Positions 1 to 64,000 of a DNA stretch of 64,000 bases are shown in pieces. The notes beneath the pieces were generated by a model. It was not told where the DNA came from, searched no databases, and worked only from the letters and a program-made list of their open reading frames with translations. Location of the stretch: the NCBI RefSeq assembly GCF_019320115.1, contig NC_089589.1, positions 19,159,641 through 19,223,640 of the forward strand, written 5' to 3'. This stretch comes from Miscanthus floridulus. Lineage: Eukaryota > Streptophyta > Magnoliopsida > Poales > Poaceae. Each line of letters begins with the position of its first letter. The stretch's first letter is position 1. The translations under genes were made by a program, and so were the position numbers.

Positions 1-2887
1 TAACACCCTAAAATTTGAATAAATTTAAATTGGCTAAATTGGTTTATTTTTATTTATGTGAGCATTTAAACCATATTAAGTTTATAAAAATGAAATCAAT
101 ATCAAAGTTAAATACATGCTTGAGCATTCATGCTGGTGCATATTTTGTGTTGAGTTAGTTTGGATTTTGTTCTAGTTTAAAAAGGGAATTCAAATTCATC
201 TGAAAAAGGATTCAAAAGCTTGGAAAGTAAAAAGAAAAGGGAAACTTCTCTCTGCCTGGCTTCTGGCCCAGTTGGCCTGCTCCCTCCTCCTCAGCCCAGT
301 GCTATGCAGGCCAGCCCAGCAGCCGAAGCCCACAGCGCAGGCCCACCTGGTTTCCTTCCCCTTCTCCTCTTTCTGGGCCGAGCCGAGGCCCAACATGCAG
401 CCAGCCGCTCGCGCGTCGCAGCAGCCCGCCTCCTTGTGCCACCGACAGCTGGGGCCCACACCCGTCTTCCTCTCTGAGTCGGCAACGAAGTGGACACCGA
501 CCCGGTGTTGATCCATGCGATTTCCTCGCGTCACGGTGCAATCCGTAGGTCGTGTCGTCTATAAAGCCCCCAGCGTCCGCGTCCACGACGCCCTCTGCAA
601 CCCTAAGCGAACCGCCGCCCTTCACTCACGCGCTCAGGTTTGCAGCAGCACCCGGAACCCTAGCCGCAAGGCATCGAAGCTGCTGAGCTTGTTCCTGACG
701 TTCCGCAGCTCTTTCGTCATCGTAAGCAAGAGGCCGAGCTTCGTACTAATCTCGCGAAGCCGCCGGACGTTTCCTCTCTCTGTTTTTCGCTCGGTTTTGG
801 TCTCTGACCATCGCCGAACCTTGCAGAGTGCCGCCGTCCACCACCGCGAGCGGCACGTCGTCCTTGGATCGCCTCAACTCACGTTGTTGCCCTAGGTGAG
901 TTGCCTTCGATCTCCTCTGTCGAATCGTACCGGTCCTGTGCAATTTGGTGCACGAAATCGCCCAAGCCGATGACGCCGGCGAGCTCCCCATAGCCGATAA
1001 TGGCCGCCACCGCGCCGGCGTACTGTGTTGGCCGGCCAGCTCTTTTTTTTCCTTTGGATCCGATCTCAGCCGTCCGATCTGGATCGGACGATCCATAATG
1101 GAAGATACCCCTTCGGCGGCAAACTTCATAAAGAGCCCCTGCAGTTTTTAAATATAGAACCCGCAGTCCCATGGCGTATTCCAGTGAATACGTTTTCTCG
1201 TTTTTGAAACGTATTTTCTAATTTGCAGATTCAAATGGAAGTTCTAATTAATTACAGTTTTGCCATTGCCTTTATTTGCTCATAACTTCTTCGTTTTAAC
1301 TCCAAATTGATCCGTTCAACTTGCGTTAGATTCGTCTTTTCGAGATCTATCTGTTCATATAGTTTGTCACCATGTTTTTGAACTTTAAATTTCGAGTTTA
1401 GATTTGATCTATTTCTTTAATAGGGAAACTTGTTCTAATCCTAACTTTCTCGTTGTAACTCTGTTTTTCGTGATCTTCGCGTCTGTGTGATCGTAGCAAC
1501 GTGTAGAATAGTTTTATGAACTTTTCAAAACTGTTTGCCTCTGTTGGTGTACTATTCTAATTGAATTTATTTGTTTGCCTCGTGTATGATTGCTCGGATG
1601 ATTGTATGTTGCTGCTTGGTGTTGTTGATCGAGTTCAGACGGTGAGGTTTACGTTGGCGATCAAGAGAACTTCTACGACCAGCAAGACCAGCAAGACTTT
1701 CAGGAGAACTCTGATCAAGGCAAGTATAGCTAAGGACCTTCCTTGTTGTCCTATTCATGAGATGCACTAAAATTCATTTGCATGTGTCCACTTTGTTATC
1801 CTATGTAGGATATCCTAGAATTTGATCTTGAATACCTTGAAACCTGGATTTATGCATTTGGGTAGTGTATGCTAGCGCTAAACAACAACCATGATCTTGA
1901 TACTTGACTGATAATTGAGCTTTAAATAATTTAAGATGACTTGTTAGCAATGACAGGAGGGTTTTAATTCCCTCTCCTCAAGGACTTGTTTGTAAGTGAT
2001 CATCCGGGACTTATAGTACAACTGTGAGGGCTACATGGCTCTAGCTCTAGATGCTTGGGAGACCTCTTCTAGCTGGCTTAGAGGATACTGCGAGTCGGGT
2101 ATAGGATAGCCTCTGTCCTGCTGCGCCTTGCTATGAAGCGGCCTTTTATTTTCTTTGGAAGGGGGGTTCCTATATCTGATGACCCTGCGGCCCTTCCTAG
2201 TTAGACGAACTTCTGAGTAGCTATATGTGGTTTTCGGTGTCTGGACGTAATTAACCCATGCACTTGTAAAACCATGACTCACAGTGAAAGTGTACACCTC
2301 TGCCCAGAGTTAATAAACTGGTATACTAGCCGTGCTCACGGTCACGAGCGGCCAAGGGATTCTTACACCATAAATGAGCTCTTGTTTAATTGTGCTTTAC
2401 TAAGTCTTCTTTAAGCTAATTGTTGTCTCAGTATAATGATCATGTGTTAAGGGAATTATGGTACTACCTTGTTGCTAATAAATGCTAAACTTGATCATAC
2501 ACATAAAAGCTACTTGCAGTTCAACCAGTGTCAGCTATTTGTGCCTCATGAACCCTTAGTTATCTTGTTAAGTACGACATGTACTTATGCCTTGCTTTAT
2601 CTTTTATATTGGAAAAATCCCGGATGGGTAACAGATCAAGATTGGATTGAAGATTATCGTGATGAGTATTAGGCTTGGTGTTCACCAATTGACGTCCCTG
2701 CTAGAGCTTCCGCTAGAGCTTCCGCCTGTGGTGACTTCGTTTATCTCGAGATCTACCGGCTCAGTTCTTTGACTCGTAGGGTAGGGTTTGCGTACGTGTA
2801 TTCATAGGGGTAACTGTGCGTGCGTGTTGTGAGCGTCAACGTTGTACTGTGTAATTCTAAAAAAAGTTATAAAACCTGAGTTATACA
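1..2887 (+). mobile_element. LTR of a retrotransposon (3' or solo LTR)
   Basis: The window opens at TAACACCCTAAAATTTG, the third base of the terminus TGTAACACCCTAAAATTTG that also starts the LTR at 24017 and, on the minus strand, the LTR ending at 40141. The likely end is TTATACA at 2887. No primer binding site follows 2887, because a Stowaway MITE begins at once, so this is a 3' or solo LTR and not a 5' LTR. A TATA-like stretch (TCTATAAAGCC) lies near 557. No credible ORF is present. It resembles large gypsy LTRs, but there is no internal region here to prove the family. Confidence 0.7.
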
Positions 2888-2890
2888 ATA

Positions 2891-3036
2891 CTCCCTCTAT
2901 TCTAAATTATAAGACGTTTTGTTTCTTTAGATTCATAGCTTTTGTTACACATTTAGATACAGGTTATGTCTAGAACCATAATAAAAACTATGTATCTAGA
3001 AATATCATAATGTCTTATAATTTGAAATGGAGGGAC
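2891..3036. mobile_element. Stowaway MITE
   Basis: Termini CTCCCTCTATTCTAAATTATAAG and its near-inverse ending TTTGAAATGGAGGGAC are flanked by TA dinucleotides (2889-2890 and 3037-3038). Length about 146 bp. Termini and TA target are those of Tc1/mariner-derived Stowaway elements. The duplicated copy lies at about 5975-6132. Confidence 0.85.
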
Positions 3037-3287
3037 TAATTGTCTTCTATTTATCTAAAAAAGTTTTTTTTATTATTATTATGTGGTACCATGTCTTACG
3101 TTCATTTTTATATTCATCATCACATACACTTCTATTTAGGTCCACCAATGCCTATGCTTTGTGTCCAGCTTGTTGCTTGTGTGAGAGGCCGAGAGCTAAA
3201 CTATCTCCGCTCTCTTCTTTCTTTCACGTTAAGAAAAAATATTGATTAACTTAGTTATAAAAATATTATTGTACTTGCTACGAAGAA

Positions 3288-3480
3288 ATGGTCTGATAGA
3301 ATCGATGCGCACCCCACTCAGCAGCTTGATTGAAACAGGACGGCTTCGTGCTTGCGAAGAAATCTCTAGGATACGTCAAATGGTCGGATGGAATCGATGC
3401 GCACCCTACCCAGCCGTTGGCGCGTGACTCAACAGGACTGCTTTGTCCTCTTTTTTTTCGAAATATCGAACTGCTTTGTC
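3288..3480 (+). repeat. Short tandem repeat around 'gaatcgatgcgcaccc'
   Basis: Two imperfect units of roughly 85-90 bp, each with a 'gaatcgatgcgcaccc' core followed by 'cccag' and 'gactcaacaggactgctt'-like words. Further units lie at 5550-5760 and 6388-6545. It gives short open frames (for example 3242-3427 and 6342-6527) that look accidental. Function and parent element unknown. Confidence 0.6.
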
Positions 3481-3504
3481 CTTTTTCAACTCAAGAAATC
3501 TTTA

Positions 3505-3849
3505 GGGGCTGTTTGTTTCTTTAATCACTCCTAAAATTCATATCACATCGAATGTTTATACGCTAATAAAGGGCATTAAATATAGATTAATTACAAAATC
3601 AATTAAATTGATGGAGGCTAATTTGCGAGACGATTTTTTAAGCCTAATTAACCTGTCATTAGCACATATTTACCGTAGCACCACGTTATCAAATCATGGA
3701 CCAATTAGGCTTAAAAGATTCGTTTCGTAAATTAGTCGCAAGTTGTGTAATTAGTTTTATAATTAGTCTATATTTAATACTCCATGAATGTGTCTAAACA
3801 TTCGATGTGATAGTAATTTTAGGAGGGCCTGTAAAAACCAAACAGGGTC
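3505..3849. mobile_element. Tourist/Harbinger-type MITE
   Basis: Inverted ends GGGGCTGTTTGTTTC and AAACCAAACAGGGTC are flanked by TTA on both sides (3502-3504, 3850-3852). Internal inverted sequence 'aagcctaattaa' / 'ccaattaggctta' is typical of these elements. About 345 bp. A diverged version is at the same place in duplication copy 2 (about 6600-6930). Confidence 0.8.
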
Positions 3850-3901
3850 TTAGACACATCAAACGGTCCTCGACGGGAGAAGAGTAGCACAAACGTGCTA
3901 A

Positions 3902-4234
3902 GGGGACGTTTGGATCAAGCGACTAGAATTTAGGAGGTATGTCGGGAGGATGTTGCATGGGGTGTTCGGATACTAATAAAAAAATAAATTACATAATCCG
4001 TCAGTACTCCACGAGACGAATTTTTTAAGCCTAATTAATCTGTCATTAGCACATGTTAACTGTAGCAAAACGTTGTCAAATCATGGACTAATTAGGCTTA
4101 AAAGATTTGTCTCGCAAATTAGTCGCAAACTATGCAATTAGTTTCCTAATTAGTCTATATTTAATACTTCATGCATGTGTCCAACATCTGATGGAACAGC
4201 GAATAAAATTTAGGAGGGGCAACCAAACACCCCC
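3902..4234. mobile_element. Tourist/Harbinger-type MITE absent from the duplicate
   Basis: Ends GGGGACGTTTGG and CCAAACACCCC are flanked by TAA (3899-3901 and 4235-4237). The matching place in copy 2 (near 6973) reads gtactaacaagac, a single TAA with no element: a clean empty site. The insertion therefore postdates the duplication. About 333 bp. Confidence 0.88.
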
Positions 4235-4272
4235 TAACAAGACGACTAAACATAAGGGTTGTTTGGTTTCTG

Positions 4273-4510
4273 CTCCCTCACCTAAAATAAGTGATGTTTT
4301 TTACTTTCTAACATCTTATTTGACCATTCATCTTATTCAAAAATTTTATATAAATATTATCTATTTTATTATGACTTATTTTATCATTAGAGACACTTTA
4401 ATAATGAATTGTTTATTTTATAATTTATATAAATTTTTTGAATAAGATGAATGGTGAAACAAGATATGTCTAAAAATAAAAAAACTATCACTTATTTTGG
4501 GACGGGTACT
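4273..4510. mobile_element. Stowaway-like hairpin MITE
   Basis: Long imperfect inverted repeat: CTCCCTCACCTAAAATAAGTG at the left and CACTTATTTTGGGACGGG at the right, with AT-rich arms containing 'ttatttgaccattcatcttattc' and its inverse. Ends resemble degenerate Stowaway termini; the TA target is not clear. The copy 2 equivalent is near 7018-7242. Confidence 0.6.
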
Positions 4511-4689
4511 CCGCGAGAGGAACACGGCGAGAGTACTTTACTCTTTTCTCCAAGCATCTTGGTCCTGGACTTCCGGTTGATTTTATATTGGCAAAATAGC
4601 AAAGATTCCCCGGGAGTCGCCTTAATTTGCATAGAGTAGCGTATAAACACACGATATATAAGTATTATAATAAGTTTCATTGATAAATT

Positions 4690-5313
4690 TACTACATACT
4701 TTTAGAAAATGGAAAAATTGTGGCCTGCTGTCGCACACACCCAAGTCTTACAAGTTTTAGCTCAGTTGCGAATCGAGAATAAAAGAGAAATGACAATAAT
4801 AAATGCAAGGGAAAAATCATATGCAAATTCTATTATTGCTTCTCCATCCGTTCTTGGTGAATATGTCTAGAGTAGATAATCTCTCTTGTATCCTCATGCT
4901 GCAAAATGTCCAAAATCGCGCCTAGTGTGTTTCCCTCAATATAGCCTATATAAATGAAGTATATTGTTTTTTTGTCTAAAACAAGATCGTTACGTGTAAC
5001 AAAATTGCCAACAAAGAGCTACGACCCCACAAAAATTATTTTAAGTTTCTCCATCCGACGGCCTGTTATCCATCTTCGAAACATGTGAGACATGAATCTT
5101 GGTGGGGTTAACCCAATAGCTATATGAACAATGTTTCAAATAGTTTTAGCGTGTTGCGGTCAAAAAGAGGTGTTTAATTGTTTCTTGACAATCACAGAGC
5201 AACACTTTTGGCTACCTATCCAATTCATTTTAGCTAAATTATTCTTTATTAAAATTACACCGCGCAGAAGGCACCAAAAGGAAAAATTTTAATTTCAAGA
5301 GGAATTTTTACCA
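4690..5313 (-). pseudogene. LINE 3' remnant (duplication copy 1)
   Basis: Read on the minus strand this resembles the zf-RVT-like C-terminal part of plant L1-type LINE ORF2. Frame-broken peptides such as FCDSxETIxHLF-like 'LLCDCQETIKHLFL' and 'WVNPTKIHVSHMFRRW' can be followed, with several stops and shifts. It is the same segment as about 7400-8053 in copy 2. Clearly dead. Confidence 0.65.
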
Positions 5314-5919
5314 AATTCCTGGCTTGATGGATGTATGGCATGTTAGGATGGCCCACATATCATTCTCTAATAAAGAGTCCTTGTATCCACTTACACAGGC
5401 AACTAAATATCTTTATAGGAAATTATTATATGTACTCATACAACCAATTAAATAATATTTATTTCAGACCAATGCATCCACTAACATGTACCCACCCCAT
5501 GCAAGATTTACGGTGCATAGCTGTGAAAGGAACCAAACACACTTCAGATGATCCGATAGAATAGTGCGCACCCTAGAGTCCAATACAATCGATGCGTGCC
5601 CCACCCAGCTGCTGGCGCTTGATTCAATAGGACCGCTTCTTACCTCTGAAATAAATATTTTGGATACATCAAATGGTCCGATAGAATTAATGCGCACCCT
5701 ACCCAGTTGCTAGCGCTTGATTCAACACGACTGCTTCTTCTTTCTGAGAGCAAGGTCGATAATAGTACTTTGGATATAAGTAAGTTATAAAACCTAGCGA
5801 TCAGTTGTCTGGTTTTCTTAGGGTGGAACGTGTCCATCTGAGTACTTAACTTGGCACTGGTGTTTATATTTTCCTGGATTTAACGACGCTATGCTTTAAG
5901 TGGTAGACGATGTTTCCGT
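5314..5919. other. Spacer between the duplication copies
   Basis: About 600 bp present once. It contains two to three more units of the 'gaatcgatgcgcaccc' repeat (5550-5760), and from about 5770 a sequence resembling the 3' end of the LTR family (cgacgctatgctt, gtggtagacgatgtttccg) leading into copy 2. No gene is supported. Confidence 0.5.
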
Positions 5920-8053
5920 CGACAACGTTATACTGTGTAATTCTAAAAAGTTATAAAACCTGAGTTATACAATACACCCTCCATTCTAAATTATAAGACG
6001 TTTTGTTTTTTTAGATTCATTGCTTTTGTTACACACTTAGATACAAGTTATTCCTACAAGTTATGTCTAGAACCATAATAAAAACTATGTATCTAGAAAT
6101 ATCAAAATGTCTTATAATTTGAAATGTAGGGACTAATTGTCTTCTATTTATCTAAAAAAGGTTTTTTTATTATTATTATGTGGTACCATGCCTTACGTTC
6201 ATTTTTATATTCATCATCACATACACTTCTATTTAGGCTCACAAATGCCTATGCTTTGTGTCCAGCTTGTTGCTTGTGTGAGAAGCTGAGAGCTAAACTC
6301 TTATCTCCGCTCTCTTCTTTCTTTCACGTTAAGAAAAAATATTGATTAACTTAGCTATAAAAATATTATTGTACTTGCTACGAAGAAATGGTCTGATAGA
6401 ATCGATGCGCACCCCACTCAGCAGCTTGATTGAAACAGGACGGCTTCGTGCTTGCGAAGAAATCTCTAGGATACGTCAAATGGTCGGATGGAATCGATGC
6501 GCACCCTACCCAGCTGTTGGCGCGTGACTCAACAGGACTGCTTTGTCCTCTTTTTTTTGAAATATCGAACTGCGTTGTCGTTTTTCAACTCAAGGAATCT
6601 GTGTTTGGTTCTTTAATCGCTTCTAAATTTCATGTTACATATTGAATGTTTAGATACTAATAAAGAGTATTAAGTATAGATTAATTACAAAATCGATTAC
6701 ATAGATGGAGACTAATTTATGAGACGATTTTTTAAGCCTAATTAATCTGTCATTAGCACTTGTTTACTGTAGCGTCACTAATTAGGCTTAAAAGATTCGT
6801 TTCGCAAATTAGTCGCAAGTTGTGTAATTAGTTTTGTAATTAGTCTATATTTAGTACTCCATGAATGTGTCTAAATATTCGATGTGACGGGAATTTTAGG
6901 AAAGCATGTAGAAACTAAATAGGGCCTTAGACACATCAAAGGGTCCTTGACGGAGAAGAGTAGCACAAACGTACTAACAAGACGACCAAACATAAGAGTT
7001 GTTTGGTTTCTGATCCCTCTCATAAAATAAGTGATATTTTTTACTTTCTAACATCTTATTTGACCGTTTATCTTATTAATTTTTTTATATAAATATTATT
7101 GATTTTATTATGACTTATTTCATCATTAGAGACACTTTAATAATAAATTGTTTATTTTATAATTTACATAATTTTTTTGAATAAATCGAACGGTGAAACA
7201 AGATATGTCTAAAAATAAAAAGCATCACTTATTCTGGGAGGGGTACTCCGCGAGAGGAACACGGCGAGAGTACTTTACTCTTTTCTCCAAGCCACTTGGT
7301 CCTGGACTTCCGGTTGATTTTATATTGGCAAAATAGCAAAGATTCCCCGGGAGTCGCCTTAATTTGCACAGAGTAGCGTATAAACACATGATATATAAGT
7401 ATTATAATAAGTTTCATTGATAAATTTACTACATACTTTTAGAAAATGGAAAAATTCCCGCCTGCTGTCGCACACATCCAAGTCTTACAAGTTTTAGCTC
7501 AGTTGCGAATCGAGAATAAAAGAGAAATGACAATAACAAATGCAAGGGAAAAATCATATGCAAATTCTATTATTGCTTCTCCATCCGTTCTTGGTGAATA
7601 TGTCTAGAGTGGATAATCTCTCTTGTATCCTCATGCTGCAAAATGTCCAAAATCGCGCCTAGTATGTTTCCCTCAATATAGCCTATATAAAAGAAGTATA
7701 TTGTTTTTTCTCAAAAACAAGATCGTTACGTGTACACCAAATTGCCAACAAAGAGATACAACCCCACAAAAATTATTTTAAGTTTCTCCATCCGAAGGCC
7801 TGTTAGCCATCTTCGAAACATGTGAGACATGAATCTTGGTGGGGTTAACCCAATAACTATATGAACAATGTTTCAAATAGGTTTAGCGTGTTGCGGTCAA
7901 AAAGAGGTGTTTAATTGTTTCTTGACAATCACAGAAGAACACTTTTGGCTACCTATCCAATTCATTTTAGCTAAATTATTCTTTATTAAAATTACACCGC
8001 GCAGAAGGCACCAAAAGGAAAAATTTTAATTTCATGAGGAATTTTTACCAAAT
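5920..8053 (+). repeat. Segmental tandem duplication, copy 2
   Basis: Same order of parts as 2835-5313 without the 333 bp MITE, with many point changes and small indels. It starts with the LTR tail 'actgtgtaattctaaaaagttataaaacctgag' and a Stowaway MITE (about 5975-6132, TA flanks). Its LINE segment continues uninterrupted past 8053, so this copy sits in the more ancestral setting. Confidence 0.85.
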
Positions 8054-8885
8054 TATTACCGAGAGTAGTACTCTGATTTATCAGATATTGGTATATCGAT
8101 AGTACTGAGAATTGACCTTTATTTTGTAGGTCCCAATGAAAAAATATTTCTCATTGGAAAGTTGAATGGTGGATTCTTTAGCTACAAGATTATGCTAGGT
8201 AATCATTTTATCTCCAACTAACGCTCTGCGAAAAAAGATATTGAGAGGCGTTTGAGTCGTGACAACCTGTACAGTAACATGTGGGTAATGGACTCTTTTA
8301 GGGGGTGTGGGCCCTACCCATGTATCTTTCCAAAATCTAGTTTGTGAGCCATGCATCTCTTTATTTTAAAAGTCACACATTCTTGAAAATCGTCCCTAAC
8401 CTTTAGAAGGCATATTCAAAACATAGAGCTCCTAGGTTTAATCTGTACCTGAGTGAGACATTTGGAGCTCAGATATTTATTTCTAAATAAGGTCTGTCAG
8501 GTTTCATCTTCGTTAAGCAATTTAAATAACCATTTGTTCAGGAGACATCTATTTTTTATCCAAAGGTTTGTTATTCACAGGCCACCTTGATCATTGAGGC
8601 AACAAAGGTTGTTCCACTTGGTGAGATGATATTTTTATTAGCGTTGTTGCCTTACCAAAAGAATCTTGACCGATAAAAATCCAGTCTTTTGAGGACACCT
8701 TTTGGGATTTCGAAGAACAACATCGTGAACATAGGTAGGTTACTCAGAACTAAGTTAAACAACACCAGTCTGCCACCATAGGATAAATATTTGGCATTCT
8801 AAGTACTTAGTTTCCATTGAAATCTTTCTTCAATCGCACCCCACTCCGCGTTGCATAATTTACAGTGGTGCATTGGGATTCCTAA
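7400..8885 (-). pseudogene. LINE ORF2 remnant, C-terminal part
   Basis: Minus-strand reading gives broken but clear LINE reverse transcriptase C-terminal sequence: GIPMHHCKLCNAEW just inside 8885, then KYLSYGGRLVLFN, LSNLPMFTMLFFEIPKGVL and RLDFYRSRFFW, followed by zf-RVT-like residues to about 7440. Many stops and shifts are present. The upstream half of the same LINE lies at 19758-20410; the two join across the 10.9 kb element at 8886-19754. This explains about 830 bp (8054-8885) without any gene. Confidence 0.8.
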
Positions 8886-8959
8886 GAGAGTGTTTGGTTG
8901 AGGAGCGGATGGGGATGGGTCCAACCTTTATATCTGTTTGGTTGCAAAACGAGTGGGAT

Positions 8960-9170
8960 GGATTTTTTTTTATTTTTAATACTTTTTTAAAACTATTTTT
9001 AAAACTGACACAGTTTATTTTTTTTTTCAAATCTAACACTTTTGGCCGCGCCTGTTTGCACGGCGCGGCGAAACAACTCTGCCGCGCCATGTATGGGGGC
9101 GCGGCAGGGGTGCGTACGTGGCAACGTCCTGCCCCGCTGGTCGCTGACGTGGCAGGCCTGGCCGCGCCAC
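8960..9170 (+). repeat. Inner long terminal inverted repeat, left arm
   Basis: It starts with a T-rich run and 'atttttaatacttttttaaaac', then 'cacttttggccgcgcc' and GC-rich sequence with 'gccgcgccatg'. The inverse, about 80-85 percent similar by eye, lies at 18850-19080. Length and composition (AT-rich edge, GC-rich interior) suit a MULE terminal repeat. No 9 bp duplication could be found outside the arms. Confidence 0.7.
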
Positions 9171-9889
9171 CGATTAGAGCGCGGCTGTGACGCGCCACCC
9201 GTCAGGGCACGGCAGAGCCAATAAGGCCCGCGACCCAGTCCCTTTCCTCCCTCTCTGTTTCACTCCGCGCCGCACAGCAGCCGCCTCTGTGTCGCCCAGC
9301 CCCCTCCGCCGCGCCTCCCAGCCCGCACCACCACGCCATTGCCTCCCGGCTCCCCCACGGCCGGCTGCCGAATTTCCCTCCCTTGCCGTTCCCCTCCCTA
9401 CCTTCCCCGAAGCTCCTCCTCGGCCTCGTCAAGGTAATGAAGCTCCTCCTCGGCCTCCACGGTGGATCGAAGGATTTGAATGAGTAGTTAGGGTATGGAG
9501 GAAAATATGAGTTCGTTAGAACGTTGGATTGAAGGATTAGGATTAGGATTGCCAATGTTAAGGTTAATTGGTTAGTTAGAATTATGATTACCATGTATTC
9601 TAAGGTCAATTTTTATATGAATTTTGCTTGTTTGAGTTTGCACCTCAACTTTTATATGTGAATAAATATATAGACACACTGTTGATGTACCAAATTTTAT
9701 TTTTTACTGACCAAAGTATAGTTTTTATATAGTTTTTATGTTTGCATCTAAGATAGAGTTTGCACTAAAGTGTAGGTTATATTTTATTTGTTCTAATGCA
9801 AATGGTTCTCATTGACATTAATTTGTGATATTTTGATTTTTGTTTGTTAAATTACAACCGTTTTGTTACATGCAAGAAATGTATAGGGA

Positions 9890-11065
9890 GGAGTTTTGAC
9901 GAAAACGGGGTCATCCTCGAGAATTGTACCCCGACGCGTCTAGCAAAGATGCCCCCGTCCCTCCTGACCTTCCTGTCCCTAACTGTGACTGTGGTTTCCT
10001 GGCCGACGTATTTCAATCGAGACATCCAGACACAGCGGCGCCTCACTTCTACATATGCAGTCGTTTTAATGTAAGTAATTATTTTAACTATCTTTTTTTC
10101 TTCATTTGTGTAAGTAGGCTACTAATATTTTATTGGACTATTGTTGTGTAGGACCATGAGAGGTGCTTTTTCTTTCAGTGGATCGACGGTGTAGAAAAGT
10201 TTGACCCTAGGTACCTCCTTTTCGACGATTGGTGTAGAGGGAGACATCCACATGAGCACTTCTAGCGGTGGGTTCCACCCCCCTAACCCCCCGCCAATGA
10301 CGGCTAAGGAGAAGCACCTAGCTGTAGTTAGACGACTCGAGGAACCTCCTCTGTGCGAATGCGGAGATTGAGCTGTGATAAAACCTGAGAATATGTTGGA
10401 GTTTGTGTGTCCGAATAAACACGAGGTAAGTGGAAAGTGTATCTGTTTAAATGTTTATCTCTATATGTGTGCGTGTACTAATGTATTCTCTTATAGCGTT
10501 GTGGATTTGTGAAGTGTCGTTTCAATGAGTGGCTCTACGGTCCTAAGAATCAATGGCCGGAGCCACCAAAGGCAAAGGAAAAGAAGAAAGAAAGGTTAAT
10601 TTACAAAGCACCTCCAGTCAAGTGCGAATGTGGTGTTAAATCCAACTATGGTCTAGTCCCTTCGAAGCTTGGAATATGTCATTATTGCGACCATATGGTT
10701 GACTATGATGAGATTGGTTATTTTTATGGTAAACATAAAATCATATTTTATTTCTTTTGCTAAGACATATATGATATAATTTTTTGTTTGAACAGAGCAC
10801 TAGGAAATGCAGGTGGGAATGTTATGATGATCAAGCTAAGTTCTTGGATGAACTGAAGGGGAGGCAAGTAATTGTACGAAAGAGGGGATATGGACCTGAC
10901 TACGTCAACCTATTTGTTAAACATTACAAAACAAGATGCGTGAGTTTGCTAGATAGCGCGGTATTCGTAACCCGATCGATGTTGGGCTTAACAAATGGGG
11001 ATTGGAGAGACAGGGCGTTAGAGGAGAGGGCAAGGAAGGAGGCAAGAGAGGAGACAAGAGTATAG
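9890..11065 (+). pseudogene. GRF-type zinc-finger protein of the transposon
   Basis: Plus-strand reading with short introns gives CDCGFLADVFQSRHPDTAAP, FYICSRF, then after an intron (about 10072-10151) ERCFFFQWIDGVEKFDPRYL. The CxCG, FYxC and CxFFxWxD words fit a GRF zinc finger. Further on are KCRFNEWLYGPKNQWPEPP, VKCECGVKSNYGLVPSK and GICHYCDHMV (another set of paired cysteines), then CRWECYDDQAKFLDELKGRQ near 10810. In-frame stops occur after HPHEHF (about 10264) and after CECGD (about 10371), so the copy is broken. Proteins like this are common in grass transposons; their role is not established. It is divergent to the minus-strand genes that follow. Confidence 0.6.
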
Positions 11066-11289
11066 ATGTAGGTCTTGAATGACCATGTTGCTACATTGTG
11101 TGCCAGTGAGTGCTTGAAAGCCTTTTTATTTTCATTGCCTGATTTTAAATGTAATATAATCACGTTGCTAACTGGTTGCATTTTATACATGAAGGGATTG
11201 AATGCGGCGAGGACCATACCACAAAGGTGGCCTGTACAAGGTATGAGGAAAAGAAGTTAGATGAGCACAGAACGTGAGCTGGTCGCATC

Positions 11290-11712
11290 GTTCAATCTCT
11301 GATTGTGTTGTTTGATGAGGGCGATGAGGATGAGGATGACACTGCCAGGTTGAGCGATCTCATCGCTCTTGTTGAGGCGGGCTTATAGGCGGAGGAGGCT
11401 AAGGATGACACTGGCAGACTGAGTGAGCTCATCGCTCTAGCAGAGGGCTTGCAGGCGGAGGAGGGTGATGACACGTTCTTCACTCATGCCACAGAGGCCG
11501 CAGATGAAGCAAAGGCCGTTAACTATATGCGACAGACAGATCAAGGCAATGTAGGTGAGCCTAGCCACATAAGCCAGACGGAGGAGGACGCATTCTTGAC
11601 TCAGGCCGCAGAGGCCACAGGTGAAGCGGAGGCAGCTTACTACAGGCGATAGGCAGATCAGGGCAATGCAGGTGAGCCTAGCCACAGCAACGAGGTTGTG
11701 GTAGATGACTGA
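11290..11712 (+). pseudogene. Acidic repeat-coding segment, possible end of the GRF gene
   Basis: Two repeated coding blocks: DDTARLSDLIALVEAGL followed by DDTGRLSELIALAEGLQ, then HATEAADEAKAVNYMRQ and QAAEATGEAEAAYYRR, each followed by QADQGN- or QTDQGN-like and GEPSH sequence. Single stops separate the blocks (about 11386, 11650 and 11710). Internal duplication and acidic composition are clear. It could be the C-terminal exon of the upstream GRF gene or a separate accessory ORF. No known domain is recognised. Confidence 0.4.
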
Positions 11713-12436
11713 TACTCGAATGATGAGTTGCTTACTCAGTATGTTTCAGACTGAGTATTGGTACAGGTGTGCTAGTTTAATGTTTTAGATTTGGTATTTG
11801 TATCGTAGTAGAACTTTCTCGGTGCTGCATTGTGTTTCATTTGAACTATTTATGTATTGTACCCATATAACAAACACTGTTTAATTTTTATAACAGACAT
11901 TGTGTTATCTCATAAAACTTTTGCCACAAAAATGGTATTACAATGCTGTTGTTGATGCGCTCAGAAGGGAGTCTGGCTAGTGCCCAGCATGGGTTTGCCG
12001 CACCACCGTCCAGCAGCCATGGCGCGGCAAGGCTGACGCGCCCCCAGCCATGGCATGGCGGTCAAAGCGATAGCAAAAGGAACAAGGCACTTCTGTTATG
12101 TCGTCGTGTTGGTTTAACGAATAGGTCAATAGGAAGGTTAAGTGCACGAGACAATCAATACACAAGTTTAGCAACACTAACTTGTACACGTCCCAAGTTC
12201 ATCGCAAGTTTGACAATACCATTGTTCAACATTACTCGACATACTACATGTTCCATCAATATATGGGTGTCCGAGTACAAGTGCATCATGTCATCCTAAA
12301 GAACTCCTACGACCCAGGAGTATATGGGTACTGCGGACGTCGCTGCCTCTTCGGACGTGAAGGCAGCACGTTAGGGGTGAACCCAATGTCGGTACGGTCT
12401 CGCTAGCAGTATACCCGACAGTAGTGCTGAGTGTAA

Positions 12437-15060
12437 CTAGGACCCTACAATTACAATATAGGCATCGTTACTTACAATGTTTAAGTAATTGTGACGTATT
12501 TGGCGAAGGGTTGTTTCAAGTACCTGTTCGTTGAAATGTGTAGGAAATGAAGCATCACCAAGCTGAGACATCCCAATCTCATCATAGTCCTCCTCCTCGT
12601 CCTCTACAACATCATGCTTTGCAGGACCCTTGCCTAGATTGTCGGGAGTACAAACATAAGAGGTCCCACCAGCCATCGTGTCGGAGGAACCTGCTCGTGT
12701 CGGCATAGTGCTCGAGCTAAGGAACTAGACATGTCCGGGTCATAGGGCATCTCCCATGAGTATCCACGTAGCTGAGCTTCTGTGCCAGCTTCTTGCAGCT
12801 CCTCCTCACTTTCTGCAAAAAAAGAAAACACGGATGAATGAGTCATGTGAACCATTTAACCACTGTCATGGCTTTGAGAATAGAACGTACATCGACGAAG
12901 ACGTGTAGAATGTCGTGCGGCTCCCCTCTGGTCTCGTGAAGTCGCACGGCTGCTTCGTTGGATAGACTTGTCAACTGTGATGCCTGCATACACAAGCGAG
13001 CTAAGTTCGTATCACTACAATTCATAGGAACGCCGACAGTGCAGTTGTATTGAAATTCAAATTTCTTACCACGTATCTCTGTAGCGGGGCTCTCTGAAGC
13101 TGTGTCTCCATCCTTGTCGCCTCGTCGTACGCATCAGCGATGTCATCCTCATCTTTGTCCTCATCAATTGGCTTGTTAGTGTAGGGGGCATGCATATGTG
13201 TGCGGGTACTCCTATGCAACCATTGGAGGTAGCGGTCGAAGTTGCGTTGGTCGTGTGGTGGTATCTCGGCGATCAGGACCCTTTGCCGACTGTCCCATTC
13301 GTGGATGAATGTGGCGTGCGTCACGGCCCAATTCTTCTCCTTGTACCTATTCCTTCGATCGTACCTACAAGTTTAACATAAGTTAGTGGTTGTATGTATG
13401 CACATGACTGCTAAATTATTATGTTTTAGTTGTCGCACCCGTGCAACTTTCTGTTGGTTGTGTACAGCGGCGGTGGGCATGGCTGCAATCTTCTGAACTG
13501 CCTATACACCCTTATAGGGTAGTGCATCTCGACCACGTGGAAGAAAATTAGTGGCCCGTTAAAAAGCCACTCATCCGACTCTTCCTCAGTGCGAGGACTC
13601 AGGTACCCCTCTAGCTCGAATCTGGACCAAGGACACCAATTCACCTAAAAGTTAGGTAACTACAGTTAGGTTTTTGGAATAATAAAAAAGCAACAACACC
13701 GACTAGCAGTATCAAAGTGGTCATTACCTGGTGCTATGTCAGGACGTCTAGCGTGTCCGAGTACTAGCCTGTACTGCCGCTTCGGGTTCCCTCTAACTAC
13801 CTCCGCTTCTTGCCAGACATACAGAGCAGTCGGTCCTATGTCCACGTGATTCCATGCCTGCATTGAATAGGATAGTCAGTCACAAGTGCGGCATCAAGTT
13901 TGAGGAAAATAAAAAATCGATGCACTTACAGGTAAACCGTGAACAACGGGCCTCCCGACTGGCCATCGCTCCCAACACCAAACCTGTAGTAGGTGGGAAC
14001 TAACCTCCTAGGTTGGCACCTCCTGTACTGCATCGGCAGGCAACATAGAGCTGACGATAGATCCATGCTAGGACCGCGCTGCCCCAGCTGTACGCTCCTA
14101 TATTCTCCCATGGCTGGCTCAGTATGTTGAGGAAGGCCCAGCTGATGGTGTTACCCGACGCATCGGGGAACAGGAAGGCGCCTAAGAAGTGCCACAGCCA
14201 CACCCTAGCATACCTCTCGATCTCCTGCTCTGGAGCATTTGGGTGCAGCGGTGCCCCGAAGTTTTCTGTTATCCAGCTCGAACTGACACCGGATGTTTTC
14301 CTAAAATATTTTGCAAACATTAAATTAGAGCTGACACCGGATGTTACATGAGAGCTGAGGGAACAAAAACAAACATTAAACTAGACAAAGACAATATGCA
14401 TCATAAAAGTTATGTAGCTACACCCTCCATGTAAATAGCAAAATAATTTGCAGAATATGTGCTGGTGTCAAAATGGTAAATGTTTGGAACGTAGAAATTC
14501 TTACTTTGCTCTCTTAGCATCCTCGTCCTCAGGGTGGTCTTCTGCCATAGAACTGCTCCACCAAGTCCATCCAGTGATCGTTATCAAGGATCCCAGTCAC
14601 TGGAAGACCCCCCAACCGTAGACACAGAATCATCTTCACGTCCTGCATCGTGATAGTCATCTCATCGCACGGAAGGTGAAAGGTGTGGGTCTCTAGGCCT
14701 CCACCTATTGGTTTTTAATTCAATACAAGAAGTTTTTTAATTCAAACAATGAGACAAATCAATGCTTTGTACTATCGCAAACGTGTATCAAATCATACCT
14801 ATCGACAACAGCAGTGAGAAGTGTAGGGTCGAGGATCGGTAGCCCAGTGTTGAAGACCCGGACGATCTCAAGGAAGCCGGCACGCTGTATGTATGGCCGG
14901 TATCACTCGTCCCAGCTGGTGCGGCTGGTGCGTGCAGTAGTCTAAGAGGTACCAAGTCCTCCTGAAGCTCCGACAGGCGCTTGGCTCGGTGGTCCTTGTC
15001 GTAGTGCACCTCAAGAATAGGGTACTAGGGATGATGATCCCCCATCCTGGTTCAAATTTC
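12437..15060 (-). pseudogene. Plant mobile domain (PMD) gene of the transposon
   Basis: Minus-strand exons read, from high to low coordinates: AGFLEIVRVFNTGLPILDP (about 14815-14880), FHLPCDEMTITMQDVKMILC and RLGGLPVTGILDNDHWMDL (about 14540-14690), ENFGAPLHPNAPEQEIERYA with VWLWHFLGAFLFPDASGN (14000-14320), CPWSRFELEGYLSPRTEEE (13430-13640) and WAVTHATFIHEWDSRQRVL (about 13290-13340). This is the usual order of the aminotransferase-like plant mobile domain carried by many MULE and Ty3-type elements. Stops and shifts separate the pieces, for example after YGRRPP near 14548. PMD proteins are thought to act at chromatin, but a transposon role is unproven. It lies just downstream of the transposase on the same strand. 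Confidence 0.7.
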
Positions 15061-15307
15061 AAATGGATATGTTAGAACAAACATTAAGAGTACTATAATA
15101 TGATGGAACATTAGTGCATAAAAACAAAGTAAATGTAAAAGGAATAAACTATTATGCAAAATTAGAGAATAAACATATATCATAATAAACATAGCTCCAA
15201 GGTTCCAATGTACTAACATAGTAGTTTTAAATAGCATAGCAAACAATTAACATTAATATAATAAAATGTATGCTATATGCACCTGCTGCCCTTGTCTTCT
15301 ATGCCTG

Positions 15308-18140
15308 CTAGCCTTGTGACCAGGTTCTTTGCAAACGGAGCAAAGATTCCTGCCACTGGGTCTCGTTGAAGTCTCCCCCTCCGTACATGTCTTCGCCGTA
15401 CCCTCTCATAGCGTCCATGTCCCCCTTGAGTCGCTTCTTCTTCCTCCTACCCTTGCCTACCTTCATTAGATCTAGATGCGGCACGTAGTCATAACCATGA
15501 TAAGGTGGCCACTGTGTCGGGTCAAGGTATGGCTCGAAGCTCCTCTCCCAAATACTAACGGTGTTCGAACAGAGATACAAGGGTGACATATATGGCAGAT
15601 CCTCATAGTTATACCCGTGAACCCTGCAGGCCGTGATCATATGAGAGCAAGGGGCATGCATGATCTGAGGGACGTTGCAACTGCACTCTACTTTTTCAAG
15701 ATCAACTCGGTAGTTTCGTCCACCATAACGTTCGCCGCCCAAGCTTGTGCCACCCTTGCCCCGTACACTAAAGATATGGCTGGAGGGGTCCATATGGCTC
15801 GGCGGTGTGCTGCTTGGCCAATTCCTCGGCCTCCTTCAAATGTTCTGCTCTGGCCTTTCTAAAATGCCCCTGCTCAGCTATATTCCTCTGCGCAAGTTCC
15901 CACCTCTTGACAAAATATTAGTTGCACTTATGAAAGGAGAACTCAACAATTCTAGACACTAGGCAACGATCGAACTCTGGTGAATACACTGGTTGAAAGA
16001 CTCTGAGGAGTTAGTGGTCATGATGCCATACCTAAAACCCCCCTCGTCATATGCTAATGCCCACTGAGCCTTCTATTCCATCTGCGCCTCTAACCAGGCC
16101 TTTCCCGCTTCATTTAGCATCTTGTCTAGTTCTCTCTTTGTCTCCTTGAACTGGTGCTCTGTACGTACACAACATAGAGCCTTTACCTTATCACATACCT
16201 CCTTCTTCCTCTGACACCACCAGAAATTAGCGGCAAAGTGTCTCATGCACCATCTGTGCACTAGAGGTGGGAACCCATCTATATGCTCAGCTAGCAGCAT
16301 TAAGAAGCCCTGGGTGATGGTCCGAGATCAAACATATAGTGCGAGATGGGCCAAGCACTTGTACACGTAGAAGCCGCATGAACCATGACCATGATTCATT
16401 GTTCTCTCCCTCTGCCAAAGCAAAAGCCATGGGTACTATCTGGTCCTCAGGATCAACAGCAGCAAGCCATCATCAAGGTGCCCCTGTACTTTCCTGTCAG
16501 GAAAGTGCCATCAACAAGTACGACTGGCCGACAAAACTAGAATGCATGTTCCATTTGCGCGAATGACCAGAACACACTGATAGAGGACATGCCTCAATGG
16601 GTCCCGAAAATACATCCCTCCGGTGTCCACAAACCATTTCAAGCCAGGGTTGTAGTAATGCATTGCACATAAGATGCGGGGCACCCTATTGTACGCTTCC
16701 TCCCAACTACCCCAACGAATCGCCAGGGCAATTTGCTTAGCACGCCAAGCCTTTCGTACTTCACATCATACTTAACGAATCCAGGATATGGACTGTTGTA
16801 ATGAAGACACTGAGATGTCATTATTGTCATCAACGAGCCCCAATATATGACGGGCAAGGTAACGTGCAGTGAGCTACTGATGATTTTCCTTCCCCCTATT
16901 TGTTAGGCAAGTGTGGGGTTCGACCACTTTACTTATCCTCCACTTGCCATCACTCTGTCTCTTTCATGCATTTAACCTCCACATACAACCATTTTTGCAT
17001 ATCACGTGGTACCTCAACTCCTGGTCCAAATGAGTGACGCTTATACGACCTATGATGATACACAGCATAGTCCTGAAGGAAGAGCTTCATCTCTGACATT
17101 GTATTGAATATCATCCCCTTCCTAACGGATTTCTTTCTCATGGTCATACAATGATTTTATACACATCTGGAGACCGGTGTCACAAACTGCCATATCCGTC
17201 ATGCTGACATCCCTATAGTTCAGAACGCCCCTGAAAGGTACGTTCATCGACTTTAGTTGCTCAAGCTCAGTCATAGTGTAAGGTGGTGGTGGAACATACT
17301 GTTGCGCTTCGCTAATTCTGCTCCATGAATCATAGGGGTATCATCTGCTGACAAATCTGTGACTAGTCTACCCTGAGCCTAGATAGCATGCAAAACCTCA
17401 ATTGGTACTGGTAATGGCATACCATGAATAGGTACTGGCATGGCATCAACTGGTGTGGGCATAGCATGTCTACCTCCCTGGTCATCATCTGAATCATCCA
17501 AATCACTGCTAACTACATCACCGATCCTGTCCTCCTCCTCCTGCTCCTCCTCTTCCAGTTCGAACTCATTCACATCAAAGTCATTGCTTATACAGCCTAC
17601 TTAACTTGAATGAAACTGCTCCTGCGTCAACTGACCGTCCAAATCCATGTTACCCTAAGTTGCTTCCCCTTCGACCCCCAATTCTTTGCTCATTGCCTCC
17701 AACACCGTCAATGGACGGCCCATCCAGGACACCCTGCATCCTGTATCCATTCTCCACCACCACCTCAGCCATGGGCACATTGGAACCTTGGAGCACCCTA
17801 TTATAGCGGGACCAGTGAGCAAGGTCACGCAAGGGCATCAGGACACAGTGTGCTCTAGTCTTCCTAGTATCAAACCTCCCCTTAAGTGTGAAATCACCGT
17901 CAAACTTTGCATTCAAACGGAAACAAAGGTCGTTGAAGCTAAGAGGTTCATCAAATCATTCCAATTCTTCTTTTATATCCTCAAACATACCATCTTCTCT
18001 CCTAACACCTCCTCCGTAAAAAACTCTAACACAACAATCCATCTACAAAAGCATTTCAAGAAACTTCATCAAGTCATTGAAATTATCGTACGTACTGTCC
18101 ATAGTAATATTAATACCTATTCTAACTATAACTATACTAA
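15308..18140 (-). pseudogene. Mutator-like (MULE) transposase
   Basis: From N to C on the minus strand: NFDGDFTLKGRFDTRKTRAH-type N-terminus (about 17910), an acidic stretch ELEEEEQEEEDRIGDVV (17379-17573), a MuDR-type DNA-binding region IFNTMSEMKLFLQDYAVYHH (about 17050-17130), transposase body pieces LLAEHIDGFPPLVHRWCMRH and KVKALCCVRTEHQFKE (16073-16300), and a SWIM zinc finger with C-S-C then C-S-H (CSCNVPQIMHAPCSH, about 15650-15710) followed by a basic tail. Order and motifs match mudrA-like transposases, usually 700-900 residues. Several frame breaks and a missing continuous catalytic core make it a pseudogene. The N-terminus is probably split by introns. Confidence 0.75.
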
Positions 18141-18350
18141 CTAATCTAATATTAACACATATACAAGACTAACTACAACAACTAATTATACTAAATACAA
18201 TAACTAACTAGACTCACTAACTATACTAACTAAACTAACTAACTTTACTAACTTACTATACTGCCTATACTAACTTTACTAACTATACTAACTATACTAA
18301 CTTTACTTATTGTACTAACTTACTATACTAACTAATCATTCAAACTAATT
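18120..18350. repeat. Low-complexity 'ctaactata' repeat
   Basis: Many degenerate copies of (t)actaacta / taactatac, AT-rich, just upstream of the transposase N-terminus and inside the transposon. No coding signal. Confidence 0.75.
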
Positions 18351-18849
18351 TTGCATCTTAACCCTAAGTAACAACAATATCGATTCAATCAACAAATACA
18401 TAAGGGGAGTACCTCGCGGTAGCAGCGTGCTCTCGTCCTCGCAGCGGCAGCGCTCGTCCTTCCGGCAGCAGCGTGCGCTCATCCTCATGGCGGCGGCGCC
18501 CTAGACCGGGCCGAGAGGCGGGTGGTCGCGGGGGAAGGCGCGGGCGCTGGCCTCGACGGCGGCGGCAGGTGGACGTGGGATAGAGGGAGGTACGCACGAT
18601 AGTTGGGAGCGGTGTACAGCGGCGGCATGGCAGTGAGGGCGGTGGCGGGCAGGCGGCGGGGGTGGTGCGGTGGCGTCCGTGGGTGGCGGGCGGCCAGCGT
18701 GCGGCCGAGGTGGGCGCAGACGGCGTGCGGGCGGGCGCAGCGGGCAGCGTGCGGGACTGCGTGGTGCGGTGGCTGCTCTGCTTCAAACGGGCCGAGTGAT
18801 AGAGTGAGAGAGCGAGGCCAGGCCGTAGGCCTGTACATGGGTCTGCCGC

Positions 18850-19080
18850 GTCGTGATGCGTGGCGCGGCAGAGCTGGACCACGTCACCAGTTAGTGGGCC
18901 TGGTCGCTGCCACGTTGGCAGCCTCGCCACGCCCCCATGCATGACACGGCAGATTGATTTCGCCACGCCATGTGAACCGGCACGGCCAAAAGTGTTTGAT
19001 TTGAAAAAAAAATAAACAGTGTTAGTTTTAAAAATAGTTTTAAAAAGTGTTAAAAATAAAAAAAAAATCCTAAAAGGGAA
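18850..19080 (-). repeat. Inner long terminal inverted repeat, right arm
   Basis: Inverse of 8960-9170: 'ggcacggccaaaagtg', 'ttttaaaaatagttttaaaaagtgttaaaaata'. The stretch to 19754 has no partner at the left end apart from the outer 14 or so bases. It holds GC-rich sequence with overlapping accidental ORFs. Confidence 0.7.
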
Positions 19081-19757
19081 TATGCTGCTCAGATTCGGGA
19101 TGCACTCGCTCTCTCCCATCGATCGAACCCACTCGTCCCTGCAAGACGCCATCTTCTCTGTCTCTCTCTGTCTGAGTGTCTTTCATGCTGCAGAGCGAGC
19201 ATGCGATGGCGAAGCAGGCAGAGCGAGCACGTAGCGGCGATTCGAGCATGCGGCGACAAAGCGAGGAGGCGGAGATGATGCGAGCACGCGGCCATGGTGC
19301 GAACACGCTGCGGCGATGCGAGCAGGTGGTGACGCGAATCACACTACGGCAGATCTAGCAGCAGGCGGCGGCGCATGCTTGCTCAGAGGAGAGGTAGCGC
19401 AAGCAGCGGTTATGGCCGTGCACACGCCAGGGCCACCGGCCCGAGCAGCAGCGGGCACAAGCAGGGGGCGAGACCTCGTGGAGGCGGACCGAGTAGCCGC
19501 CAGCGGGCACGAGCGGTTGAAGAAGCGAGAAAGTCGTGCGGAGAAGAACAGAGAAAGGGAAGAAGCATATGATAGGTGGGCCCATAGGTAACAGGGTTAA
19601 TTGCTCTGTTATCTGGTTCACCACGTCCCTCCAACCAAACATGAAAACAGAATCATTCCGTCCTTCCAAACAAACGCTAGAATTGAACCATCCTAGCCCT
19701 AAAACCAGGGATAGAATCATTCCATTCTACCCTGCTTTTTAACCAAACGCACCCTAA

Positions 19758-20410
19758 GTACCTGAAGGGGTATGACCCTCGGTCACAGCCAAACGGTTCG
19801 GTGTACTCCCTTTCAAACTATTTTTCTTGTCCAAAATAAAATATCTAACTTTTGTGGAAATTAACTTTTAGACCTCATAATTATTCAAAAACAGTGAGCA
19901 ACAATTTCATATTCTTCGCTTGCTCTAAATCATGATCTAAAAAAGATGGTATCATCTGCATATTGTAGTATAGATAACCCATCATCCGAAAGATGAGGTA
20001 TTACTCATTTGGCCATCATCCTTTGCTCTCTTGATTAATATTGATAGCATGTCAACTACTATATTGAATAAAATAGGTAACATGACATCTCCGTGCCTAA
20101 GTCCTTTCTTTGTCTAGAAGAAGTGTCCAATGTCATCATTAATCTTGATGCCCAGTGGCGGAGCTTGTCCAATAAAGGAGGGACCAATGTGATATGAGAT
20201 GTAAGGAGGGGCAAATTAGTATTTCATTATGACTTAAAGTGGTGGAACTATGACATTCATTAAGATTTTTTCTAGCTTAGGGGGGCATGGCCGACTATGG
20301 TCCTCACTAAGCTCCACCATTGTTTATGCCCACACTTCATCCTGATACACATTTATCAATCCAGCTACACCATTTTTGGTTCAACCCTTTCATTCCAAGG
20401 GTTTGCTAAA
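19758..20410 (-). pseudogene. LINE ORF2 remnant, reverse transcriptase core
   Basis: On the minus strand: KKGLRHGDVMLPILFNIVVD (variant of GLRQGDPLSPILFN) near 20080-20110, then AKDDGQMSN and a damaged YADD box ('ICR*YHLF' in place of YADDTIF) near 19945, then DHDLEQAKNMKLLLTVFE and FRYL at the edge of the 10.9 kb insertion. Stops are frequent. It is continuous with 7400-8885 once the transposon is removed. A hAT MITE interrupts it at 20153-20322. Confidence 0.78.
20153..20322. mobile_element. hAT-type MITE
   Basis: Termini CAGTGGCGGAGCTT and AAGCTCCACCATTG. Flanks TTGATGCC (20145-20152) and TTTATGCC (20323-20330) are an 8 bp target duplication with one mismatch. 170 bp, inserted in LINE sequence. 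Confidence 0.8.
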
Positions 20411-20829
20411 AAAGGACTATTTAACCTTGTCAGGCGGCGGTAGCACCTCGCCGGTGGCGATTTGGTAGTGGATGTTCGCTAGCATGTAGAACATCTGGTG
20501 GTGCTCCGACACGGTGGGGTTTAGGCCCAAACTGAGCCGGGTCTGCTGGGACCTCAAGATCCGCTCCTAAGAGGTCCAACCAAGGGGACGACACTAGGGA
20601 CTCATTGTCCACCAGCGCGGTCTCCTTGACAGGGTGAATTTCGCCATAGTAGTCGATGAGTAGGCCAGGCTCCCAAAGTTGAGAACTTGGCCAGGGGCGA
20701 AGGTGCCGGCTGCGACGGAGATCATGTCGGGGAGGTGGACGTCGCTCGCTCCGACGACGAGAAGGGGTGGCTCCGGCCACCGTAGAGCCGAAATCACACT
20801 CGATGAGCTCCCTACCTGGCATGCCAGCT
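20411..20829. other. Unclassified repeat-like sequence
   Basis: GC-rich, with a minus-strand open frame (20430-21005) that has no recognised domain and partly runs into the inverted-repeat arm. Nothing functional can be supported. Confidence 0.4.
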
Positions 20830-21814
20830 ATCGTAGGTTCATAACCATGACAAGTATCGTGGTTGTTCGTCGGATGTCGGAAGTTTGGGTCTCTGGTGGC
20901 TTGGGCACTAAAAAACACAAGGGAGACACGGTGATTTGTCCTGGTTTGGGCTATCGGGGCCCTATGTCCTACTATGAGGTATTCTTCATGTCTAGGAGCA
21001 CCCAAATTCGGGGTTACAACGAAGGAGAATGGAAGTTTAGTAGGGTGGTCGCTCTATGCTATCCTAAGGCTCGTCAACAGTGAGGTTTCTTCCTAGTGAG
21101 TAAGGGACTAGCCCTCTCTGTTGCTGGGTTGCCAGGGAGGAACGCTCAGCTATTCCTCTCGGTTGCTCTCTCGTTCGATGGTTCTCCTATCCAATCGGCC
21201 TCTGAATGTCTAATCTATCGCTCCCTTCTTGAGCCCCCTCTCTATAGGAGTCGACCCTCCCCTTAATACTGAGGAAGGTCGGATACAATTCTGTTTGGGG
21301 TTTCGGTCTATGGTCTTCGTGCGCCGGGTGCAGGACGGTGCTGCCGCGGCGTGGATGGACCTCAGCCTTATCATGGAGTTGGAGGACCTGCGGGTGTTGC
21401 CTGACATCACTGAAGCCCCTGACACTTGACCATCAGAGGTTGTGTCACTACTCCATTTAGACCTATCACAAGCGGTTCAAAAATGTTATCACAAACACTT
21501 TTTGGTCTCGGTGGTGAGTTGTCGTTGGTGATGACATTCTCATCACAGTCGGTTTTGCAACCGGCGGTGATAATAGCTTATCACAATCAGTTCGTATTAT
21601 TAGCCGACAGTGATTTGAATTTCTAGAAATTCCAAAAATGGGCCAAAAAATTGCAAATTTTTTTGTTTCAATCTCGGGAAGCCTCCACCAACTAACCCAA
21701 GGCCAACCCAACCCAACCCATGGTCGCGTAATTTTTTGTGCTATGCGGTGCTAGGATTCAAACCTGAGACCATTGTCCTTGCGCTAAGACCATTGTCCTC
21801 GCACGTAGCTCCTC

Positions 21815-22108
21815 TAAGAGCAACTCTAATAGACTAGGTAATTGTATTCTTGAAGCAATTTATAGCTATTGTGCTCCAAAAAAGCAATCCAACAGCTTGT
21901 CTATATTGTTTTTCATTTTTTCTAGCTGGCTATCCCATCATTCTCGCTGGCCATATTTCCCTAGCAGTCCTGCTTGCTATCTGGGTTTTCTAATTTAGCT
22001 AGGCTGTTGTAAAACTCTATATTCTAGATGGGCTTTCTATTTTACATAATGGCTAAATCTCATAATTTAGCATCTAATTTTACCAAGTCTCTTGGAGTTA
22101 CTCTAACC
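21815..22108. mobile_element. MITE-like element nested in the CACTA element
   Basis: Imperfect inverted ends AGAGCAACTCTAATAGA and TCTCTTGGAGTTACTCT. The 'GAGCAACTC(C)' type of end also appears near 34700. Target duplication unclear. Confidence 0.5.
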
Positions 22109-22204
22109 ACTCCCCTCAAACCACTCTACCCCTAAATCACTTGTGTCTATATAGCATATCCATTCCCTAAGTATTCACTTTTTAGGATTTAAATTGAATA
22201 TTTA

Positions 22205-22735
22205 GGACCCTAAACGGCTTTAGATGAAAAAGTCATAAACTACAAGTTTGTTGTAATTATCGAGATCTACGACTTTCATTTTGGTTGTTTCGCCATCCGA
22301 GGTCGGTTGATAAATTTGAATTCCAAAACGTCAAAACTTCAGCCAGATTTTTGGGACCACAAATGATTTCAAATGAAAAACTCATCAAATACAAAGTTGT
22401 TGTTCTCATTTAGATCTATAACTTTGGGTTTGGTCGATTTTCCATCCGAGGTCATTTGAAAAGTTTGGTTTTTTAAAATTTTAAAACTTCATATACTAAT
22501 TTGAGACTATAAATAACTTCTAATGAAAAAGTTGTCAACTATCGAGATCTACAACTTTGGTTTGGTCATTTTTCCATCCGAGGCCACTTGTACAATTCGA
22601 AAAAATTGAATTTTAAAATTTGAGCGCCTCAAACAAAATTCTGGGACTATAAATGGTTTCAAATGAAGAAGTCATCAACTACAAAGTTGTAGATATAAAG
22701 TTTTGTTTCATTCGACTTTATTTGAAAAAGTTATG
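22205..22735 (+). repeat. Four imperfect tandem units (about 145 bp) in the CACTA element
   Basis: Units start near 22215, 22360, 22510 and 22650. Each reads like 'ttcaaatgaaaaagtcatcaactacaaagttgt', then 'gatctacaactttg', then 'ttttccatccgaggtc'. Similar arrays are common inside grass CACTA elements. Confidence 0.75.
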
Positions 22736-23540
22736 AATTTTATTATGCTGAAGCATGGTTATCACCGCCGTATCATACAACAAGCTGGAGGTGAAAAACA
22801 TCTTCACTACCGGGTCATATGATGAGGCGACAGTGATGAGGAGCACATCATCACCGCCAGTTGGTGGTGCAAATCGGCTATGATGATGGATTATCACTGC
22901 CGGTTGGTAAGACGAAGCGGCGGTGATAGTTATCAACCCGATCGTTCTTACGAACTGGTGGTGATACTATCATCACCAACGGTCCGTTGGTGATAACTAT
23001 CACCAACGTTTTTAATAATACTGGTAGTGATAGAGGCGTTGGTGATAGGTAAAAATGTAGTAGTGTGTACTGCGGTCCGGCCTCCAACGGGTGAACCTTC
23101 CTGAGGCTTCCTTGGCTGCGAAGGAATCTCGGCTTCGGGAACAAGTGGTCCCTAGAGCCCCGCGTCCCTAGAGTTGGTGAAGTCACTTGTGCTGTTGTGT
23201 CACGCCGGCTGTGTGACCTTATCGAGGAAGTGGCTGACAACACCTTGCGTCGGTTGAACAAGCTGGCGTTGTGGAATCTTCGTACTTGCTAGGTCTCAGA
23301 TGCCCAGTGGGTTGGTCATCGCTCGGGACGTCGGTTCCCTAGCCAAGCTTTGGCTCGGGTTGGTGCTGGGCTAGAGTTAGGCTCGGGCTACTATTGGTCT
23401 GGAGCCTAGGACCCTGGCGAGCCCCTGAGTAGTGGCCGTGGGCGCGCTCGAGCTCTACCTAACTCCTGACCAGAGGGTGCGCGCGAGCGTACCCGATCAT
23501 TATAACCCTCGAGTGAAAGGATCTAGCAAGCGTGAATATG

Positions 23541-24011
23541 CCTTTTTCTAAAAATTAACTCACTATTAGACTGTGAAGCCTCCGCACTCTCCGGGGATCA
23601 GAGTGTACATTCAATCTACTGCGGAATTTAACGAATGAAACTTAGATCGAATGTGATACCAGCCTTCCTATGGAGTGTGTTGAGCTATCCAAACAAGTGG
23701 TTGCACCTAGATGTTGGGAAACTTGTAGATTAGATGCAAACCTTAGAAATCAATTTAAATCACAAGTAATAGCAAGAACAAGCACAGAAGCCTGTTGGGC
23801 AGAAGGCTGGGCCTAGACACCTAGTCGCTCGACCCACGACAGGCCAAGATGGGCAGGGCACCCCCTGCGGGCCTCGAGCCGGTGTCTCCTCGTGTAGAGT
23901 CCTGATCCGACTAACGCTCAGTCTCAAAGCTGAGCGCCCCGACTGATGGCCATGTGTCCCCAAATGGACGATTGAAACACGCCGGCCACGGTCGTGGCCG
24001 CGACAATCGTC
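23541..24011. other. Sequence between the left repeat arm and the solo LTR
   Basis: No gene recognised. It belongs to the host sequence in which the LTR at 24017 was inserted and continues at 27526. An open frame on the minus strand (23760-23963) has no known features. Confidence 0.4.
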
Positions 24012-24016
24012 CCCGT

Positions 24017-27000
24017 TGTAACACCCTAAAATTTGGCATAGTTTTAAAAACCACTAAAAATTTGAACTTTTTAAAATTTGCAAAGGAAATAATATATATA
24101 ACCAACCTAAATTATTTTTACAAATAAAACCACATAGGAACATAAAACCTTAGGTGTGCAACTTTGTTTGTGAATGTTTGTTTGGCTTATTGAACTTAAG
24201 GTGGCACCCTTTTACACACTCATGCATTCAAATTTGAATTTTAAATCATTCAAACATATACACATAAGAGATAGGAAATAGAAAAGGGAATTACAAAATA
24301 GGAAAAGCCACTTGGGCTCATTTCCTCCCCTTCCTTCTTTTCAGACGGCAACTGCAGCCCAGCCCTTCCTCTCCCCCCTCCTCTCTCCCACGCGCGAGCT
24401 GGCCCAACAAACCGTGGCCTAGCTCAGCCCAGCCTCACCCGCTCTCCCTTTCTCCCCTTCTCTCCCACCGACGCCCCGGGCCCGCCTGTCAGCTTTGTCG
24501 TCCACCCTGAGCCGGCAAGCCATACGTAGCCCCGCCGCGTCGTCAAAGCTCGCCAGCGCCACCTCGGTGGCAGCGAAGGTCAGCGGAGGCACGGCCACAT
24601 TGGGACCCCACGGCGCCCCTCTCTTCTCCTCTCCTCCCTCTTCCCCCACACTATGAACGCGTTAACGACAGCGCCATGGTCGCCGCCGTGCAGAGCCACC
24701 GGAGTAGACGCCAAGGCAACTCCGGTGTGCGCACGGGCAAGCGCCATCCATGGTGATGCGACCAGACGAGTTCAACGACGTGGCCATGTGATGGATAAGG
24801 ACACCGGCCTAGCCGGCCTATAACTAGGCTCGGCCGATGATGCTCTCGCCTCGCCCTCTCCACCATTAGCTCCACCGCGGGCAGTAACACCCCATCTCTC
24901 CCTCTTCTTCCCCTTTCCCCTCCTCCTTCCCCCACTTTCTCATTTTTCCCCTTTTGGGAGTTCACCGGCGCCATTAGCGTTGCCCGCTCCTTCCTTCCTC
25001 TCCGCTGCGTCTCTGACCGAATGGAGTGACCGGTGAGTCCCTGAGCCCTCCCTTTTTTCTTTTGCATTAGGTATTAGGTAGTGTAGGCCTTTGTGTAGCG
25101 CTGCCCGCGTGAGCCCGCTCCGCCAAGCCACCATGGCCGTTGGCCATCGTCGGCGAAGCCACCCTGTCACCCCCACTCCACTCCCCTCTCGTCCCTTTTC
25201 ACGTACACGTAGATAGATAGTTAGGATAGGGCCACTAGGGCTGTGTTTAGAGCACGGCACCACCGCAACCACCCCGGCAAGCCACCATCGCCGCCACAGG
25301 CACCCGCTGCCGACAGCAACCCCACCACCAGCAGTGGCTTGCCCCAGCGGACCCCATCCACCCCTCAACCACCTCTCCCGAGGGCCAATGCTGCCACGCG
25401 TAAGCCGCTCCAGCAAGCCTTGCTCCCCTCCCCTGTTTTGTTGCTCGCACGGTCACCACCGACCATCGCTGTCCCCTCTCCCCCTCTTCTCTGTCCGTGC
25501 CAGGTGGGACCAGAAGGCAACGATGTCACTGTCCCCATCCGTCCTAGTCCGTCTTCTCTCTCTCCCTCATTCTCTCACTGACACACGGCCTTATCGCCGA
25601 CGTCGTCGTCATTGCTGATGCCAGCACGGGACCCACCTGTCACACACACAGCACACACCGCGCGGGGTACGCTTAAGAAAACGCTGGGTACACCCGGCTA
25701 GTGTACACAGAGTGTTATAAATACATTTTCCTAGCTTAGAAAAATTCCTAGAAAATTTATAAATAAACTAGATGAAATAATAAAATTAATTATGTAGTTT
25801 GCACCCATTTTCATGCGCTAGAGAATACATATAAAATTCCATCTAGATTAATTAGCTATAGGATAAACTTCTAAAATTCATAACTTTTAAACCATAACTT
25901 CCGATTTGCATGAAACCACTTCTAAAAATCATCTAAAATCAAACCCTATCATATGCACTTAGTGCCACCATATAGTTCAATGTTTGCTTGGGTCCTTTTT
26001 CTTTTGCAGATAGCGGTAGTCTTATGCGACCGATATGTTCGACAGACGACAATAATCGTTAGGGGGACGAAGACCCGAATTATGTGGACGTGCCAGAAGG
26101 TGACGACAACGAAGGCACATCCGAGCTCCCCTCCCTACCATCTTGATTTAAAAATCCTAAAATGCTAAAACTTGACTATGAGACTATCACCCAATAAAAT
26201 GAGCTCGGTTGATGCGATATAGTTAAGATAAATGGTTATCTTGTTATTCTATGAGCTCCACATTACGATTAGAATTAGGGATAATAATTGAACTTAAAAT
26301 TTGTTAAACCTAAACTAAACCCCAACATGGGGCAAGTGGTGGTAAACTATGGAGGTAGTTTATCATGGCAGAAATACCTGGATAGGGTTCCTATGGGAGA
26401 TACTCACCTCGGTCACATAAGGACCGGTTCATAGTCCCTCTCGCCCAGTGAGTCTTTTCATACAGCCACATATCTATATAGGTAGGCTTGATCCCACACC
26501 TCGTTAGATAGAAGTATAGTTTCTACTAGGAGGCCGGTGTAGGCAATGGAAGATCAGGAGCCAGCACAGGGGATAGGTTTTCTTCTGTGTCTGGCTGGCG
26601 TGGATGCTATGTGATCTTCCACGTTAAGCGTTAGGTTTTTAGGCCATGTTCGAGCCACTGTTTTCTTGGCCGTGTTCGAGCCATGTTTTCCTTTTGTGAT
26701 GATTTGGTATCATCACGTTTGGGGGGATTTGACATCTTCCCGGTTTTGTGTTCCAACCCCTATGAAACCGTGGTAGAGATTATATAGAAATCTAGGTTAG
26801 CTTTCCAAGCTGGTAAGGGATCTCGTTAGGTCTATTTTGTCCACTAATTATGGATGAGGTTGCACCTATCGTGTGGGGAAATTTGTACACCTCTGCAGAG
26901 TTTTATTAAATCTATTCGAATAGCCACGTCCTTAGAATGGGCAAATGCTTGGATGGGATACTATGATTAGCTTTACTTTTTATGTGCAATGAAACTGGTA

Positions 27001-27520
27001 ATTAATTGATGATTAACCCGGGCACTAGTGGGAATGGTAATACTCCACTAGGATCCACCCTTAAATTTTAATCAGCACTACACTTTATTTCCACCCATGG
27101 TTGGGACTTGCTGAGTACGTATGTACTCACCCGTTGTCAACTCACAGACCTTGGCACAGAAGAAAACTAAGATGAAATGTACCGTGAGGAATAGGGTTCC
27201 CGTTAGGAGATTCGATCATAGGATTGTAACATTAAGGCTAGGGTTTCGTCCGCGCTCTAGTTGCCTGTGGAATAGGATGCCGTTTCGCTGTATCATAATC
27301 CTACTTTAGAGACCACCAATAATACCATTTCACGGCCATAGCTTTATGCCAACTCTGTAGCCTATGACAATGCCCTTCGGGCCATTGTTGTAGACCTTAT
27401 TTTAGATATCAATAAAGATTGAAACCTTTTATAATATATCTGTGTACCATCCGTATGATTAGTGCGTGATCCTGGCACAAATATGGAAGCACTGAAGACT
27501 CTCAAATTGAGGGGCCGACA
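24017..27520 (+). mobile_element. Solo LTR (about 3.5 kb)
   Basis: Begins TGTAACACCCTAAAATTTGG and ends GGGGCCGACA, with a perfect 5 bp duplication CCCGT at 24012-24016 and 27521-27525. No internal retrotransposon region, so it is a solo LTR left by recombination between LTRs. It contains a GC-rich leader-like part (24300-25620) with TC-rich tracts, where the open frames look accidental. Its start matches the LTRs at 1 and, inverted, at 40141. Confidence 0.9.
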
Positions 27521-27619
27521 CCCGTCATAGATGATCAAAATTAGCCCCTCCATCACGAGCTCGGCCCGGTAGGCCATGAGGGGCTCGGAGGATCCTAACG
27601 AGAGTCAAACATAGGGGGT

Positions 27620-28690
27620 ATGTTAAGTCCCCGGGAGAAAGGCCCTCGACCGATAGATCCCTCGATCGATCCCTTGGATCGCTTGGGGGCTCGGCTCCTA
27701 TACCCATCGGAAGCACTCGCGCGTACCCTCCAGTCGGAGTTGGGCTGAGCCCGGGCTCGCCCAAGGCCACTGCTCGGGGCTCGGGGGCTCGACAAAGCTC
27801 CGGGCTCCCGATCGACAGCAGCCCGAGTCTGACCTTGGCCTGGCTCCAACCCGAGCCAGAGCTCGGACAGGCGACCGACGCCCCGAGCATCGGCCAGTCC
27901 GCCGGGCGCCCAATGCCCCGGTAGGTACGGGGATTCCACGGCGCTTGTCCGTTCAATGGGCAGGAGGCATTGCCGACCACCTCCGCGATAGGGTCACGCA
28001 AATGGCGTGACACAACAAGACAAACTACTCCACTGGCTCCGGGGGTATGGGGCTCCTGGGCCCGCTCATCAACCTCCTGATCCGGGGCGCCTTCACTGCC
28101 AAGGACACCCGGTGGAGGCCACACTACAGTAGACAGCCCCTGACGGTCAAGTGTCAGGGCCCCCACCACGTCAGGCGGCGCCTACAGCTTCCCCGGCTCC
28201 ACGACAACTCCAAAAGGTCCATCCACGCCGCTGCAGCACCCTCCTGGACCCAGGCGCATGAAGACCATAGACCGAAGCCCCCCAAACCGCCTTTAACCCG
28301 ACGTTTCTCGGAATATAAGGGGAAGATTGGCTCCAGTAGAGAAGGGGCTGGACAGACATAGAGTTCAGTCGGCAGGATAGACTCTTCGAGAGCCTCCACA
28401 CCCCGGCAACCCAACAAGAGAGAGGACCGATTCCCTTACACGTTGGGAAGAAACCTCACCACCGACGAGCCGTAGGGTAGCACAGAGTGATCCCCTTCAA
28501 ATTTTGTTTCTCCTTCATTGAAACCCCCGATTTGGGTGTTCCTGAATACAAAGAACTACTCACTGCTAGACGTAGGGCCCCGATAGCCTGAAACAGGATA
28601 CATCGTCGTATTCCTCTTGTGTTTTTGAGTGCCCGAGCCACCGGAGACCCACACTTCCGACATCCGACGAACAACGATGCTATGAACCTG
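27620..28690 (-). repeat. Large inverted repeat, right arm
   Basis: Inverse partner of 20830-23540. Shared words (read on the minus strand) include 'gttcgtcggatgtcggaag', 'gctatcggggccctac', 'ccctgacacttgacc' and 'tgtgtcacgcc'. It keeps the uninterrupted version of the CACTA insertion site ('ggggctgtctactgtagtgtggcctcc'). The minus-strand open frame 27525-28169 is not conserved in the partner arm and is probably not a gene. Confidence 0.7.
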
Positions 28691-28699
28691 CGGCACTTG

Positions 28700-29712
28700 T
28701 GGTTTACCCGTTTGCCACCTTTGGTGTCAATAGCAATACACATATCTGTATTCATATATCCATTTGTTATCCGATTCTAGATCCGTATTTGATAAAAATA
28801 TGAAACATCTAACATTTATCCGTATCTGGGAAGTAGTTATGATGAATCTATTTAAAAGTTTTTTCCTCCATGATTCCTGACTAATTATCTAATTTTAATA
28901 TTACTAACAATGCATTGAAACTATTTAATAGTATATCTATATAACTTTTCAGTATTAATTTAATACTACTTATGGTACATAAAGATTAAAATATTTTTAG
29001 TAATTTTCTTATTTAGTTTACACTAATTTATTTGTTGTTGTAAATTATTTTAATACTTCAATATATTCTTTTTACAGATAATTTATAATGCCATGATAAA
29101 TATTATATAAATAATGATTGATTAATTGATATATTTATTATAAATATTTCTGATAACTATATTTATTAATATTTATTGATTAATTTAGATGTGTATTTTG
29201 ATTTTATTTTGCTTCCATTATCGATGAACTTAGCAGTATAATTAACAATATGTACTTTGGGTGGAATTGAGTAAATATTCGAATAGAAAACATCGGTTTT
29301 GTATTCATATTAAAAAATTCATATCCGTATTCAAATTCAAATTAAAATATGATAAAAGATAATATCCATATCCGATTCCATACAATTGATCCGTTTCTGT
29401 CCCTAGAGGAGAGGGAATGAACCGATGGAAGGATATGAGTCGAATCTTTTTTTTCAGGGGACATGAGTCGAAACTTGATAATGAATGAGGTGATGTTTAG
29501 ATCCTGGTATAAAGTTTTAGATGTCATCTCGGATGTTACATGGAGATATCGTATGTGGTGTTCGGATACTAATAAGAAAATAGATTACAGAATTCGTCAA
29601 TAAACCGCGAGACGAATTTATTAAGTCCTAATTAATCCGTCGTTAGCGCATATGTTACTGTAGCACCATATTATTAAATCATATGCTAAATAGACTTAAA
29701 AGATTCATCTAA
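28700..29712. other. AT-rich intergenic DNA
   Basis: No gene recognised. Contains imperfect 'atccgtattc / tatccgtatc' words. From about 29540 a MITE-like sequence related to the Tourist-type elements near 3600 and 4020 begins ('gttcggatactaataagaaaatagatta'). Confidence 0.5.
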
Positions 29713-29955
29713 GGGCCTGTTTAGTTCCTCTCCAAAACGCCAAATTTTTCAAGATTCTCTGTCACATCGAATCTTTGGACGCATGCATGAGGTATTAAAT
29801 ATAAATAAAAAATAAAACTAATTACACAGTTTAGACGAAATTCACGAGACGAATCTTTTAAGCCTAATTAGACTATGATTGGACACTAGTTGCCAAATAA
29901 CAACGAAAACGCTACAGTACCATTTTGCCAAAAAATTTGGCAACTAAATTGGGCC
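29713..29955. mobile_element. Tourist/Harbinger-type MITE nested in another MITE
   Basis: Ends GGGCCTGTTTAGTT and AACTAAATTGGGCC, flanked by TAA at 29710-29712 and 29956-29958. It interrupts an older MITE-like sequence spanning about 29540-30010. About 500 bp upstream of the NLR leader. Confidence 0.82.
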
Positions 29956-30363
29956 TAACAAAATAGTCATGATCTGTATAATTAATTATTTTTTTAGCCT
30001 ATTTAATTCTCTATGTATAGTATTGGACAATGGCTGAGCACCAACTTTCGTCTCGGCCGGGTTGAGGAAACGAGGCCATCAGGACTGGACGCAGAGAGAG
30101 AAATGCATTTTTATTTCTGGAGCCCACCGTACTTTTTGTGCTGGAGTCTACAACTTTGCTCTCTCTCGTCACGAACCGGTGCACGACTGTGGATGCAGAG
30201 AGAGCTAGTAGTTAATAAATCATCAGCTACCACATTTTATACGAAAATAAACTACTACTTTCCTCGCTGAAGTGGAAGAACAGTAGCAACCATCTCTGGG
30301 AGAAGAAGCAAGCAACCATCTCTGGGAGAAGAAGCTATGATGTCTTGTTCTTGACACCAGCTG

Positions 30364-30457
30364 GTGAGTCGATGTTCTTCAATATTGCTTTCCCTCCTCC
30401 CATATGGTTGACTGCTTGTCTTTGTATTAGATACATAACAGATGTGAATATATGCAG
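30364..30457 (+). other. Possible leader intron of the NLR gene
   Basis: A donor (CAGCTG then GTGAGTCG) and an acceptor (ATATGCAG) bracket about 94 bp just before the NLR coding start. Inferred from consensus only. If it is not spliced, the frame also opens with an upstream in-frame ATG at 30475. Confidence 0.35.
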
Positions 30458-30510
30458 CTAAACTGTTCGCATCCGTGGGTGAGTTTACTGGAGTTCCCGG
30501 ATCCGGAGGC

Positions 30511-33500
30511 ATGGAGTCGCCGATCAGTGCTTCGCTGGGGGCCATGGGACCCCTTCTCCGGAAGCTCGACATGCTGCTTTTGGGGCCTTCCGAAGGCCTT
30601 CTTCAGCTTCACAAGGGGGCCAAGCGCTGGACGCACCTCCTCAAAGACGACCTTGAAGAAATCACCTCGTACCTTCAGGACCTGTCAGAGGTGGAGGATC
30701 CTCCGCTGACAGCAAAGTGCTGGATGAAAGAGGTGCGTGAGCTGTCCTATGACATCGAGAATTACATCGACAGCTTTGTGTTGCCTGGCCATGTTGCGAA
30801 CATCAAGACTAGATCTGGCCGCCGCCGCCGCTGCTGCTGCCGTTGCCGCCGAATCAGAGTTAGGCATATTAAGGTCACTCGCCTTCTGGAGACGAACAAG
30901 AAGCTGAATCGACGGAAACGGGTCGCTGCCAGGATCTCAGATTTCAGAATCGATGCCCGAGAGGCTCTTGAACGGCACAAGAGGTATGAGCTCCATTGCT
31001 GCGCCAGTATCAGGCGCGGATTATTGCCCGCTGCTGGGAGGCTTCCAACGACATGTGAAGAGGGTGCCGGTATAATCATTGACGACCGGATGAGGAAATT
31101 TATGGATTCGATGGCTGACGATAGGGATCCGCAGCTCAAGGTGGTCTCTGTTGTCGGATCTGAAGGAATCGGCAAGACTACACTTGTTAAAGTGCTGTAC
31201 CACAAACTCAAAGGACAATTTGATTGTCAAGCCTTCATCCGCTTGACCCGGAAACCTGATATCAAGACAGTTCTGCGTGACATCCTCACACAAGTCCAGC
31301 AGCAGCCTCATAACCATTGCGAGGATTCTGACCTTCTTGGCAAAATCAGGGAGCATCTACAGTATAAAAGGTACTGTGCCCTTTTCCCCATGTTTATCGT
31401 CATTCACAATCATCAATCATATAATTGTGTGGCCGAAACATATGGTTCATCTATTGGTAATGGGTTTTGCTCACAAGACATGTGAGACATAAGTAACATC
31501 ATGTGTGGGGTACGGGTAAACATGCTTTAACCATTGGATGTGTTATGTGTGTGTGTGTACTATTTGTGTCAAGAAGAGATAGTGATAGGGAATTCCCACA
31601 TGAATATTTTTCCACTGTCCGGGGCCTCGTGTCATTTTCTCCCCAACCACATCACCGCAGCCCTTGACATAGATATATCTAATATATTTTTCTTAAAGGA
31701 ACATGATTTCATTGCAATAATAATCAAAATGGCATATATAGCTAAATCATGCTAACTCATCTAGTAAAAAACAGTCGACCCTTGCTCCAACTCCACCATA
31801 CCTATGCATCTTCATATGCATTTATCATTATTTATTAACACGGCATCATATTTCATGGCCAATGTTTTAAAATAAAATGATAATTGCGGAACAGGCCTTA
31901 CAATAGGAAGTCAAAGCATGCATATTACTAAAAACGTAACATTTGTTGTGATACTGGCGCCTAACGCGGAAGTGTTTGCTTGGATCTACCTAAGGCGATA
32001 CTCACGGGAGATCACACAACATACCTGAGACTCGAGATATGTTAACGAGGTTCAGCTGAAGTCTACGTCCTCAGGGCATGCTTATAGACGCTCCTCCCTG
32101 AAACTACGACACCAGCCACCCGGGTGTCGGCCAAAGCTGCCAACACCCCCCACGAGCCTACCGCTATGTGGTTGTGTTGTTTTTCTCTTACATAGGTTAC
32201 AAGTGCAGCACCCTCTTTATAGACAGGCTGGATTATAAGAGCCCAACATCTAGATCTACTTAACCCTCCACTACTATTTACAACACAAGTTCAATGTAAC
32301 CCTTTTAGTAGAGATTAAATATTCGACACACTTCTAACAACATCCATTCTTGGTGAAGAAATAATCCATGAACATCACCTGACATGTTGTGCTTATGTCC
32401 TCCCCGTGTTCCTCTTTTTCCAATATCTCCCTGTGTTCTTTCCATGCTTGTGCTTGAAAACAATGAGTGGCTTATTCATATATTCTTGGCATGCAGGTAT
32501 TTGATTGTAATTGATGATTTATGGTCAGCATCAATATGGGATGTAATCAGTTATGCTTTCCCGGGAGGCAAAATGTGCAGCAGAATAATAACAAGTACTC
32601 AGATTGAAGATGTAGCATTAGCATGCTGTTATTATCACTCAGAATATGTGTTCAAAATGAGACCTCTGGATGAAGATCTCTCAAGAGAACTATTTTTCAA
32701 CAGCCTTTTTCGCCCTGAAAATGATTTTCCCAAAGATGTTTTGAATAAAATTGTTAAAATATGCGGTGGGTTGCCACTAGCAACGACCATTATTGCTAGG
32801 CTTTTAGCAACCCATCCTGTGATATTAATGGAGCAATGGACATACATATATGATTCACTAAGCTCCAAGTTGAGGACAAGTAGTTCTGCTTCAGAAGGAA
32901 TGAAACTAGTAGTAAACTTCAGCTACAATAATCTTACTTGCCATTTGAAGACGTGCTTACTCTATCTTAGTATGTATCCAGAGGGGTGCACAGTATGTAA
33001 GGATGATTTGGTGAAGCAGTGGGTGTCTGAAGGTTTTATCGATGGATCAGAAGGGCGAGAGGTGGAGACTGCAGAAAGCTATTTCCATGAACTTATTGGT
33101 AGAAGATTCCTACAACCTGAACGTATCAAATACACCGGTGAGGTAGCGTCCTGTTCAGTTCACGAAGTGGTACGTGATCTTATTGCACAGAAGTCTTCAG
33201 AAGAGAACTTTGTTGTGGTACTTGATCGTTATCGGAGGAATGTATCACTTTCTGAAAATGTCCATCGACTATCTCTCCACTTTCCTTACACAAAGTATGC
33301 AATGACAAACATCAGATCATCACAAATTCGGTCACTTACTTGTTTTGGATTATCTAAATGTATGCCTTCTATTAAGGAGTTTAAGCTTCTCCGTGTTCTA
33401 AACCTCAATTTATCTGGTCATGACGACAATGATGATGGCATAATAGATCTCACTGGGATTTCTGACCTATTGCGATTGAGATATTTAAAGGTCGCAAGTG

Positions 33501-34606
33501 ATGTCTGTGTAGAACTACCAAAGCATATGGGAAGGTTACGGTATTTGGAAACCCTGGATATCAGTAAGAAAGTCACAGATGTTGCATCGGATATTATCCA
33601 TCTACCATGCCTGTTGCACCTCCATCTGCCTTTGGAGACAAATCTGATGGATTGGCTAGACATGACTGGACCAGCTGCCAGTGTGTGGAGCCTTGGCAAG
33701 CTGTCGAACCTGCGGTATCTTTATCTCACCTATTCTATACCGGTTCCTGACCATCTGCAGAGAAACATGGAAGCTCTGGGATCTTTATTTAGAGGACACG
33801 GAAGCCTGAAAACTCTAGCCTTCATTCTTAGCTCTGTTCATAAAAATGCTGTGGCTCACAGCCCTTCAGAAGCAACCATTACCTGGGACTGGGATGACTT
33901 CCCACCTCCCCTCCTTGAGAGGTTTGAATGGTTGCTGCACAGCTGCAGCTTTTCCAGAGTTCCCAAGTGGATTGGAGAGCTTGGCAACCTCTGCATTTTA
34001 AAGATTTCAGTAAAGGAACTGATGAGGGATGGTGTTAACATTCTAGGAGAATTGCCTGCTCTCACAACTCTGTCTCTCTATGTGAAGATAGCACCCGTTA
34101 AGAGGATCATCTTCGACAAGGCAGGATTCTCAGTTCTCAAGTACTTCAAGTTCATGTGCAGTATAGTACCTTGGCTGAAATTTGAGGCGGAGGCAATGCC
34201 TAACCTCCAGAAGCTCAAGCTAGGCTTCAGTGCTCACAAGGTGGGTCAGCAAAGCACTATACCTATCAGCATCGAGCACTTGCCTAGTCTTAAAGAGATC
34301 TCTGCAAAAGTTGGCGATGCAAGTTCCGATGCAGAGTCTGCCTTGATGGCTGTGGTCAGCAATCATCCAAGAAATCCTAGAATCAGAATGCAATTGGTGG
34401 ATTGGAACTCTTATGGTCACGGAGTTTGGTACACAGTCAGCAAACAGGAAAACCCCCTCACTCTAGAAGAAGATAATATCCCTGACCCTGAGGAAGGCCT
34501 GGATGATCACTTTTTTCCTCAATACAAGGACTCAAGGGACGATCAGAATAAAGAAGCTTATGTCAGGTACGAATTTTCCTTGTTATGCAAATGGCAAATT
34601 TCATAA
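30511..34606 (+). CDS. CC-NB-LRR immune receptor (NLR), two coding exons
   Basis: Exons 30511-31370 and 32497-34606. The GT-AG junction (AAAAG/GTACTG, ATGCAG/GTATTT) joins in phase to give KRYLIVIDDLW. About 989 residues if the stop at 34604-34606 is used. The start at 30511 (MESPISASLGAMGPLLRKLD) fits the Rx-type coiled-coil N-terminus better than the ATG 12 codons upstream. Visible in order: an EDVID-like stretch (RELSYDIENYIDSF), P-loop GSEGIGKTT, kinase-2 YLIVIDDLW, RNBS-B (SRIITST), GLPL (CGGLPLATT), RNBS-D (CLLYLSMYPEG), VHE in place of MHD, then degenerate leucine-rich repeats to about 34400. NLRs detect pathogen effectors in the cytosol. A donor (GTCAG/GTACGA) at 34566/34567, shortly before the stop, could splice on to downstream exons (see findings). 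Upstream coding frames show no disruption. Confidence 0.92.
31371..32496 (+). other. NLR intron 1
   Basis: Splits the NB-ARC domain between RNBS-A and kinase-2, a position used in several grass NLRs. It contains an unclassified repeat-like block (about 31950-32340). No coding signal. Confidence 0.85.
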
Positions 34607-36164
34607 AATTAGACCTGCCTGCACATGCGCATACCATTGCCAAGGAACTAGTCGCTTACTTTACCCAATTTGTAAGGAACTGCATTTCTGTCAACCACGG
34701 TTAGAGCAACTCCAGCAATGGCCCTCAAAAGGGCCCCTACTTTTCATTTAGGGCTCTTGCTACTTTTGAGGGCTCTGTTTTCTAGGTTGCACTCCAGCAG
34801 TGGCTTTCAAAATACAGCCCTCAAATCCATTCCAACGGAGACTCCCTGAGACCCACTTGTCACTTGTCATTCACTTCCCCAGCCGAAACACTATTAATTG
34901 GAGATAAGTTGGTTAGGTTGGTTTGCGCAAGGTTTTTATGGTCATGGGTTGGAGTCCAACCAATTGCTGCGTGTATTTTGCATGAAAAAACGCACAATCT
35001 GCCAAGTATATAAGTTAAAAAGCCACACATTTTTTTGTCAAATAAAAGTTCAAAAACATGAAAATGTATTTTGAGATGGTCAGCCTAATGATCTGCTTCT
35101 AGAAATGCATTTCTAGGGACATGCCATCCAATGGACTGCCCATAAAATTCATTTTCACGGGCAGTTGCATGGCAGTCCCTAAAAATATGTTTTTACTACA
35201 AATACTTGCTTAGAAGATGCAAAAATCGCCTCTAAAAATTAATTTTGGGTGCATCTAGAAATAGTTTTTTTGTATTGACTAAAATGTCGATATAACATGC
35301 TTGACCCACCATGGTGAACTTAAGAAAGTCCCAAGAGGGAGGTTGAATTGGGTTCTATAATATTAAAGCGGCAACTTTTAGTCTATTCATTCAAAAACTA
35401 ACGCGTCCCTTGAACATTAAAAGGCCCTAGAACTAAACAAGGCACACTTAAAATAGTCTTCAAGGCCACTACACTAAGTCAAGTCCTTAAACTCAAACAA
35501 ACTAACAAAAAAGTCCTTAATGTGAAAAGGAAACCTATCAACTAGGAGCATACTACCACAAGAACAATCCTAGATGTCAAACAAGTACCCCTTGCATACA
35601 AAAGCACAACACAAGATCAAATATATGAAGGAATGCAAGAAGTAAAGAGTGGATAATAGACAACCGGATTTTTTTCCCCGTGCAATCAAGGTGTTAGAAC
35701 ACCCCCTAACCTACGTTGCTGCAACTACTCAGAGTAGTCTTGAGTCACCAGGACTCAAGATCCACTAAGAGTATCTGTTTTCCATCTCCAGAGTGGCGAA
35801 TCTCAAACCACGTACAAATCACCAAGACTTGTAGGCTCTAATAAGAACACCAAGATCTCTTGAATCCATCACCAAGCACCAACACCATCTAGGTGCTCCA
35901 AATCATTAGAAGTAACAATAATGAGAAGCCCTCACTAGCTCACTTGACCAAACAAGACCGAGAGCTCTATGATGCACACTTGTCACTCTAATTTCTCTCT
36001 TGACTTTCCAATGTGTAAGGGCTTGTGAGCACCCAAGAGAGGGGTGAATTGAATGTCTAATCCTATGACTCAAATTAAAACTACCACTAGAAAAAACCAT
36101 AAATTACTCTAGCAAGATGTACACTTAAGGTTTTTCTAGTGTGCTCTGACTTATCCTTAACCCA

Positions 36165-36300
36165 AAAGAGTTTAGCAACCTAGGGCCAATCCTATCAACT
36201 AGCCTATAGCTAATCTAGAAAGGTAAATGTCAAAATCCAAAAGAGTTTAGCAACCAAGGGCCAATCCTATCAACTAACCTATAGCTAATCTAGGAAGGTA
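36165..36300 (+). repeat. Two-copy local tandem repeat
   Basis: Two near-identical units of about 75 bp: 'aaaagagtttagcaacc', then 'agggccaatcctatcaact', then 'cctatagctaatctag', then 'aaggtaa'. Part of an unclassified repeat. Confidence 0.75.
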
Positions 36301-37077
36301 ATGCTCACACAAGCAAAACACAAGAGGAAGCAACAAACAAATAAGTAAAAAGCTAAGGATAGATAGGGCAAACTCCCGGAGATGCGATGATATATCCCGT
36401 GGTATTGGTGAATTTAATGCTCTAGTGGGAATATTCCCCTAGGCGCTTTTGTTGATCTAATTGTCCGGCTCATTGTTTTCTTATAGCCAGACTATCCGGT
36501 CCGTTGATCAGCATAGTGCTTTGGCACTGAGGGTGGTTGGACTCCACACACGTTTGTCCAATGCATGTAAATCACTTCGCCGGACACCATTCGCTGTGTG
36601 CTTCTTCTACGCACTAAATCATTTTTGCTTTGTTTCTTCATTGGTCTTTGTGCCACTTCTTTTCTTGCATCCCTAGGGCCTATCTAACACATAACACACA
36701 TGTTAGTCCTAGGCTTGTGTTGTCATCTCAATCACCAAAACTAAAAGATGATCGTGGGCACATAACCCTTACACAATGATGTGGCTATCTTTCCAAGGTG
36801 TTAAGAGACCTCAAATGAATGCCCTTGAGGTGTTTTTAAAGTCATAAACTTCATGGAAGTTGGTTAGGAGCTGCTGCCAAAGTACAGGAAAAAGGGAATA
36901 AAAAATTGAGTAAACTTGACAATCTGGTCAACACCGCCAGACCGTCCGACCAATGCTTTTGCACAGTGCCTGGCAATGGTCATGTGATGTCACTGATTGT
37001 CAGGCGCGCACTGAGTTTAACCGCCTGACTGTCTAGTCCATTCTTTTGCACAATACCTTCCATACTGTTCCAAAACC

Positions 37078-37170
37078 CCAAAGCTCTACGGGCTGTTCAC
37101 TCAAAGTCTGGTGCACACAGTGGTAAAAAACCTCAAGCTCTACGGGCTGTTCGCTCAAAGTCTGGTGCAC
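37078..37170 (+). repeat. Two-copy local tandem repeat at the LTR insertion site
   Basis: The words 'gctctacgggctgttc' and 'ctcaaagtctggtgcac' occur twice about 60 bp apart. The solo LTR inserted at the end of the second unit. Confidence 0.7.
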
Positions 37171-40141
37171 TGTAGCACCCGGTTTTAAGAACAAAACCAG
37201 ATACGCACCATATGTGAGCCCAGAAAGTCAAATCTCACATATAGCTACAAATAAGGGTAATATCAAAAGACAATGCTCAATATATAATGTACTTAATATA
37301 AAGGATATAACCTTAGACAGCAAACAACGGAAAGACAACTCCGATCTTCGGGTGAAGACTTCAATCCACAGGGACAACTGACTAGTTGATCATAAGCCTA
37401 ACTCCTCCATACTAGCAATTTGGTACCCATCCAGGATTTTTTCAAAGATTTAAAAAGTAAAGTAAGCATAAGTACATGTCGTACTCAACAAATATAATAT
37501 GGGGCTCATGAGGCTCAAAAGGCTGACACTGGTTAACTGCGATTAGCTTTTAATGAGTCGTGATTTTAGCAATAGGGTGGCAACAAGTTTATCCACAAGC
37601 CCACATAAATACATGATCAGGTAAACATGAATAATGAATAGCATAAACAATAATCATTAGTGAACATCTTTATCATCAGTATCATCAGTGTCCATCATCT
37701 ATTTCGTAAGGGTTCCAAGGCCACTCGTGACCGTGAGCACGGCTGTTATAACAGTTTTACACTCTGCAGAGGTTGTACACTTTCACTGAGTCGTGATTTA
37801 CCCTTTTGCCCGAGGTCGCGAGCCTCTTAACCCACTACCAAGGAAGGTCGACAGGGTTTACAATGAAGCCTTTCAAAAGTTCGTCTAACAAGTTAGGGCC
37901 GCTAGGTTTCCCCATCAATAAGCATGAACTCCCCTCCAAGGAGTGACTGACAAAAGGTCAAGAAACCAAAATGCACTCAACCTGGCAGGCAAAGGTCATA
38001 CCTGTCAGAGTCCCTCTTGCGCCATAAAGGTAACCACTAACATGCTAGAAAAGGTCCTCATACTTGACTAAAGCCAGAGCCATGTAGCCCTCACAGTTGT
38101 ACTGTAAGTCCCCGATGATCACTTACAGATAAGTCCTTAGGGAGGAATCTAGAGCACCATAAAATAGCCCAATGCTCTAGCCCCCTTGTTCCATGTTGCT
38201 AAAAAACATCTTTTAGTGTTTATTGCATATACCATTAGTCAAGTTACAAGATTATGGTTTTAGTTGAGCACTAGCATCATACTACCCAATGCAATACCCC
38301 AAAGGAATCCAAGATATCAAATAGCTTGGAAAATTACTACGGTTGTCAAGGTAGACACATGCATATGATTAAAATGATATTAAGGTGAATAGGACAACAA
38401 GGATGATCCCATGCTATACTTGTCTTAAACTCAGATCCTTCTTCTAGTCCAAACCTTCAATGAATTGTTTTTGGATTCACCGCGTATAGCTCACCGACTG
38501 GACATGATCATAAAACACCACAGAAACATCCATGCTATACACGAAGCAAACAATAGAAATAAATTAGAACAATACATCAAACATAATAAACAATAGGTAA
38601 AAATGTTTTAAAGATGTTCTACACGTTACTACGAACACACAGACGCGAAAAGCACTCTAATCGGAGCTATAACGAAAAAGTTATGAATTAAACAAGATTT
38701 TCTTTAATAAAATAATAGATTAAATCTAACCTCGAATTTTAAAAGTTGAAAATATGTTTAACAGTAGGATGAACACGTAGATTACTCAATTACAAATCTA
38801 ACGCAACTTAAATGGATCAAAACGGAGTTAAAACGAAGATTTTATAGCCTAAATAAGACTAGTGGCAAAACTGTAAATAGATAAAAGCGTATTTTGGATC
38901 TACCCAAAGAAACTACGTTTTCAAAAGAAAACGTATTTTGAATCTAACAGAGGGATTTTACGCTTTCTGAAAGAGAAAACGTATTCTGAATCTACTAGAA
39001 AGAAACTGTGCTTTCGGAATAGGAAAACGTATTCTGGAAGTGCGCCATGGAGTGCGGGTTATATTACGCGAAACTGCAGGGGCTCTTTTGCAAATAAACC
39101 CGGCGAAGGGGTACGGGCGATCTTGGACCGTTGGATTGAATCTGGACGGTCTAGATTAGAAAGAAGGGGGAGAGAGAGTCACCGGCGGGAGAAGAAAACC
39201 GGCGCGATGGAGCTCCATTACCTGCGGCGAGAAGCTTCCCGGAGCGCTCGGTTTGGGCCCTAGAGGCCACGGTTTGATGAGCCGAGAGCACAGGGAACAA
39301 GAGGAGAAGGCGGTGAACTCACCTAGGGCCTTCTTGCGGTCGACGGCGGGTCTATGGCGTCGGGCGGCGACGGCGACGGCGAGAGGAGAAAAATCTAATT
39401 TACTGCACGAGGGATTTTCCAAATGAGGGCCTTCTCTTACGGTAGTTTTGGTGTGCTTTGCCCAAGGGGTTGGTACATATTTATAGGGAGAAAAACTCCC
39501 CACATCTACATCATCTAGCAATATGGTACTAATTGATGTTGCACCCTCCACATTTACTAATGGACCTAAATAATCATTAAAGTCTATTAGTAAATAAATG
39601 CATGGGTCTTTGAGATTTATTAGGATTATTGCACATGGGCTTTGAGAGTTGGTTGAAAAATGGGATATATTATTTATTTTCGGAATTAATTAATTTCACG
39701 AATAAAATAATTCTAGAAAAGTCCAGAATTGATATTTAAGCCACTAAAATTACTCCGAGACCTCCGAAAATTTGGGAAAAAATCCCAGAGACACTTTGGA
39801 ACATGATGAACCCAAATAAAGTATTTGGAGCTTATGAAAAGATTGTTGGGAACTTGGAACATAAAGATTAAGGTGTAGGAGGTAGGAATTAAATTCCAGA
39901 AAGAAGCTGGAAAATTCCTAGAGATAGATATTCATCTCCTAAACGTATTTAAAAAAAAAACACATTTTGCACATAGAAACACAAAGTGCGACCGGCATGA
40001 ATGCAACAAACACGTTTCTACCTTAAGATAAATTTTAATCTAATGAAAATTTATTATTTCCCCATGTTTTCATGAGCATAAAAATACAAAATTAAATCAT
40101 TTTAGCTCTATTTCAAGAGGAGCAAATTTTAGGGTGTTACA
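37171..40141 (-). mobile_element. Solo LTR (about 3.0 kb), inverted
   Basis: Ends TGTAGCACCC and GGGTGTTACA, flanked by a perfect 5 bp duplication TGCAC (37166-37170 and 40142-40146). Read on the minus strand it starts TGTAACACCCTAAAATTTGC, matching the LTRs at 1 and 24017, and shares the 'gtgagcacgg' region with the first. No internal region, hence a solo LTR. A minus-strand GC-rich segment near 39150-39550 gives an accidental ORF. Confidence 0.9.
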
Positions 40142-40922
40142 TGCACACAGTGCCTTGACCACTGCACCATCACTCTAGTGCTCTTGAACAGTGCCTTGAA
40201 CTGTGTCTTATCTGGACTTAGCTTCTATTTGTTCGGCTATTAGATTCCTTCCACTGCCAGACTATCCAATCCATGTTTTTGAACAGTCCCACCCACGAAG
40301 GGCTTGGCTGGACACCAAATGTGTTTGTCTGGTGCTGTCATTAATTTTCTATACTTGCGGAGTATTTGGCCTATGCATTTTTCTTGTTTTGACTCCAATT
40401 TCTTGGTCCTAACTCAAAATTGACTAAAACTTGTTTTCCTGGTTCCTTTCTAGATCCCAAGTGTACGTCACTAAGCTCATGAAACTCATAGGTCAAGCTA
40501 CTAGCTCTCATTCCTCCCTTTATAGTACACTCGAAGATTCCAAACTAGCAAAATCTATTTACCCCTTGTTCTTAGCCTTCAATCCAAGTTCTTGATCACC
40601 TTGAAATAAAAATTGGGGGTCACATTCCTCTTGTGCTCTTGTTACCCATCTTTGAAATTGTTAAAACAAATCTTAGTCACAATAGCACGCAGTTTTCATT
40701 AAGCACCAATACATACCTGTTACCTAGGGGCTTAGATCCTTCCAGACTTTATTGTTCATTGATACATTGTGCAAAAGTAAGTATAGTCTCTTCATTCAGA
40801 AAGGGTGAAGTTAGTTCCTTGGTAATTTTGCACATTCATCAAATTTTCTGAGAAACATTTTGCATGCTAAACCTTGTGACGTACTTCAGAACCCATATAT
40901 CTTATCTTCAAACTGACACTAG

Positions 40923-42551
40923 GCATGATGACGCCAAGAAGCATCGGAAGGAGAACAGCACTGAAAATTTGGAAAACCTGGACACCTCTACTTCACTATC
41001 CGTTATAGAAGGATCCGTACAGAACAATTGGGATTTTGAGAATTTTACTGCTTCATCATCAAATGCTTCTACAGCGACATATGCCTCTCCACCTCCAAAC
41101 ATTACCAATAAAGGCAAGTCCTATGCGTCTTAATGCTACTTCCTTATGTAATGTTTTAAACGTTGGTGCGAGTACAGCTGTACACGTTCTACTTGGGTAA
41201 ACATGCTATACTGTTAGATTTGAAGAGTTTGATCCATTATCAATCACTGTATTGGCAACAAAAGTAGATCATTTTTCTACCTAACAATAATAAGAAAGCC
41301 TTTTAGCTCCAAGCAACTTTTTGCTACCGACAAAAGAAATTAAGAATTGATGTTATTTTAATTCCAGATGGAAGCTCTGGTCAAGAAAAGAACCATGCCA
41401 CATCACAGATACCTGCTTTGGCGTTGGAGTATTTGGCACCATACTCACAGCTGGAACTGAACCAATCAATTGTGTGCACCCTTCTCTATGGACTCTGTTT
41501 CTTGTCTGTTTATGTTTCCATTTTCTGAGAACTTGTAAGGCAACGTGTTTCTTGTCTCATGTTTATATATCTTTCCTTGTGTAGGCTCCTGGAGCACATC
41601 AGTACCCAGATCCTTACTATGCAGGCATGGTTACTACCTATGGAAGTCAAGCTGTGGTACTATTTTATGCTGATTTAAGCATTAGAAATCATGGGGCCCA
41701 TTTTATGCAAATTTTAATTTTAATAGCGCTAGTCTAAATAACAGCACTAGGTACTATGCTTTACTCAGGCAAAATATGAAATCTGAGATAAAGAATTGAA
41801 GACAAGTGGAGAGTGGAGATGTATTGAACAGTCGTCAGTTCTTAAATATGAGCATCCCTATTAAAATTACAGAACATAATCCAGAAAATGGAAGCAGAAT
41901 TGAATTGAATATACTTGGGTTCATTTGGTAAAAAATTGCTAACCTATGGTAAGCAGAAACGTTTGGTTGTGTGCATGTGGGTGTGCGTGTGTAGGGTTGG
42001 TGTGTATGTGCACATGAAACGACACTACAGCTTGTCCCATTAGAGGTATCAAAAGAAGAAGAAATGTTCGGTTGTCATAGCTATGGAAGATGGTAGTGCT
42101 CAGATGTCTTTGGATCAAGTACAACACTCTGAATAGACGATTTCATCTTCAGTTATACAATTTATGTAATTATGTATATATCAACACCTCTATGTTCAAA
42201 GCTCGATCGAACTGCCTGAATTAACTTGAAAAAACAAAGAGCACTGCTACACGTACAACCATTTGAGTACAACTCAAGATTCCGACTGTTAAAATCACGT
42301 GGATGGGAACAGTTTAGATGCATGGTTGTACTTTAGCTGTAGTCAAATTTCCCTTCCTCTTGTGTTATAGTTATAAGTGAAGTATATAACTTGACAGCTT
42401 GCTAAGAACTTGCATTTGATATTGCAGCCATATCTTCATGAGTCTCGTCATCTTCACGCGATGAGGAGGGCAAAAGGAACTGGGGGACGCTTCCTAAACA
42501 CAAAGAAAAGTGACAATGGCACTCCCAATAGTAAAGCTGAACCTAAGAAAG
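40923..42551 (+). CDS. NF-YA-derived exons lacking the subunit-interaction exon
   Basis: Four exons: 40923-41113, 41368-41471, 41585-41656, 42428-42551. Exon 1 ([20 protein letters not shown] and onward) is not recognised as NF-YA and could be linker. Exons 2 and 3 match the NF-YA region before the core ([48 protein letters not shown]). Exon 4 has the A2 DNA-binding segment ([31 protein letters not shown]). The exon for the A1 helix (VNAKQYHGILRRRQ type), which contacts NF-YB/NF-YC, is absent between 41657 and 42427, yet exons 3 and 4 still join in phase 0. Exon 1 ends at a GC donor (AAAG/GCAAGT). Exon 4 has a donor at 42552 joining in phase to the SGT1 exon. NF-YA normally binds CCAAT boxes in the NF-Y trimer; without A1 that seems impossible. 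No start codon is certain. Confidence 0.7.
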
Positions 42552-42559
42552 GTAGTACA

Positions 42560-42725
42560 GGGCGTACCCAGTGCAGAGAGCTCCCGCTCTGTGCGGGGTC
42601 TGGGGAAGGGTGTCAGTGGCAAGCCTTACTCTCGCCTATGCAATGCGAGGAGACCGCGACTCGAACCCGGGACCTTCCGGTCACAGGCGGTAAGACTCTA
42701 CCGCTTGCACCAGGCCCGCCCTTCT
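42560..42725 (-). mobile_element. SINE of the grass Au type
   Basis: On the minus strand a tRNA-derived head has an A box TGGTGCAAGCGG (42701-42712) and a B box GGTTCGAGTC (42658-42667), then a body with 'gcgagagtaaggcttgcc' and an end near 'tgcactgggtacgccc'. Sequence and length match Au SINEs of grasses. It lies in the intron directly after the last NF-YA codons, 8 bp past the donor. A target duplication is not clear. Confidence 0.88.
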
Positions 42726-42944
42726 CAAGTAACCGTATAGTGAAGCTACTAATTTGAGTGTAGTGGATTTGTGCACACGTTAGTTTTGTAGTGTGTCCAT
42801 TTTGTGGTTCATCTGTACATGATCAACAGTTTGAGATGAACAGATTTCTGTAGATAATATTAGCCAATTAATAATCTGGATCATTTCTTTCTTGAACTGT
42901 CTTGCATTTCTTAGAGACATTTTATTTGTATATATGTTCTGCAG

Positions 42945-43368
42945 CTGAAACAGCCCCAAGACCTTCATACCCATCTTCAAAGCCAAAAAAAGACTGGGAT
43001 AAACTGGAAGCTGAGGTAAAAAAGGAGGTATGATCAAGATTCCCACTTATATATGTACCACTCTTATTGCTGCCACTTAGGTTTCTCGAATATGTATGGG
43101 GTTGCATGATTTGTGTCTGCATCAGGAGAACGAAGAAAAACTTGATGGCGATGCTGCATTGAACAAATTCTTCCGTGACATCTACAAGGATGCTGATGAA
43201 GATATGCGGAGGGCCATGATGAAGTCATTCGTACGTGATCTTTGGCCCAGCTAATACTGGTTTTGGAACCAACTATATTTTATGTATACTCACGTATCCT
43301 GCAGGTGGAATCTAATGGCACTGTTCTCTCAACCAATTGGAAAGATGTTGGATCAAAGAAGGTGGCCG
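42945..43368 (+). CDS. SGT1-derived SGS domain exons
   Basis: Exons 42945-43027, 43126-43230 and the first part of 43305-43823. They encode the end of SGT1: [76 protein letters not shown]. This is nearly the whole SGS domain of a grass SGT1, an HSP90 co-chaperone needed for NLR stability. The TPR and CS (HSP90-binding) domains are absent, and the last 15 or so residues (normally EGSPPDGMELKKWEY) are replaced by BEL1-like sequence from about 43363. Introns have GT-AG ends with phases 0 and 0, and the first exon needs one upstream base, which the NF-YA donor supplies. Retained introns argue for capture at DNA level. No start codon of its own. Confidence 0.85.
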
Positions 43369-46300
43369 CTGTGGACATGTCGTCGCCGCCGCCGCAGGCA
43401 CAGACTTTCGGCGGCGCCGCGGCGGCTGGGGTCAGCGCCGTGCTCAGCCTGTCGTCCCGAGAGGCAGCGCCGCCGCCGGTCATGGTGGCCGCGGTGGCCG
43501 GCCCTGGCTGCACCGACGAGGGCAAGTACCTGGGCGTGGCGGCCACGTCGCAGGGGCAGATGGTGATGAGCTCCAAGTACCTCAAGGCCGCGCAGGAGCT
43601 GCTCGACGAGGTGGTGAGCGTCAGCAAGGGCGTCGAGGACGCCAACAAGACGACCAAGAGCCTGGCGGCGGTGAAGGAGGAGGAGGACTCGGAGGGCGTG
43701 TCCAGTGGCGGCACCGATGACGGTTCCGGCGCAAAGAGCGGTGGCGGCGCGGCGGAGATGTCCACCGCGGAGCGGCATGAGCTGCAGATGAAGAAGAGCA
43801 AGCTTATCAACATGCTTGACGAGGTCAGTAGTATATATAAATAGCACAGTTTATGGCTTCAATTCATACTACTAAGATTAATTTCACAAGTTATTTTCCA
43901 TTTGATGTATTTCTCTCGATCGTGTTCAAAAATAAGATATTTTTAAAAAACCTGTTTTTAATTGCTGTTGATGAGGCCTTGAGGGTCCTTGATTTTTCAT
44001 GCAAGTTTTTAGTTATGTTGCCTCAAATTTGACAGGGAGAGATATTTTGTCTTGTTTTTGCTGTTTGCTTGCTTCTACAGTCTAAGACAGTGTCACAGTG
44101 TTATGTATTAAAAGGCTAGGAACCATTTGCCTTTCGGTTATCTTTGTTATGCTGTTTCTTTTTCTGAAAGATGAGTGACACAAGTTGTTTGGAACAGTGC
44201 ATGGCTTTAATTTTAATTTGATGGATATATATCATCAGACTTTTCCCCCACTTTAAATCCTTCTCTTAATCAAGCATCCATGCTGTATCAACTTGCTGTA
44301 GTAGTATCAATACCAATTATTGTTCCCCTACTTAATTCTGTGATTTCCACCTCGCAGAAAACACTAGTTATTATGTGGTTTAATTATTACCAGCTTATTA
44401 CATACTTAGAGGATTCTTATTGGTACACCTTATCACCACTTAGGTTCTGTTCTTTTTTTCCTTTTGAAATGTCTTAATTTCATTTTAAGCGTATGGGGTA
44501 ACAACTAAGAGGTTCGGTTCTAATAGTAAAATGAAAGCAATAATATATATATTTTTTTGTGTGTGTGGAAGAGAATGAAAACAATATAATCCAAGACAAA
44601 GTGCCATATAGAAGGTATAGAGTATATATATGAACATATTTAACTAATAACATAACAAGTGGCAATGAAAACCATATCCTCTACTATCATGTACAACGAA
44701 ATATATGGCAAGTGGAGGTCTTTCAGCAAACAAAATAATCCTTAAGAGATGCCCTGTTCGCTTGGCTGATAAGCCATGGCTGAAAGTACTGTTGGCTGAT
44801 TTGTTGTGAGAGAAAAATACGGTTCGTTGGCTGAAAAAGTACGGCTTATAGCGCAAATAAATTAAATTCAACTACTTCCATTCTTTTGGTTGTACTTTGT
44901 CCATGCCAGTACAAACAAGCTTCAATTCGCTGCTTCATCAGATGTGTCTCTTTTTGTCTGCAATAGCCTGCTTCATGAGTGTACACTGTACTGCCAGCTG
45001 AATCTGAATGCGAGTACTACCAAATATCAATTTTTATTATTTTTATTAAAAGAAAAACATAAATTTCACTATCTCGTTAATTTTCCCCATGTCTTGTATA
45101 TATACATCATTTCTGTGCATGAGTAGACATATCATATCAGGAGGCGTGTAGCAGTTGCGATTGCACCGATCAGCATTGATAGAGTTTGTTGACGAACAGT
45201 TGGTTGGATGGGATCATCACTAACGAGCTATACTTATAATCAGCTAGTAGGCCAGTAGCTTGCTAGTAGTAGCAGTAGCACGCCCTGATTAATGAATTAG
45301 AGTGGTCAATGGCTGACTGACACTGTTGTGTGTGCATGGTGGCGATCGATGTCGACAACAATCGACAATGGCAGGTGGAGCAGCGGTACCGGCAGTACCA
45401 CGGGCAGATGCAGGCGGTGTCGTCGTCGTTCGAGGCGACGGCGGGCGCCGGGTCGGCGCGGACGTACACGGCGCTGGCGCTGCGCACCATCTCGCGGCAG
45501 TTCCGGTGCCTGCGGGACGCGATCGCGGCGCAGGTGCGCGTGGCGAGCCGGGCGCTGGGCGAGGATGCTGACGCCGCCGGGGGCCGCACCGTCGGGTCCC
45601 GCCTCCGCTACATCGACCACCAGCTCCGGCAGCAGCACGCGCTGCAGCAGCTCGGCATGATGCAGGGCGACGCCTGGCGGCCCCAGCGTGGCCTCCCCGA
45701 GCGCTCCGTCTCCATCCTCCGCGCCTGGCTCTTCGAGCACTTCCTGCATCCGTGAGTCCCATCTCATCCTCCTCACTGCACAAGCTGCAGTATAGCTGCC
45801 TAGCTAGGTAGCTCATCATGAGCCCTTGTACTCTTCGACCTACTCCATTGCTCTTTGTTTGGCCCTTTGCTTGCTTGCTTTCGTGCCCATGGCGCCATGC
45901 ATGCAGCCTCACACCTCATCGTGTCCGCCTCTAATTGGTCCGCATGGATCCTGTGTCGTCATGCAGATACCCCAAGGATTCGGACAAGATCATGCTCGCC
46001 AAGCAAACCGGGCTCACCAGGAGTCAGGTCAGTAAATAAAACTGATGAATAGCATTTCTTTCTTCTCCTGTTTATCATCAATTTGACTGTTTTACTGGCT
46101 GTGTGTAAATTAACTTTCAAAAAAAAATTGTTCTTGATTTCTGTTAGGTGTCGAACTGGTTCATCAACGCAAGGGTGCGGCTGTGGAAGCCCATGGCGGA
46201 GGAGATGTACCTGGAGGAGACCAAGGACCAGGACGGTGGCGGCGGCGGCGGCGGCAATGACGAGGGCAAGTCAGGTGGCGGCGGGAGCAAGAGCGGCGAC

Positions 46301-46969
46301 ACTGTCGACGGCGTCACGCTGAGGGCGGACGCCATGTCCAAGTCCGCGGTGCGCGTGGGAGGCGGCGGGGCGGCGGAGAGCGCGTCCACCAACAAGGGCA
46401 TCCATGGCTCCTCCCTGCTCGAGCTCGGCGGCGGCGGCGACCACCAGCAGTCTCACGCGGGGTTCTACGACGACGATGAAGACGACGGCGACGACGCGAT
46501 GGGGCGGAGGCTCAAGAAGGCGCGCGGGGACGAGCCGGCGCTGGCGTTCCACCACGTGCACGACATGGCCGCGCTGCACGCGCAGGCCATGGCGGCCGTG
46601 AGGCAGCAGCAACGGGAGCTGTTCATGAAGAGCATGGTGAGCAGCGGTGCTGGCGCGAGGGACCACCACCACCACCACCACCAGGACGGCGGCGGCGGGT
46701 ACTCGCTGTTCGCGCCGGGGCCGTACGGGCAGTTCGCCACGGAGCCCGCCGCCTTCGCGTTCGCCGGGAACGGCGGGGTGTCGCTGACGTTCGGCCTCCC
46801 GCACGGCGCTGGAGGCAGCGCCGCCGAGCAGACCGCGTCGTTCCTCATGGGCAGCACCACGGCCGGCGCCGACAGCGGCAGCCACGGCGGCGCCAGCGGC
46901 GGCTACGACATAAACATGCAGAGCACTGAGTCGGTGGCGGCGCAGCTCATGAGGGACTTCGTGGCCTAG
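43305..46969 (+). CDS. BEL1-like homeodomain (TALE) protein, N-terminus replaced
   Basis: Exons 43305-43823 (BEL1 part from about 43366), 45375-45751, 45967-46027, 46148-46969; stop TAG at 46967-46969. Phases match throughout. Visible: VLSLSS motif, SKY box ([20 protein letters not shown]), BELL domain ([39 protein letters not shown]), TALE homeodomain with the PYP insertion ([15 protein letters not shown]) and helix 3 ([15 protein letters not shown]), and a C-terminal ZIBEL-like [13 protein letters not shown]1-like proteins pair with KNOX proteins to control meristem and organ development in the nucleus. The normal first exon half (about 100-150 residues) is missing and the frame comes straight from SGT1 without a stop. 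The first in-frame ATG in the BEL1 part is at 43377. A likely poly(A) signal AATAAA is near 47057. Confidence 0.88.
43824..45374 (+). other. Large intron of the BEL1-like gene
   Basis: Donor GAG/GTCAGT, acceptor ATGGCAG. It carries a probable hAT-type MITE at about 44748-44860 ('gccctgttcgcttggctgataagcc' and 'ggctgaaaaagtacggcttata' as inverted ends). Otherwise no feature. A long first intron is usual for this family. Confidence 0.75.
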
Positions 46970-47545
46970 CTCGTAGGACACGTAGTATAGCAGTCGTCCG
47001 TCCACGCAAATTAATCAATCTCTCCATCGATTAATTAATTTAGAGCTTGTATAGAAATAAAGGGTTGTTCAAGCCTAAATATGCTTGCATGTATAAAGCA
47101 GTTAAGCTTGGACTATAGGTTTTGGGAATGTAAAGATGGGATAAATATCATGGGGGCGATGTATATAGGTATAGGATGATAGGTAACTAGTTGATACCCA
47201 AACATTGTACAAGATTTTATATGTAGATCATAGGGATTGGGGGGTATACAGTAAAGTATGTGAAGGGGTATATTGGAACTGGACTTGGAACTTGGAAGTG
47301 TATGTGGTAGAAGCTAGCGAACTAGTATTATCTGCAGTAATTCAGTATTTGTTTTGCTTACTGTAAACAGATCACATTCCAACTCATTGGCAGCACCACC
47401 ATGTGCTGCTGGATGACATTGTGGATAACCATGCTCCAGTAGAATCAAGTGATCTACCTCTGAATGTTGGCAGGCAGCAGCAGCGAGTAACAACTAACAA
47501 CACAATAACCTGATCAGAGGAATGACTCAGAATCTGCTCATATAG
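46970..47545. other. 3' UTR and downstream DNA of the BEL1-like gene
   Basis: Contains the likely poly(A) signal 'gaaataaaggg' near 47055. No further gene signal. Confidence 0.5.
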
Positions 47546-47935
47546 TTTTTTTTTTGTTTTTTGTTTTTTTTTTTTTGGTGAAAGATCCGGGATGATTACT
47601 TGCTTATTATTAATAAGATGGGAGAAGAGTTACATGCGCAAGGTGCGCCTACAAGCACCAGAACCAGCAGACTGCTGGGTCTGGATGATGACTAAAGTGG
47701 ATTACTCATTTGTGTACATTGCAACTAGGAAAACAAAAGCTTCTTTCTCTACCGATTTCCCCAAGTAAGCCTCATCGATGATTTCAGAGAAATTAACCGG
47801 AGTTTTTTCGTTTCTCTTGAAGATTTTGTCTTTTCTTTGCTTCCAAATGGACCAGACTGTTAAGATTGCCAAGGAGTGTCCTATAATAGCGCCTTCTCCT
47901 GATATGTTCAGCAGCCATTCAGCACTTTCAGCTCA
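47546..47935 (-). mobile_element. 5'-truncated LINE 3' end
   Basis: A T-rich run at 47546-47577 is the poly(A) tail of a minus-strand element. Upstream on that strand the sequence reads SIWKQRKDKIFKRNEK and SEIIDEAYLGKSVEKEAF, ending VAMYTNE and a stop, the usual C-terminus of plant LINE ORF2. Unlike the LINE at 7.4-20.4 kb it has no obvious stops in this stretch, so it is younger. Confidence 0.75.
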
Positions 47936-48225
47936 GATAGTTTTTCACTAGTCATGCTAACTGAGTCTGATGTGAGGTGACTTATAACAAAGGTGGTATT
48001 CCATCTTTTTGTTGTGTGAAATAAACCAACCCAAGAATTTCCATTCTAAATAACAGTACAAAAAATCCACTAATAGGCGACCAAACATGGCTAACTAACA
48101 AACAAACTAAGATCATACAAACAAAACATTGCCTAATGATCACCCTTGCGTTGTTTTCCTTCTTCCATTTCTGCGATCTGGTCTCATGAAGGATGCCACA
48201 TTTGCACAGATTCAGATGTCTCGGG

Positions 48226-49269
48226 CATAGTTTTTACGGCGGCATGGCGAGACGCGGCGACCCACCACCTTCACACCTTTACAGCGTCTATGGCGCGCGG
48301 CGTGGCAACGCCATATACACATCGGCGTGGCGAATACATACATTATAGTCTAGGATGTTAGGAAATTATATTGACAAATGGTAATGCAAATGTAGCTTAA
48401 AAGGTATAGTCTACAATATTAGCAAATCAAAATAGCAATGTAAATGTAGCACAAAAGACATAGAACACAAATGTAGAAAAGGAAAACTGGACTCAAATCA
48501 TCACTGTTCCTTCAGCCCGACCAAGAAATCGGCCCGGCCTGCCTTGCACGCGCGCGCGCGGCTCCCTCCCAGGCCGCAACCTAGGCCTGGGCCGGGAAAG
48601 CGGCTCGCCTGCTCGTGCCCGCCTGGGCCGGTCTCCGGCCCGTGGATTCTGCGCTGTCGATGCAGATCGGACGGCCGAGCAAGCGCTTTGGAGGATCAAA
48701 AACGTCGACACAGCGCCGGCTCCCAAAACCCTAGCTCACTTCTCTTCGCCCTTTCTCTCTCAGTCCAGCGAGCGACAAAGCGCAGCCGAGAGCTCACAGT
48801 AGACGCGACGCGGGGATGGCGGCTCCGCCGTGGCACCCCTCGCCGGCGCACGCGTGCGGCCGGAGCCGCGCGCGGCACCGTCGAGCGGCACCACGGTGGT
48901 GCCCTTTGGCCCGAGCCTGAGGCGGAGATCCAGGCGGGCGCTGAAGCTTGAGGGCCGGCGCCTCGGGAGATCCAGGCGGCCGACGGCGGCGGCGGCTCGG
49001 AGGGCTGCTTGCGGTTGCGTCTCGGGCTCGGTCTCGGAGGGCTCCAATCGGCCACTCGGCCTATACAGGTACCCTCACGGCCTCACCCTCACCCTCACCG
49101 TCTATTGCGCCCGCCACAGGACGCCAAATCGGCGCCACGGGGACGCCACGGCGCTATGGCGGACGCCATACACGCCGGAGCCGTGGCGTCGCCGTGGCGA
49201 GAGCCAGAAAAACGCCACGGCGATATGGCGACGATATGGCGTCGGTATAACGACGCCTTAACAACTATG
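48226..49269. mobile_element. Non-autonomous hAT element (1044 bp)
   Basis: Inverted termini CATAGTTTTTACGGCG and, inverted from the right end, CATAGTTGTTAAGGCG. Perfect 8 bp duplication GTCTCGGG at 48218-48225 and 49270-49277. Subterminal 'ggcgtggcg / cgccacggc' words repeat at both ends. The interior (about 48500-49080) is GC-rich and includes 'aaaaccctag' followed by TC-rich sequence that looks like a captured promoter or 5' leader. No transposase. It lies about 110 bp beyond the stop codon of the LHW-like gene, so probably in or near its 3' UTR. Confidence 0.88.
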
Positions 49270-49380
49270 GTCTCGGGAAAGCAGGTGGTGCACTGGCATA
49301 TTGGTGATGCTAGTCATGGCAGAAGTTAGCTGAGCTCCTGCTCTTAGCACTTGGAAGATGCTTGAGGGTTTGCTCTAGTC

Positions 49381-52300
49381 TCATTGGATGCGGCCTGTTG
49401 CTGGGATGACAGGTTGGCACACCAAACCAAGAGGCATGTTCATGTTGTTTGCGTTCTCTGCCACTCCACTGCCGTCACAATTTGGCTCCAATAAGCGCAC
49501 TAGTGACAGAAAGATTTCCATTCTGGTTACGTCCCGGTTTGCCTGCACCAACAGCCTCAATCAGTAAGGAAATTGACAAATCAGCAGTAGTATTCATCAA
49601 CATCATCTCATTACTTTGGATTTCCATTCGGGTTACTGTTTATTAATTTCGATTTTGAACCGAAAGAATCCTAATTATCAAATTTAGCTGTATTACCTCA
49701 ACAGTAAATCGTGCCCAGATTTTACTTTTGCGCATTTCCATCACACCCCTCAAGATAGTCAATCCAAGTCCTTTGATGAAATCAGCTATCTCCAAGATGA
49801 TTCCTCTATCCTCGCAAAGCATCTGCAGAGGCAACCAAGTCATCACAATTACATGTGGTCTAGGAGAAACATTGTACCATAAGCAATAAGTAGTAGAATA
49901 GTCATTACCTCCACAAGCATCTGACGAGGTCGGTCAAGATCCTCAACAATGATTGGACATGTCATAGACTGAGAGCCGACATCGAAAGCCCAGGTTGCTC
50001 CACCTTCGAAGTAGTCTTTCCAAAGGGGGCCATTTTCACTACCAAGTATCTGGTTCAAGAAGACTCTTTGTATTAAGGACATTTTCCAACTATGGAGGAT
50101 TAAGTAAAATATTTTGAGATTCCCCCTCGTCAGGTAAGCTATATCATCACTATCTTATCTTAGACATATCATAACCCAAAAGGCCAAAACTAAGACTGTA
50201 AAGAATGTGCATACCTTAGACTCAGTAGAGTCCTTGAGCTTGTCTGCATTCTTCGTCACACTTTGTAAGAAAAGCATGTGCTTAACTGTCTTCTCCAACA
50301 AACCATCAATGCTACACTATTGACATAAATTTGCAATTGTTAGTACACTATCGCCGATAGTTTGTAGATAAGATATATGATTCAAACTCTCAAATTATCA
50401 TCAGAGAATTCATGCAAGAGCATACCTTTGCTCCATTCGGTACAAACTCACGCAGCTCTCTAATACGGTCCTGTATCAGTTGCCGGTCCTTAGGTCGTGG
50501 CTTAGGACTTTCTCCTTCTCGAGATCTCTTGCGATTTGCCTTGCTTAGCGTATCAAGACCTTTGCTATTAGAAGCCGAAGCACTTTCACATTTCATGTTC
50601 TGACCGCTCTCAATCCAAAGACGTATCTGAGATTTGTGCATTCCATTATTTTGGGAAAGACAACCCTCCTCAGATTTATCAAAGAGACATGGCTGTTTAA
50701 CAAACTGTGCCAATTCGTGCTTAATTAGCATGGAAGGAACGCCGGAGGACTCACATTTCTTCAAGTCTGCTGAACCAAGATGAGATGTGCTAGGAACATC
50801 CGTCAATGCAGTCTTGCAAGAAGCACTATCATCAGTACACTGTTTACCACTTGGATTGACATTTGAGATGACAGCATCCAATAGCTGATCAGTATCAGTT
50901 AGTGATAAGATACCAGAATAGTGAAGCTCATTGTCTAGTGAACTGAAAAGGGGTGAGCTAGTGAGATATATTGATGATTCAGGGACATCTCTATCTGAAT
51001 TCTGAGACTCTGTACCACTCCAGGTGACCAAATCAGCACCAACATTGTGGGAGAACTGATGAAATTCAGAACCAAACATATCAAACAAGTCATTATCTGC
51101 AGCAAGCTCCACGAGCAACGAGGAAGCTCTCTCAATGGGCATTCCTGTCTCACATCCATCCCTGTTCTTCATTCTCTGCGTGCTGACATTAGCACTTGGA
51201 TCACTAAATCTATTAATCTTTTGGTCTTGTCGGACATTGTTTGACCTACTCAATAGATTCTCTTGGTCCATGTTGAAACTGTTAGAAACCTGACCATCAG
51301 ATTCAGAAGTTCGAACTGAAGGAGTTTGAAATGGCCTACTTTCAGGGTTCTCCATTTTCTTAGCCAATTCAGAAGATTGGGGAACCTTGAACGGAACTAG
51401 AGACTGTTTCTGCTGCAATGTTCCTGATGTGTGGTCCAATATTTGACTCGATACACTGGTAGATAAGTTGGCTCTGCTTGCTCTGGCACCTACAGGGAGA
51501 AAATCAAAATTCCCAGGACCATTTAAATCATTGGATACCACATATCTTCCATGATGCATATTCATGTTTGTATTTTCACAGACAGAAGAGTCCTGGCGCA
51601 CAAGGGATTTTAATATGATATCTCTTGCCATTGCCAAATCTGCTGATGAATGTGCATTATTATTCAACTGTAACTGCCCAATGTTGTTCATCAAGAGTGA
51701 CTGATTTTTAACTGATGTCAATCTTGGGGAGGTCAAACTTGAGTTCATACCAACACTCCGTAAATTTCTTCCAAATTGGCTCTCGCGGAAGGATGCTTGT
51801 TGTATAAACCGAAGATCAGGCTCAGCATAGACAGTGTGCTCTCTAACAGGGTGACCATTCTGTTGCACAACCTTAAGCAAAGATGCATTCAGCAATGCAT
51901 GTGGCGGTGTGCTAGTTGACACAGTTGCAGTATCAGGACGTGACTGACCATGCTGACTTGAACCAGTTCTTAGATGAAGCAGATACAGCCATGCCTGAAC
52001 GGTTGTTTAGCTGAGAACACAACTTCTTTGCAAACATCACAAAATTTGTGTTTTCCATAACCTGCCATAAATCAGCTGATTATTTCAACTTTCAAATATT
52101 TAGAGAGCAAGCAAGAAAACCCTACTACCAACCATCACAGGGAAGTTGAAACAATGATTTCGAGATCTTTTATGTTCTTCGCAACAATTTCCAGCACTAA
52201 GCACAACAAAGGATACAATGTATAGTGGGAAATTTTTATGTGCCAAGGTTTCTAGATGCTCCATCATGAATGAGGATACGAGAGATGTATGTTATGAATT

Positions 52301-54099
52301 TCACCATGAATTTGCAATGGACATTCCAAAATTTGCAGTAGCAAAGATAGGTTTTCAGATTTGGAGCAGCATGGCCCAAACATCATGTCTTGTAGTTTCC
52401 ATATCCAAAATTTTGAATGACATGTACTCGTTCAGCAATGCACTATTGTTTTCTTTTCCACCTTCCACAACCTGAGAATTATTTTTCTGGAGCCTAGTGT
52501 GATAGTTATATTCTCTACTTCTCTAGCATGATCTAGAGCTTTGTGGCCTTACCAAACCAGTAGAGCCTAATTGTAGTAGGACACCCCGTGGCAGCACAGG
52601 AATGATCGCAATAGTCTGCACAGCAAAAGTTCAGAATGAGGTCCAGAAGCACATGGCCACTACATACTTTTTACCATTTCAGTTCTACCCACCTGAATGC
52701 CAACCCTGAACTGATTGTTCATCTCAGCAGCAACCTATGAAAATGGAAACATGGTGTAAAATCCTGAAAAGCAGTTAAGAAAACACAAAACCCAATTGGA
52801 CAGAAGATAGTTAAAAGATCTTCACATAAGTGACTTGGTCCAGTCTAGTAGTCAAAAGACAAACTTGGTGTAAGATCTTCTTTTTTTTCACATTCATAAT
52901 TTACAACAGGTGCTTGCGTCATTTGCCACTATTTTTGGTGCAGTGTGAGCAGACCAAAATTAAAGCAGCTCGCTAGCTGACAAAAGTTGAAGGACTGAAG
53001 AAGGCTATACTACCCCACAGTGCTTTAAATGAGGTGGCAGCAAAATGGAACCAGACAAAACTGAACTGGGTTCGCATTTATTTCACTGGAGAATCGACGC
53101 CCTGCAGGCGCTGCCTGGCCCAGGCGTGTTTCCCAGAGCTCCATCCAAACTAGCCCTCAGTACTGGCCGTACCTCGGAGGAGAGCCCGTGACCATTGGCA
53201 GTACCGTGGACGATCCATTGGTGATTACCACTGAACGCGGCACGGCCTACGGTCCTGCCAAAACAAAACACAGGGTATAGCCGCCATGAATCCGATAATC
53301 CAAGAGCAACCAAACCAGGAGTAAGAAGATGGAGTGGCCAAACCAAGAAGGTGAAGATTCTGTCGAACCAAAAAATGCGGGGAGGAGTAAATAAGAGAAA
53401 GAAATGGCTGCGGTTGCTTTTGCTTACCCTTGTCCGACGACATGAACCTGCGACGCCATAACGTTGTTAACAAGCGAGCAGATGGTGTCAGCAGCAGGAA
53501 CAGAGCACCCGGCGGCGTCGCTGGGCAGAGATTCAGAAGGCTCAGATCCGACAGGGCATGACGTGTGGCCACAGTAGCCGTCCTCCCGCACCAAATGCCT
53601 GCGCATTTCCAAGGGGAAAATGAGATTGAGAGGGAGGAAACACACCGGTGACAGGAAAATGAGCCGCAGTAGCTAAGCTCAGAGGCAGAGCCCCCCAACT
53701 ATTCAACCTTAGGAATCTGAAATTTGCAGGAAATTGTTCGATTTTGAGCTCAGATATTCCCATCTTCGAAACTTCGAGCTTGCATAACAGAGTAGCAACG
53801 AAAACTTGACGCTTGGAAAAAGAATGACTGAATGAGCACAAAGACCCCAAAAAACCTTTCTTACGAGGACGACCAGGAGGACACCAACGAAGAAAAATGA
53901 GCACAATGACAAAAAGCTTAGATTTTTACAAGATTCAGCAGGAGCACAATGGCAAAAAGCTTAAACACCAAAGAAAATCTGAGGAAACAGTGGAGGCGGC
54001 GGCTTACACGGGGTCGGCGGCGCCGATGGCCTTCCAGAAGACGGCGTAGGACCACCCGATCTCCTCGCACAGCCGTCGCAGCGCGTCCCCGACCGCCAT
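49381..54099 (-). CDS. LHW-like bHLH transcription factor, ten exons
   Basis: Exons on the minus strand: 54099-54008, 53598-53428, 53254-53173, 52734-52693, 52615-52553, 52061-50426, 50316-50215, 50049-49909, 49822-49697, 49542-49381 (stop TGA at the end). All junctions are GT-AG with matching phases. The N-terminal MYC_N-like region starts MAVGDALRRLCEEIGWSYAV and continues HLVREDGYCGHTSCP and TVGRAAFSGNHQWIVHG. The large exon holds an unstructured middle. The bHLH region reads PKPRPKDRQLIQDRIRELRE / FVPNGAKCSIDGLLEKTVKH. The C-terminus has the ACT-like ARFTVEANRDVTRMEIF. Length about 871 residues, as expected for the LONESOME HIGHWAY group, which acts with TMO5-type bHLHs in vascular development. 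The large exon is one base too long: the frame shifts at about 51965. Gene is otherwise intact. Confidence 0.9.
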
Positions 54100-55555
54100 A
54101 TCCGTTTCCCCCCTTCCTCCAGCCGCTCCGCTAGAACCAGAACCCCGGCGCCCCTCCGTGCCAAAACCCTAGCCCCGACTCGGGCTGCGAGAGAGACCGC
54201 GTCCAGGCGCTCGCTCTAGGCGCCGCGGCAGCTGGCGCGCCCGGCCTGCTTCGCGCGGAGACCGCCGCCCCTCCACGCCGCCGCCTCCGGAGCACCTACG
54301 CCTCCCCTCGCCGCCGGGGCACGGGCAGCAGCCATCAATCACAGGGCGGGGCCAGTGGTCAGCGCCTTTGCCGCGCGGGGGTCGTCCCCCTCCTCGGGAA
54401 TACAAGACGAGCGCCTCTCACAATCGGTGGCGGCGGCGCCTGCGACGGCAGCCACGGCGGCTGCGGCGCGCGCTCCTCTCGGATTCAGCCTTGTCGCTAG
54501 CTGCTGCCGCCACTGGGACTGGCGGGTGCTCTAGCTCTCAGCTGACGGCGGCTCAGCCTCGCTGCTGCTGGCTTCTCTCCACTCTCTATGGTCTGCTATG
54601 CTGCCTCTCCTTGCTTTTGTGGTGGTGTCACTGTTGTGTGTCTCGCTCGCTTTCGTCCTCCTTGCTGCTTTGTTTATTTGCCTTCCTTTTTTCTCCTCCC
54701 CCCCGCCCTTTTTTTCTGCCTTAGCGGCTCCCGAGACATCCATCATTCCGTCCACAAAGGGCAAAATGGGAAATTACTTTAGCTGCCCAGCAAATCCATG
54801 TTTTTGATGACCATAGTCTCTTTTTTTTCCCTCTCGTAGATGGCTAATCCATGAAAAAAAATCAATATAAATAAAACATAGAAAAAATTGGTAACCGGAG
54901 TTTATATCAACTAGAATATACATTACAGATTATATATATGATTATTATGTTAAAAGGGACAGAAACTACAAAGATAAAAAAATTTAATTGGATGCACAGA
55001 GTGGGTCCTAAAATTTTCACAAACTTCTAAACTCGTGTCTCTTAAAATTGTAGCCCCTTAAGAAAACGGCTTAATCAACTTAGTTTAAAAAATCATTAAT
55101 TAGAGTCCACAGATTTGATCATTTCTAGATAAAAGATGTCATTATTTTTTAATGTAGGGAGTAATCAACAGTTGCACCCTTATTCGTGAGACCTTTTGGA
55201 GTTGTCACACTCTGGTTGCATATTAGCTAATGTCACTTTTTGCCGTCTTTTTGTCTTACATTAACCCAAGGCATCAGCATCACGTTAGTTGCCCTTATCT
55301 TGCAGTAAACAAGAACAACAGCTGGAAAATCAAGATCACTGTCCCCCTTTCATTCTTGTTCATTTATCTCCAATGCCATTGCCATTTTAATTTCCACCTG
55401 TCACAACTTTGTGCAAAGCTTTACACCAGTACAACTGCTAAAAGTTGCTTCAAACAAGACAATATCTGGATAATATAAACAAGAAAAAAGCAGCACAATT
55501 GGAATATGACATGTGTCAGAAACACAAAACTAGAGTATTGCTAGTTGCTTCGTGA

Positions 55556-55612
<57 letters not shown>

Positions 55613-55737
55613 CACACACGCACACACACTCCTACTACATAGTTGTACACATTCTGATCTACACCCTCATCATACTGAGGAGCATTAGCAATGATGACTA
55701 TATGGACCTTCAGAAAGGCGTTCTTGGAGTGCAAATT
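54100..55737. other. Upstream region of the LHW-like gene and intergenic DNA
   Basis: 54100-54760 is GC-rich and then pyrimidine-rich, typical of a grass promoter and 5' leader; the overlapping open frames there differ in every phase and lack domains. 54800-55550 is AT-rich with nothing recognised. Confidence 0.5.
55554..55630. repeat. (TA)n / (CA)n microsatellite
   Basis: Long run of ta/at dinucleotides followed by cacacacgcacacacac. It causes accidental ORFs of Tyr-Ile repeats. Confidence 0.95.
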
Positions 55738-55759
55738 CACTACCGGAAACAGTGACTTT

Positions 55760-56440
55760 ATCGTGTGCCACAGGCATTCCGCAAAGCCCACAAAACACTT
55801 GGCAAAGGATTTGTCGAGTGTAACACTCGATAAACAGCACACGGCATCTACAGTGCCGTCAAACGTCTCTTTGCCGAGTGTTTTTCTATTGGGCACTCGG
55901 AAAATACTTTGCCGAGAGCTGAAACCGACGCTCGGCGAAAAAAGTAACGCGACGGCGCGGAGACGGTCACGGCACGTTTGCCGAGTGTCCCGGACCTGAC
56001 ACTCGGCAAACCTGCCATCTTTGTCGAGTGTCAAATCCCGGGCACTCAGGAAACCTGCCTTCTTTGCCGAGTGTCAAATACTGGACACTCGGCAAAGACT
56101 GGCCCAGAACATACAAATGTTGGCTTCTTTGCCGAGTGTCCAGTATCTGACACTCGACAAATATGCCTTCTTTGCTGAGTGTCAAATCACGGCACTCGGC
56201 AAATCTGCCATCTTTGCCGAGTGTTAAATACCAGACACTCGGCAAAGACTGGCCCAGAACGTACAAATGTTGGCTTCTTTGCCGAGTGTCACAGCGCAGA
56301 CACTCGGCAAAGAAGCCATTTTAGCCTCAGAATGCACAGATTTTGGCCATGTGTCCTCTTTGCCGAGTGTTTTTACCCTGGCACTCGGCAAAATGCCCCT
56401 TTGCCGAGTGTAACACTCGGCAAAGCGACCATATATTCCC
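55760..56440. repeat. Subterminal repeats of the CACTA element, left
   Basis: At least ten copies of TTTGCCGAGTGT or its inverse, many paired as short palindromes ('gccgagtgtaacactcggc' near 56402). A longer unit with 'ggcccagaacatacaaatgttggcttc' occurs twice (about 56100 and 56250). Such arrays bind the TnpA-type protein in CACTA elements. Confidence 0.9.
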
Positions 56441-57270
56441 TGTTTTTATTGTTCGGTCACGTATAACGTACCCCACTTAAATAAACATTACATGCATCAC
56501 ATATAGTTCACAATAAGCATCACAGGCAGTTCATATAGATATATCAACAACACATAAATGCAAATAAACTTCAGAATCACTAGTAGGTTCATTCACAACC
56601 ATAAATAGTCACAAGTAGTCATAGGTAATCCACAAATGCAAATGCAAATAAAATCACAAGTAGCCACTTAGGCCACGAGTTCCACTGCGACCACACTGGG
56701 TCATGAGGCTCATTTGATGCCGTCGATTGATTCTGCACAAAGGAGAAGAGATTGCATGTGTGAGACAAGATTGAACAACACGTATGGTCTCTCCGCTGCC
56801 TAACTAGTATAACCCTTGCAACTATCAGCAATATCTTTTTAGTTGCATTGTGCTCTAGTATGATTGCTTAAGTACTAGTTGGTAACAAACATATAGCATT
56901 AGTCACTAAGTTTCTAGTGTCTGGGCATTTAAGATTGATTCTGTATAAACTAAATACGGTGATTATAAGGTTGTAAAGTGACTCACAGTTCCTGAAACAG
57001 TATTTGGAGCAGGTTGAGGAGGAGGGATTGGCATCGATGGCGGAGGTTGACCGATTGCAGCATAAACACCCTCATATATTCAAACATCTGCAGCCACTCT
57101 GCCTCCATCCTCTGCCACTCTGCCTCCGCCCTCTGCCTCTGTCTTCGCCTCTAGCTCCTCCCGGCGCCTCGTTTCTTGTTCCAGCTGAGCCTACAATATG
57201 TCATCCCAATGTTACAATGCAATGCAAAAGTATGTAAAAATCAATGAACGATGAATAAAACAGAAATAAC

Positions 57271-57934
57271 CTAGAGTGCGTTCATCTGGAACCGTGTAGA
57301 GTCCGGCCGTGGGCGTATCGTCGGGCTGGAACGAGTGCTCCGTGCTCGAATCTGGGAGAGAGTGGGAGTACTGGCCGTGTCGATTGTGCCGTCGCCAATC
57401 CAGAACCGGCCATGCTTCTTGCCTCCTCCCGCCCTTATGACCAGTTCTCCATCAAGGTCATGGGCGCTCGGATCGTACTCTGGGCCATGGACCACCCTTG
57501 CCATTGATGTGTATCCATCGAGGCGGCTGTGGATGGACTCGTTGCTGTACGCCGAGGGTGGGTCCTCCGGGTTGTAGGCGACGTCGGCCATCGCCTTGCC
57601 TTTGTGGGCCAAAGCATATGCCATAAGCTGGGAGCAAGGCTCGCCACCATGTGCCGTCGACTGCAAAAAAAAGCAATATGATTTGAAATTATGCAGAGTT
57701 GAGCGTTAGAATAAAGAAATGAATTCGCGTACCATTCTTGCAAAGATGTTTACCCATGACCACCTTTGTTTGTCGACGCGTGTTTGCACAAATGCTGCAG
57801 GGACACCAAGTGGCACGCGCTCCATTAACCCTTGCAAATGCTAGTTCCAAGAAAGCATCGGTCTTCTCAATCCATTCATCGGTGAACGAACCCTGACTAG
57901 AGTGGCCCGTGTACATCCACTCACGGTCATCCAT
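57271..57934 (-). pseudogene. CACTA transposase-associated protein remnant
   Basis: The minus strand starts MDDREWMYTGHSSQGSFTDE, with LELAFARVN and WCPCSICANTRRQTK, the Transpos_assoc domain with its CPCxxC pair (57689-57934). A second exon (57271-57666) has DPSAHDLDGELVIRAGGGKK then HGRFWIGDGTID, a Transposase_24-like motif. The two domains normally belong to different CACTA proteins or to the ends of a long one. Here the middle (TNP2) is missing, so this is a deletion fusion. Confidence 0.65.
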
Positions 57935-59157
57935 CCTCTAACATATCAGCAAGTAATATAAAAATCAATTGCATCTGTCTAATAGGTGAAGATAGGTCCT
58001 AATCCCACCAGAGGATGTGTAGATGGGGTTAGTTTCCATGCTCTACTCCTATCCTAGATAGAATTTCAGCAGCACCTACCCGCTGTTCTCCAAATACACG
58101 TCCTGGCATGGAGATTGTGTATCCGGAGAACAACAGGGAGATGCTGCCGAAACTCTGTCTCGGATCAAAGTAGAGCATGGAAACTAACCCCATCTACACA
58201 TCCTCGGGCTGTCCAAAAAACGTGGACAATTTAAAACAGATACGGTTATAGATATGCAAAGATCTGTATATTTCCAACCGTATCTCTTTCGAACGGGAGA
58301 CGCCTAGCTAGGTTACGTGATATACGAACATCCTATGTTTCACATCATATGGAAAGAGGGGTATAGGATACCTCACCTTGCTGTAGGGCAAAGTGACGAG
58401 TCGAGGACGGTGGGGAACCATCTTTGCAATGGCCTCTCCTGAAAAGGGAACATAATAGTGTCAATTATAAATTTTGGAGTGGACTACTAATACTAAAATA
58501 ATGCAAGCTATATCTTCTTCCTTCTTTATAGGATGAACAACCATCACTGCATTGCTGTTTCCCTGCTGCATTCAGTATAGGATTCAAATTCTGAAATACA
58601 ATGCTATGCGTCCTAAAGTACAGCCCAAGAAAGATAATTGTCTCCTACATCGTCACGTGTGCGCTTTGCCATTCGGTTTTCGTTATTTCTGTACTGCACC
58701 TTATCATTCTTTCCATCTTTGGTTCACCACCAGGTCCGGTACAGGTAAAAAATATGTTAACATTTTGCTTCGTTATCAGTCTGCATAAATTTTTTAAGCT
58801 AGGTTTTACTGGACCACAAGATATATTTAAGAAGACTGTTGCTTTATGCTATCCACTATAAAAAACACTTTTTCGCTTCATTGCCTATTTAGGAAGATTG
58901 TATTCCCTCCAGTCTAACCTGTTGACATAGCTTTTAGCCGTTCCGCTATTTCTGCCAACGAAATCCCATTACTTGATCTCGAAGCTACATTATTGTTATT
59001 AGCAGCCAATATTAGTCAGAACAGACTATTACGGTGGAATCAAATATTGTGGTGAATCTGCTCCCAGGTAGCATACTATTTGAAGACTCCCTTCGCAGAG
59101 AAATTGGCCATATGAAATAATTAGTTCCTTATAATTAAACCTGGAGTTTATTTGCAG
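57935..59157. other. Interior of the CACTA element without a recognised gene
   Basis: Around 58000-58240 two stretches repeat as an inverted pair ('ctaatcccaccagaggatgtgtagatggggttagtttccatgctctac' region against 'agagcatggaaactaaccccatctacacatcctc'), a potential stem. From about 58500 the composition changes to that of host intron and exon DNA on the plus strand, probably part of the captured gene. Confidence 0.5.
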
Positions 59158-59419
59158 ACTTGGATACAACAAATGGCAGCATATAGAACTCAGCTGTCAA
59201 AGATATTGATTTTGCCTCGGTTCACGCTTATCCTGATACCTGGTCTGTATCATTCTGTCTTCCTTAATAAATTCAGTTGTACCATGTCATTGATGCACCT
59301 TTTTTACAGGCTACCAAAGCCAAGTATGGAAGAAAAAGTCAAGTACCTTTCTGTCCGGGTTGATTCACACTTGAATGATAGTGAAAATGCTCAGTTTTTG
59401 TACAGGATTTATCTCATCT
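59158..59419 (+). pseudogene. Captured endo-1,4-beta-mannanase (GH5) gene fragment
   Basis: Exons 59158-59242 and 59310-about 59400. The first, in the frame that is not the longest ORF, ends IDFASVHAYPDTW. Its GT donor joins in phase to LPKPSMEEKVKYLSVRVDSH then LNDSENAQF, which fits the part of plant mannan endo-1,4-beta-mannosidases just before the C-terminal catalytic Glu (normally ...KKPVLFxEFG). That segment is missing, and a stop interrupts the start of the first exon (GSI then stop). Introns are retained, so it was captured as genomic DNA. Not functional as an enzyme. Confidence 0.65.
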
Positions 59420-60130
59420 AGCCATGCATCATATGACTCTCCACGGCAAAGGTTTATTTTTGTACTCATTCATCTTATTTAAATTTTTGAGACTCATTTC
59501 CTTCCTATGTACTGACATGTAAATATTCTGCAGTTGGATTTTTTTTCCCGTATAGTTTTGGACTGATGCTTCAACTAATCAGCAGGTCTATTCATCTGCA
59601 CAGATAATGTTGGCCTCAGGATACTAGCAAAATGAACGGCTTCTTTTATGGTGCTGTTGTAGACTCAGCTTCCTCTTTATGCCACCAAGGTACATTATTT
59701 GCTTTCGTGTGTGCGCTCAGATTTTTCCTATCTGTTACAAAATTCCCCATTTTAATTACCCAATGTTACTGTTCTTTGCGAGATCACATATTGGGATTCT
59801 CATGTACGCGTTCTAAAACATAGGCAACTTGCCTTTGCATTCAAACATAATTTTAGGACTGAAACCATTACTTAGTTTGTACTACCTGTTTACCAGATCC
59901 AGCTCAGTTCAATACAGCCATATTTTGCACCTGGCTACCTAATGCCAAATTATGTAACACTGCACGCTTTGAGCTTAGAAGCATTTTGGACATTGCTAGT
60001 AATATTGCTACTGTGTTTGATGCCTATGCAAAATACGGCACAAGCTATAAGCAACATTTCTATTACTTCCAGGGAACACTATCGACACACACAATCAAGT
60101 TTCTGGCATCAATTGACATTGCTAGTGATC
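59420..60130 (+). other. Probable further captured sequence
   Basis: AT-rich intron-like DNA with possible short exons (for example from about 59897, PAQFNTAIFCTWLPNAKLC). Not recognised. It ends at the G-run. Confidence 0.3.
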
Positions 60131-60164
60131 AACACAAAATTGCTGAGGGCGCACTGGGAGGAGG

Positions 60165-60222
60165 GGCTCACTGGCGGGGGGTGGGGTGGGGTGGGGTGGG
60201 GGGGGGGGGGGGGGGGGGTTGC
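60165..60222 (+). repeat. G-rich run
   Basis: Repeated GGGGT units followed by an unbroken run of more than 20 G. It could form a G-quadruplex and may be a collapsed or uncertain stretch in the assembly. Confidence 0.9.
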
Positions 60223-60319
60223 AGGGCCGCCGGCCGCCGAGGGGCCCAGCACAGAGAGAGCCCGGGCGGCCCAGCGACGGGGGCCGGGGTGGCCGCGGCG
60301 GGCTCCCCTATATGACACT

Positions 60320-61135
60320 CGGCAAACCAACTTCATATTTCATGCATATTTCTTCTCCTTCTTTTCCATAACGTGTTTTACTAAATTTGTTCCAATGTAC
60401 TTTGAAAATACCTAGTCAAATTCACTCAACAATGCATATTTGATTTTTCTAGGAATATTATTCCATTATTTTATGCAGTTATAGCTCAAATTCAATTTAT
60501 ATCAATTAAAATTCTATAATTGCAGTTAATAAATTAAAATTATCAAACGGATCCGAAAAATTACCAAAATTTGGCATGAACCAATCTATGTTGTCTATTG
60601 CCTATACAAAAAGTTTTGAAGTCAAACCCCAATTCGACCGTCACTTTGACTCCAAATCTTACCGAATCCTTCTCAACGCTATGATTCTTCTTCTGAGATG
60701 CTTCGGTTTGTAAACATCGTACATGACAGATTGTGCGAAACCTTCTCAATTTTTTTACCACAGCCTCCACCTATGATATCATGAGATCTTGACAAATCTC
60801 ATGATTTTCGGACTTCGTTTGCTTTTTTAGAATTTAAAAACCATTCGGCCACACGTTCATGGTCGTATTTCCTGAACAAGATGTTCGAAATTTCTTTTTA
60901 TTTCCCGGGTAAGGCCTCACACTGGACTCAATAACATGAATATCATTTTCCTACTTATTTTATTCTATTATTTGAATCACTTGCGGTTCAAATTTGACTT
61001 ATACCAAAAAATTCCTTGAAATGCAATAAATTAATTAAATATAGCAAACAGATCCAGAAATATACCAAATCTTAACATGGAGTACCACATGTTGTATATA
61101 GAGAGTAGAAAAAGTTTCAAGGCTAAAAGTGAAAA
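60320..61135. other. AT-rich interior of the CACTA element
   Basis: Contains two related words ('aacggatccgaaaaattaccaaaatttggcatg' at 60545 and 'acagatccagaaatataccaaatcttaacatg' at 61048), an old internal duplication. No gene. Confidence 0.5.
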
Positions 61136-61725
61136 AAAACTTATTTATTTGCCGAGTGAAAAAAAAACACTCGGCAAACTTATTTCTTTGCCGAGTGCCG
61201 GAAAAAAACACTTGGCAAACTTACTTTTTTGCCAAGTGCCAGCAACGGACACTCGGCAAACTCCTAACGGCCGACACACTAACTGATGGATGTCCACGTG
61301 ACGGTTTTTTGCTGAATGTCTCTGTTTTGCCGAGTGTTTTTTCTTAGTTTGCCGAGTGCTGAAAAAAGCACTCGGCAAAGAGTTTGTTTACCGAGTGCTA
61401 TTATTTTGCCGAGTGTGTTTTTTGCAGCACTCGATAAAGAGCTTGTTTGCCGAGTGCCCGATAGAATGTACTCGGCAAACATTTTTGCACTCGGCAAATC
61501 TGCTCTTTCCGGTAGTGATTATGCGGTGGTGTATGCTTTTGAGGGGGTGGTGGGACAGTTTAGATTTTTAACAAGTATACTATATAGTATAGTATTTCTT
61601 TTTCTTGCATAAAGGCAAGGGAAAGCAAAGTATAGAGATAAGCCATTCAGATGACAATGCTGCTTGTGCCTTTGCTAGATTGGAACCTTTTCCAGTAAAG
61701 TTGTACACTACCCCAGATCTGGACA

Positions 61726-62340
61726 TCACTGCCGGTTCAAAAACCCACTTCACTGTCGGATTTTGATCCGACAGTGGCATACCGGCAGTGATGTGGGGTT
61801 GACATCACTGCCGGTCCTTAAAAACCGACACTGATCTACAGGAAACCATGTCGGTTCCTGGCTCCACCCGGCAGTGTCCAGTTGAACAACACTACCGGTT
61901 TGTAGTGCCAACCGACAGTGACGGTTGTTTCAAGAGTGTCGGTTCTTGGCTCAAGCCAGCAGTGTTGAGCAAGCCTATACTGTCGGTTCATGGATCAAAC
62001 CGGCAGTGTTGTCGTAACGATTAGTGTCGGTTGATGTATCAAACCGGTAGTGTTGTCGTAACCATCAGTGTCGGTTCATGGTTCAAGCCGGCAGTGTTGA
62101 CCAAACCTACACTGTCGGTTCATCGCTCAAACCGGTAGTGTTGTCGTAACCATCAGTGTCGGTTGATGGATCAAACCGGCAGTGTTGCGTAACCATCAGT
62201 GTCGGTTCATGGTTCAAGCCGGCAGTGTTGAGCAAGCCAACACTGTCGGTTTGTTTCTAACTGGCAGTGATGGTTACGACACTAACCGGCAGTGATGGTT
62301 ACGACAACACTGCCGCTTTGTTGCTAACCGGCGGTGATGG
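61726..62340. repeat. Subterminal repeat array of the second CACTA-type element
   Basis: About a dozen 'accggcagtgttg' / 'actgtcggttcatgg' words in alternation with a period near 40 and a higher-order period near 80 bp. Confidence 0.85.
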
Positions 62341-62558
62341 CCCATTCGTATTTTATTGTTTTATAATTTATTTCAATTTGTATTTTTTCTGGAATCAGGT
62401 TTCGCTTTATATACGCTACGTAGACGACATGTCCATCAATATTAAACATTACAAATGTTACGGTTACAATTCAAATATTCTTATCCAGATCTCGATCCCT
62501 CAAAATAAAAAAGAAATGTTCTCGGACTTCATAGATTGTGCAATGCTTCTCGAACTTC

Positions 62559-63969
62559 TTACAATAATCTGGCGAGCCGCTCTGGGCCATACTGGTCCTT
62601 GTACTTCACGGATTGTGCAATGGAAAATAGTCCATCTTTTTCCAATACCTCGGCTAAGATGAATTTTGCCAGCTCCGATTGTAGTGCGACGATCTCCATG
62701 TCAAGCAGCCTTTCGTGCTTAAATTTCTTGCGCTGTCGTTCAAAAAAGATGATATCCAAAGAGGAACAGTAAATCATTTTGTTGAATTATTAACAAACAT
62801 AATTGAAATAGGGATTATACACACCAACTTATCGGCTTCTTCCGATTTTCTGCTGATGTAGCGAAGCATTGCCCACATTACATAAAACCCGCATTCATTG
62901 TTTCCCGCCGGCTGTGATAGATACTTCCCCTCCATTTCGACAACCTTGAATGGGACCGGCTTCCCACCGATATATCTTCTTCGGACATTGAGCAACATTA
63001 AAAGGAGAAACATTAGAAAGCGGTATGTGTGATTTGAAAATAATATGTTATTAGGATCGCTTACTAATTCAGCACTGACACCAGTGCATCCAGATGATGA
63101 AATGGTTTTTTTCTTCGAGTCCCACACCTCGAGCAGATTTTCGGCAAGATTAACACAAATGAAGACGAAATGGTTGCTGCAATCACATAATCCTAATTAT
63201 CGAATAATCTTAATAAAAAAAGAAGCATAAAATTAAAAGCCGAGAACACATACTCGCAGTTGTAGGCTAGAAGTATGTGGGTTTTCTTCTTCATCGTGAA
63301 TTCGTCGAAAACAGCAATCAATCTCTGTTTCAGGTCTTCCACATCACATCCATAGAGGCCTAGACATGTCCTCTCATTGACTCGCATGGGGTCCAAGAAG
63401 CCTATGTAATCCCATTTGCTTTTTAGAATGCAAAATTTTGCTATACACCTACATAAAATCATGGGAAGTGCTCAAAAGTTAACAATTTGAGTCTCAAGAG
63501 AGTAGTTAATTGTAATATCATGCGTGTAGGGTACTTACATAGTCCACAGCGTCAACAGTTGAACATCGAGATCACGTTTCTGGTATAGCTGGAACAAGCA
63601 CTCCCACTCGACATCGAACTTCTCTTCTTCAGGATAATTGAAAACATGTGGTGAACGGATAATAACCTCAAAACCAAAGTTGTCCGTCTCTGTTGCTTGA
63701 GCCATGTAATATTCATGTAAATGGCGCATATATGTTGTCAGATTTTTATACTCATGATCGGAAACCAAAATATTGGCCCTTACATACTTCATTGCTGGTG
63801 TTGCCGTCCCTTGTACATCATAATAGATGGTCGCGGCCTCTTCCATGGTTAATCCTGGGTTGTCTTTGATGTACTTCTGTATGTTCCTTAAATCTTTATT
63901 GTGTATTTCTTTGTCTCTTGTTGTAGCGTATTTATTCTGTGTTTGCCTTTCGAATTCGGACTTCAACAT
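62559..63969 (-). CDS. Ulp1-like cysteine protease of the CACTA-type element (partial)
   Basis: Minus-strand exons, N to C: 63969-63535 (NIQKYIKDNPGLTMEEAATI, then SPHVFNYPEEEKFDVEWECL), 63450-63250 (KSKWDYIGFLDPMRVNERTC, then KTHILLAYNCE), about 63175-63060 (SNHFVFICVNLAENLLEVWD), about 62980-62820 (KYLSQPAGNNECGFYVMWAM), and about 62757-62559 (LLDMEIVALQSELAKFILAE, coiled-coil-like). The catalytic His (NHFVF), Asp (VWDS), Gln and Cys (QPAGNNECGFY) of the C48 family are all present. Such proteases are carried by many plant CACTA and Mutator elements. It continues upstream past 63969 and perhaps past the window. Stops within exons are not evident, so it may be intact. Exon borders are approximate. 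Confidence 0.7.
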
Positions 63970-64000
63970 AAATGAAGGCAGTGAGGTACAGAGATTGAAG

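Follow-up and report, generated by a model that had tools for sequence, protein, structure and literature searches.

Analysis of a 64-kb stretch of DNA (the window, which contains zero N letters) indicated that twelve exons, rebuilt from the sequence, lie on the plus strand between 30511 and 46969. Their lengths sum to 5388 bases (1796 codons), their phases are compatible from end to end and the single stop is the last codon, as the initial annotation had claimed. All 11 acceptors of the joined model are AG, and the donors are GT at 10 of 11 positions and GC at one (41113). The exons and their assignments were as follows.

30511..31370, plus strand: NLR exon 1, Rx_N coiled coil and start of NB-ARC, residues 1-286 (Pfam; matches Urochloa P0001)
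32497..34566, plus strand: NLR exon 2, remainder of NB-ARC, winged helix and LRR, residues 287-976 (Pfam, homology; unspliced, it runs to a stop at 34604-34606)
40923..41113, plus strand: exon 3, linker of the NLR that leads from the LRR to the integrated domain, residues 977-1040 (homologous to P0001-P0004; GC donor; unspliced, it runs to a stop at 41131-41133)
41368..41471, plus strand: exon 4, NF-YA-like N-terminal part (assigned by eye; no separate database match)
41585..41656, plus strand: exon 5, NF-YA-like part preceding the core (assigned by eye)
42428..42551, plus strand: exon 6, NF-YA core, of which it encodes the second half, which binds DNA (Pfam CBFB_NFYA 33-56 of 56; PDB 6r2v)
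42945..43027, plus strand: exon 7, in which the SGS region of SGT1 begins (Pfam SGS; P0241)
43126..43230, plus strand: exon 8, SGS domain (Pfam; P0241)
43305..43364, plus strand: first part of exon 9, closing 20 residues of the SGS piece (P0241 248-267)
43365..43823, plus strand: second part of exon 9, BEL1 sequence beginning at native residue 102, in frame with SGT1 (P0121)
45375..45751, plus strand: exon 10, BEL1 POX region (Pfam, homology)
45967..46027, plus strand: exon 11, BEL1 homeobox (Pfam, homology)
46148..46969, plus strand: exon 12, remainder of the BEL1 homeobox, C-terminus and stop (Pfam, homology)

A Pfam search with the joined protein matched all the domains that had been proposed, namely CC-NB-LRR (E-values: Rx_N 4e-13, NB-ARC 6e-39, WH_DRP 5e-17, LRR_14 3e-55), half of NF-YA (CBFB_NFYA 6e-8), SGS (8e-30) and POX plus homeobox (POX 4e-49, Homeobox_KN 3e-19). 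The first of these parts is a CC-NLR in which Rx_N, NB-ARC, winged helix and LRR follow one another in order. Its nearest named relatives and many of the matches are labelled RGA5-like and carry varied tails. The phylogenetic tree, constructed without RGA5 itself and without outgroup clades, showed that the NLR grouped with RGA5-labelled grass NLRs and those bearing an integrated domain (ID), and was sister to Setaria/Urochloa receptors, three of them zinc-finger-tailed. The NLR part is clock-like (16 vs 20 changes).

Among the 121 proteins compared, four Setaria/Urochloa gene models (P0001-P0004) traverse the join 34566/40923, a gap of 6.4 kb, and this homology backs the earlier claim that exon 2 can splice from 34566 to 40923. 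Contig proteins P0005 and P0007 are single-exon and end at exon 2; being uninformative on splicing, they were dropped as evidence. The assignment of exon 40923-41113 to NF-YA did not hold, since its homology is to the receptor's own linker between LRR and ID. Three of the four linker-sharing models, Setaria viridis SEVIR_5G238300 and its Urochloa orthologues (P0001-P0003), resemble the locus in an NLR that is 66-71% identical and in the same linker, but end in WRKY19 zinc-finger repeats instead of NF-YA/SGS/BEL1; the integrated tail of an RGA5-like receptor has therefore been exchanged here. For the Setaria italica orthologue, P0004, no integrated domain is recorded. A remnant of the zinc-finger tail was considered and rejected, as nothing in the window matched it at E of 1 or below. 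MIC1 NLR-IDs are often, not always, paired head to head; searches with 121 NLR-type queries found no second NLR stretch in the 64-kb window.

A single frame from the NLR to NF-YA/SGT1/BEL1 depends on two unusual splices, and foreign domains lie in the NLR reading frame if both donors, 41113 and 42551, are used. The GC donor 41113 had the best score of the model's 11 donors (8.3), with a simple matrix whose weights are approximate and which omits the first two intron bases, so that GC rarity carries no penalty; 2 of 3440 plus-strand GC sites reach this score. It is also the sole GT/GC site scoring above 0 within 41000-41137. The homology to P0001 does not end at this donor but continues as far as 41130, and the reading frame meets a stop at 41131-41133. 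Donor 42551 had a moderate score (2.55), and reading through it leads to a stop at 42755-42757; five GT/GC sites scoring above 1 precede that stop, four of them in phase, including both GT sites, 42551 and 42689, the latter an alternative in-phase donor for exon 6. The join at 42551 is weak evidence. The sequence that holds each of the two donors resembles former coding sequence, and the NLR/NF-YA and NF-YA/SGT1 joins are the weak points of the model. By chance the three free phases alone would fit 1 in 27 times, less any freedom of choice, and therefore homology and the in-exon fusion bear the case.

Each of the three foreign parts is truncated. The NF-YA part covers only positions 33-56 of 56 of the CBFB_NFYA profile and is without an exon for the first core helix. 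When the NF-YA core was used as query, the window matched its second half only (E 5e-16) and the remaining matches had E 0.16 or worse; a complete core was accordingly rejected, its first half being absent from the window. This part is a remnant. Of the TPR, CS and SGS domains of SGT1, SGS only was found (profile 1-71 of 82), and the piece ends directly before EG(S/T)PPD, which we take to be the SGT1 MAPK site. A PDB search with the SGS piece returned only calcyclin-binding protein (E 0.014).

Alignments to P0241 and P0121 placed the SGT1/BEL1 junction at 43364/43365, in frame and inside one exon, where no splicing is needed, which bears out the claim of a fusion within an exon. The BEL1 part contains both POX and homeobox KN domains and is 91.7, 88.9 and 68.8% identical to BEL1-like homeodomain protein 1 of Miscanthus (P0121), sorghum (P0122) and rice (P0140), respectively. 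These native proteins differ from it in having 101-105 extra N-terminal residues and no SGT1 part; the first 101 native residues were not found in the window. The NF-YA, SGS and 572 BEL1 codons are without stop or frameshift. The BEL1 part has evolved faster than Miscanthus BEL1 (24 vs 5 changes) and departs from 12 of 269 grass-invariant sites. The 24 changes, which are private relative to Miscanthus, sorghum and maize, all lie outside homeobox positions 1494-1533. The acceleration fits decay as well.

The locus was compared with known systems. The MIC1 (RGA5-type) NLR-IDs of grasses described by Bailey et al. 2018 (PMC5819176), from the clade of RGA5, Rpg5 and Pi-ta, likewise consist of CC-NB-LRR, linker and a foreign C-terminal tail, whereas the locus has three foreign genes in one tail; in the main text of that paper SGT1, homeobox and NFYA each occur zero times. 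NF-YA as an ID is listed by Sarris et al. 2016 (PMC4759884) for NLRs of Brassica and Linum with CBFB_NFYA; these are dicots, unlike the present grass locus with half a core domain only. Acacia pycnantha K1719_008056 (P0244) also has SGT1 (CS and partial SGS) with NB-ARC and LRR in one annotated protein, but there the SGT1 part is N-terminal, the NLR is that of a dicot and the protein is known from a predicted gene model. The combination of an NLR with NF-YA, SGS and BEL1 was not encountered among the papers listed in searches of an open-licence library.

The reading that we favour, to which we give about an even chance, takes the locus for an RGA5-like sensor NLR, from a grass close to Miscanthus, with a bait tail of NF-YA, SGS and BEL1. 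In its favour are the 5388-base frame, domain order, linker homology, sister NLRs, GC donor score, in-frame fusion, faster change in BEL1 beside a clock-like NLR, sparing of the homeobox and the action of effectors on SGT1. Against it are homology past the GC donor up to a stop, the moderate donor 42551 with its read-through stop, a BEL1 acceleration that fits decay as well, the lack of a paired NLR in the window and the absence of a recorded ID in P0004. An NLR with several integrated domains, as initially proposed, stands in part: the RGA5-like receptor, orthologues with a different ID behind the same linker and an open fusion frame were recovered, but NF-YA, SGS and BEL1 are each truncated and the NLR/NF-YA and NF-YA/SGT1 joins use donors resembling recruited coding sequence. 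Under the bait reading, three truncated host proteins, strung together, would have taken the place of the integrated tail, and one pre-mRNA would span the locus, with the GC donor joining linker to NF-YA. An effector whose target is NF-YA, a BELL factor or SGT1 (as for See1 of smut) would bind the tail and release the NLR from its resting state, leading to cell death with a helper NLR encoded elsewhere. The cuts seem to have cost NF-YA its binding to NF-YB/C, SGT1 its control by MAPK and BEL1 its N-terminus, while the binding surfaces seem retained, as one would expect of a decoy. Such a tail may have arisen when a copy of the NLR, together with pieces of NF-YA and SGT1, came to be placed upstream of BEL1, which had stayed at its original site; a deletion would then have joined SGT1 to BEL1.

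The main rival, which we consider rather unlikely, is that the NLR stops with its linker at 41131-41133 (1046 residues, ID-less) and the NF-YA, SGT1 and BEL1 pieces are untranslated rearrangement debris. Relatives do read through the GC donor position, P0004 is an apparently ID-less orthologue and the BEL1 part breaks the 12 invariant sites; against this, all three pieces are free of stops and frameshifts, SGT1 and BEL1 are in frame, and the GC donor is very strong and has the phase that the join requires. The locus might also consist of two genes, namely an NLR that ends at 34606 or 41133 and an independent chimeric transcription factor made of NF-YA, SGS and BEL1, whose promoter would lie in the intron or upstream of 41368. 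Two genes would suit the 6.4-kb gap and the mutual frame of the chimera parts, but we regard this as quite improbable: exon 3 is NLR, the native BEL1 start is lost from the window and a native NF-YA first exon was not recognised by eye. Misassembly of unrelated pieces is very improbable, given a window without N, a first join backed by homology, an in-frame SGT1/BEL1 junction and a BEL1 copy with changes of its own.

SGT1 is acted on by the smut effector See1 and the Ralstonia effector RipAC (PMC10433927, PMC7540872). It is doubtful, though conceivable, that the SGS part is an inactive bait, with NF-YA and BELL baits alongside, through which an NLR stands guard over SGT1, the immune co-chaperone on which many NLRs depend, against effectors like See1. 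The fused protein might instead use SGS in cis, as a built-in co-chaperone surface that serves the LRR of the receptor itself, since SGT1 interacts with NLR LRRs and HSC70 through this domain (PMC7540872); we hold this to be highly unlikely, as the piece ends just before the presumed MAPK-site motif, a stop at P347 abolishes the immune function of AtSGT1b (same source) and the NF-YA and BEL1 parts are left unaccounted for. If the bait reading is true, an SGS-carrying receptor would suggest that guarding of the chaperone itself has been selected for, and it would offer a natural, testable bait; the locus would also illustrate how an NLR can exchange one integrated tail, the zinc fingers, for another by recruiting splice donors and fusing in frame with the gene next to it.

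Rfam (30000-49000) and a tRNA scan of the window gave no match. Mobile-element ends were not recognised among the repeats of 34560-43400, where seven direct families and one palindrome were found; Helitron or Pack-MULE capture may have brought in the foreign pieces. Ten hand-picked ORFs (eight flanking, one inside intron 2 and one bHLH exon) were also searched with Pfam, and two of them gave a match.

Reconstruction of the twelve exons (+ strand, 30511..46969) from the sequence confirmed the observation made in the initial annotation, the phases fitting end to end over 5388 bases, or 1796 codons with the sole stop at the terminus. All eleven splice acceptors are AG and ten of the eleven donors are GT, the remaining donor, at 41113, being GC. 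A Pfam search of the joined protein recovered the NLR, NF-YA, SGS, POX and homeobox domains in the order claimed (Rx_N, NB-ARC, WH_DRP, LRR_14, CBFB_NFYA, SGS, POX, Homeobox_KN), with partial profiles for CBFB_NFYA (33-56 of 56) and SGS (1-71 of 82), and the SGT1/BEL1 fusion is indeed in frame inside a single exon, exon 9.

The search with the NLR-to-SGS query scored 7976 candidates and gave 2292 matches; among the 120 listed, the nearest species-assigned ones came from Urochloa and Setaria, at 66-71% identity. Many other listed NLR matches were labelled RGA5-like and had different tails, whose Pfam accessions we read as CAMTA, Exo70, GRAS, B3, Myb, AP2, NAM, kinase and Kelch. A quick midpoint-rooted tree of the window NLR and 27 proteins hand-picked from the 120 listed grouped the window with its single-exon relatives P0005 (93% identical) and P0007 (86%), and these three were sister, under the midpoint root, to a six-row group containing Setaria and Urochloa. 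The window NLR is a likely but provisional member of MIC1. No head-to-head NLR partner was detected in the 64-kb window with 121 NLR-type queries. At the sites that we take to be the MHD and P-loop motifs, the window reads VHE near 33160, in common with P0005, and GSEGIGKTT near 31160, while the Setaria/Urochloa proteins P0001-P0003 read VHD and GSGGIGKTT.

Exon 3 (40923-41113) matched the linker of four of the 121 proteins compared (P0001-P0004, E <= 0.01), and the proposed 34566/40923 join of NLR exon 2 is therefore supported by homology to four gene models from other genomes. Zf_WRKY19 fingers follow the linker in P0001-P0003 and none are recorded after it in P0004 (Setaria italica); the P0001 fingers had no match anywhere in the window.

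Donors were scored with a simple matrix whose weights were set by hand and which leaves the first two intron bases unscored, so that the rarity of GC is not charged. On this scale the GC donor at 41113 scored 8.3, the highest of the eleven, a value reached by 2 of 3440 GC sites on the + strand, and within 41000-41137 every other GT or GC site stayed at or below zero. Homology to P0001 extends beyond 41113 to 41130, with an in-frame stop at 41131-41133; since relatives read the place of this donor as coding sequence, it must have been recruited. The donor of exon 6 (42551) was moderate (2.55), and before the read-through stop at 42755-42757 five GT/GC sites scored >1, four of them in phase, including both GT sites, 42551 and 42689. 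The claimed 42551/42945 join is thus in phase but constrains little. A SINE-like, tRNA-derived element in reverse orientation (42560-42721), by eye presumably of Au-SINE type and without a match by Rfam or ARAGORN, starts eight bases past this donor and supplies the GT at 42689.

Exons 4 and 5 were assigned to NF-YA by eye; exon 6 encodes the DNA-binding part of the core, its second half. An NF-YA core query matched the window in this half alone (E 5e-16), all further matches being no better than E 0.16, and the alignment with PDB 6r2v (NF-YA6) begins at its residue 36. We take exon 6 to be a portion of the native last NF-YA exon and the absent exon to be the NF-YB/NF-YC binding part. The SGS piece matched the Tanacetum SGT1 P0241 as far as 43364; EGTPPD, which comes next in P0241, is absent from the window protein. 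In Arabidopsis SGT1b, according to PMC7540872, the SGS domain contains the MAPK site T346, and a stop at P347 causes loss of immune function; T346 would be the T of EGTPPD. P0241 (Tanacetum coccineum) is annotated as SGT1 (CS and SGS) followed by an apparent copia-type retrotransposon polyprotein.

Because the effectors See1 and RipAC act on SGT1, a grass sensor NLR that carries an SGS domain could use it as bait for effectors aimed at SGT1. See1, which comes from a smut, binds the SGT1 of maize and prevents its phosphorylation; the text available for PMC10433927 does not name the domain bound or use the word SGS. According to passages of PMC7540872, Ralstonia RipAC binds CS plus SGS and not CS alone, SGS alone being inexpressible.

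A region search with residues 978-1260 of the 1795-residue protein, over candidates of about 990-3140 residues, returned four proteins, all with SGS and none with NF-YA. In one of them, P0244 of Acacia pycnantha, the SGT1 pieces are fused to the NLR N-terminus, unlike the C-terminal tail found here; its CS and partial SGS precede NB-ARC and LRR, possibly an independent dicot SGT1-NLR fusion or a gene-model error. Among the 240 proteins listed in the NLR and BEL1 searches the NF-YA/SGS stretch was unmatched, save for the first BEL1 residues and chance. The literature search turned up no SGS-bearing NLR; NF-YA is on record as an integrated domain in Brassica and Linum (PMC4759884). Provided that one transcript spans it, an NLR with this combination of tail domains would be a new form of NLR-ID.

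Residues 1224-1795 aligned with the Miscanthus floridulus BEL1-like protein P0121 from its residue 102 (91.7% identity), and P0121 residues 1-101 gave no match in the window (best E 1.6). Own changes in the BEL1 part, counted with sorghum as outgroup, numbered 24 in the window and 5 in P0121 (chi-square 12.4; 7.1-14.3 over eight comparisons). Control counts for sorghum against two Miscanthus BEL1 proteins were 10 to 5 and 9 to 6, and those for NLR exon 2, window against P0005, were 16 to 20 and 16 to 19. At 269 sites constant in 20 grass BEL1 orthologues, hand-picked from 120 listed, the window departs at 12 (11 substitutions and one gap). Each orthologue, left out singly, broke 0 to 5 such sites by substitution, with extra gaps in P0123 (15), P0138 (5) and P0124 (3) and none beside four of the substitution counts. 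Of the 24 changes private relative to Miscanthus, sorghum and maize, none falls in the matched part of the homeobox (1494-1533); that stretch is conserved in any case. The fast change fits a part released from its former role, whether as bait or by decay.

Behind BEL1, tail to tail, lies a bHLH gene:
LHW-type bHLH on the - strand, roughly 49381-54099 with ends placed by eye; PF23176 falls in its exon 50393-52006

In rice, a bHLH gene (LOC_Os11g06010) and a homeobox gene (LOC_Os11g06020) have consecutive locus numbers. The rice BEL1 relative in the homologue search was Os11g0158600, which we infer to be LOC_Os11g06020, with LOC_Os11g06010 of LHW type; the consecutive loci suggest that the bHLH-BEL1 neighbourhood is old. 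If these identities hold, BEL1 is at its ancestral site and the NLR carrying the NF-YA and SGT1 pieces would be a newcomer that arrived beside it. A section title of Bailey et al. (PMC5819176) states that new NLR-IDs arise via translocation, the ID or the NLR moving.

The window also holds an open reading frame identified with Pfam:
15308-15835 on the - strand, encoding a zinc finger of the SWIM type (PF04434)

Such zinc fingers occur in MULE-type transposases.
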